NCBI GenBank assembly: GCA_018396915.1
Contig: JAGTRD010000002.1
Coordinates: 112,706-148,544 of the forward strand
DNA length: 35,839 bases
Direction of reading: 5' to 3'
Source: Candidatus Bathyarchaeota archaeon
GTDB taxonomy: Archaea > Thermoproteota > Bathyarchaeia > 40CM-2-53-6 > RBG-13-38-9
The first letter of the stretch is position 1. Every line of letters begins with the position of its first letter. Position numbers and translations under genes: made by a program. The notes beneath the pieces were generated by a model. The model searched no databases and was not told where the DNA came from. It saw only the letters and a list, made by a program, of their open reading frames with translations. Of the stretch, positions 1 to 35,839 are shown one piece after another.

Positions 1-123
1 CATAGGCTATTCTACAAGATATGCAGAGACTGTGGAGTTAGAAACCCTGCTTCGGCATACAGGTGCAGGAAGTGTCGTGGTGGAAACCTCAGGTGGAAGA
101 AGCGAGAGCTAGGCGCCAAGTAG
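1..123 (+). CDS. rpl40e: Ribosomal protein eL40, C-terminal part (cut by window edge)
   Basis: The window opens inside this gene; 40 codons remain before the TAG stop. The peptide contains KICRDCGVRNPASAYRCRKC, two CxxC pairs spaced as in the zinc-ribbon protein eL40, followed by a basic tail ending in RELGAK. eL40 is a small zinc-binding protein of the large ribosomal subunit, about 50 residues in archaea, so only the first few residues are missing. It ends 6 bases before the stop of the convergent aspS gene. Family assignment is firm; the start lies outside the window. Confidence 0.88.
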   Translation, partial: HRLFYKICRDCGVRNPASAYRCRKCRGGNLRWKKRELGAK

Positions 124-129
124 TGAGTC

Positions 130-1461
130 TCAGGGTGTCAACCTGAACCTATCCCTTGGAAACAATACAACCTCCCTAATATTTCCTATTCTCAGAAGCG
201 CCATGAGAAGCCTATCCAATCCGAGCCCCCAACCTGCATGGGGCGGCATCCCATAATCATATGTTTTCAGATGGAATTCAAAGTTTGCAGGGTCAAGCCC
301 CTGCTTTCTGAGCCTCTCAACCACCTGCTCTTTCCTGTCGACCCTGCTGCCTCCTGACGTGATCTCTAACCATTCATACATCAGGTCGAATGCTTCACAG
401 GTCTGGCTAGAATCGTCCTTAGGTTTAATATAGAAAGGCCTCGTCTCTGTCGGCCAGTCTATGATGAAGTAGAACTCATTCCTATGAATCCTACCTAGGA
501 CCCTGTAGGCTGAGGTTGATAGGTCTTCCCCCCACTCTAGGCGATAACCGTTCTTGTTGAGTTGATCAACGATCTCTGAATACTTGTATCTCTTCAGGGG
601 CAAAACGATTTTTGGAAGATTCACCTTTAAAATATTGAGCTGATCCATACATTCATCACTGAGCTTTCTAAGAACATAGGCTAGAAGATCCTCCTGAAGT
701 TTCATGACGTCACCGTAATCGACGAATGCCTCCTCAACATCGACTGAGATAAACTCGTTGAGATGTCTTCTGGTATGAGATTCTTCAGCCCTGAAGTAGG
801 CCCCTATCTCATAAACCTTCTCGAATACTGTTATGAGCTCTTCCTTATATAGTTCAGGGCTCTGCGCCAAGTAGGCTCTACTTTTGAAATAGTCAACGGG
901 AAATAGGGCGGCGCCACCCTCTGCGGCTGTTGCTATTATCTTCGGAGTGTGAACTTCTATGAAACCTTGTTCATCAAGATACTCTCTTATTGCAGAGACT
1001 ACCTTATGTCTTACCTTGAATATCGCCCGAGACTCAGGCCTCCTCAGGTCCAGGATCCTAGCATCTAGTCTGACATCGATCTCAGCGTGAACCCTACCTG
1101 TCGGATCTAGTGGTAGGGGGTGGCTCGCCAAGCCTAAAACTTTGACCTCCCTCGGAATCACCTCAACCCCACGAGGCGCTTCGATTCTAGCGGAAACAAC
1201 TCCCTTGACACCAATAGCAGACTGCCTGCTGAGACTCTTCATCTTCTCCATAACTTCTGGAGATGTATTTCGGCGTGTTCCAGTTATCTGGATCAGACCC
1301 TCCTTATCACTCAGGGTTAGAAAGATTATGTTTCCATGGTCTCTTATGTCTTGTATCCAACCGAAGACAGTAACTTCGACACCATTGAGGTCTGGAGTTA
1401 CCATCGATGAATAATGTGTTCTCCTCCAGTCTTCGAGGGATTCGACACTCAAATCTTTCAC
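130..1461 (-). CDS. aspS: Aspartyl-tRNA synthetase, archaeal type
   Basis: 443 residues, normal length for archaeal AspRS, which charges tRNA-Asp (and tRNA-Asn in non-discriminating forms). The N-terminal OB-fold anticodon-binding domain (about residues 20-110) is followed by the class II catalytic core: motif 2 region FRAEESHTRRHLNEF near residue 225 and motif 3 GWGLGLDRLLMALL near residue 415, ending in the characteristic FPRDRFRLTP. The ATG at 1461 is preceded on the minus strand by a GGAG-type ribosome site and a TATA-like element. Whether it also charges tRNA-Asn cannot be decided here; no gatCAB or asnS gene is in view. AsnRS is the main alternative, but the C-terminus fits archaeal AspRS better. 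Confidence 0.93.
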   Translation of the reverse strand: MKDLSVESLEDWRRTHYSSMVTPDLNGVEVTVFGWIQDIRDHGNIIFLTLSDKEGLIQITGTRRNTSPEVMEKMKSLSRQSAIGVKGVVSARIEAPRGVEVIPREVKVLGLASHPLPLDPTGRVHAEIDVRLDARILDLRRPESRAIFKVRHKVVSAIREYLDEQGFIEVHTPKIIATAAEGGAALFPVDYFKSRAYLAQSPELYKEELITVFEKVYEIGAYFRAEESHTRRHLNEFISVDVEEAFVDYGDVMKLQEDLLAYVLRKLSDECMDQLNILKVNLPKIVLPLKRYKYSEIVDQLNKNGYRLEWGEDLSTSAYRVLGRIHRNEFYFIIDWPTETRPFYIKPKDDSSQTCEAFDLMYEWLEITSGGSRVDRKEQVVERLRKQGLDPANFEFHLKTYDYGMPPHAGWGLGLDRLLMALLRIGNIREVVLFPRDRFRLTP

Positions 1462-1487
1462 TCCAACACCTTGACTTATCCATTGAA

Positions 1488-1500
1488 CCCTTTAAGAATT
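1488..1500 (-). promoter_or_regulatory. Probable TATA box of aspS
   Basis: On the minus strand this reads AATTCTTAAAGGG, about 30-38 bases upstream of the aspS ATG. That is the distance expected for an archaeal TATA box of a transcript with a very short leader. Weak consensus match. Confidence 0.33.
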
Positions 1501-1556
1501 CTTGCCAGTCGAGTGATTAAAATATAAGCGGTGAAATAGGGAAAGGAGCTCTAAAC

Positions 1557-1722
1557 ATGACCGCCAACTATTTTGTTGTCAAGATAAGCAATCCTAAGAC
1601 GATGCCGGTGAAGCCTCCCCATTGATAGAGACCATGAGAGACCTAACCTTAAAAAAAAGAACCTACTTAAAATGGAGCACAAACCAAAGAAAGCTTTGGA
1701 GGCTATAAAAGACTTTGACTAG
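1557..1722 (+). pseudogene. Possible decayed or frameshifted small gene, unknown function
   Basis: A strong ribosome-binding sequence (AAAGGAG, 1542-1548) sits 8 bases before ATG 1557. The frame reads 22 codons (MTANYFVVKISNPK...) and stops at 1623-1625. The next frame is then open through a lysine-rich stretch to TAG at 1720-1722, reading MEHKPKKALEAIKDFD at the end. A single shift would make a basic protein of about 55 residues. I do not recognise it. It could equally be a real 22-residue peptide or chance; no BHB motif joining the two frames was found. Confidence 0.22.
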
Positions 1723-1782
1723 TGCTGTCAGTTGCAACCATAATGCATTTATTACCCATCCTTAATCATCTCTCCTAAGTCC

Positions 1783-1790
1783 ATATAAAA
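1783..1790 (+). promoter_or_regulatory. Probable TATA box of the KH-domain gene
   Basis: ATATAAAA lies about 75 bases before the presumed start codon, so the transcript would begin near 1812 and carry a leader of about 50 bases that can fold into the hairpin noted for this gap. Confidence 0.42.
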
Positions 1791-1861
1791 GTCGATATAT
1801 AACAGTGGCGAATCATGCTCTCAATAGAGAGATACAGCATCGGCTTCATATATACTAATGT

Positions 1862-2392
1862 TTGGAGGGGGCACATCTGGTAAAGACAAACTTGGACAAT
1901 TTCTGCGTCAAGAGTGGTGTTCTCTGTCCAAGATGTGAAGAGAAATTGAGGAGAGGCCAGATCACTGAGCTCGACCTAAGGATAATTAGAATTCTCAGCG
2001 AGCTTGAGAAGGAGTTCCCAATATTGCAAGATGTTTCTTTCGAAAGGGCTATCGAGTCTGGAGATGTCCTCGCAATTCTAGTCAACAAGCAGGATGTTGG
2101 CAAAATGTTAAGTTCAGGTGGGAAGATTATTCGCGCAATAGGCGAGAGGGTCGGCCGCAGGGTCAAAATTCTAGGCTATAGTGGAGACTCCAGACAGTTA
2201 ATTGAGGATCTCTTCAGTCCAATATCGATCCTAGCTATAAACACAGTATGGTTGCCTGACGAGACTACGGAGACTAAAGTGATCCTTCATGGTAGGAAGC
2301 CAAAACATATGCCGGTTGACTTTGAACTTGCAAGAAAACTGGCTAAAGAGATAAGTGGCATGACTTTGAGAGTTGAGTTTGAGAGCATGTGA
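1862..2392 (+). CDS. NusA-like KH-domain protein with N-terminal cysteine cluster
   Basis: Up to 176 residues from TTG 1862. Residues 15-25 hold FCVKSGVLCPRC, three cysteines of what is usually a four-cysteine knuckle in this archaeal family (the first is replaced). A KH domain follows, with its loop at SSGGKIIRAIGERVGR (about residues 84-99). The C-terminal part (INTVWLPD...) is typical of the archaeal NusA-like KH family, thought to bind RNA. The start is uncertain: the ribosome site GGAGGGG at 1864-1870 overlaps the TTG, so CTG 1877 or TTG 1892 may be used; homologues begin just before the cysteine cluster. It is followed by argF after 98 bases. Molecular role unproven. Confidence 0.75.
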   Translation: MEGAHLVKTNLDNFCVKSGVLCPRCEEKLRRGQITELDLRIIRILSELEKEFPILQDVSFERAIESGDVLAILVNKQDVGKMLSSGGKIIRAIGERVGRRVKILGYSGDSRQLIEDLFSPISILAINTVWLPDETTETKVILHGRKPKHMPVDFELARKLAKEISGMTLRVEFESM

Positions 2393-2444
2393 AAGACCCA
2401 ATCATTCATGAATGAATACCTAATTTCAGATGTGTTTAGGCAAC

Positions 2445-2454
2445 CATTTAAGTG
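2445..2454 (+). promoter_or_regulatory. Possible TATA box of argF
   Basis: CATTTAAGTG lies 37-46 bases before the argF ATG. Position and A/T content fit an archaeal promoter, but the match is loose. Confidence 0.3.
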
Positions 2455-2490
2455 TCTATGAATTGTTAATAGACTAATTCTGGTGAGAAT

Positions 2491-3435
2491 ATGAAGGGTA
2501 GAGACCTCATCACACTCCAAGACTATAGTAGGGATGAGATAATCAGCATCTTGGAGTTGGCCATGGAGTTTAAGAGTGGGAGAGCAGATGGACAACTTCC
2601 AAACAAGAGTCTGGCCATGATATTTCAAAAGCCATCGACCCGAACATCGCATCAACCTGAAGATTGATGCGATCGGAGAAGAGTATCTTTTGAAGTAGCC
2701 ATGCGTCAACTCGGTGGGTATGCTCTATACCTCAACTGGACAGACCTCCAGCTCGGTAGGGGCGAGACGGTAGCAGACACCGCAAGAACCATAAGCAGGT
2801 ATGTCGACGGTATAGTCGCCAGAGTAAATAAACACCATACGCTTATTGAGCTGGCAGAGTATGCTATAGTCCCAGTTATAAATGGCTTATCAGATCTGAA
2901 CCATCCACTTCAAACTTTAGCAGACCTTATGACCATATTGGAGAAGAAGGGGAGATTCGAAGGCTTGAAACTGTGTTATGTAGGAGATGGAAACAACGTA
3001 TGCAACTCACTCCTAATCGGATGCTCGAAAGTTGGCTTGGACATAGTTGTCTCATGCCCTGAAGGATATGAGCCAAACCCAGAATTCCTAGACAACGCAA
3101 GAAGAAACTGTAAGGCTTCGGGTTCAAACGTAAAGTTGGAGAGAAATCCAAGAGAGGCAGCCGCAGACGCGGACATAATATATACAGACGTTATAGTGAG
3201 TATGGGTCAGGAGTCTGATCGAGAAAGAAAACTTAAAACTTTCCTTCCGGAGTACCAGGTGAATCCAGAGATTATAGAAGCAGCCAAGGGCGACGTAATC
3301 TTCATGCACCCACTACCATGCAGAAGAGGAGAAGAAGTGACAAGCTCCGTGATAGATGGACTAGCATCAGTAGTCTGGGACCAAGCCGAGAACAGGCTCC
3401 ACACAACGAAGGCCGTACTCTCCCTCATCCTATGA
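2491..3435 (+). CDS. argF: Ornithine carbamoyltransferase, interrupted by a BHB intron
   Basis: Makes citrulline from ornithine and carbamoyl phosphate in arginine synthesis. The coding sequence is join(2491..2645, 2679..3435), 303 residues, normal for the family. Read straight through, it stops at TGA 2665-2667 after 58 codons. Removing the 33-base insert restores PSTRTRVSFEVAMRQLGG, the carbamoyl-phosphate loop (S49-T-R-T-R53), with Thr52 split AC|A. Further motifs: GDGNNVCNSLL and TDVIVSMGQE, the ornithine-side DxxxSMG signature. Oddity: the family motif HCLPA reads HPLPC (residues 262-266), so the usual substrate-binding cysteine is shifted. A related carbamoyltransferase activity is therefore possible. 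The downstream frame also offers ATG 2701, but starting there would lose the essential STRTR loop. Confidence 0.88.
2646..2678 (+). other. Archaeal BHB intron inside argF mRNA (33 nt)
   Basis: The geometry is exact. A 4-bp central helix pairs CCGA 2640-2643 with TCGG 2673-2676. The 5' three-base bulge is ACA (2644-2646) and the 3' bulge is AGA (2677-2679). The inner 9-bp helix pairs TCGCATCAA (2647-2655) with TTGATGCGA (2664-2672) around an 8-base loop. The archaeal splicing endonuclease cuts after the second bulge base on each side, giving intron 2646-2678. The rejoined codon is ACA (Thr52), followed by AGA (Arg53), which is exactly the conserved enzyme sequence. The outer exon-exon helix is absent, as in relaxed motifs of TACK archaea. 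The known precedent for mRNA introns of this kind is cbf5; an argF case is new to me. Confidence 0.9.
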
Positions 3436-3459
3436 AATGAAAAAGAATGGAATGAGGAT

Positions 3460-4272
3460 TTGCCAGCCATTATATTGGCGTCAAACAACGATCCTGCTGC
3501 ATCGAATATTACTGAGAAGCTAATAACAAATTTCGGATTCACATTCGAGACAAATTATGAGGGAGATGATCTTTACAGGAAAGGCGACCTGAAACTCCTG
3601 AAGACGAACAGAGATATTCTCCATTTGAGAAGGCTTGATCCAAAGTTGAAGTTTGATACAGTGATCTGCGTATCTAGACATAGTAGTACGAGTGGAAAGC
3701 CAACACTGACAGCCCATACACCTGGCAATTTATGTTCAGAAGCTCCTATGGGTGGAGAGGCAAGAAGAATCGCCTTAGCAGACCCTTACAGGTTGAGGTC
3801 GGCGATAATCAGCTTAATTGAGGCAGCGGAGCAACTTGACCTCAAAGATTATTCAGTCTCCCTTGAGGCTACACACCATGGACCGACAGAACTTACCGTG
3901 CCAGTGCTTTTCATTGAGATAGGCAGTACCCCCAAACACTGGTTGGATATGAAGGCTGGGGAAGCCGCAGCCTCAGCTACTTTGAGAGCCGCCATGGAAA
4001 GTTCTATTGGAAAATCAGCAGTCGGCTTCGGCGGTGGACATTACGCTCCGAAACACACAAGGTATGTAGTTGAAGAAGGATTCGCTGTTGGCCACATAAT
4101 ACCCGAACATTTCTTTGAAGAGTATGAGCCCAACATAGTCGACTCAGCGTTCAGAAAGACTATTGGCGGATGCAGGACAGCCCTAGTAGACTGGAAAGGT
4201 CTCAAATCGGAGCATAGAAGAATACTCCTCTCAAGACTTGGACTGATAGGTGTAGAGATCATAAAATCATAG
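3460..4272 (+). CDS. dtdA: D-aminoacyl-tRNA deacylase, GEK1 type
   Basis: 270 residues. Archaeal/plant DtdA removes D-amino acids wrongly attached to tRNA, using zinc, and acts in the cytoplasm as translation quality control. Characteristic stretches are TAHTPGN near residue 85, EATHHGPTEL near residue 140 and GGGHYAPKHT near residue 190, all histidine-rich and conserved in the family. The start is TTG 3460, preceded by ATGAGG; the protein then opens with PAIILASNNDPAASNI, as in homologues. It lies 24 bases after argF and is probably co-transcribed. Length and motifs are complete. Confidence 0.9.
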   Translation: MPAIILASNNDPAASNITEKLITNFGFTFETNYEGDDLYRKGDLKLLKTNRDILHLRRLDPKLKFDTVICVSRHSSTSGKPTLTAHTPGNLCSEAPMGGEARRIALADPYRLRSAIISLIEAAEQLDLKDYSVSLEATHHGPTELTVPVLFIEIGSTPKHWLDMKAGEAAASATLRAAMESSIGKSAVGFGGGHYAPKHTRYVVEEGFAVGHIIPEHFFEEYEPNIVDSAFRKTIGGCRTALVDWKGLKSEHRRILLSRLGLIGVEIIKS

Positions 4273-4402
4273 AGGCCGAAAGAGCCCATGCATGTAAAAT
4301 GTTTAAGCGAAAAACTATTGAAAGGTTTATTTGCCCCCCATTATCTCCTATCCTCAACTCAGATAGTGACAGATTGATAAGAAAATTGTTGAGGTCTGGC
4401 AT

Positions 4403-4579
4403 TTGGATATTGAAAGATTCATAGAGTCTACCAAGAGGCTGATCCGTGCATCCTCCAAACCGACAAGGGAAGAGTTCTGGCTTATGCTACGTATCTCCAT
4501 ACTTGGGATAGGACTCATCGGCGGAATAGGATTCATGGTCAGGATCCTATTTCTCTTCCTAGGCACAGGAACCACGTAA
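4403..4579 (+). CDS. secE: Preprotein translocase subunit SecE (Sec61 gamma)
   Basis: A 58-residue protein from TTG 4403, with a GAGGT ribosome site at 4391-4395. The N-terminal amphipathic helix (FIESTKRLIRASSKPTREEF) carries the conserved KPTREEF motif and is followed by one transmembrane segment (about residues 27-53, rich in I, L, G and F). This is the standard architecture of SecE, which clamps the SecY channel in the cytoplasmic membrane. It stands directly before spt5, the usual archaeal gene order secE-spt5-rplK-rplA. The first 130 bases upstream (4273-4402) contain only AT-rich promoter-like sequence. Confidence 0.88.
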   Translation: MDIERFIESTKRLIRASSKPTREEFWLMLRISILGIGLIGGIGFMVRILFLFLGTGTT

Positions 4580-4586
4580 TAGTTCT

Positions 4587-5075
4587 GTGGAAGTTGAGCC
4601 TATGATCTTCGCGATTAGAACGACGAGTGGCCAAGAAAGAGCGGTTGCTGAAGTCCTAACATCGAAAGCAGCCTTGAAGAAGCTGCCGATATTCTCAGTC
4701 ATGTTTACTGAAGCCATTAAGGGATACGTATTCGTCGAGGCTCCAGGCCCCCATACAGTAGACGAAGCCATGGCGGGGATAAAACATGCCAGAACAAAGA
4801 CTAAGGGAGCTATCCAACTATCTTCAATTGAACGTTTCATAAAGGTCAGACCCACTATAGATGAGTTGAGTGACTCCGACATGGTCGAGGTCATCGCAGG
4901 GCCTTTCAGAGGCCTCAAGGCTAGGATCACACATATGGACAAGGTGAAGGGGGAGGTGACTATAGAGCTTCTCGAGGAGGGATTCGCCACCTTACCAATA
5001 ACGGTACATGCAGACTACCTGAGAAGAATATCAAAGGGCACAGGTGAAGAGGTTGGGAGAAAAGAAAACGGTTGA
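4587..5075 (+). CDS. spt5: Transcription elongation factor Spt5 (NusG family)
   Basis: 162 residues from GTG 4587. The N-terminal NGN domain (about residues 7-90, starting MIFAIRTTSGQERAVAEVL) binds the RNA polymerase clamp. A KOW domain follows (about residues 100-150), with VEVIAGPFRGLKARI as the KOW core. Archaeal Spt5 partners the small zinc protein Spt4 to make polymerase processive and to couple it to ribosomes. It begins 7 bases after secE, and its 3' end overlaps the uL11 gene, pointing to one operon. Confidence 0.93.
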   Translation: MEVEPMIFAIRTTSGQERAVAEVLTSKAALKKLPIFSVMFTEAIKGYVFVEAPGPHTVDEAMAGIKHARTKTKGAIQLSSIERFIKVRPTIDELSDSDMVEVIAGPFRGLKARITHMDKVKGEVTIELLEEGFATLPITVHADYLRRISKGTGEEVGRKENG

Positions 5076-5544
5076 AGCATTGATTAATGGGGGAGAGGCG
5101 ACGGCTGGACCTCCTTTAGGCCCATCTTTGGGGCCTTTAGGGGTAAACGTCTTACAGATAGTCAACGCTATCAACGAATTGACGAAAGCATATGCTGGAA
5201 TGAAAGTTCCAGTGAAGGTGATTGTAGACGTCGATACGAAATCATTTGAAGTTGAAATAGGAACGCCGTCAACATCAGCCTTAATAATCAGGGAGCTAGG
5301 GGTTGAGAAAGGATCTGGAAACCCTAAGGCTGAGAAAATAGGCAACCTACCGATCGAAAAAGCTCTAAAAATAGCTCAAATGAAGATGAAGGATACATAC
5401 TCAAAAGATGTTAAGGCAGCATTAAAGGAGATCCTAGGAACGTTCGTCAGCATGGGGGTAACAGTTGAGAATAAGGATCCTAGGGAGATACAGAAGGATA
5501 TAGACCGTGGAATATATGAGGAACTATTCAAAGGTGAATCTTAA
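5053..5544 (+). CDS. rplK: Ribosomal protein uL11
   Basis: About 163 residues. uL11 forms the base of the ribosomal stalk and binds the GTPase-associated region of 23S rRNA together with uL10. The motif GPPLGPSLGPLGVNVLQIV near residue 20 is diagnostic; the C-terminal RNA-binding domain follows. I place the start at TTG 5053 because GGTGA at 5043-5047 sits 5 bases upstream and the protein then begins MGEKKTVEAL like homologues; GTG 5044 is the in-frame alternative. Either way it overlaps the end of spt5 by more than 20 bases. Confidence 0.93.
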   Translation: MGEKKTVEALINGGEATAGPPLGPSLGPLGVNVLQIVNAINELTKAYAGMKVPVKVIVDVDTKSFEVEIGTPSTSALIIRELGVEKGSGNPKAEKIGNLPIEKALKIAQMKMKDTYSKDVKAALKEILGTFVSMGVTVENKDPREIQKDIDRGIYEELFKGES

Positions 5545-5597
5545 AAGTCAAAACTGAAGTACTCGAAACGTTCATTAAAGCCTTTTCATGGATGTAA

Positions 5598-6281
5598 TTG
5601 CGCCATACCCTAGGTCCAGAGGTGCGTCCCTTGCCAATCTCAAATGAGAGTGTTAGAAAAGCCTTGAGTGAGATCAGGAGTCAGGAGAGACGCGGATTTA
5701 ACGAGTCTGTGGAACTCATAATAAAACTAAGGGACATAGATCTAAAAAAACCTGAGAACAGACTCAATGAGGTAGTAGTACTACCCCATAAACTAGGCAA
5801 ACCTGTAAAGATTTGTGTAATAGCAACCGGAGACCTAGCCCTGAAATCTAAAGAAGCAAACGCGGATCTGGTCATAGGTAGAGAGCAGCTGGAAGATTTT
5901 GCTAAAGATAAGAGGTTGGCTAGAAAGTTGCAGAGGGGGTACGATTTCTTCATTTCAGAGGCGCCCCTCATGCCCCTTGTTGGCAGGACGATAGGACCTA
6001 TCCTTGGGCCTAGGGGGAAGATGCCTACACCAATCCAGATCAATACACCAATACAAGAGGTTATAGATCAAGCTAGGAGGACCGTAAGGATAAGGGTTAG
6101 GGAACAGCCTGTCATACAGTGCAGAGTAGGAACCTGCGAGTCATCCGACGAAGAGTTAACGGAGAATATTCAAGCAGTCATCACAAGAGTAGAGGGAAGA
6201 CTAGAACGAGGCTCAAGAAACATCTCCGGAATCATGATAAAGAAATCTATGGGACCTCCAATATCCATACCGTTGCAGTGA
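5598..6281 (+). CDS. rplA: Ribosomal protein uL1
   Basis: Up to 227 residues. uL1 builds the mobile L1 stalk that moves deacylated tRNA out of the E site, and in archaea it can also repress its own operon by binding mRNA. Family markers: FNESVELIIKLRDIDLKKPENR near residue 35, LMPLVGRTIGPILGPRGKMP near residue 125 and the C-terminal SMGPPISI. The start is uncertain: TTG 5598 has a poor ribosome site, and GTG 5622 would give a protein closer to the usual N-terminus. It is followed 6 bases later by rplJ. Confidence 0.92.
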   Translation: MRHTLGPEVRPLPISNESVRKALSEIRSQERRGFNESVELIIKLRDIDLKKPENRLNEVVVLPHKLGKPVKICVIATGDLALKSKEANADLVIGREQLEDFAKDKRLARKLQRGYDFFISEAPLMPLVGRTIGPILGPRGKMPTPIQINTPIQEVIDQARRTVRIRVREQPVIQCRVGTCESSDEELTENIQAVITRVEGRLERGSRNISGIMIKKSMGPPISIPLQ

Positions 6282-6287
6282 TGTGGA

Positions 6288-7160
6288 ATGTCTGTTAGAA
6301 AGATATCTCTGAAGAAGGAGTTGGCTATGGAGAGGGTGAAGAAAGCCCTCATAAAGCATAAGGTAATAGCTGCAGCGGACCTGACAAAAGTCAGGTCAAC
6401 TCAGATCCAAGAGGTTCGAAAGATGCTCAGGGGAAGAGCCGAGATACTGGTGGCAAAGAACACCATCTTCAGAATGGCATGTAAAGAACTTGAAGGTGAA
6501 AGGAAGAATATATTAAAATATGCTGAATCACTCAACGGACCATTCGCACTCATCCTCACAGGTATGAATCCGTTCGAGCTAATTCTATTTCTAAACAAGA
6601 ATAAGGTCAAGGTTCCAGCCAAAGGTGGAGACATAGCAACAGGCGACATAATAGTCCCAGCCGGAAACACAGGCCTGCCACCTGGACCCATAATCAGCGA
6701 GTTTGGAGAAGTCAAGATACCTACCAGGATAGAGTCTGGAAGCATATGGGTAACGAAAGATACAGTAGTGGCAAGGAAGGGAGACATAATATCTGCAAAA
6801 CTCGCATCCGTCCTGACGAGACTAGGTATGAAACCTATGGAGACCGGACTCTCTCTAATAGCCGCATATGATGGTGAGATTATTCTTGACAGAGAGATGT
6901 TGAAGCTAGACCTTGAAGAATATAGGGAAAACATCGTTGAGGCCACTTTTAAAGCATTAAACGTGGCATGTGAAGCAGGATACCTTACGAGTGTGACCGC
7001 CCTACCTATCTTCAGGAAGGCGTTGAATCAAGCCTCAGCCCTTGCTTTGGCTGCTGAATACATCACACCGGAGACCATAAACCCGTTATTGAGAGCCGCA
7101 TATTTGAGCATGATGACTCTAAACAACATAATAGCCATGAAGAATCCTGAGGCAGCTTAG
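6288..7160 (+). CDS. rplJ: Ribosomal stalk protein uL10 (P0), short tail
   Basis: 290 residues. The N-terminal rRNA-binding domain (MLRGRAEILVAKNTIFRMA region, about residues 45-65) is followed by the archaeal insertion domain (about 110-180) and a C-terminal helical spine that binds P1 dimers. The protein ends at NNIIAMKNPEAA. Many archaeal P0 proteins are 40-50 residues longer and finish with an acidic linker and a GLGALFG-like tip that recruits elongation factors; that tail is missing here, while P1 (next gene) has it. No frameshift or BHB motif was found that would restore a tail in the 74 bases before rpl12. Confidence 0.92.
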   Translation: MSVRKISLKKELAMERVKKALIKHKVIAAADLTKVRSTQIQEVRKMLRGRAEILVAKNTIFRMACKELEGERKNILKYAESLNGPFALILTGMNPFELILFLNKNKVKVPAKGGDIATGDIIVPAGNTGLPPGPIISEFGEVKIPTRIESGSIWVTKDTVVARKGDIISAKLASVLTRLGMKPMETGLSLIAAYDGEIILDREMLKLDLEEYRENIVEATFKALNVACEAGYLTSVTALPIFRKALNQASALALAAEYITPETINPLLRAAYLSMMTLNNIIAMKNPEAA

Positions 7161-7234
7161 GTTAGGGCAACCCTCAAATCAAAAAGAAACGCTTAAGAGT
7201 CAAGGATCATAGCACGTGTAGGAACCTCAAGCAA

Positions 7235-7552
7235 ATGGAGGAGACAGGGTTGAAGTATATATATGCAGCATTGCTGTTACATTCAGCCTCGAAACCCGTG
7301 GATGAAAAGAATCTGAGGAAGGTGTTGACAGCCATTGAGGAGGAGATCGATGAAGCCAGATTGAAGGCACTGACAGCAGCCTTATCAGAAATAAACATAG
7401 ATGAGGTTCTCAAGCAGGCCTCAACTCTCACATATGCACCTACACCTCCCCCGACGAAAGTTGCGGCGCCAGCTGAAGCGAAGGTCGAGGAGAAAAAGGA
7501 AGAGAAAAAGGAAGAGGAAGCCCTAGCAGGTTTAGGCGCCCTATTCGGATGA
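7235..7552 (+). CDS. rpl12: Ribosomal stalk protein P1 (archaeal L12)
   Basis: 105 residues with the expected three parts: an N-terminal helical dimerisation domain ([13 protein letters not shown], residues 6-18, to about residue 62), a proline/alanine hinge, and a highly charged Glu/Lys tract leading to the conserved tip GLGALFG. Several P1 dimers attach to uL10 and recruit translational GTPases. ATG 7235 follows uL10 after 74 bases. The family match is unambiguous. Confidence 0.94.
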
Positions 7553-7613
7553 GAATGGCTGGCAATTCTATCCAATTCCTCTAATCTTCAAATAATGCTC
7601 GAGGCCACCTAGA

Positions 7614-10367
7614 TTGAAGAGTCTCGAGGAAGAATTTGAAATACGATTCTTTAAAGAGAATGGTTTCAAAAGGAAGAGGTGTGAAAAATGCGGGGGCCAT
7701 TACTGGACCCAAAACCAAGACAGTAGAAATTGCGGTGACACACCATGCCAAGAATATACATTTATAAATAATCCACCGACCAAAAGGAGATTCACCCTAA
7801 ACCAATTCAGAGAGACATTCCTAAAATATTTTGAGAGTGAAGGTCACACAATAATAAACCCATATCCTGTGATAGCAAGGTGGAGGGATGACGTCTATTT
7901 AGTAGGCGCATCCATATATAATTTCCAACCATACGTCACAGAGGGAAGTATACCTCCACCGGCAAACCCCCTAGTCATAAGCCAACCATGCATAAGATTC
8001 ACAGACATCGATAAGGTAGGTCAGACCTTAGGAAGACACATGGTAATCTTCGAGATGGGTGGAGCACATGCGTTCAACTATGAAAGTAAAGAGGTGTACT
8101 GGAAAGATGAGACCATCAGACTCCACCACAACCTCTTAACAGAAGAGTTGGGTGTAAATTCTGAAGACGTAAATTATAAGGAGGACTTTTGGTCTGGAGG
8201 CGGAAACGCAGGTCCAGACGTTGAGGCGTGCATATCAGGCCTCGAGATCTCAACCCTCGTATTCATGATGTACAAATACATAGGCGACAAATTGGTCAGA
8301 ACCCCAATAAGGACAGTAGACACAGGCTACGGTATGGAAAGGTGGACATGGCTGTCGCAAGGAACACCGTCCGGATTTCACGCAGCATATGGACCATTAC
8401 TCGAAGAAGTATCAAGAATGGTTGGGGTGAAGATAGATGATAGAATAATAGCTGAGAACAGCAGAGTCTCATCCATAATCCCCGCACAATCAAGGGAGAA
8501 TTATCTCAAGTCGAGATCGAAGGTTGCAGAGAACCTTGGAGTGACGACGAGGGAAGTTACAGAAACGATGGAGAAATTCCAAAATTTATGCATGGCCCTA
8601 GACCATACCAAGGCATTATGCTTTATTCTCTCAGAAGGCATAGTACCCTCGAACATGGAAGTAGGATACTTAGCAAGGCTCCTCATCAGGAGAGCATACA
8701 GATCATTGAAAATGCTTGGTGCTGAAAACTTCTTCATAGATCTAGTTGAGAGACAGATAGAATACTGGTCTAATATCTTCTCAAACATCAAGGCTATGGA
8801 GGAAGAGATTCTTGAAGAGCTCAAGATAGAGCTTGAAAAATACAGGGTGACAGTGAATAGGGGAGCTGAACTTGTAAGAAAGATCTCTAGGGAAGCGAAG
8901 AGGGAGGGTCTAGGAGAGATCCCTCAAGAAACGTTGATTAGACTGTACGATTCACATGGCCTAGTCCCAGAGATTGTCAAGGAATTTGCAGAAGCCGAAT
9001 CGGTGAAAGTTAAGATTCCAGAAAACTTCTTTGAAATGGTTTCTCAGAGACACCTCCGAACGAAACCTGCAGGAGAGACCGTTGAGGAAAGCATCATAGA
9101 AAAGATTTCAACCCGTCACAAGACTCTCAAATTATACTATCAAGATCCATATATGAAGGAGTTTGAAGCAAAAGTAGTCGATGTAATCGAAGGAAAATAT
9201 GTGATACTGGACCAGACCCTATTCTACAGTGCAGGGGGAGGCCAACTATCAGATACTGGAGAGATCATGTTTGAAGGGGATAAGTCGAAGATTATAGACG
9301 TTAGATCTGTAGGTGATGCTGTCCTACACACAGTTGAAGGGAGCATGCCAAGAGTAGGCTCAAAAGTCAAGGGAATCATAGACTGGGATAGACGCATCAG
9401 CCTCATGAGACACCACACCTCAACCCACATTTTGATAGGGGCTGTAAGGAGGGTATTGGGAGAACATGCTTGGCAGGCAGGTGCGGCTAAGGATGTTAAG
9501 ACCAGCCGCCTAGACATATCACATTATATGCACATCACTCCTGAAGAGGTTTATGAAATCGAAAAGTTGGCGTCAGAAGTTATCACGAAAAACATTCCAG
9601 TAGAGACATTTTGGATGCCAAGGGATGAGGCCGAAAGGAGGTATGGGTATAGAATCTATCAAGGAGGGGCTGTACCTGGGACAGTGATACGAATAGTCAA
9701 GATAGGAGATTGGGATATCGAGGCCTGCGGTGGAACACATGTAAAATCTACTGGTGAGGTTGGAATAATCAAGATACTTCGCACAGAAAGAATTCAGGAT
9801 GGGGTCGAGCGATTGACGTTCACGGCGGGACCCAATGTTCTAGAGGAATTCAGGAAGATGGAGAGGCAGACAAGTCAACTATCCAAGATCCTGAGCAGTC
9901 CAATCGAGAACTTGACTGAAGCCGCCATAAAACTTGTTGAAGATCTGAAAAAAATGGAGAAGAGGGTAGAACATCTACGTGAGAACCTAACAACGATCGA
10001 GGCTGAGAACCTACTGGGCAATGCAAAGAAGATCAATAGTTTAAAGCTCGTCACCTCAAAAATAGATGATGGTGAGGATGAAGAGATTATAATGCTTGGA
10101 AGCAAGATAACGAAGACCGACCCGAAATCTGTAGCAGTAATACTTCTGGTCAAGGACACGGTCAAGATATACGTATTCGCCGGAAAGGAAGCTATTAAGC
10201 ATAAGGTAGACGCTGGGAAGGTGGCTGGAGAACTGGCAACAATAGTTGGAGGCGGAGGAGGAGGAAGAGACTACTTCGGCCAAGGTGGAGGAACAGAGAT
10301 TCATAAAGTCGAAAAGATCCTTGATGCAATACCAAAAGTAGTTAAAAAACAGATGAATAGAAAATGA
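7614..10367 (+). CDS. alaS: Alanyl-tRNA synthetase, archaeal type
   Basis: 917 residues. Charges tRNA-Ala and clears mischarged Ser/Gly. Order of domains: an archaeal N-terminal extension with CEKCGGHYW and CGDTPC (a zinc-type cluster, residues 23-45); the class II catalytic domain (about 60-330); the helical tRNA-recognition domain; the editing domain with HHTSTH near residue 600 and CGGTHV near residue 703, which bind zinc; and a C-terminal DHHA1-type C-Ala domain with the glycine run at GGGGGGRDYFGQGGG near residue 885. It starts at TTG 7614 and overlaps the leuS start by four bases (ATGA), implying translational coupling. Confidence 0.95.
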   Translation: MKSLEEEFEIRFFKENGFKRKRCEKCGGHYWTQNQDSRNCGDTPCQEYTFINNPPTKRRFTLNQFRETFLKYFESEGHTIINPYPVIARWRDDVYLVGASIYNFQPYVTEGSIPPPANPLVISQPCIRFTDIDKVGQTLGRHMVIFEMGGAHAFNYESKEVYWKDETIRLHHNLLTEELGVNSEDVNYKEDFWSGGGNAGPDVEACISGLEISTLVFMMYKYIGDKLVRTPIRTVDTGYGMERWTWLSQGTPSGFHAAYGPLLEEVSRMVGVKIDDRIIAENSRVSSIIPAQSRENYLKSRSKVAENLGVTTREVTETMEKFQNLCMALDHTKALCFILSEGIVPSNMEVGYLARLLIRRAYRSLKMLGAENFFIDLVERQIEYWSNIFSNIKAMEEEILEELKIELEKYRVTVNRGAELVRKISREAKREGLGEIPQETLIRLYDSHGLVPEIVKEFAEAESVKVKIPENFFEMVSQRHLRTKPAGETVEESIIEKISTRHKTLKLYYQDPYMKEFEAKVVDVIEGKYVILDQTLFYSAGGGQLSDTGEIMFEGDKSKIIDVRSVGDAVLHTVEGSMPRVGSKVKGIIDWDRRISLMRHHTSTHILIGAVRRVLGEHAWQAGAAKDVKTSRLDISHYMHITPEEVYEIEKLASEVITKNIPVETFWMPRDEAERRYGYRIYQGGAVPGTVIRIVKIGDWDIEACGGTHVKSTGEVGIIKILRTERIQDGVERLTFTAGPNVLEEFRKMERQTSQLSKILSSPIENLTEAAIKLVEDLKKMEKRVEHLRENLTTIEAENLLGNAKKINSLKLVTSKIDDGEDEEIIMLGSKITKTDPKSVAVILLVKDTVKIYVFAGKEAIKHKVDAGKVAGELATIVGGGGGGRDYFGQGGGTEIHKVEKILDAIPKVVKKQMNRK

Positions 10368-13258
10368 GTATAGGAAGAGTGGACTGGAAGGCCATCGAAG
10401 AGAAATGGCAAAAGAGGTGGAACGAATCAAAAATATTTGAGGTAGACCCAGATCCTAAAAGGGAGAAGACCTTTGTAACATTTCCATTCGCCTACATGAA
10501 CGGGCCATTGCATGTAGGTCACGGCTTCACAGCCGTAAAGGTAGACGCCTACGCAAGATATATGAGGATGAGGCAACGGAGCGTCCTATTCCCATGGGCT
10601 TGGCACTGGACAGGCGAGACCATAGCAGGCGCCTCGGAGAGGGTTAAGAGAAGAGACCCCGCAATAATAAAGGAGTTCAAGGAATTAGATGGGGTCTCAG
10701 ATGAGGACCTTGAGAGATTCGTAGATCCAGCGTATATAGCAAGATACTACACTGAACAGAATAGGGAGACAGTAAAGAGGATAGGCTTCTCAATAGACTG
10801 GAGAAGAGAATTTCACACAACCTCTCTGGAACCTAATTTCAGCAGATTCATCGAATGGCAATACAGGAGACTTAGGGAAGGAGGCTATGTCTTCAAAGGA
10901 ACCCACCCAGTAGTCTGGTGTCCAAACTGTGAGAGCCCAACAGGAGACCATGATAGGCTTGAAGGCGAAGGAGCGTCACCGGAAGAATATATACTAATAA
11001 AATTCCGTATGGGAGAATCTTACATTCCAGCAGCAACCTTCAGACCAGAAACAATATTTGGAGTGACAAACCTATGGATCAATCCCGAAGCCGAATATGT
11101 CCACGCCAAGGTAGATGAGGAAGCGTGGATAGTGAGCGTTGAAGCCGCAGAGAAACTCAAAGACCAGCTCAGAAGGGTGGAGGTCAATCAGAGGCTACTG
11201 GGCAGAGAACTTGTTGGAGCTACATGCATAGATCCGGTGACTGGTAAGCCCCTAATAATCTTACCAGCATGGTTCGTTGATCCAAAAAGCGGAAGTGGGG
11301 TAGTCTACAGTGTCCCAGCACATGCACCCTTAGACTGGGTGGCCCTGAGAGATCTCAAGGCCAAGCCTGAACTCGTCGAGAGGTATGGAGTGGAAAAGTC
11401 TAAGATTGAAAAGATAGAGCCCATAGGAATCATACATCTCGAAGATCATGGTGAATATCCGGCAGTTGAGATCGTTGAAGAGTTGAAAGTGAAGGATCAA
11501 TGGGACCCAAAATGTGAAGATGCAACCAAAATAATATACAGGAAAGAGTATCACACAGGCATCCTCAAGAATAATTGCCTCCAATACTCAGGGATGAGGG
11601 TTCAGGAGGTTAAGGATAGAATAGTCAGAGACTTCAAGGAGGTGAAAATCGCCGATTCAATGTTCGACTTAACCCAGAAGGTGGTATGTCGATGTACAAC
11701 TCTCTGCAAGGTGAAGATACTGCAAGACCAATGGTTCCTCCGCTACTCAGACCAGCAGTGGAAGCAGAGGACCAAACTGCTCCTTTCAAGGGCCAAAGTC
11801 TACCCTGAATCTGCAAGGCAATGGTTCCTCGACGTCATAGACTGGTACAGGGACTGGCCATGCGCTAGAAAGACAGGCTTGGGGACACCGATCCCATGGA
11901 GTCCAGAATGGATCATTGAGACACTGAGCGACTCAACAGTCTACATGGCCTTCTACACAATAAACAAGGAAATACGTAGACATAACTTAACTCCCAAGCA
12001 ATTGACAGATGAGGTCTTCGACTACATATTTCTAGGTGAGGGAAGACTGGAGGAAGTTGCTTCAAGAGCAGGAATAGAAAAAGAAGTCTTAGAAAGCATG
12101 AGGCTGGAGTTTCTATACTGGTACCCAGTTGACCTCAGAGTGTCAGCGAAAGAACTGCTGCCCAACCACCTTACATTCTACCTATTCCATCACGCCGCCA
12201 TCTTCAGAGAGGAACATTGGCCAAGGGCGATCGGAGTGAACGGAATGCTCATGATAGAAGGAGAGAAGATGTCAAAGTCAAAGGGAAACATAGTTTCTCT
12301 TAGGAGGGCTATTGAAGAACATAGCGCCGACATAGTAAGGGTCACGTTACTGATGGGTGGAGACGGCATGGATGACCCTGACTGGAGGAACGAGAATCTT
12401 AAGGACATAACCAATAGACTCGAATCATTCATGAACACTGCAAAAAATATCATAGGGATGAGTGAGGGGGGGTCCTTTGGCCATCTCGAAGAATGGTTGA
12501 CGAGTAGAATCCATGACAGGGTTGTGAAGGTTACAGAGCATCTTGAGAATCTAAAGACTAGGGCGGCGGCTGAGAATATCATATATGAGATTCAAAACGA
12601 TTTGAGATGGTATCTGAGGAGACGGGGGACGCCAAACAGCAAAGTCTTGAGGAGACTCCTCGAGACTTGGGTGAGACTTATGGCCCCATTCGCACCACAC
12701 ATCTCGGAGGAAGTGTGGGAGCTTCTTGGAAATGAAGGCTTCGTCTCAACAGAACAATGGCCTAGACCAGAAGAGTTTGAGAAGAGTTTGAGAGCTGAAC
12801 TCATTGAGGAGAGTGTTCAGAATATGATTGAAGACATAAAGAACATATTGAGGGCCACTGGAAAGACGCCAAGACGCATCATCCTATATACAGCACCAAG
12901 ATGGAAATGGAGGGCTATACTCAGAATTCTGGAGAGCAGGGTGAAAGGTTCCACTCAAGAAGGAGTTATGAAAGATCTCGCCTTAGACCCCGAGATCAAG
13001 GACGTCATCTCGGAGGCTAAAAAGTTCGTTCAGACATTTACGAAGGAAGCTACACAGGTAACCTCTGAATATGCGGAAAAAATCCTGGAAGCCGGCATAA
13101 TTGACGAGTATTCCACCCTCAAGGAAGCGATCCCATTCCTATCAAAGGAGTTTAAGGCTGAAGTTGAGGTTTACAGGTCAGACGACCACTCAAAATACGA
13201 TCCTGCTGGAAGGGCGTATCATGCGAGACCGTATAGACCGGCGGTCTACATAGAATAG
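10364..13258 (+). CDS. leuS: Leucyl-tRNA synthetase, archaeal/eukaryotic type
   Basis: 964 residues, class I synthetase for tRNA-Leu. The HIGH motif appears as HVGH at residues 50-53 (AYMNGPLHVGHGFT) and the KMSKS loop at residues 635-639. The CP1 editing insertion lies between (about residues 190-450, with the threonine-rich AATFRPETIFGVTNLW). Next come the zinc region VVCRCTTLCKVKILQDQWF near residue 445, the anticodon-binding helical domain (MAPFAPHISEEVWELLG near residue 780) and an archaeal C-terminal domain. The ATG lies inside the end of alaS. Complete and full length. Confidence 0.96.
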   Translation: MSIGRVDWKAIEEKWQKRWNESKIFEVDPDPKREKTFVTFPFAYMNGPLHVGHGFTAVKVDAYARYMRMRQRSVLFPWAWHWTGETIAGASERVKRRDPAIIKEFKELDGVSDEDLERFVDPAYIARYYTEQNRETVKRIGFSIDWRREFHTTSLEPNFSRFIEWQYRRLREGGYVFKGTHPVVWCPNCESPTGDHDRLEGEGASPEEYILIKFRMGESYIPAATFRPETIFGVTNLWINPEAEYVHAKVDEEAWIVSVEAAEKLKDQLRRVEVNQRLLGRELVGATCIDPVTGKPLIILPAWFVDPKSGSGVVYSVPAHAPLDWVALRDLKAKPELVERYGVEKSKIEKIEPIGIIHLEDHGEYPAVEIVEELKVKDQWDPKCEDATKIIYRKEYHTGILKNNCLQYSGMRVQEVKDRIVRDFKEVKIADSMFDLTQKVVCRCTTLCKVKILQDQWFLRYSDQQWKQRTKLLLSRAKVYPESARQWFLDVIDWYRDWPCARKTGLGTPIPWSPEWIIETLSDSTVYMAFYTINKEIRRHNLTPKQLTDEVFDYIFLGEGRLEEVASRAGIEKEVLESMRLEFLYWYPVDLRVSAKELLPNHLTFYLFHHAAIFREEHWPRAIGVNGMLMIEGEKMSKSKGNIVSLRRAIEEHSADIVRVTLLMGGDGMDDPDWRNENLKDITNRLESFMNTAKNIIGMSEGGSFGHLEEWLTSRIHDRVVKVTEHLENLKTRAAAENIIYEIQNDLRWYLRRRGTPNSKVLRRLLETWVRLMAPFAPHISEEVWELLGNEGFVSTEQWPRPEEFEKSLRAELIEESVQNMIEDIKNILRATGKTPRRIILYTAPRWKWRAILRILESRVKGSTQEGVMKDLALDPEIKDVISEAKKFVQTFTKEATQVTSEYAEKILEAGIIDEYSTLKEAIPFLSKEFKAEVEVYRSDDHSKYDPAGRAYHARPYRPAVYIE

Positions 13259-13281
13259 TAAGATAGTGAAAACTCAGTTTA

Positions 13282-14214
13282 TCATTGTACAGGTTCGAGC
13301 CAATCCTTATACTTCGAATCCTCACCCCTCACAACCTGGAAAAACTTGTCCTGAAGCATCTTCGTAATAGGCCCTATGGTCCCTGAGCCTATAACTCGCC
13401 CGTCCACCTCTCTTATAGGGGTAACCTCAGCAGCTGTGCCCGTGAAGAAAGCTTCATCAGCAACAAACAGCTCGTCACGAATAATCTCTCTCTCAATGAT
13501 AGGAATCGAGAATTCCTTAGCAAACTCCTTTACTGAATCCATAGTGTAACCGTATAGCGCACATGAAGTGACTGGAGGAGTGACTAATACGCCGTTCTTG
13601 ACGATGAATATGTTCTCCCCAGGCCCCTCAGCAACATAGCCATTCATGTTTAGAAGAATGGCCTCATCGTAACCACAGTTTATGGCCTCCAGTTTTGCAA
13701 GTGCAGAGTTCAAATAGTTAGCTGTGGACTTGGCGAGGGGGGGAAGGCTACGAGTATCCACACGTATCCAAGACGATATCTTACATCTAACACCTTTCTT
13801 GAGACCTTCTTCACCGAGATATGCCCCCCAAGGCCAAACGGCTATAGCCACATTCACAGGGTTCCTCGTAGGATTCAAACCCATCTCGCCGTAACCATAG
13901 TAGGCTATGGGCCTGATATAACATTCATGAATCTTATTCACCTTAACAGTGTCTTTGACAGCTTGGATGAGCTCATCGATCGAGTAAGGAATCTTCATCA
14001 TTTGCATCTTCGCACTATCATACAGGCGCCTCATATGATCCCTGAGCCTGAATATGGCAGGGCCCTTAACTGTCTCGTAACATCTTATACCCTCGAAAAC
14101 CGCGGTGGCGTAGTGAAGTGAGTGGGTCAGTACATGTATCTTAGCATCATCCCAATCGACAAACCTTCCATCCATCCATATCTTCTCTGTCTTATCCAAC
14201 CCTAACCATTCCAT
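13282..14214 (-). CDS. ilvE: Branched-chain amino acid aminotransferase
   Basis: 310 residues, fold-type IV pyridoxal-phosphate enzyme that interconverts Leu/Ile/Val and their 2-oxoacids. Markers: HYATAVFEGIRCYE near residue 35, the PLP lysine K162 in AKSTANYLNS, EGPGENIFIV near residue 195, and the phosphate-binding TGTAAEVTP near residue 255. It converges with leuS, with 23 bases between stops. With the Liv transporter further along the window it fits both synthesis and breakdown of branched-chain amino acids. D-amino-acid aminotransferase and aminodeoxychorismate lyase share the fold, but the motifs here are those of IlvE. Confidence 0.92.
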   Translation of the reverse strand: MEWLGLDKTEKIWMDGRFVDWDDAKIHVLTHSLHYATAVFEGIRCYETVKGPAIFRLRDHMRRLYDSAKMQMMKIPYSIDELIQAVKDTVKVNKIHECYIRPIAYYGYGEMGLNPTRNPVNVAIAVWPWGAYLGEEGLKKGVRCKISSWIRVDTRSLPPLAKSTANYLNSALAKLEAINCGYDEAILLNMNGYVAEGPGENIFIVKNGVLVTPPVTSCALYGYTMDSVKEFAKEFSIPIIEREIIRDELFVADEAFFTGTAAEVTPIREVDGRVIGSGTIGPITKMLQDKFFQVVRGEDSKYKDWLEPVQ

Positions 14215-14365
14215 ACCAGTATTGATTTAGATATTTTACTTCTACGAAGGGATTAAGGCTACAAGAAAAGTCTTTTGGATTCCTTACCTGAGTCGTCCAC
14301 TACAAGGTAGCTGGATCAAGTATAGAAGATTCACCTTAGAAAACACTATCGAGGCCCTAAAAGTT

Positions 14366-16066
14366 TTAAGATCCTGTCTTCCAAGGCGACTCCTTACTGT
14401 TGCCGGTTATCTCGGTCAGAGATGAAATGTCGAGCTCGAATGCTGCGACAGGATTCTCAATACCGAAATTCTCAAGAACTTGTGGATGAACCTCTCCTAA
14501 GAATCCGATTTCCCTACACGATAAGATTATGGATGCCACACGGCCCTTTATGAACGACGGATGTTCTACCCTTTCAACACTCCAACCTTCTAACCCAATA
14601 CTTTTGAAGATACTATATACCGCAGCCTGAACCTCTTCATAGCTGACCTTGTAATCGCACGAAACGGCGCCAAGTCTTCTTCTTGTGACGGTCATGGTTG
14701 GCTCATTCCGATCTATATGAACTACATCTCCACATTCAAATATTCTCTGGGGGTATGAGACATGCTTGTTGTAAGTTAAAAAGTTCAATAAGCCTGGGAT
14801 AAGCCAATTTCTCAGCACTGCGAAGTCTAGGCTCAATGGATTCGCCACCTCAACAACCTCCTGCGAAGGAAGATTCATTTTCTCCGAGAGAGAGGCTTTA
14901 TCGGTCATTATGTAATTTATTACTTCAAGATACCCTAGGCTACACATTAGGTCACGCATCCTCCTTGCCAGTCTTGTTATCGCCCTCTCAGCCCCTATTG
15001 TGGAGGTTGAGGGGATCAAAGGTTCTAGCTTACTGTATCCGTAGGCTATTGCAACATCCTCAACAAGATCTATTTCATGAATTACGTCGGCTCTGTATGC
15101 TGGTATGAATACTTTCAGTCTCTTATCGGAGTTAACTTCAACATTGTATCTCATCCTTCTCAAGAGGGCAGCTACCCTCTTTGCAGTAAGATTCAGGCCG
15201 AGGGTATCATTTACATATTTAATATTTAAGCTCATCAAATTCGGCTTCAAATCTGGGGTTTGAACCTTGGACCTTCCATATATGATTCTAGCAGACTCAA
15301 TCAACCCGCCACGCTCAGATAGACTTGTTGCTATAATATTGTTGACGAAGTTTACAAGTTTCATATCGGTTCCTGTCACTTCTAAGAGTAGATTTTCAGT
15401 CTCAGGCGTCACCTGGGTTATTACGCCATTTATTATAGGTGGCATAGAGAGAACCTTGCCTTCGGAGTCGTAGAGAAGTGGGTAGGCTTTAAAACCTTTG
15501 ATTATCCAACCATACTCTCTACCTTTGGGTGTAGACTCTAAGATCTCGTAACCATTCATCTCACTCTCCTCATCGAGTGGTGTGAACCTTATCTCTTCTG
15601 GAGGAACCGCGGCGTAGATCAATCTGTGCGTTACCTTATCTGAATCATGTATCCCAACGGAAACCTTTGTTCTGTTCCTACAGTATGTCATATGAAGTTT
15701 CTCTTGTAGTTGCATTATCTGCCTGACAGCATCGTCCGTAAGTTTCAATCCCCTAATGACTGCACCTGCAATGTAGGGTCTAATATTCCTGATTGATTCA
15801 TCTACATGGATAGTTAGATCACCCTTTGCAACCTTATATTTGGCTAAGCCCTTCTCGATTCCTAAGAGGCCCCTTAACTCTCTAGCTATGCCCTCTGAAC
15901 ATAATAGGTCGGGTCTATCTGAGGTGACTTCTAGGATGAGTTCATCGCCACAAACACCTTCTACCCCACATTTCATCATGAAGAGTTTCTCACTCAGAAT
16001 ATCGAGAGACAACTCCTTGCCGATCATGCTGCATAAGTCTCTATATCCAACTTTTAGTGTCGGCAA
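14366..16066 (-). CDS. pheT: Phenylalanyl-tRNA synthetase beta subunit
   Basis: 566 residues, the archaeal-length beta chain (shorter than bacterial PheT because it lacks the N-terminal EMAP-like and C-terminal anticodon-binding extensions). It contains the B3/B4 editing region (about residues 80-230), the DNA-binding-fold B5 domain (about 270-345) and a catalytic-like C-terminal domain (YLEVINYIMTD through GFLGEVHPQVLENFGI). It pairs with PheS as an alpha2-beta2 enzyme. It starts at ATG 16066, 6 bases after the pheS stop, so the two are one operon. The tail ends SKESPWKTGS and looks intact. Confidence 0.94.
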   Translation of the reverse strand: MPTLKVGYRDLCSMIGKELSLDILSEKLFMMKCGVEGVCGDELILEVTSDRPDLLCSEGIARELRGLLGIEKGLAKYKVAKGDLTIHVDESIRNIRPYIAGAVIRGLKLTDDAVRQIMQLQEKLHMTYCRNRTKVSVGIHDSDKVTHRLIYAAVPPEEIRFTPLDEESEMNGYEILESTPKGREYGWIIKGFKAYPLLYDSEGKVLSMPPIINGVITQVTPETENLLLEVTGTDMKLVNFVNNIIATSLSERGGLIESARIIYGRSKVQTPDLKPNLMSLNIKYVNDTLGLNLTAKRVAALLRRMRYNVEVNSDKRLKVFIPAYRADVIHEIDLVEDVAIAYGYSKLEPLIPSTSTIGAERAITRLARRMRDLMCSLGYLEVINYIMTDKASLSEKMNLPSQEVVEVANPLSLDFAVLRNWLIPGLLNFLTYNKHVSYPQRIFECGDVVHIDRNEPTMTVTRRRLGAVSCDYKVSYEEVQAAVYSIFKSIGLEGWSVERVEHPSFIKGRVASIILSCREIGFLGEVHPQVLENFGIENPVAAFELDISSLTEITGNSKESPWKTGS

Positions 16067-16072
16067 CTCGTA

Positions 16073-17581
16073 TCACCACATCGGTCTATCCCTTAACCAG
16101 TCGAGCCTTCTCGAATGTAGATCCCTTATATCTTCAAGATTAAGGGCTATCATTGCGAGCCTATCAAAGCCTATGCCCCAAGCGATAACTGGAAAATCTA
16201 TTCCAAGAGGTTTCAGAACTTCGGGCCTGAACATCCCAGCGCCTACAAACTCGATCCAGCCTAGAGTTGGATGTTTAATATAGGATTCGACACTAGGTTC
16301 GGTGAAGGGAAAGTATCCCGGTTTGAATCTAACATCGCCGAGCTTGAGGGTGGATGCAAATCTCTGTAGGAAACCTAGTAGATGTCTCATGGTAATACCC
16401 TTATCTCCAACGATACCTTCAAGCTGCGTGAATTCCATAGAATGTTTCGCATCCAGAACATCTGGCCTGAAGACTTTCGATAGGCAGAACATTCTTACAG
16501 GAGGCTTTTTATGTGAAGCGAGATGTCTCATCGAGACAGCTGTAGTCTGGGTCCTTAGAATCAGCCTCTCGGCAATACTCTCATCCCACCTGTACCCCCA
16601 TCCTTTCGAACCCGTTATCCAGCCATCCTGATGTGTCCTTTTAACCTTCTCGACAAGACCCCTATCCTCCAACCTACACCTCTGTGGGTACTTCAATATG
16701 TAACTGTCATGAATCTCCCTTGCGGGATGGTCTTGTGCTTGGAAAAGAATGTCGAAATTCCAGAATTCAGCCTCGACGAGGGGCCCTTCATCCTCGTCGA
16801 ACCCCATCGCAAGAAGAATTCGCCTAGCTTCATCCATAAAATCGGCATAAGGATTCTTCTTTCCAGGATAGATGGGGGGAGGGGAGGCTTTGACATCGTA
16901 CTCTATAAGCTCAATGTTTCTCCATCTCCCGCCGAGGATCATCTCAGATGTGAGAGCTGTAACGGTCTTGGAAACCTCTATGCTAGGGATCGGTGTGGAG
17001 AGACCTTCAGGGGTCAACTCAACCTCCCTATCAACCCTACGATACATCTCCAAGAGATTCCGTTCTTTGAGTCTGGATATGGACTGGCTGAACTGTTCTT
17101 TGAGATCCTCAAGCGGCACCTCACCTTTGGAATATATTAGGCGGAGGGTAACTTCATCGGGATCTAAGCCGCCCATCCCTGAACTGCGGATATAGACCGA
17201 ACCTCCACGTCTCAGTATTTCGCCGAGGCCCTTCCTCCTCAACCAGCCTAAGACTATGGAAGGCTCAATGTCACCCAAGCGAGCTTTAGATAGAGCTTCG
17301 TCCAAGCTGGCCTCCCCACCAAGATACCTCACCGTTGATGAAAGCCTAACTTCTGGAAGGCCGAGCTGAGCGTATGTAGTACCCTCCTGGTTGAGTCTTA
17401 CCATAACAGTCGCCTTTTCGTTGACCTTGACCAAACCTCTATTCGAGAGTGTTAAGGCGGCGCGCATCACTGCTGAGTCTTGAAGCCCAGACTTCTTGAC
17501 AATATCTGGTAGGCGAGCCCTACCTCCAATATCCTTCAGGATAGATAATACACGTATCTCGTTTTCACGCATAGCAGACAT
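16073..17581 (-). CDS. pheS: Phenylalanyl-tRNA synthetase alpha subunit
   Basis: About 500 residues; catalytic chain of PheRS. N-terminal winged-helix repeats (starting MRENEIRVLSILKDIGG) bind tRNA, followed by the class II core: motif 2 region RTQTTAVSMRHLA, FCLSKVFRPDVLDAKHSMEFTQ, and motif 3 IAWGIGFDRLAMIAL near the end. The reading frame is open to ATG 17629, but a TATA-like TTTTTTATC on the minus strand near 17640-17650 would start the transcript near 17620. The ATG at 17581, preceded by GGTGGG, also gives a protein of family length. Start is therefore the only uncertain point. Confidence 0.93.
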   Translation of the reverse strand: MSAMRENEIRVLSILKDIGGRARLPDIVKKSGLQDSAVMRAALTLSNRGLVKVNEKATVMVRLNQEGTTYAQLGLPEVRLSSTVRYLGGEASLDEALSKARLGDIEPSIVLGWLRRKGLGEILRRGGSVYIRSSGMGGLDPDEVTLRLIYSKGEVPLEDLKEQFSQSISRLKERNLLEMYRRVDREVELTPEGLSTPIPSIEVSKTVTALTSEMILGGRWRNIELIEYDVKASPPPIYPGKKNPYADFMDEARRILLAMGFDEDEGPLVEAEFWNFDILFQAQDHPAREIHDSYILKYPQRCRLEDRGLVEKVKRTHQDGWITGSKGWGYRWDESIAERLILRTQTTAVSMRHLASHKKPPVRMFCLSKVFRPDVLDAKHSMEFTQLEGIVGDKGITMRHLLGFLQRFASTLKLGDVRFKPGYFPFTEPSVESYIKHPTLGWIEFVGAGMFRPEVLKPLGIDFPVIAWGIGFDRLAMIALNLEDIRDLHSRRLDWLRDRPMW

Positions 17582-17761
17582 AGACCCACCCATCTGGAAA
17601 CGACCCACAATATTCCACAATACTCCCAACCAAGTATGATAAAAAACTGGCGTATGGAGACCAGGGGTACCCTCAATATTGTCTGGAATTGACTCAATTA
17701 ACGACTCCTGAACGGAAAGTCTTAGAAGGATATCAGCGATAAATTATATGGTGGTGATTTG

Positions 17762-18022
17762 ATGGAGAGTCTGAATGAAATTGGTCAGGTCACACACTAC
17801 TATTCGAAGATTGGGGTTGCTGTCGTCCAATTGAAGGCACCTCTGAAAGTCGGCGACATCATATTGATTAAAGGTGCTACGACGAATCTTGAGCAGAAGG
17901 TTGAATCTATGGAGATTGAGCATAGGAATGTAGATAGGGCTGAGGCTGGCCAGTCAGTGGGCTTGAAGGTGAAAGATAAGGTCAGAGAGAAGGATATAGT
18001 CTACAGGAAGGTCTCATCTTAA
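17762..18022 (+). CDS. Small EF-Tu domain-2-like beta-barrel protein
   Basis: 86 residues from ATG 17762, with GGTGGTGAT at 17750-17758 upstream (TTG 17759 is an adjacent alternative). The sequence IGQVTHYYSKIGVAVVQL...LKVGDIILIKG...VESMEIEH...AEAGQSVGLKV matches the translation-factor domain 2 beta-barrel: a strand pair, the GD turn, then the AxAGxxVGL motif. Stand-alone copies are common in archaea and bacteria and are often annotated as translation elongation factor-like proteins; their role is unknown. Its stop overlaps the stop of the convergent acyl-CoA synthetase gene by four bases. Confidence 0.72.
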   Translation: MESLNEIGQVTHYYSKIGVAVVQLKAPLKVGDIILIKGATTNLEQKVESMEIEHRNVDRAEAGQSVGLKVKDKVREKDIVYRKVSS

Positions 18023-19542
18023 GTTAGTTTGAGGCTACCTCTCTTAATGATGAAATCTTCAACATAATCATTGAAGCATCCGCTTCTCCTTAAGTACTCC
18101 CCATAAGATATTAGGGACGCCATGGCCTGAGCAGCCTCCTCCGGTGAGCGGTAGGCAGGGATCCCCAGTTTCTCAAACTTAGACCTTATGTAGAGAGCCA
18201 TCTCAGTCTCACCTATATCACAGGCTACTATGGGTTTAGGAACTGACGTAGACACCTTTGCGATGCGTTCAACAAAGTCTTCCTGAATGGCTGGGAGATG
18301 ATGTATCCCAATGATTATTATTCCGTGGACATCACTGTCAGCCACAACTATTTTCATTGCTTCCTCAAACATCTGCGATGTCGCCGAACCTGTGAGGTCT
18401 ACAGGGTTCCTATATTGAATGAATGATGGTAAGATTCCTTCCTCAATCAACTTAGCAAATCTTTCAGATGTTTCTTCTGAAAAAACCTTAACACTAACTC
18501 CTCTCAATTCACACTCGTCAGCAGCCATAACCCCTGGTCCACCGGCATCCGTTATTATAGCTACGTTCCTGCCAGATGCAGGAGGCTGAAAAGCAAGGGC
18601 CTTCCCAATATTGAAAAACTCAAGCATATTGGTTGATCTTAAAACTCCAGCTTGAGAGAAGGCAGCATCATATATCTGGCCCGTCCCACTCATCGCACCT
18701 GTGTGGGACGCTGCAGCCCGGGAACCAGCCATGGTCCTACCAGACTTCAAAGCAACTATAGGTTTACGTCGTGTAACATCTTTAGCAACATCTATGAACT
18801 CTCTCCCTCTATCTATGCTCTCCACGTAAAGAAGGATAGCTTTCGTCTTCTCATCGGAACCCAAGTAAGCAAGTATCTCAGGCTCGGCGACATCTATCTT
18901 GTTCCCGAAACTTACAAACTTGCTTATTCCTATCTGGCTTCCGGTCAGATAGTCGAGTGCTGCCGCCCCGAATGCACCGCTTTGACTCACGAAAGCTATT
19001 GAACCTTGCATAGGTCTTGGCGTCGCGACCATTATATCTCCTGTATCGACAACCTTCGTCTCCGGAAGGAAGAGCATGTCAACACCTGAATATGAGTCAA
19101 ATACTCCAAGACAGTTTGGTCCAAGAACTCTCATACCGTAATCCCTCGCTATCTCCATCACCTCGTCCTCTAGCTCGTGGTTGCCAATTTCTCCGAAACC
19201 AGCTGATATTATTACTACTGCGCTGACACCCTTCACACCTGCCTCACGCATAACATCAGGAACACATTTACTTGGAACGACTATGACGGCTGATTCAACA
19301 TCTCCTGGAACCTTCTTAAGGGATGGGAAACACTTGAAGCCCAGGATGCTATCTTCATTAGGGTTTATGGGATATAACTCGCCCCTGAAGACTCCACGCC
19401 TCTTGTTTGTTGCAAAGTTTGAGAAAATTACGTTGCCAGCCTTGTTTACGTGTCTAGAAGCTCCGACTATCGCAATCGACTTCGGATTGAAGAATACGTC
19501 TATCTGTTTGAGCTTACTTTCAAGACTGGTTTGAAGCTTCAT
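18019..19542 (-). CDS. acdA: Acyl-CoA synthetase (ADP-forming), alpha subunit
   Basis: About 507 residues. Converts acetyl-CoA or another acyl-CoA, ADP and phosphate to the free acid, CoA and ATP; this is the energy-conserving last step of peptide and sugar fermentation in many archaea. A CoA-binding Rossmann domain (FFNPKSIAIVGASR near residue 20) is followed by two succinyl-CoA-ligase-like domains, with SQSGAFGAAAL near residue 187 and the phospho-histidine motif ASHTGAMSGT (His about 280). The ATP-grasp beta subunit is not fused and not adjacent, so it must be encoded elsewhere. ATG 19542 is preferred over TTG 19554. Substrate cannot be predicted; aryl-acetyl-CoA or branched acyl-CoA would suit the island downstream. 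Confidence 0.86.
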   Translation of the reverse strand: MKLQTSLESKLKQIDVFFNPKSIAIVGASRHVNKAGNVIFSNFATNKRRGVFRGELYPINPNEDSILGFKCFPSLKKVPGDVESAVIVVPSKCVPDVMREAGVKGVSAVVIISAGFGEIGNHELEDEVMEIARDYGMRVLGPNCLGVFDSYSGVDMLFLPETKVVDTGDIMVATPRPMQGSIAFVSQSGAFGAAALDYLTGSQIGISKFVSFGNKIDVAEPEILAYLGSDEKTKAILLYVESIDRGREFIDVAKDVTRRKPIVALKSGRTMAGSRAAASHTGAMSGTGQIYDAAFSQAGVLRSTNMLEFFNIGKALAFQPPASGRNVAIITDAGGPGVMAADECELRGVSVKVFSEETSERFAKLIEEGILPSFIQYRNPVDLTGSATSQMFEEAMKIVVADSDVHGIIIIGIHHLPAIQEDFVERIAKVSTSVPKPIVACDIGETEMALYIRSKFEKLGIPAYRSPEEAAQAMASLISYGEYLRRSGCFNDYVEDFIIKRGSLKLT

Positions 19543-19721
19543 CCCCGCATCCAACCATGCCAGGCATTGCAGGAATTGGCTTACATCGATGCAATAAGTC
19601 TTTCCCGTTAAGGTTCATAGACAAAAATCGAATAAAGGTTCACCTATTGATACGCACATACTTCGTCTAGGTTTATTATTTTAACCATATTGTGTAAGCC
19701 TATCTACCTGTTTCGATAAAC

Positions 19722-19730
19722 TTTAATTAA
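19722..19730 (+). promoter_or_regulatory. Probable TATA box of the tRNA-Trp gene
   Basis: TTTAATTAA in an AT-rich stretch. Adding the usual spacing of about 26 bases puts transcription start near 19752-19755, giving a pre-tRNA leader of about 20 bases that begins with the GTGGGG that can pair with the tRNA 3' end. Confidence 0.45.
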
Positions 19731-19785
19731 ACTGATGAATTCTCCAATTCTCAGTGGGGTCGATCATCCTTGGACGGGGCCGTAG

Positions 19786-19811
19786 AAGGGGTTTAATATG
19801 CTCCTGCGGAT
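19786..19811 (+). other. tRNA-Trp intron 1 (26 nt), between positions 10 and 11
   Basis: Exact BHB without outer helix. Central helix CCGT 19780-19783 pairs with GCGG 19806-19809 (one G-U). The 5' bulge is AGA (19784-19786) and the 3' bulge ATT (19810-19812). Inner helix AGGGG 19787-19791 pairs with CTCCT 19801-19805. Cutting after the second base of each bulge joins G10 to T11 and creates the four-pair D stem. Confidence 0.85.
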
Positions 19812-19828
19812 TCAAGCCAGGGATGACG

Positions 19829-19861
19829 ACAGCTGAACCGGCATGTCGAGGGTCAGCCGCC
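19829..19861 (+). other. tRNA-Trp intron 2 (about 33 nt), near positions 26/27
   Basis: The limits are set by the need to join G26 to the anticodon stem AAGGG. Inner helix GCTGA 19832-19836 pairs with TCAGC 19853-19857. The next helix TGACG/CGCCA (19824-19828 with 19858-19862) has one A-C mismatch, and bulge ACA follows on the 5' side. The A at 19829 and at 19862 makes the junction ambiguous by one base (alternative 19830-19862). Confidence 0.6.
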
Positions 19862-19872
19862 AAGGGCTCCAG

Positions 19873-19891
19873 AAGCATACTGGGTCAGCAG
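19873..19891 (+). other. tRNA-Trp intron 3 (19 nt), anticodon loop 37/38
   Basis: Lies at the canonical archaeal intron site, one base 3' of the anticodon. The anticodon stem AAGGG (19862-19866) pairs with CCCTT (19893-19897) around it. CAGA is present on both sides (19870-19873 and 19889-19892), so five junction registers give the same mature loop CTCCAGA. No strict four-pair central helix is seen; the motif is relaxed. Confidence 0.65.
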
Positions 19892-19899
19892 ACCCTTCA

Positions 19900-19957
19900 A
19901 AGGGGATGATGAACTTCAGGAGCGGGGAGGAAACCCGTAGACATAGGATTGGCGGAA
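19900..19957 (+). other. tRNA-Trp intron 4 (about 58 nt), variable loop near 45/46
   Basis: Separates the anticodon stem from the T arm. Limits are chosen so that a five-base variable loop with C48 results; they may be off by one or two bases. CTTC 19895-19898 can pair with GAAG 19955-19958, and that register would instead leave a three-base variable loop. The intron includes ATGATGA (19906-19912), which matches a C box. Confidence 0.5.
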
Positions 19958-19971
19958 GTCGAGGGTTCAAA

Positions 19972-19993
19972 ATGGTCCGTGAGACCATGAATA
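19972..19993 (+). other. tRNA-Trp intron 5 (22 nt), T loop 59/60
   Basis: Perfect complete BHB. The outer helix is the T stem GAGGG 19961-19965 with CCCTT 19995-19999. Central helix TTCA 19966-19969 pairs with TGAA 19988-19991. The 5' bulge is AAA (19970-19972) and the 3' bulge TAT (19992-19994). Inner helix TGGTC 19973-19977 pairs with GACCA 19983-19987. Splicing makes the seven-base loop TTCAAAT. Position 59/60 is a known noncanonical archaeal intron site. Confidence 0.92.
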
Positions 19994-20042
19994 TCCCTTC
20001 GGCCCCACCATACAAAACCTGATTTTCTAAGTGGGATACAAT

Positions 20043-20570
20043 ATGCCTGGAAGCAGGGTTGCCATAGCGGTTTTAGGTGGAAAAGCGTCTGGAAAGACCA
20101 TCGCAGTTGAGATTATAGTCAGAACCCTCAACCGCAAAGGTTTTTCAGTGATGACTGTAAAACATGTTGCCCATCCAGGGTTTACGTTGGATAGGGAAGG
20201 AACAGACACCTGGAGACATTGGAAGGCAGGTGCCAAAATAGTTGTCACTGTATCAAATTTGGAGACTGGGATAATGATAAAGGGCCAGACGGACCTCAGT
20301 TGGAGTCTGCTCAATTCGTTTATAGAGGCTGATATAATTGTCTTCGAAGGCTTCTCGTCTAAACTTCTTAAAGATAAGGATGTCGGCAAGATCATATGCC
20401 TCAAAGACATTTCAGAGAAAACCTATTACCTCAATAACCTGAGAGGAGCATTGATAGCTCTCTGCAGCCTCAACCTTGAGGGTGAGGGAATCCTCAGGTT
20501 GGGGGTCGAAGACACCACCCTATCAGACATGGTTCTAGAATTTGTCCAAACAAAGATGCTAAGTGGATAG
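20043..20570 (+). CDS. mobB: Molybdopterin-guanine dinucleotide biosynthesis protein B
   Basis: About 175 residues. A P-loop GTPase-like protein that assists the guanylyl transfer to molybdopterin in molybdenum/tungsten cofactor synthesis. Walker A GGKASGKT lies near residue 12, followed by the MobB pattern VKHVAHPGFTLDREGTDTWRHWKAGA, which is highly diagnostic, and IIVFEGFSS near residue 100. ATG 20043 is chosen; GTG 20031 is in frame but only 20 bases after the tRNA CCA end. Lying 32 bases downstream of the tRNA, it may share that promoter. W- or Mo-enzymes such as aldehyde:ferredoxin oxidoreductases are not in the window. Confidence 0.87.
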   Translation: MPGSRVAIAVLGGKASGKTIAVEIIVRTLNRKGFSVMTVKHVAHPGFTLDREGTDTWRHWKAGAKIVVTVSNLETGIMIKGQTDLSWSLLNSFIEADIIVFEGFSSKLLKDKDVGKIICLKDISEKTYYLNNLRGALIALCSLNLEGEGILRLGVEDTTLSDMVLEFVQTKMLSG

Positions 20571-20579
20571 GTATATTCT

Positions 20580-21434
20580 ATGGAGAAGTTGAAGGTGGGG
20601 GTTGCAGGGTTTGGAAGCTGGGGGAGAAGGCATTATGATAGCTGGAAGAGAATTGAGGGTGTGGAAATTGTTGGAGTATACGACCCAGCATACAAGGGTG
20701 AGATATTCTGGGATTCCTTAGAATCACTATTGAAGAACGTTGATGCTCTAGACGTAGTCGTCCCAGCCCATAGTTTAGCCGATGTCGCTATTAAGGCACT
20801 GGAATATTCGAAACATGTCCTTATAGAGAAACCTATGGCTACAGATGCTCTAGAGGCTAGGAGGCTACTGAAGGTGGTGAGAGGGAGCAAAGGCAGGGTG
20901 GTGATGGTTGGATTCATTGAAAGGTTTAATCCGATATTTCTCAGACTCCACTCAATCATCGATAGTCTTCAGGGCCCAGGAAGAATCTTCTGTCAAAGGT
21001 CAGGTGCCCCAACACTTGTAGCCAAGAAGACAGGGGTTTTAAAAGACTTGGCCATTCATGACCTCGACCTATTGAGATGGTATCTCGGTGAACCTAGGAG
21101 GGTTGTAGTCAAGTCGAAGGAAGACTTTTACTTCAGCCAAGTCGAGGTGAGTTTTGACGACGTTCACGCAATAGTGATATCTGACTGTTTAGGTCCAAAG
21201 ATCAGGAGGTGGATCCTAACTTACCCAGACGACAGTTTATTCGCGTATTTCGAGAATGACAGATGGAGGCTATACATGAATCAGAGGGAAGTAAAGATTA
21301 ACTGGGTTATGCCACTTGAGAGTGAACTCAGGTATTTTGCCAACTGCATCAGGGAGGGATTAGAGCCTTCACCATCAGTGGAGGATGGGTTGAGGGCGCT
21401 AGAGATTATTGAGGGTGCTGAAGTACAAGATTAG
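20580..21434 (+). CDS. Gfo/Idh/MocA-family NAD(P)-dependent oxidoreductase
   Basis: 284 residues from ATG 20580, 9 bases after mobB. The Rossmann fold begins at once with VGVAGFGSWGRRHYDSW (dinucleotide-binding GxGxxG), and the family signature EKPMATDALEARRLL is near residue 85. The C-terminal half is the alpha/beta substrate-binding domain; IHDLDLLRWYLGEP near residue 158 has the usual HD(x)D pattern. Members oxidise or reduce sugars, inositols and related compounds. The substrate is not predictable; sitting before cysE does not settle it. Confidence 0.82.
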   Translation: MEKLKVGVAGFGSWGRRHYDSWKRIEGVEIVGVYDPAYKGEIFWDSLESLLKNVDALDVVVPAHSLADVAIKALEYSKHVLIEKPMATDALEARRLLKVVRGSKGRVVMVGFIERFNPIFLRLHSIIDSLQGPGRIFCQRSGAPTLVAKKTGVLKDLAIHDLDLLRWYLGEPRRVVVKSKEDFYFSQVEVSFDDVHAIVISDCLGPKIRRWILTYPDDSLFAYFENDRWRLYMNQREVKINWVMPLESELRYFANCIREGLEPSPSVEDGLRALEIIEGAEVQD

Positions 21435-21501
21435 ATTAGTATTGTTTAAATATGATGTATTATGGTTGAATGATTAATAACACCGTTATGGAATCGATGT
21501 G

Positions 21502-22323
21502 ATGAAAGAGGAACAAGTGATAGCAATGTCAGAGGTAGACGGAAAACCTGAACAGTTAATGTGTCTTAAATGTGGAGGCTTCTCGGAGAATGGAACAATA
21601 TGCGTGAGGTGTTTGGGAGGTTTAAGATTTTCAGAGAGGCCAGTTGACCCTGAATGGTTGAAGAATGAGTTGGAGAAGATAGTAGACTACTTCAGCTCAG
21701 ACATAGAGGCTGCGTTCAAGAAAGACCCTGCCGCAAGATCCCTTATGGAGGTACTCTATTACCCAGGGATTCAAGCCCTACTCCTTCATAGAATAGCACA
21801 CCTATTTTGGAAACTCAACCTACCATACATACCACGATACCTAAACCTGATAAGCAGACAACTGACTGGAATAGACATCCACCCAGGGGCCGAGATAGGC
21901 AAAGAATTCTTTATAGATCATGGAGCCGGTGTCGTAATTGGTGAGACGGCAAAGATAGGTGACAATGTAACCATGTATCAGGGAGCAACCCTAGGAGGTA
22001 CAGGGGGGGCAAGGGGTGAGAAGCGGCATCCAACAGTTGGCAACGATGTCGTTATAGGCGCAGGGGCGAAGATATTGGGTCCGATAACTATAGGTGATAG
22101 GGTAAAGATAGGTGCAAACTCGGTAGTGACAAAGGATGTCCCACCTGACAGCACGGTAGTAGGTGTACCAGGAACCATCATCTCAAGAGAAGGAAAGAAA
22201 GTCCCTAAGGTCGACCTAGCCCACGGAGAACTTCCAGACCCTTTTATGGAGAGGATCCAACGGCTCGAACAGCGTATAACAGAGCTGGAGAAGAGGCTTG
22301 AAGAAAGTAAAGGAAAGGAGTGA
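21502..22323 (+). CDS. cysE: Serine O-acetyltransferase with N-terminal zinc ribbon
   Basis: About 273 residues. Transfers acetyl from acetyl-CoA to serine, the first step of cysteine synthesis. Residues from about 70 onward are a standard CysE: alpha-helical region, then left-handed beta-helix hexapeptide repeats ([37 protein letters not shown], the loop [17 protein letters not shown]). It ends in an unusual charged coiled-coil tail ([20 protein letters not shown]). The N-terminus is odd: CLKCG and CVRCLG (about residues 21-38) form a four-cysteine zinc-ribbon-like module not found in typical CysE. GTG 21499 is an adjacent alternative start. Other hexapeptide acyltransferases are possible, but the HPTVG loop supports CysE. 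Confidence 0.86.
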
Positions 22324-22430
22324 AACCTACCATCAAAAGATAGTTAGAGTATATAATCATGAAAGATTAGAGGTAAATATGAGGGCCTCGTGGGGAAGCA
22401 TAAGATCAGCATTGAGCCGCAATAATTTAA

Positions 22431-22438
22431 TTTTTAAA
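22431..22438 (+). promoter_or_regulatory. Probable TATA box of the first paaK gene
   Basis: TTTTTAAA within AATTTTTAAAGC, about 32-48 bases before the candidate TTG and ATG starts of paaK. Expected transcription start is near 22462, so the mRNA would be nearly leaderless. Confidence 0.4.
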
Positions 22439-22478
22439 GCTGAAAGAATTCAATTTATGATTTGAAAAGTTGACTGAA

Positions 22479-23798
22479 ATGGCCGAAGACAGGTTCTGGC
22501 AACCTAAAATCGAGAAGATGCCGCCGAAAAGTTTGATCAAGATCCAGACCATACGATTGAAAGAGACAATAAGAAATCTCTTCAAGAAAAACACTTTCTA
22601 TAGGAGAAAACTTTTGGAAAAAGGGTTGAAGCCAACCGACATCAAGGGAGTCGACCAGCTCGAGATGTTGCCATTCACCACGAAATTCGACTTCAGGGAG
22701 AATTACCCCCTCGGACTATTAGCATGCTCTATGAGCAGAGTGATAAGGTTACACGCCTCCTCAGGGACAACGGGAGATCCAACCATCGTAGCTTACACCA
22801 GAAGAGATATCGAGAACTGGGCTGATTGCATCGCAAGATGCCTAACCATGACAGGGATAACCGAGAGAGATGTTTTCCAAGTGATCTTGGGATACGGGCT
22901 ATTCACTGGAGGATTGGGGTTCCATTACGGTGCTGAGAAGATAGGGGCGACAGTCGTTCCGTCAGCAACAGGCAACACCAGGAGACAAGTGAAGTTGATG
23001 AGAGACTTGAAAGTCACCGCATTCACAAGCATCCCATCATACACATTATACCTAGCCGAGACAGCCAAAGCTTCAGGCATAGATCCGGAAAAGGATCTAA
23101 ACGTTAACTCCGTGAGTTGTGGGGCAGAGGTCTGGAGTGAAGCAACAAGAAAAAGAATTGAGAGAGAGTTTGGCTGCAAGGTATACAATTCATATGGATT
23201 ATCGGAGGTATGTGGACCAGGGGTTGCATTCGAATGTTCCATGCAGGATGGCCTACATCTTTGGGGCGACCATTTTCTGGCTGAGATTGTTGATCCGAAG
23301 ACCGGTGAAAGATTGGGGGTTGAAGAGGAAGGTGAACTCGTCCTGACCACCCTGACTAGAAAAGCCATGCCCCTAATCAGATACAGAACAGGAGACCTTA
23401 CAAAGATTTTAGACGGTGCATGCAACTGTGGAAGGACCCATCAGAGGATAGGCTGGATAAAAGGAAGATGCGACGACATGTTGAAGGTTAAGGGGGTGAA
23501 CCTATTCCCAAGCCAAATAGAGGCGGCGATAATGGGTCTCGAAGGTGTCGGTAACAGTTATCAGATACTACTCTCCAGGAGGGGGCATCTAGACGAAGCT
23601 ACAGTCGAAGTTGAGGCAACAGAAGAATTATGGAGTAGAGGTGAAGGTTCGACTGAAGAATTGGCTGAGAGGGTTAGAGCTGAGATAGGGACAGTAACAG
23701 GGCTTAATATTCAAGTAAGGATCGTCCCACCATCATCCATACCTAGGATGGAAGGCAAGGTTAAGAGAGTAGTGATAGGCGATGTCGAAACCGCTTAG
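22479..23798 (+). CDS. paaK: Phenylacetate-CoA ligase family protein, copy 1
   Basis: About 439 residues. An adenylate-forming enzyme that activates phenylacetate or a similar aryl acid to its CoA thioester using ATP. The phosphate-binding loop HASSGTTGDPTIVAYT is near residue 92. YNSYGLSEVCGPGVAFEC near residue 235 and YRTGDLTKI near residue 305 are the AMP-binding motifs, and the C-terminal cap starts at GRCDDMLKVKGVNLFPSQIE. TTG 22470 is an alternative start. The same family is linked to archaeal indolepyruvate:ferredoxin oxidoreductase, which produces aryl-acetyl-CoA; iorAB lie 7 kb away. About half of the sequence matches the second copy at 24395. Confidence 0.88.
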   Translation: MAEDRFWQPKIEKMPPKSLIKIQTIRLKETIRNLFKKNTFYRRKLLEKGLKPTDIKGVDQLEMLPFTTKFDFRENYPLGLLACSMSRVIRLHASSGTTGDPTIVAYTRRDIENWADCIARCLTMTGITERDVFQVILGYGLFTGGLGFHYGAEKIGATVVPSATGNTRRQVKLMRDLKVTAFTSIPSYTLYLAETAKASGIDPEKDLNVNSVSCGAEVWSEATRKRIEREFGCKVYNSYGLSEVCGPGVAFECSMQDGLHLWGDHFLAEIVDPKTGERLGVEEEGELVLTTLTRKAMPLIRYRTGDLTKILDGACNCGRTHQRIGWIKGRCDDMLKVKGVNLFPSQIEAAIMGLEGVGNSYQILLSRRGHLDEATVEVEATEELWSRGEGSTEELAERVRAEIGTVTGLNIQVRIVPPSSIPRMEGKVKRVVIGDVETA

Positions 23799-23835
23799 AA
23801 TTTAGTCAAAAAATTGAAAACGGACTTTCAGTCTA

Positions 23836-24285
23836 TCATATGGTTGGAAGGCATCTAAGGTCCTGTGTCCTGAGGACCCTGACTCCTTTATCTTCAAGAA
23901 TCGCCTCAGACTTCTCAGGATCGCTGACCCTCAATATGAAGGCGGATTTCCCATCTAGATGAATTGATGATGAGTATGCGTAGTCGATATTTATGTCGTT
24001 GTCACCCAGAAGCTTTGTTATCTCTGAGAGCTTATGCTCCTCAGTTACAAGGACAGCGGTGACTTCAACATTCTTCTTTGATTTGGCAATAGAGAATCCA
24101 GCAGCCTCCAAAGCCTTGGCAGCCTCCTCATAGTCATCTACAATCATTCTTATCATACCTACCTCTCCAGCCTCAGCTATTGATAAAGCAAATATCCTAA
24201 CACCTGTCCCATCAAGGATAGAAGCGACCCTCGCCATCACCCCAGGCTTGTTCTCAACAAGAACACTCAACTGTAATAGGGGCAT
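23836..24285 (-). CDS. Protein of two ACT domains
   Basis: 149 residues made of two ACT repeats: residues 1-70 (LQLSVLVENKPGVMARVASIL, with the Gly of the ligand loop) and about 71-145 (AVLVTEEHKLSEITKLLGDNDINIDYAYSS). ACT domains bind amino acids and control enzymes or transporters. It stands alone on the minus strand between two plus-strand paaK genes. Such a position next to paaK and ior genes is common in archaea and anaerobic bacteria, so it probably senses an aromatic or branched-chain amino acid. That role is inference. Confidence 0.82.
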   Translation of the reverse strand: MPLLQLSVLVENKPGVMARVASILDGTGVRIFALSIAEAGEVGMIRMIVDDYEEAAKALEAAGFSIAKSKKNVEVTAVLVTEEHKLSEITKLLGDNDINIDYAYSSSIHLDGKSAFILRVSDPEKSEAILEDKGVRVLRTQDLRCLPTI

Positions 24286-24350
24286 ATACCATCAAGACTT
24301 ATTTTATACGCCCAATATATAGCATCTTCCCCCAAACCGTGAATGAACAC

Positions 24351-24358
24351 TTTTAAAT
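24351..24358 (+). promoter_or_regulatory. Probable TATA box of the second paaK gene
   Basis: TTTTAAAT in the context ACACTTTTAAATCT, 37-44 bases before TTG 24395; a close match to the archaeal TATA consensus, with an A-rich upstream recognition element. Confidence 0.45.
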
Positions 24359-24394
24359 CTCTTAACATAAGGCTATGATGTTCTGTGGTGAAAA

Positions 24395-25696
24395 TTGGAG
24401 TACTGGGACCCCGTGATAGAGAGGATGCCTGAGGGGGAGCTCAAGGAGCTCCAAATAAGGAAACTTAAACATGTTCTGAATTACATAACAGAATACTCAA
24501 GCTTTTATAGAAAGAAGTTTGCAGAAGCAGGTGTAGATTCGAAAGATGTGAGAAGCCTAAACGATTTAGGTAAACTGCCATTCACAACAAAGAAGGATTT
24601 CAGGGACAACTACCCGACGGGAATGTTCTGTGTTCCATCCAGCCAGATCATCCGCTACCACGCCTCATCAGGCACAACAGGAAAGCGCACAATAGTAGGT
24701 TACACAAGAAACGACATACTCGAGTGGGCAACATCCATAGCAAGAGGCTTGACATCATTAGGAATCGGCAGGTCAGACGTTATCCAGAACAGCTACGGCT
24801 ACGGCCTATTCACTGGAGGATTAGGTATCCATTACGGTGCAGAGATGGTTGGAGCAATTACATTACCGACGGGGGCAGGTGGAACAGAGAGACAGATAGA
24901 GTTGATGCAGGATCTGGGATCTACAGTCATCGCATGCACACCATCATACTTCCTGCACATAGCAGAGGTGGCGAAGAGTATGAATGTAGATTTTAAGAGA
25001 GATACGAAGTTGAGGGCTGGACTGTTTGGAGCAGAGTTCTGGTCAGAGAATATGAGGAAGAGGATCGAGGACACGACCGGAGTGAAAGCCTACGACATAT
25101 ATGGAACGTCAGAGTTGAATGGGCCCCTATTCATGGAGTGCACATACCAGAACGGCATACACGCGTGGGCTGACCAATACATTATGGAAGTGATAAACCC
25201 CGATACGGGAGAAGTTCTCAGTGAAGGAGAGGAAGGTGAGTTGGTCGTAACAACCTTGGCCAAAGAGGCCCTCCCCCTAATAAGGTACAGGACAGGAGAC
25301 ATAACGCACCTGAACTTTGAGAAGTGCGAGTGTGGAAGGTCCCACCCACGAATAATGAGGATCCAAGGCAGAGCCGACGACATGCTCAAGATAAGGGGAG
25401 TAAACGTATTCCCAAGCCAAGTCGAATCTGTTCTCATGAAGATGCCTGAACTCGGGGACAACTATGTTTTGATAGTTGATAGGGAGCATGAACTTGACAA
25501 GCTAACAGTAAGAGTTGAGGTTTCAGATAGAATACCGAAAAAGAGAGGCGACAATCTTGAAGAGTTGAATAGAAAAGTTTCAAGACAACTCAAGAACATA
25601 CTCAATTTGACCGTTGATGTTGAACTTGTAGAACCAGGCAGCATACCCAGATCTGAAGGCAAAGCTAAGAGGGTTGTAGACAAGAGGAAGATGTAG
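24395..25696 (+). CDS. paaK: Phenylacetate-CoA ligase family protein, copy 2
   Basis: 433 residues from TTG 24395, preceded by GGTGA. Same architecture as copy 1: HASSGTTGKRTIVGYT near residue 89, YDIYGTSELNGPLFMEC near residue 232, YRTGDITHLNFEKCECGRSHPRI near residue 295 and the C-terminal cap GRADDMLKIRGVNVFPSQVE. It is clearly a paralogue of copy 1 but diverged across the substrate pocket, so the two may prefer different acids (for example phenylacetate versus indoleacetate or a branched acid). It is followed by livG after 85 bases. Confidence 0.9.
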   Translation: MEYWDPVIERMPEGELKELQIRKLKHVLNYITEYSSFYRKKFAEAGVDSKDVRSLNDLGKLPFTTKKDFRDNYPTGMFCVPSSQIIRYHASSGTTGKRTIVGYTRNDILEWATSIARGLTSLGIGRSDVIQNSYGYGLFTGGLGIHYGAEMVGAITLPTGAGGTERQIELMQDLGSTVIACTPSYFLHIAEVAKSMNVDFKRDTKLRAGLFGAEFWSENMRKRIEDTTGVKAYDIYGTSELNGPLFMECTYQNGIHAWADQYIMEVINPDTGEVLSEGEEGELVVTTLAKEALPLIRYRTGDITHLNFEKCECGRSHPRIMRIQGRADDMLKIRGVNVFPSQVESVLMKMPELGDNYVLIVDREHELDKLTVRVEVSDRIPKKRGDNLEELNRKVSRQLKNILNLTVDVELVEPGSIPRSEGKAKRVVDKRKM

Positions 25697-25781
25697 AGGC
25701 GGCTGAAGGCCAGCCTGCGATGAGATATGCTCCGCTATTTGCCAACATTCTGTAAAAATTTAGCCCGATGGTGGATGAGAA

Positions 25782-26522
25782 GTGTTACTTGAATGTATAG
25801 GTGTCTCAAAAAAGTTTGGCGGCCTCCAAGCCTTAAGAAACGTGAGCTTGACCGTCGCTGAGGGTAGCATCACAGGCCTAGTTGGACCCAATGGGTCAGG
25901 GAAGACAACGATGCTTTCATGCATCAGTGGGATACATAGAATAGACACCGGAAGGATAATCTTCGAAGGCAAAGATATTTCGAACCTGCCAATACACAAG
26001 ATAAGCTCAAGAGGAATCGTTAAAACCTCTCAGATAGTCCAATCATTTCCCGAGCTGACAGTCTTACAGAATGTCTTAGTAGGCGTATATTTTGGTAGAG
26101 ACAGGAACTGTCCAAGACCTCTGGAGAAGGCGAAGGAGTTGCTTGAATTCGTAGGTCTCCAACAATCAAAGTTTGATGTGCAAGCAAAGGAATGCAACAT
26201 CGCTGAGTTGAGACGTATCCAATTAGCTAAGGCCCTGGCAACCAAGCCTAGACTAATCCTCTTGGATGAGATGTTGACAGGACTTAACCCTAAGGAGTGT
26301 GAAAGAGCCATAGAACTTATCAAGAGAGTGAATGAATTAGGGGTGACCATTCTAATCGTAGAGCATGTGATGAGGATAATCATGGGCTTATGTGAGAAGG
26401 TCTGTGTCTTGCATCATGGAGAAATGATCGCTGAAGGCTCACCTGAGGAGATAATTGAAGATGAATCCGTGATTAAGATATACTTGGGTAAGAAATATCT
26501 CTTAAGGGATCTAGATGCTTGA
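25782..26522 (+). CDS. livG: Branched-chain amino acid ABC transporter ATPase LivG
   Basis: 246 residues from GTG 25782. One of two cytoplasmic ATPases of the Liv importer. Walker A is GPNGSGKT (residues 35-42) and the C-terminal LivG-type region ends in EHVMRIIMGLCEKVCVLHHGEMIAEGSPEEI. The ABC signature is degenerate: where relatives have YGQQRRLEIARAL, this reads AELRRIQLAKAL, and the Walker B is followed by LLDEMLTGLNP rather than the usual DEP. It overlaps livF by eight bases. The partner membrane genes are downstream on the opposite strand. Confidence 0.9.
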   Translation: MLLECIGVSKKFGGLQALRNVSLTVAEGSITGLVGPNGSGKTTMLSCISGIHRIDTGRIIFEGKDISNLPIHKISSRGIVKTSQIVQSFPELTVLQNVLVGVYFGRDRNCPRPLEKAKELLEFVGLQQSKFDVQAKECNIAELRRIQLAKALATKPRLILLDEMLTGLNPKECERAIELIKRVNELGVTILIVEHVMRIIMGLCEKVCVLHHGEMIAEGSPEEIIEDESVIKIYLGKKYLLRDLDA

Positions 26523-27219
26523 AGTCAAGAATGTCTCATGCACCTATGGCAAAGTCAAGGTACTCTGGGATGTCTCCTTTGAGGCCGATGAGAACGAGAT
26601 CACAGTTATAATAGGTCCAAATGGAGCAGGAAAATCAACTCTCGTAAATCTCATTATAGGAGTAAACAAGCCAACAGGAGGATCTGTCTATTTCAAAGGC
26701 GAGAGAATAGATGGATTGCCGACATATGACATAGTGAAGAGAGGTGTCTCCCTGATACCCGAGGGTCGAAAGATATTTCCTAGGATGACTGTCTACGAGA
26801 ACCTTCTTCTAGGAGCCTACACCCTCAAAGATGGGGAGAAGATGAAGAGAACCCTTGAGTATGTCTACAACATATTCCCAGTATTGAAGGAGAAGAGGAG
26901 GGATTACGCTGAGACGATGAGTGGGGGTGAACAGCAGATGCTTGTTATTGCGAGGGGGTTGATGTCGAACCCCAGACTTCTAATACTGGATGAACCTTCC
27001 CTCGGCTTAGCCCCCATTCTGGTTGAGAAGATGTTTGACATTATCGAACAGATTAAAGAGATGGGGGTCACAATTCTACTAGTCGAGCAGAATATACGTG
27101 AATCGCTTGAGATCGGTGATCGATGCTACATTCTGGAGGAGGGTAGAATAGCAAGGTCGGGCAAAGGTAGAGAGTTGTTATTTGATGACTATGTCAGGGA
27201 GGTGTATCTTGGCTTCTAA
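26515..27219 (+). CDS. livF: Branched-chain amino acid ABC transporter ATPase LivF
   Basis: 234 residues. The second Liv ATPase, with canonical motifs: Walker A GPNGAGKS near residue 34, signature MSGGEQQMLVIARGL near residue 140, Walker B LLILDEPSLGLAP and the switch histidine replaced by the family-typical LLVEQN. The ATG lies within the end of livG, so translation is coupled. It converges with livM, only 5 bases between stops. Works with LivG, LivH and LivM to import Leu/Ile/Val or aromatic amino acids. Confidence 0.92.
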   Translation: MLEVKNVSCTYGKVKVLWDVSFEADENEITVIIGPNGAGKSTLVNLIIGVNKPTGGSVYFKGERIDGLPTYDIVKRGVSLIPEGRKIFPRMTVYENLLLGAYTLKDGEKMKRTLEYVYNIFPVLKEKRRDYAETMSGGEQQMLVIARGLMSNPRLLILDEPSLGLAPILVEKMFDIIEQIKEMGVTILLVEQNIRESLEIGDRCYILEEGRIARSGKGRELLFDDYVREVYLGF

Positions 27220-27224
27220 CATAG

Positions 27225-28169
27225 TTAGACTCTCAGCGACCTTATAACCCTTAAAGCCACAGAGTGTAAACCCTTAGGCATAAAGATAACTACAAGAGTT
27301 AAAAATACGCCTATAGCGATCATTCGATGTATCGGATTAATGATCTTTAGAGCCTCCCAGATGGAGAGGATTATAATAGATCCTACAATGGGCCCTGTAA
27401 TAGTGTTCAAACCCCCTGTTACAGACATTATAAGTGGCATAAATGAATGATGGAAACTGAATATTTCATTGCTTATGTAACCAATGTAGTATACTAGGAA
27501 TCCCCCTGCGATCCCTGCGAAGAACGAGCTTAGGGTAAATGCAAACAGCTTATACTTAACCGTATTTATTCCCATACCCTCAGCCTCAAGCTGATTCTCT
27601 CGGATGGCGCTGAAGGCCAACCCCACCCTAGACCGTATCACGAGGAATATGATTATGAGACTTACAGCCACTAGAGCCAATGTGGTGTAATAGTATTGGA
27701 GCCTAGTATGTAGAAGGCTTGGAGTGGCGTAGCCAGTCGCACCTTGAGTAATCCAGTCCAGAGCCATAACAGCAGTCTCAGCTATGACGGCGAAGCCAAA
27801 AGTAACCATGGCCAGAAACCACTCTCTTAACCTGACACATGTCAAACCTATCAGAAAGCCTGCAGCAGCCGCTGAGACTCCTCCAGCCAGTAGGCTGAGC
27901 CAAGGATCAACACCGACCTTTATCACAAGCAAGGAGGACGTGTAGCCACCTAAACCTAAAAAGGCCGAATGTCCAAGGGAGGCTTGACCAGTATAGGCTA
28001 AAAGGTTCCAGCTTGATGAGTAAATCGTGTAGATACCCATGAGTATAAGTATGTGAAGAACATACTCGCTGGGCTGGAGTATTGGAATGATTGAAACTAT
28101 TATGAGAACAAGTATTGAAGCCGAGACTTTTGGTGTAATTATGTCTCCTACACCCAATAGTATATTCAC
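27225..28169 (-). CDS. livM: Branched-chain amino acid ABC transporter permease LivM
   Basis: 314 residues with about eight to ten hydrophobic membrane segments. Family signatures: YTGQASLGHSAFLGLGGYTSSLL near residue 60, ITQGATGYATPSLL near residue 140, and the EAA-like cytoplasmic loop RSRVGLAFSAIRENQLEAEGMGIN near residue 180 that contacts the ATPases. Start ATG 28169 overlaps the end of livH by four bases. LivM and LivH form the membrane channel. Confidence 0.91.
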   Translation of the reverse strand: MNILLGVGDIITPKVSASILVLIIVSIIPILQPSEYVLHILILMGIYTIYSSSWNLLAYTGQASLGHSAFLGLGGYTSSLLVIKVGVDPWLSLLAGGVSAAAAGFLIGLTCVRLREWFLAMVTFGFAVIAETAVMALDWITQGATGYATPSLLHTRLQYYYTTLALVAVSLIIIFLVIRSRVGLAFSAIRENQLEAEGMGINTVKYKLFAFTLSSFFAGIAGGFLVYYIGYISNEIFSFHHSFMPLIMSVTGGLNTITGPIVGSIIILSIWEALKIINPIHRMIAIGVFLTLVVIFMPKGLHSVALRVIRSLRV

Positions 28170-29038
28170 CTCCCCTCCCCGAAAAGTCCTGTAGGCTTAA
28201 CGATCAGGACGGCTATCAATACGGCGAAAGCTACAGCGTGTCTCCATATTCCTCCAAGGAACAGGGTAGCCGTATTCTCAGCTATACCATACAGCAGGCC
28301 ACCGACAATAGCTCCCTTGATGCTGCCCAAGCCACCGAGTATGATTATCGCGAAGGCTTTTATCGCAGGGAGTGACCCCATATATGGGTCTAGGGAGAAG
28401 ACTATGCCGAATAGGGAGCCTGCAGCGGCGGCTAAGGCTGACCCCAGACTGAAACTGGCGGTGTAGACCTTCTTCACGTTTATACCCATCATCATTGCGG
28501 CCTCCCTATTTTGGCTTGTAGCTCTCATAGCCCTCCCGATCTTTGTCTTCGTCAGTATAATGAACATGAAAACCAGTATTGTGGAGACTACTATTATGGC
28601 TATCAACCAGTCAAAGCTGATGGCGACTATACCTAAAGACAGAGTTGAATATTCGAAGGGAGTCACTATGTTCCTAGGCTTATCTGTCCATAGCATTACA
28701 GCCGTATAATCGAAGATATATATCAAGCCTAGACTTACAAAGATCTCGTTCAACTTGGAAGTTCCAACTATCGGACTGAAGCACAGCCTCTCAACAGCCG
28801 CCCCTATAACGGAAACTATTGCCATAGATATGAGGACAGCAAAGTATGGATTCACACCCAGCATAAACCATGCCCAGTAACACATGTAGGCCCCCAACAT
28901 CAAAAGTTGACCGTGAGCAAAATTCACTATCTTCATCACGCCAAATATCAGGTTCAGCCCTGTAGCCATCAGTATGTAGATACATCCGATAGCGACTCCC
29001 CATAGCAGAGTCAATGATAAGGTTACAGCATCTATCAA
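28166..29038 (-). CDS. livH: Branched-chain amino acid ABC transporter permease LivH
   Basis: 290 residues, strongly hydrophobic with about eight membrane spans. LMATGLNLIFGVMKIVNFAHGQLLMLGAY near residue 24 is diagnostic of LivH, and the coupling loop KIGRAMRATSQNREAAMMMGINV near residue 166 fits. The ATG at 29038 follows the substrate-binding-protein gene after 97 bases, consistent with a livKHM transcript on the minus strand, in which the first and most expressed gene encodes the binding protein. Confidence 0.92.
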   Translation of the reverse strand: MIDAVTLSLTLLWGVAIGCIYILMATGLNLIFGVMKIVNFAHGQLLMLGAYMCYWAWFMLGVNPYFAVLISMAIVSVIGAAVERLCFSPIVGTSKLNEIFVSLGLIYIFDYTAVMLWTDKPRNIVTPFEYSTLSLGIVAISFDWLIAIIVVSTILVFMFIILTKTKIGRAMRATSQNREAAMMMGINVKKVYTASFSLGSALAAAAGSLFGIVFSLDPYMGSLPAIKAFAIIILGGLGSIKGAIVGGLLYGIAENTATLFLGGIWRHAVAFAVLIAVLIVKPTGLFGEGR

Positions 29039-29135
29039 AATGACCTACCTGAAAGTGCCATTATGATGCATCGGGCAATTCATTTGAAACTTTATTTAGA
29101 GATCGGATCTAAACTAAATAAAAAAGTTATAGAAG

Positions 29136-30542
29136 TTACTTCTCTCCGGGAGTATACAGCGGTGGAAGTTTGAAGTCCCTTTGTTTTATGGTGCCGACGT
29201 TCGGAACCTTCTCGGGCCAAACTATGAAAGGCCTACATTCGCCGAGCTTCTCATCCCAGATTAGCTGCTCTATGAAAGTTGCAGGGGAGATCTCGTGATA
29301 TGTCTCAGGTGTCTTCCCGAATTCTATGTAGCCCGTCTCGGTAAGAATCAAAAGGTTCTTCATCTTAGTAGTCTCCAGTGCATCCCTGACTTTGGCTTTG
29401 TCCAAGGTTCCAGCCCTCTCAATGGCGTCCTTTGCGACATATATTGCGTCGTAGGTGTCTGCACCCATCATCCCTGGGAATACGCCGAACTTCTGTTTAA
29501 ACTTTGGAATATAGGTATCCATTAAGGGCAGATAATATGGGGGACCAGCGAATGGCCCGAACTTAGACTCCAACAGTTGATGGTCACCCCACTTCTTGAG
29601 TAGAGTGTAGAATTCAGGACCCTCGCAGACTTCGACGGCGACATAGACGGTATTTAGACCGACATCTCTCTGGCCCTGAATGTATATCTCAGATGTCCCA
29701 ACGGTGAAGTCGACTGCAAATAATCCGTCGGGTTTCGCAGCCTTTACCGCTGTAAGCTCAGCATGAAAGTCTGTGGTTCCCGGCGGATACTTCCTCCCAG
29801 CCACAATGTCTATTGGAAGCTTATCATCTTTGATAATCTTGTTACTGTCGTTCCAGACCCCTACGCCATAAGCATCGTCCCTGTACAGTATTGCAAGCCT
29901 GAAGTTCCTGTTTGGAGCAACCATAGGCTTCAAATATTCACCGAAGAAATGCATCACTGTCTTTGAGTAGTGGAATGTGGTTGTGCAGTAATGGAACATG
30001 TAACTCATGCCTTCAGCGTCTTCGATGCGCAAAGGGTCTCCTGGAGGTAAGCCTCCGTAGTTTCCTTGTGGGCCTCTTCTAGTCACAAGATGTGTCGAGG
30101 CGCCTGTGATGATGAATGGCACACGATTCTTTATCGCCGGAACCTGCTCTGCTAAGGCTGCTCTACTGGACATCGCTCCAACCAAGAGATCTACCTTATC
30201 CTCAACTATTGCCCTAGTCACCGCTGTCACACCTTTCTCTGGTGACGCATCCTCATCGTCAGCTATCACATACTCCATCGGAACTCTCTCACCCCACTCT
30301 TTCACGTAGACCCCCCCAGCCGAATTTATCTCTTCAATAGCCAGTTTTGTCGCCCTCTCCATGTCGGGGCCCTCAGGTAGGGAGAATGGTGCAACCAACC
30401 CTATCTTGATAGATCGTCGTCTTGTTGTTGCCCTCTGATAGTACACTCCACCAGCAGCGGCGGCAGCCAATGCTGCAACTCCGGCAACAGAATACTTTAG
30501 GTACTTTCTCCTAGATATTTTTGCTTCACTCAAAACCATCAC
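29136..30542 (-). CDS. livK: Extracellular substrate-binding protein of the Liv transporter
   Basis: 468 residues. The N-terminus carries a twin-arginine motif SRRKYLKYSVAG (residues 10-21) and an alanine-rich hydrophobic segment (about 18-32), so it is probably exported folded by Tat or held by this segment as a membrane anchor; no lipobox cysteine is visible. The mature part is a type I periplasmic-binding fold: IKIGLVAPFSLPEG, LAIEEINSAGG, VDLLVGAMSSRAALA near residue 135 and the C-terminal ligand lobe. It delivers branched-chain or related amino acids to LivHM. Longer than bacterial LivK (about 370). Confidence 0.9.
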   Translation of the reverse strand: MMVLSEAKISRRKYLKYSVAGVAALAAAAAGGVYYQRATTRRRSIKIGLVAPFSLPEGPDMERATKLAIEEINSAGGVYVKEWGERVPMEYVIADDEDASPEKGVTAVTRAIVEDKVDLLVGAMSSRAALAEQVPAIKNRVPFIITGASTHLVTRRGPQGNYGGLPPGDPLRIEDAEGMSYMFHYCTTTFHYSKTVMHFFGEYLKPMVAPNRNFRLAILYRDDAYGVGVWNDSNKIIKDDKLPIDIVAGRKYPPGTTDFHAELTAVKAAKPDGLFAVDFTVGTSEIYIQGQRDVGLNTVYVAVEVCEGPEFYTLLKKWGDHQLLESKFGPFAGPPYYLPLMDTYIPKFKQKFGVFPGMMGADTYDAIYVAKDAIERAGTLDKAKVRDALETTKMKNLLILTETGYIEFGKTPETYHEISPATFIEQLIWDEKLGECRPFIVWPEKVPNVGTIKQRDFKLPPLYTPGEK

Positions 30543-30574
30543 CTAGACTACGTATCCATACGTCGAACGGTTTT

Positions 30575-30584
30575 CATATAAAAT
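30575..30584 (-). promoter_or_regulatory. Probable TATA box of livK
   Basis: The minus strand reads TTTTATATGA here, 33-42 bases before the livK ATG. Transcription would start near 30550 with almost no leader. Confidence 0.4.
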
Positions 30585-30601
30585 TCTACGATATGAGTAT
30601 T

Positions 30602-31252
30602 TTACTCTTTGCCTTGTGCAGGAAACGTCTTGAATGTTTTATTGCAACTTTCAAACCCGAGGTTGAAAGCTTTAATATTCGTCTCGAGCAGCTCTGCCCT
30701 AACAGACTCAAACAACACCCTCCTCAGTATGTCGGTACCAACTGGAAATCTTCCTGAAGCTGAGAGTAAACCAAGCATAACAATATTCTGGGTTGCCGGG
30801 TTCCCAGCCCTATTGGCGAGAGTCAAGGCGTCTATCGCCAGAATATTTTTTGTAACCTCACCCAAAATCGCGATGATGCCTTTTAGGTCTGGATATCTCT
30901 GGTTTGATAGGTATATTCCTGGGGGGGATACTGTTGCCGTATTCATTATTATCAGGGTCTCAGAGTTTGCGAAGATTATGTTTCTGATCGCTTCAGCAGG
31001 TTCTAGTGCGATGATAATGTCAGCATCACCTTCAGGAAATGTTGGCGAGTAGACTCTCTTACCGATACGGACTGTACAGGTTACTGAGCCTCCCCTCTGA
31101 GCCATACCATGAATCTCAGCCACCCTGACATCGTAACCTGACTCCAGTGCGGCTCTGCCTAGGATCTCTGAGAGAAGTAGAACACCTTGACCGCCGACAC
31201 CTGCCAACAGCATATTGCATTCACACATACATGTGTCACCTGGATCCTTCAA
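30602..31252 (-). CDS. iorB: Indolepyruvate:ferredoxin oxidoreductase beta subunit
   Basis: 216 residues. IorAB oxidatively decarboxylates aryl pyruvates from Phe, Tyr and Trp to aryl-acetyl-CoA, reducing ferredoxin. The sequence shows the gamma-type 2-oxoacid oxidoreductase domain: LLAGVGGQGVLLLSEILG near residue 13, AEIHGMAQRGGSVTCTVRIG near residue 45 and LEPAEAIR near residue 82. It overlaps the end of iorA by 17 bases, a standard iorAB order. Ferredoxin reduced here could feed hydrogenases or other reductases not in the window. Confidence 0.91.
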   Translation of the reverse strand: MKDPGDTCMCECNMLLAGVGGQGVLLLSEILGRAALESGYDVRVAEIHGMAQRGGSVTCTVRIGKRVYSPTFPEGDADIIIALEPAEAIRNIIFANSETLIIMNTATVSPPGIYLSNQRYPDLKGIIAILGEVTKNILAIDALTLANRAGNPATQNIVMLGLLSASGRFPVGTDILRRVLFESVRAELLETNIKAFNLGFESCNKTFKTFPAQGKE

Positions 31253-33092
31253 TGGCCTTCCTCGGGCATATTTTGGCGCAGAAGCCGCAGCCTGTACATA
31301 AGACCTGGTCTATTCCAACCTTACCGTTCACTATGTGGAAGGCTGGGCATCCGAGTGTCTTGATGCAGGCCAAACATTCGTCACACCTATCCTTAGAGAT
31401 AATGTATGGCCTCCGCCTAATACCTTGCCTACGCTCCATTATTGAGCATGGACGCCTCATGACGGTTAGTGAGGGGCCGTCGAAGGCCATAGCCTCCTTG
31501 AGGATCATCCTCGCATTCTCTATATCGAATGGATCCACCACTTTAACATACTTCACTCCGCATCCTTTGGCTACATCCTCTATCAAAATTTGACTCTTAC
31601 CTAGGTATGGTACGCCAGGGTGTGGTTGGAAACCCGTCATAGCGGTTGTGGAGTTGTCCAAGACAACAACAATTATCCTATGATTATTATAGACAGCATT
31701 TATCAGGGCGGGTATCGAGGCATGGAAGAATGTTGAGTCGCCGACGATCGCCACAGTCGTCTCACCTTGAGACCGACTTACACCACAAGCGACTCCCAGA
31801 CTCGCACCCATACATATGAGGATATCTCCAACTTGGATGGGGGGCTGAATTCCTAAGGCGTAGCATCCTATGTCCGTGCAGTATACGATTGACCTCCCAA
31901 GCACAGTCTTCATCAAGTAGAATGAGGCCCTGTGGGGGCACCCTGGGCATAGTACAGGGGGCCTTGCTGGGGCTGAGTTGGCTATTTCCAAATATTTTTG
32001 GTCTGGAGATTGGAATCTTTTGATTTTCGGAGTCGGTATGTTGAGGGCCTCAGCCATACCTTCATAAACTATTCTTGTAGTGTACTCTCTGCTTCTTGGT
32101 AGATGTCCTGTCAATTTACCGAATATCTTCAGCCTAGAGTTTAGGCTTGAACCCACGCTTCTTACATCCGTCTCGAGGATGGGCTCAAGCTCTTCAACCA
32201 CAAAAACCTTGTCATAACGTTCCATGAATCTGAGGATCTTTCTTGAAGGTGGCGGGTATGGCATACCTAACTTTAGAATTGAAGCTTCCACTCCGAATTT
32301 ATTCAAGGCCTCAACGGCATAATTGTAAGCTGCTCCGGAGGTTATGACACCTATGTCTCCATCGCCTTCGATTACCATATTGTAGGGTGACTCCTCACTT
32401 ATCTTGAGGGCCCTCTCCATCTTCCTCAATAAAACATCATGCATGGTGAGAGCGTGTCTAGGAACCATGACGAACCTCTCGGTCTCCTTCACAAATTTTC
32501 CTGGGGAAAACGATCTGACTCTGAGCCGCCCTAGATCGACAGGGCCTAGGGTGTGGCTGACCCTAGTCGTCGATCGTAGAATGACCGGTAACTCAAGCAT
32601 TTCAGAGAGGTCGAGGGCGGATATTGTCATGTCTTTAGCTTCTTGGCTGTTTGACGGTTCAAGCATTGGCACATTGGCAAGTCTGGCATAATATCTATTG
32701 TCCTGCTCATTCTGGGAGCTCCAGCATGAAGGATCATCTGCCGATACTAATACGAGGCCACCCCTCACACCTGTATATGCCAAAGTGACGAATGTATCTG
32801 AGGCAACATTCAGTCCAACATGTTTCATGGAGCATAGTGCCCTCCATCCACAAAGTGCCGCACCAGCAGCAACCTCGAGCGCAACCTTCTCATTTACCGA
32901 ATACTCAACGTAAATCCCAGTCTCACCAGAAGCCTCGTGGAGTGTATCTATAATCTCTGAGGATGGGGTTCCGGGGTAGGAGGTTGCAATTCTCACACCA
33001 CCCTCAATGGCGCCCCTTACTATAGCCTCATTCCCGAGCAGAAGATACCTCCCAGATTCGGTGGAGGTTAAGGTCTTCAGGTCGACCATCAT
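31236..33092 (-). CDS. iorA: Indolepyruvate:ferredoxin oxidoreductase alpha subunit
   Basis: 618 residues, full length. Order: pyrimidine domain with TSYPGTPSSEIIDTLHEA near residue 38; a transketolase-C-like middle; a thiamine-diphosphate domain with GDSTFFHASIPALINAVYNN near residue 430 (the GDS...N metal motif); and a C-terminal ferredoxin with two four-cysteine clusters (CDECLACIKTLGCP and CTGCGFCAKICP) that take electrons to soluble ferredoxin. It faces lysC across a 99-base divergent promoter region. The neighbouring paaK and liv genes supply a coherent aromatic amino-acid pathway. Confidence 0.94.
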   Translation of the reverse strand: MMVDLKTLTSTESGRYLLLGNEAIVRGAIEGGVRIATSYPGTPSSEIIDTLHEASGETGIYVEYSVNEKVALEVAAGAALCGWRALCSMKHVGLNVASDTFVTLAYTGVRGGLVLVSADDPSCWSSQNEQDNRYYARLANVPMLEPSNSQEAKDMTISALDLSEMLELPVILRSTTRVSHTLGPVDLGRLRVRSFSPGKFVKETERFVMVPRHALTMHDVLLRKMERALKISEESPYNMVIEGDGDIGVITSGAAYNYAVEALNKFGVEASILKLGMPYPPPSRKILRFMERYDKVFVVEELEPILETDVRSVGSSLNSRLKIFGKLTGHLPRSREYTTRIVYEGMAEALNIPTPKIKRFQSPDQKYLEIANSAPARPPVLCPGCPHRASFYLMKTVLGRSIVYCTDIGCYALGIQPPIQVGDILICMGASLGVACGVSRSQGETTVAIVGDSTFFHASIPALINAVYNNHRIIVVVLDNSTTAMTGFQPHPGVPYLGKSQILIEDVAKGCGVKYVKVVDPFDIENARMILKEAMAFDGPSLTVMRRPCSIMERRQGIRRRPYIISKDRCDECLACIKTLGCPAFHIVNGKVGIDQVLCTGCGFCAKICPRKAIEGSR

Positions 33093-33191
33093 GCAGCCCT
33101 TTTCCGTCTCCGTTAAATATTAAGACCCAACAGAATACGTATAACATAATGAAAAAAGTTTTGTAACCGTACAGGTTGAAGTTGAAAAGTC

Positions 33192-34577
33192 ATGGTGGAG
33201 AGGGTATCTGTCCTTAAGTTTGGAGGTAGCCTAATAGATTTCACCGGAACAAATATTCCACTCATAATCAGGCGGATCTTAGACTATAGGGGGTCTGGTA
33301 TGAGTGGCGCTGTCGCTGTCTTCTCAGCACCTAAAGGTGTAACTGACAGATTGTTGGCTGTGGGAGAGGCAAGGGCCCATGGCAGAAGCTACGACATAGA
33401 TGAAATATTTCAATCCTATCGGGACCTCGCATTCAAATATGTTGATAGTAGATTTATTCCGGAGTTTCAGAGTGAGTTGGATGGGTATAAGTGTGAGGTT
33501 GAGGAGACTCTCCTTAAGGTCGATAGGAGATTCGACGGTTCAGAGAAGGCTAGGGTCCTCACAAGCGGTGGCGAGCTCCCAACAGCCTCCCTTATGAAGT
33601 ACATCTTGAAATCGCGGTCCGTGGAGTCTGCCTGTCCACCAAAGTCTGAGTGGCCCATTGTGACCGATGATAATTTTGACAGTGCAACTCCAGACTTCGA
33701 ACTCAGCAGAAGAAGAATTCCCAAACTCTTCAAGCTCATCGATGAAGGATTTATAATCTCTATCGGAGGATTCTTGGGCGTCACATATGATGGCCTCGAA
33801 ACGCTCCTGGGAAGAGGTGGATCTGACCAGACGGCTGTATTCCTGGCTTGCCTGTTTAGGGAGCGTTATGAGATTGAGACTATTCTTATGAAAGAGACGC
33901 CGGTCCAGAGCGCCGATCCAGCTACTGTTAAAGGTGAAGGTCTTAAGAGGGTACCTGTTATGACTTACAATGAGGCTTCGAAAGCAACTGTTTCAGGGAT
34001 GACGATCATACAGAATGCGGCTGTTAGACTTGCGATGCAGCACAGGCTCCCAGTCACAGTCGCTCCACTCAAGGATCCCGAACTAAAAACGGTAATTCAA
34101 TCTGACGATCCGAGTGGGAGGATAGTCAAGTGTGTGACTGGGTTGAGGGGTTGCGCAATAGTTACCATGAGAAGTGAAGGAAGCAGATCCCTTGAAGATT
34201 GCCTCAGACTATGGGAGGGATACGACAATTTCATCGATCTGGGTACTGAAGTTATGGAGACTGGGGAGGTGATAAGAGACTTCCTGATATATGATGCTGA
34301 GTTTGTTAAGAAGCATGAGGAGCAGTTGAAATCCTTCGATAAAATGATGCATGTTGAGTATGGGGTCGGCTTAGTTACTTTGATAGGTGACAGGATGAAG
34401 GACTCCCCAGGCGTTGCATCAATTGCCATAGGATCTATTCCAAATATCAACATCAAAAGAGGTATCTTCGCACCCCATACATCCCAAATAATCCTAGTGG
34501 TTAAGGATGAAGATGTTCCAGAGGCTGTGAGACGGATCCATTCTCAAATCGAAAAGATCAATGAGAGGAGAACTTGA
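33192..34577 (+). CDS. lysC: Aspartate kinase
   Basis: 461 residues from ATG 33192. Phosphorylates aspartate, the first step to Lys, Thr, Met and Ile. The amino-acid-kinase domain starts with VSVLKFGGSL (lysine of the KFGG motif near residue 9) and has LTSGGELPTASL near residue 124 and LLGRGGSDQTAVFLA near residue 209. The C-terminal third resembles paired ACT regulatory domains (VEYGVGLVTLIGDRMKDSPGVASIA), so feedback control by lysine or threonine is likely. It stands alone, divergent from iorA. Confidence 0.9.
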   Translation: MVERVSVLKFGGSLIDFTGTNIPLIIRRILDYRGSGMSGAVAVFSAPKGVTDRLLAVGEARAHGRSYDIDEIFQSYRDLAFKYVDSRFIPEFQSELDGYKCEVEETLLKVDRRFDGSEKARVLTSGGELPTASLMKYILKSRSVESACPPKSEWPIVTDDNFDSATPDFELSRRRIPKLFKLIDEGFIISIGGFLGVTYDGLETLLGRGGSDQTAVFLACLFRERYEIETILMKETPVQSADPATVKGEGLKRVPVMTYNEASKATVSGMTIIQNAAVRLAMQHRLPVTVAPLKDPELKTVIQSDDPSGRIVKCVTGLRGCAIVTMRSEGSRSLEDCLRLWEGYDNFIDLGTEVMETGEVIRDFLIYDAEFVKKHEEQLKSFDKMMHVEYGVGLVTLIGDRMKDSPGVASIAIGSIPNINIKRGIFAPHTSQIILVVKDEDVPEAVRRIHSQIEKINERRT

Positions 34578-34597
34578 TGAGAATACAATACGGATTC

Positions 34598-34612
34598 GTC
34601 TAAAAGTTAGAC
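34598..34612. terminator. Small inverted repeat between convergent lysC and URO-D genes
   Basis: GTCTAA and TTAGAC pair perfectly around a three-base loop, 21 bases after the lysC stop and 26 bases beyond the stop of the convergent gene. It may mark transcript ends from both sides, but no clear T-run follows, so this is weak. Confidence 0.25.
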
Positions 34613-34637
34613 TAGTCTTAAACGGTCTCTCTAAGCC

Positions 34638-35765
34638 CTATTTTGTGTATTTCCCGTATCTCCTCGCCTCATCGACCATCACTGAGATATTCTCAGTCTT
34701 GACGTTACTGTGTAGGGAGTTGCTGTCTGAAAGGATGAATCCCCCATTCTCAGCCGCTGCATCTATACATCTTCTAACCTCACACCTAACTTGGTTCTCA
34801 GAGCCGAATGGGAGTATATAGGCGCAGTCAACATTACCCCTAAGAAATATTCGGTCTCCATAGATCATCTTGACCTTTGCCAGATCCATGACGCTAGGTT
34901 CAATTGGATGTAGTCCGTCTATGCCTAGACTGATCAGGTCCTCAAGTATGGGATACAAGTTTCCATCTGAATGCTTCATGACAGGTATGTTATGGGATTT
35001 ACACTCCTCAACCATTCTCTTGATGTATGGAAAGAAATATTCTCTGAGAAGTCTTGGTGAGAACATGGGACCTTTGGAGTCGGCTAAGTCGTCACCCTCA
35101 ACTATCAGGTCCACACCAACATCGATTATTCTTCTCAATAGGCCGAGCTGATATTTGAAGACCAAGTCGATCAACTTTCTTGCAAACTCCGGTCTCCTGT
35201 AAAGATCCAAAACCAGTTTGTCTATCCCTCCCCTCATCTCAAATGGTCCGGTCACAACCGAGTGGCACCAGCAACATACAGGATACTCGTTGCCAGCTAT
35301 AGCCACGGTATCTTCTAAAATCTCTAGACTGATCTCCTCAGGATCAGGAATATTGAGTTGATCCAAGTCTTCAGGTGACTTTACAACTCCATCGATCCAG
35401 TACGTGGTCTTGACATCAGGCTTAACCTTGAAGACCCTTCCAAGATGGTCGATGAATGTATGGCTGTCTATAAATTTGGGTTTGTAACCTTGAGGGTACA
35501 TGTTCCAGTCATTGACCATCAAGGCATCGAATCCTAGCTTTATGCAAGCCTCATTCACCAGTCTCTGATTATGCTTGGCCACATGGTTCATGTCAAACTT
35601 AGGCCTGTCGACGTGAGACTGGAGGTGGAGGATGCTCATAGGCGGGTCTCCAAGGATCCTTTGGGCATGAATAGGGTCGAGATTTGTTCCGTCAACTGGA
35701 ACCATGTCTGGAACCTCCATATGAACTGCCTTCATGTAACGCTCCTTATGATCCAATCTTCCCAA
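34638..35765 (-). CDS. Uroporphyrinogen decarboxylase-superfamily protein
   Basis: 375 residues. A TIM-barrel of the URO-D superfamily, which includes haem-pathway decarboxylase and many corrinoid-linked methyltransferases (MtaA, MtbA, CmuA types). Recognisable stretches: the start GRLDHKERYMKAVHMEVPDMVPVDG, MKHSDGNLYPILEDLISLGIDGLHPIEP near residue 260, and IFLRGNVDCAYILPFG near residue 300. The arginine-rich N-terminal signature of true HemE is absent, so methyl transfer or another role is more likely than haem synthesis. No corrinoid protein gene is adjacent in the window. Confidence 0.78.
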   Translation of the reverse strand: MGRLDHKERYMKAVHMEVPDMVPVDGTNLDPIHAQRILGDPPMSILHLQSHVDRPKFDMNHVAKHNQRLVNEACIKLGFDALMVNDWNMYPQGYKPKFIDSHTFIDHLGRVFKVKPDVKTTYWIDGVVKSPEDLDQLNIPDPEEISLEILEDTVAIAGNEYPVCCWCHSVVTGPFEMRGGIDKLVLDLYRRPEFARKLIDLVFKYQLGLLRRIIDVGVDLIVEGDDLADSKGPMFSPRLLREYFFPYIKRMVEECKSHNIPVMKHSDGNLYPILEDLISLGIDGLHPIEPSVMDLAKVKMIYGDRIFLRGNVDCAYILPFGSENQVRCEVRRCIDAAAENGGFILSDSNSLHSNVKTENISVMVDEARRYGKYTK

Positions 35766-35839
35766 CCCAACCTTATTGTAGCAGGTGAAGAGTCAAAAGC
35801 TTTCCTTTAATCGACATCTTATAGTCAAATCTTATTACT

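Follow-up and report, generated by a model that had tools for sequence, protein, structure and literature searches.

The tRNA-Trp gene and its genomic setting

How many introns can a single archaeal tRNA gene hold and still give rise to a tRNA? The question is raised by a locus at 19776-20010 (+) of the window, the 35,839-nucleotide stretch from a Candidatus Bathyarchaeota archaeon that was analyzed here in full. A first-pass annotation described these 235 bases as a tRNA-Trp gene with anticodon CCA and an encoded CCA end, in which only 77 bases are mature tRNA and the rest belongs to five introns. Alignment of relatives confirms this identity and upholds the intron count. The gene has six exons, and the 77 mature bases include an encoded ACCA (discriminator A plus CCA). 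Once joined, the exons give a full cloverleaf that has anticodon CCA and the invariant bases, 73 of 73 positions can be aligned to relatives, and ARAGORN recognizes the spliced 77-mer as tRNA-Trp(cca). The annotation's warning that standard finders could miss the gene was justified, as ARAGORN and Rfam cmscan (gathering thresholds) return zero tRNAs from the window with the gene in its unspliced form. The exons follow one another in the normal sequence, on the same strand, over 235 bases, and the gene is neither a split nor a permuted tRNA.

The host genome assembly (G000; 1.63 Mb) is fragmented into 42 contigs and 96% complete. A gene-region search finds the locus as a single copy in this assembly, with orthologues that are 97% identical in the same genus and 73-78% identical in members of the family and order. 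The annotation had asked whether the genome holds another tRNA-Trp gene, and none was found in the 42 contigs by BLAST, pattern searches or the Rfam tRNA search, which gave 19 matches above cut-off. An unbroken anticodon-to-T-arm pattern for a second tRNA-Trp had one match, L215, which is not a tRNA.

An AT-rich, TATA-like element precedes the gene:

19718-19731 (+), TATA-like element AAACTTTAATTAAA, roughly 45-58 nt ahead of the mature 5' end

The element is near-identical at a similar distance in G000, G001, G007 and G005, and reads AAAGTTTAATTAAA in the last two; it is a putative promoter. The neighborhood at 130-17629 is rich in translation genes, with synthetases (a class II Asp/Asn/Lys-type enzyme, AlaRS, a class I Leu-type enzyme and both PheRS subunits), a D-aminoacyl-tRNA deacylase and ribosomal proteins L1, L10 and L11.

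A functional, single tRNA-Trp(CCA) gene with five introns of the bulge-helix-bulge (BHB) type is very probably the correct account of the locus as a whole. The comparison between genomes shows the intron positions, the choice of exons, the BHB pairing, the conservation of the guides and the co-occurrence of a leader strand with the 10/11 intron. From these we infer that the window gene is transcribed and spliced, that its product is methylated and that the leader has a role.

Intron-less relatives fix the splice sites

Of the 257 class genomes, 136 contained a pattern running from exon 3 to exon 4, and most such loci were retrieved. Each locus was compared with the mature tRNA by an alignment method that allows for introns; L094, a pattern match that is no tRNA, was excluded. 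The mature sequence is near-constant among the class loci (GGGGCCGTAGTCTAGCCAGGNATGACGACGGGCTCCAGACCCGTAGGTC...). The resulting map of the window gene is as follows:

19776-19785 (+), exon 1, tRNA positions 1-10, GGGGCCGTAG, from intron-aware alignment to relatives
19786-19811 (+), intron 1 at 10/11, 26 nt, absent in L036, L037, L039, L041 and L055
19812-19830 (+), exon 2, positions 11-28, TCAAGCCAGGGATGACGAC, directly joined to exon 3 in L055 and in many members of the class
19831-19863 (+), intron 2 at 28/29, 33 nt, from alignment and BHB scoring
19864-19872 (+), exon 3, positions 29-37 with anticodon CCA, GGGCTCCAG, from alignment
19873-19932 (+), intron 3 at 37/38, 60 nt, with a layout of the box C/D guide type, in every homologue found
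19933-19940 (+), exon 4, positions 38-45, ACCCGTAG, from alignment
19941-19957 (+), intron 4 at 45/46, 17 nt, absent in L043 and L047
19958-19971 (+), exon 5, positions 46-59, GTCGAGGGTTCAAA, from alignment
19972-19993 (+), intron 5 at 59/60, 22 nt, absent in L042 and others
19994-20010 (+), exon 6, positions 60-72 with discriminator A and encoded CCA, read directly and from alignment

Among the orthologues in more than 120 relatives there are genes without each of introns 1, 2, 4 and 5. L036 lacks the 10/11 intron and L042 the 59/60 intron. Positions 1-37 are unbroken in L055, which lacks introns 1 and 2 and reads GGGGCCGTAGTCTAGCCAGGGATGACGAC directly followed by GGGCTCCAG. In L043 and L047, which lack intron 4, ACCCGTAG runs into GTC at 45/46; both are unbroken from position 38 through 59, and L047 continues so onward. 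These naturally intron-less versions establish 10/11, 28/29, 45/46 and 59/60 as genuine intron sites. No gene lacks the 37/38 intron, which makes this the only junction without a natural intron-less version; in genes such as L188 and L192 it is the sole intron.

The first-pass map differed from this one in the middle of the gene. Its sites at 10/11 and 59/60 stand, borne out by the relatives that lack these introns, as do the 5' site at 37/38 and the 3' site at 45/46. Its 26/27 intron is misplaced and belongs at 28/29, and its exon ACCCTTCA (19892-19899) lies inside intron 3, so that its introns 3 and 4 of 19 and 58 nt become 60 and 17 nt and its anticodon stem AAGGG/CCCUU becomes ACGGG/CCCGU. 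That assembly, which places introns at 26/27 and 45/46, likewise yields a perfect cloverleaf and is identified by ARAGORN as tRNA-Trp(cca); the decision between the two comes from splice motifs and relatives. At 26/27 only 1 of 4 BHB central positions pairs and an inner helix is absent, as against 3 of 4 pairs and a 5-bp inner helix at 28/29. Relatives have no such exon: CCCTT is missing at the corresponding place (for example in L033, L034 and L038) and ACCCGTAG is constant. Intron-less relatives show ACGACGGG and ACCCGTAGGTC. The first-pass assembly is highly improbable.

BHB motifs and the splicing machinery

BHB motifs were scored in a strict register of four central positions and a 2+1 bulge, with the cut after the second bulge base. 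Introns 1-5 of the host gene have 4, 3, 3, 4 and 4 of 4 standard central-helix pairs; the non-standard pairs are in introns 2 and 3. Across 321 class introns the central helix is complete in 154 and has 3 of 4 pairs in 141, compared with 3.2% and 19.8% of shuffled introns. Introns 1 and 4 both have CCGU/GCGG (4/4). The central helix of intron 2 is GACG/CGCC (3/4, with an A.C mismatch) next to an inner helix of GCUGA/UCAGC, and in many relatives the strand is CGUU, which gives 4/4. Intron 5 forms a full BHB with the T stem outside, UUCA/UGAA in the center and UGGUC/GACCA inside. Over 10 genes, 94.9% of the cells in this structure are paired, and two-sided changes occur at 4 of the 5 inner-helix pairs.

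The host genome encodes two tRNA_int_endo proteins (EndA subunits), RtcB and fibrillarin. EndA alpha has a Tyr-His-Lys triad and EndA beta lacks it, as read by eye from the translations. The enzyme would be of the (alpha-beta)2 type with broad specificity and is predicted to cut the window gene. In the proposed pathway, EndA with its catalytic and non-catalytic subunits would cleave every BHB, and the exons would be ligated by RtcB into the 77-nt tRNA.

A decaying pseudogene broken by random insertions, which the first-pass annotation had named as its alternative and for which the small exon share (77 of 235 bases) might speak, is barely credible and is rejected as untenable, because the exons are conserved at 96-100% (70-72 of 73 positions identical in members of the family and order, 60 of 60 in a partial copy from the same genus) while the introns have diverged (mostly 36-82% identical to those of relatives), the splice motifs are structured and the machinery is present, the same gene is kept in more than 120 genomes and no other tRNA-Trp was found.

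Intron 3 resembles a methylation guide

Intron 3 has an internal layout that the first-pass annotation could not see:

19881-19888 (+), guide element for nt 39, TGGGTCAG, with partial degeneracy in the window's genus; class consensus ACGGGTTTG
19889-19892 (+), D/D'-box-like CAGA; class consensus CKGA
19906-19912 (+), C/C' box ATGATGA, matching RUGANRA
19914-19923 (+), guide element towards C34, CTTCAGGAGC, 9/10 complementary to GCUCCAGAAG

The elements are ordered guide39-D'-C'-guide34. Among 123 class introns at 37/38, RUGANRA is present in 122, GGAGC in 122, and CNGA within the first 40 nt in 119. The guide39 target consists of the intron end and positions 38-43, with nt 39 fifth before the box, and 8 of 8 pairs form in this +5 register in 83 of the 123 introns. 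Guide34 makes at least 9 of 10 pairs with positions 31-37 and the first intron bases in 115 of the 123. An archaeal tRNA-Trp intron is known to guide methylation at positions 34 and 39 (PMC7994747), and sites C34 and C39 of tRNA-Trp are predicted in Pyrococcus furiosus (PMC7668247). At the level of the class, these patterns support intron 3 as a member of this box C/D guide type; membership of the window copy is less than full because its guide39 is partly degenerate, its D box reads CAGA and guide34 is not followed by a clear CUGA. At a permissive threshold Rfam reports only sub-threshold C/D sRNA matches inside the intron. Intron 3 would be the old archaeal tRNA-Trp intron and would guide 2'-O-methylation of C34 and nt 39.

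Intron 3 of L169 (G188:C34) and of L168 (G187:C18) is identical to that of other genera (G009, G143), which suggests that these two contigs are mis-binned in their assemblies.

A leader strand accompanies the 10/11 intron

The sequence upstream of exon 1, whose involvement was likewise not visible in the first pass, holds two segments complementary to the tRNA:

19756-19763 (+), leader 'decoy' strand GGGGTCGA, 8 pairs (one G.U) with the 3' acceptor strand 19999-20006
19764-19773 (+), leader segment TCATCCTTGG, with its complement in exon 2 (19817-19826)

In each of the 10 genes that contain a 10/11 intron, the acceptor 5' strand occurs a second time, 10-20 nt before the mature end, in a copy complementary to the 3' acceptor strand; copies besides that of the window are found at L033, L034, L035, L038, L040, L042, L043 and L201. 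A leader element of at least 6 bp is present in 10 of 10 genes with the 10/11 intron and in 5 of 113 without it (Fisher p = 2e-11, uncorrected for ancestry), and one of at least 7 bp in 9 of 10 and 0 of 113; shuffled leaders reach 7 bp in 0.5% of cases. These statistics ignore shared ancestry, and the positives involve five families and one matching change, in L201, where the acceptor is GGGACCG/CGGUCCC and the leader is GGGACCGG. Relatives from the same order without intron 1 are also without the leader element (G004, G009, G016 and G019). In unconstrained minimum-energy folds of leader plus precursor, 6-8 acceptor-end bases pair with the leader in 9 of 9 positives and 0 of 6 negatives. The fold of the host gene has z = -6.8 relative to shuffled leaders and includes the second leader helix, with exon 2; the leader-exon 2 pairing is similar in G007 and G005.

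The BHB of intron 1 uses C5-U8, and for this reason we infer that the leader frees exon 1 by holding the 3' acceptor strand. The upstream acceptor copy probably acts as a leader splint. The leader strand would pair with the 3' acceptor strand, and in the window's family with exon 2 too, leaving nt 5-8 of exon 1 free to form the intron 1 BHB; once splicing is complete, the leader pairing would give way to the normal acceptor stem. If this is true, splicing has to come before 5' processing by RNase P.

The strand might instead be the mere remnant of a tandem duplication of exon 1, with no role in splicing. The copies of L040, L042, L043 and L201, 10-12 nt upstream, do look like tandem repeats. 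However, the copy keeps or improves its pairing with the 3' strand while U8 is lost, it changes along with the acceptor in L201, and it is missing in all of the close relatives without intron 1 named above. We consider a functionless remnant unlikely, but of appreciable weight. The mature 5' end could also be thought to lie in the upstream copy (GGGGTCGA, 19756), with the region between the copies as a sixth intron or a spacer, given that this copy does pair with the 3' acceptor strand. Such an end is most improbable: in nearly all positives the upstream copy is without the invariant U8 (L043 is the clear exception), and the downstream copy, which is constant, stands alone in genes without intron 1.

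Leaders in another family (f3: L048, L049, L052, L054 and relatives) contain a conserved element, TCGGTGGG, 30-43 nt upstream, that is complementary to CCCACCGG (T stem and acceptor start); these genes have no 10/11 intron.

Intron gain and possible copying within the gene

Introns 1, 2, 4 and 5 would be later additions, gained and lost among relatives. Introns 1 and 4 are both preceded by the exon hexamer CCGUAG. In G012 the 10/11 intron (ACAAAACATTGGCGGAC, L034:1490-1506) and the 45/46 intron (ACAAAACATTGGCGGAA, L034:1618-1634) are identical at 16 of 17 positions, and none of 2000 shuffles was as similar. The likeness is weak in G017, a relative of G012 (p = 0.075), and between introns 1 and 4 of the host genome similarity was not above chance, with none beyond the BHB strand. 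The G012 pair suggests that an intron was copied within one tRNA-Trp gene. The combined proposal, that a built-in leader splint is needed only with a 10/11 intron and that new introns are copied into the CCGUAG hexamer elsewhere in the same tRNA, is one towards which we lean slightly.

The frame ATG...CATGA of the 59/60 intron recurs in other tRNA genes. One of these is in the host genome (L216 on G000:C1, T-loop at 124267-124278), a probable tRNA-Glu(CUC) gene with a 59/60 intron in the intron 5 frame and an additional 37/38 intron. Intron transposition has been reported for the multi-intron tRNA genes of Thermoproteales (PMC4033280, PMC3218864), and is described there as large-scale (Fujishima 2010, as cited in PMC4033280).

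Intron numbers across the class

Among 122 complete tRNA-Trp genes, 14 have one intron, 48 have two, 35 three, 19 four and 6 five, a distribution that is no unbiased census because the sampling pattern needed exact exon 3 and exon 4 strings. The five-intron genes belong to G000, G003, G005 and G007 in one family and to G012 and G017 in another family of the same order; the G001 gene shows four introns before the contig breaks off within intron 5. Across the class, introns occupy sites that include 10/11, 17/17a, 25/26, 28/29, 37/38, 43/44, 45/46 and 59/60. Other tRNA genes of the host genome, located by T-arm searches followed by acceptor matching, span about 75-158 bases, and in this incomplete sample none is as heavily interrupted as tRNA-Trp.

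In G000 and its relatives, the Rfam tRNA search yields just 5-33 tRNA genes per genome, even from near-complete assemblies. Because so few are recovered, many tRNA genes of Bathyarchaeia are probably hidden by introns.

Reviews and tools to 2021 give three introns as the maximum for an archaeal tRNA gene (PMC8450103, PMC4033280, PMC3293823, PMC3218864), in line with the first-pass view that five would be exceptional against about three. Five is above every per-gene number found in the searched literature; an Asgard gene with four or five introns may already be tabulated. The documented intron count for a single tRNA gene thereby rises from three to five. Bathyarchaeia are an abundant uncultured class whose tRNA sets are poorly annotated as standard tools miss such genes, and the versions of one gene with one to five introns are a natural series for testing tRNA intron gain and loss.

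Comparison with known systems

Intron 3 is like the tRNA-Trp intron of Haloferax and the Pyrococcus sR50 in its position at 37/38, in having C/D boxes and in its antisense elements, one directed at nt 34 and one at nt 39. It differs in its length of about 60 nt, in terminal C and D boxes that are weak or unrecognizable, in a guide39 that is degenerate in the window's genus and in the four other introns around it. The gene shares with Thermoproteales (Pyrobaculum, Thermofilum) the presence of canonical and non-canonical BHB introns in one gene, and the EndA of its host would likewise be heterotetrameric, but it belongs to a different class and has five introns, compared with a maximum of three in Thermoproteales (PMC4033280, PMC3293823, PMC8450103). 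The Asgard Atabeyarchaeia and Freyarchaeia, members of a different phylum, have introns in most tRNA genes, several in more than half and many of them non-canonical (PMC11291895); the main text of that paper gives no per-gene maximum with which the number five could be compared.

A description of a leader splint of this kind was not found in the searched literature, which had most subscription journals outside its scope, and a strand of this sort, occurring together with the 10/11 intron, would assist tRNA splicing in cis in a novel manner. The closest likeness is to the split tRNA genes of Nanoarchaeum and Caldivirga, in which a leader outside the mature tRNA base-pairs and sets up the BHB. 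In contrast to these, the gene described here is continuous, and its leader would pair with the 3' strand of the acceptor within one transcript.
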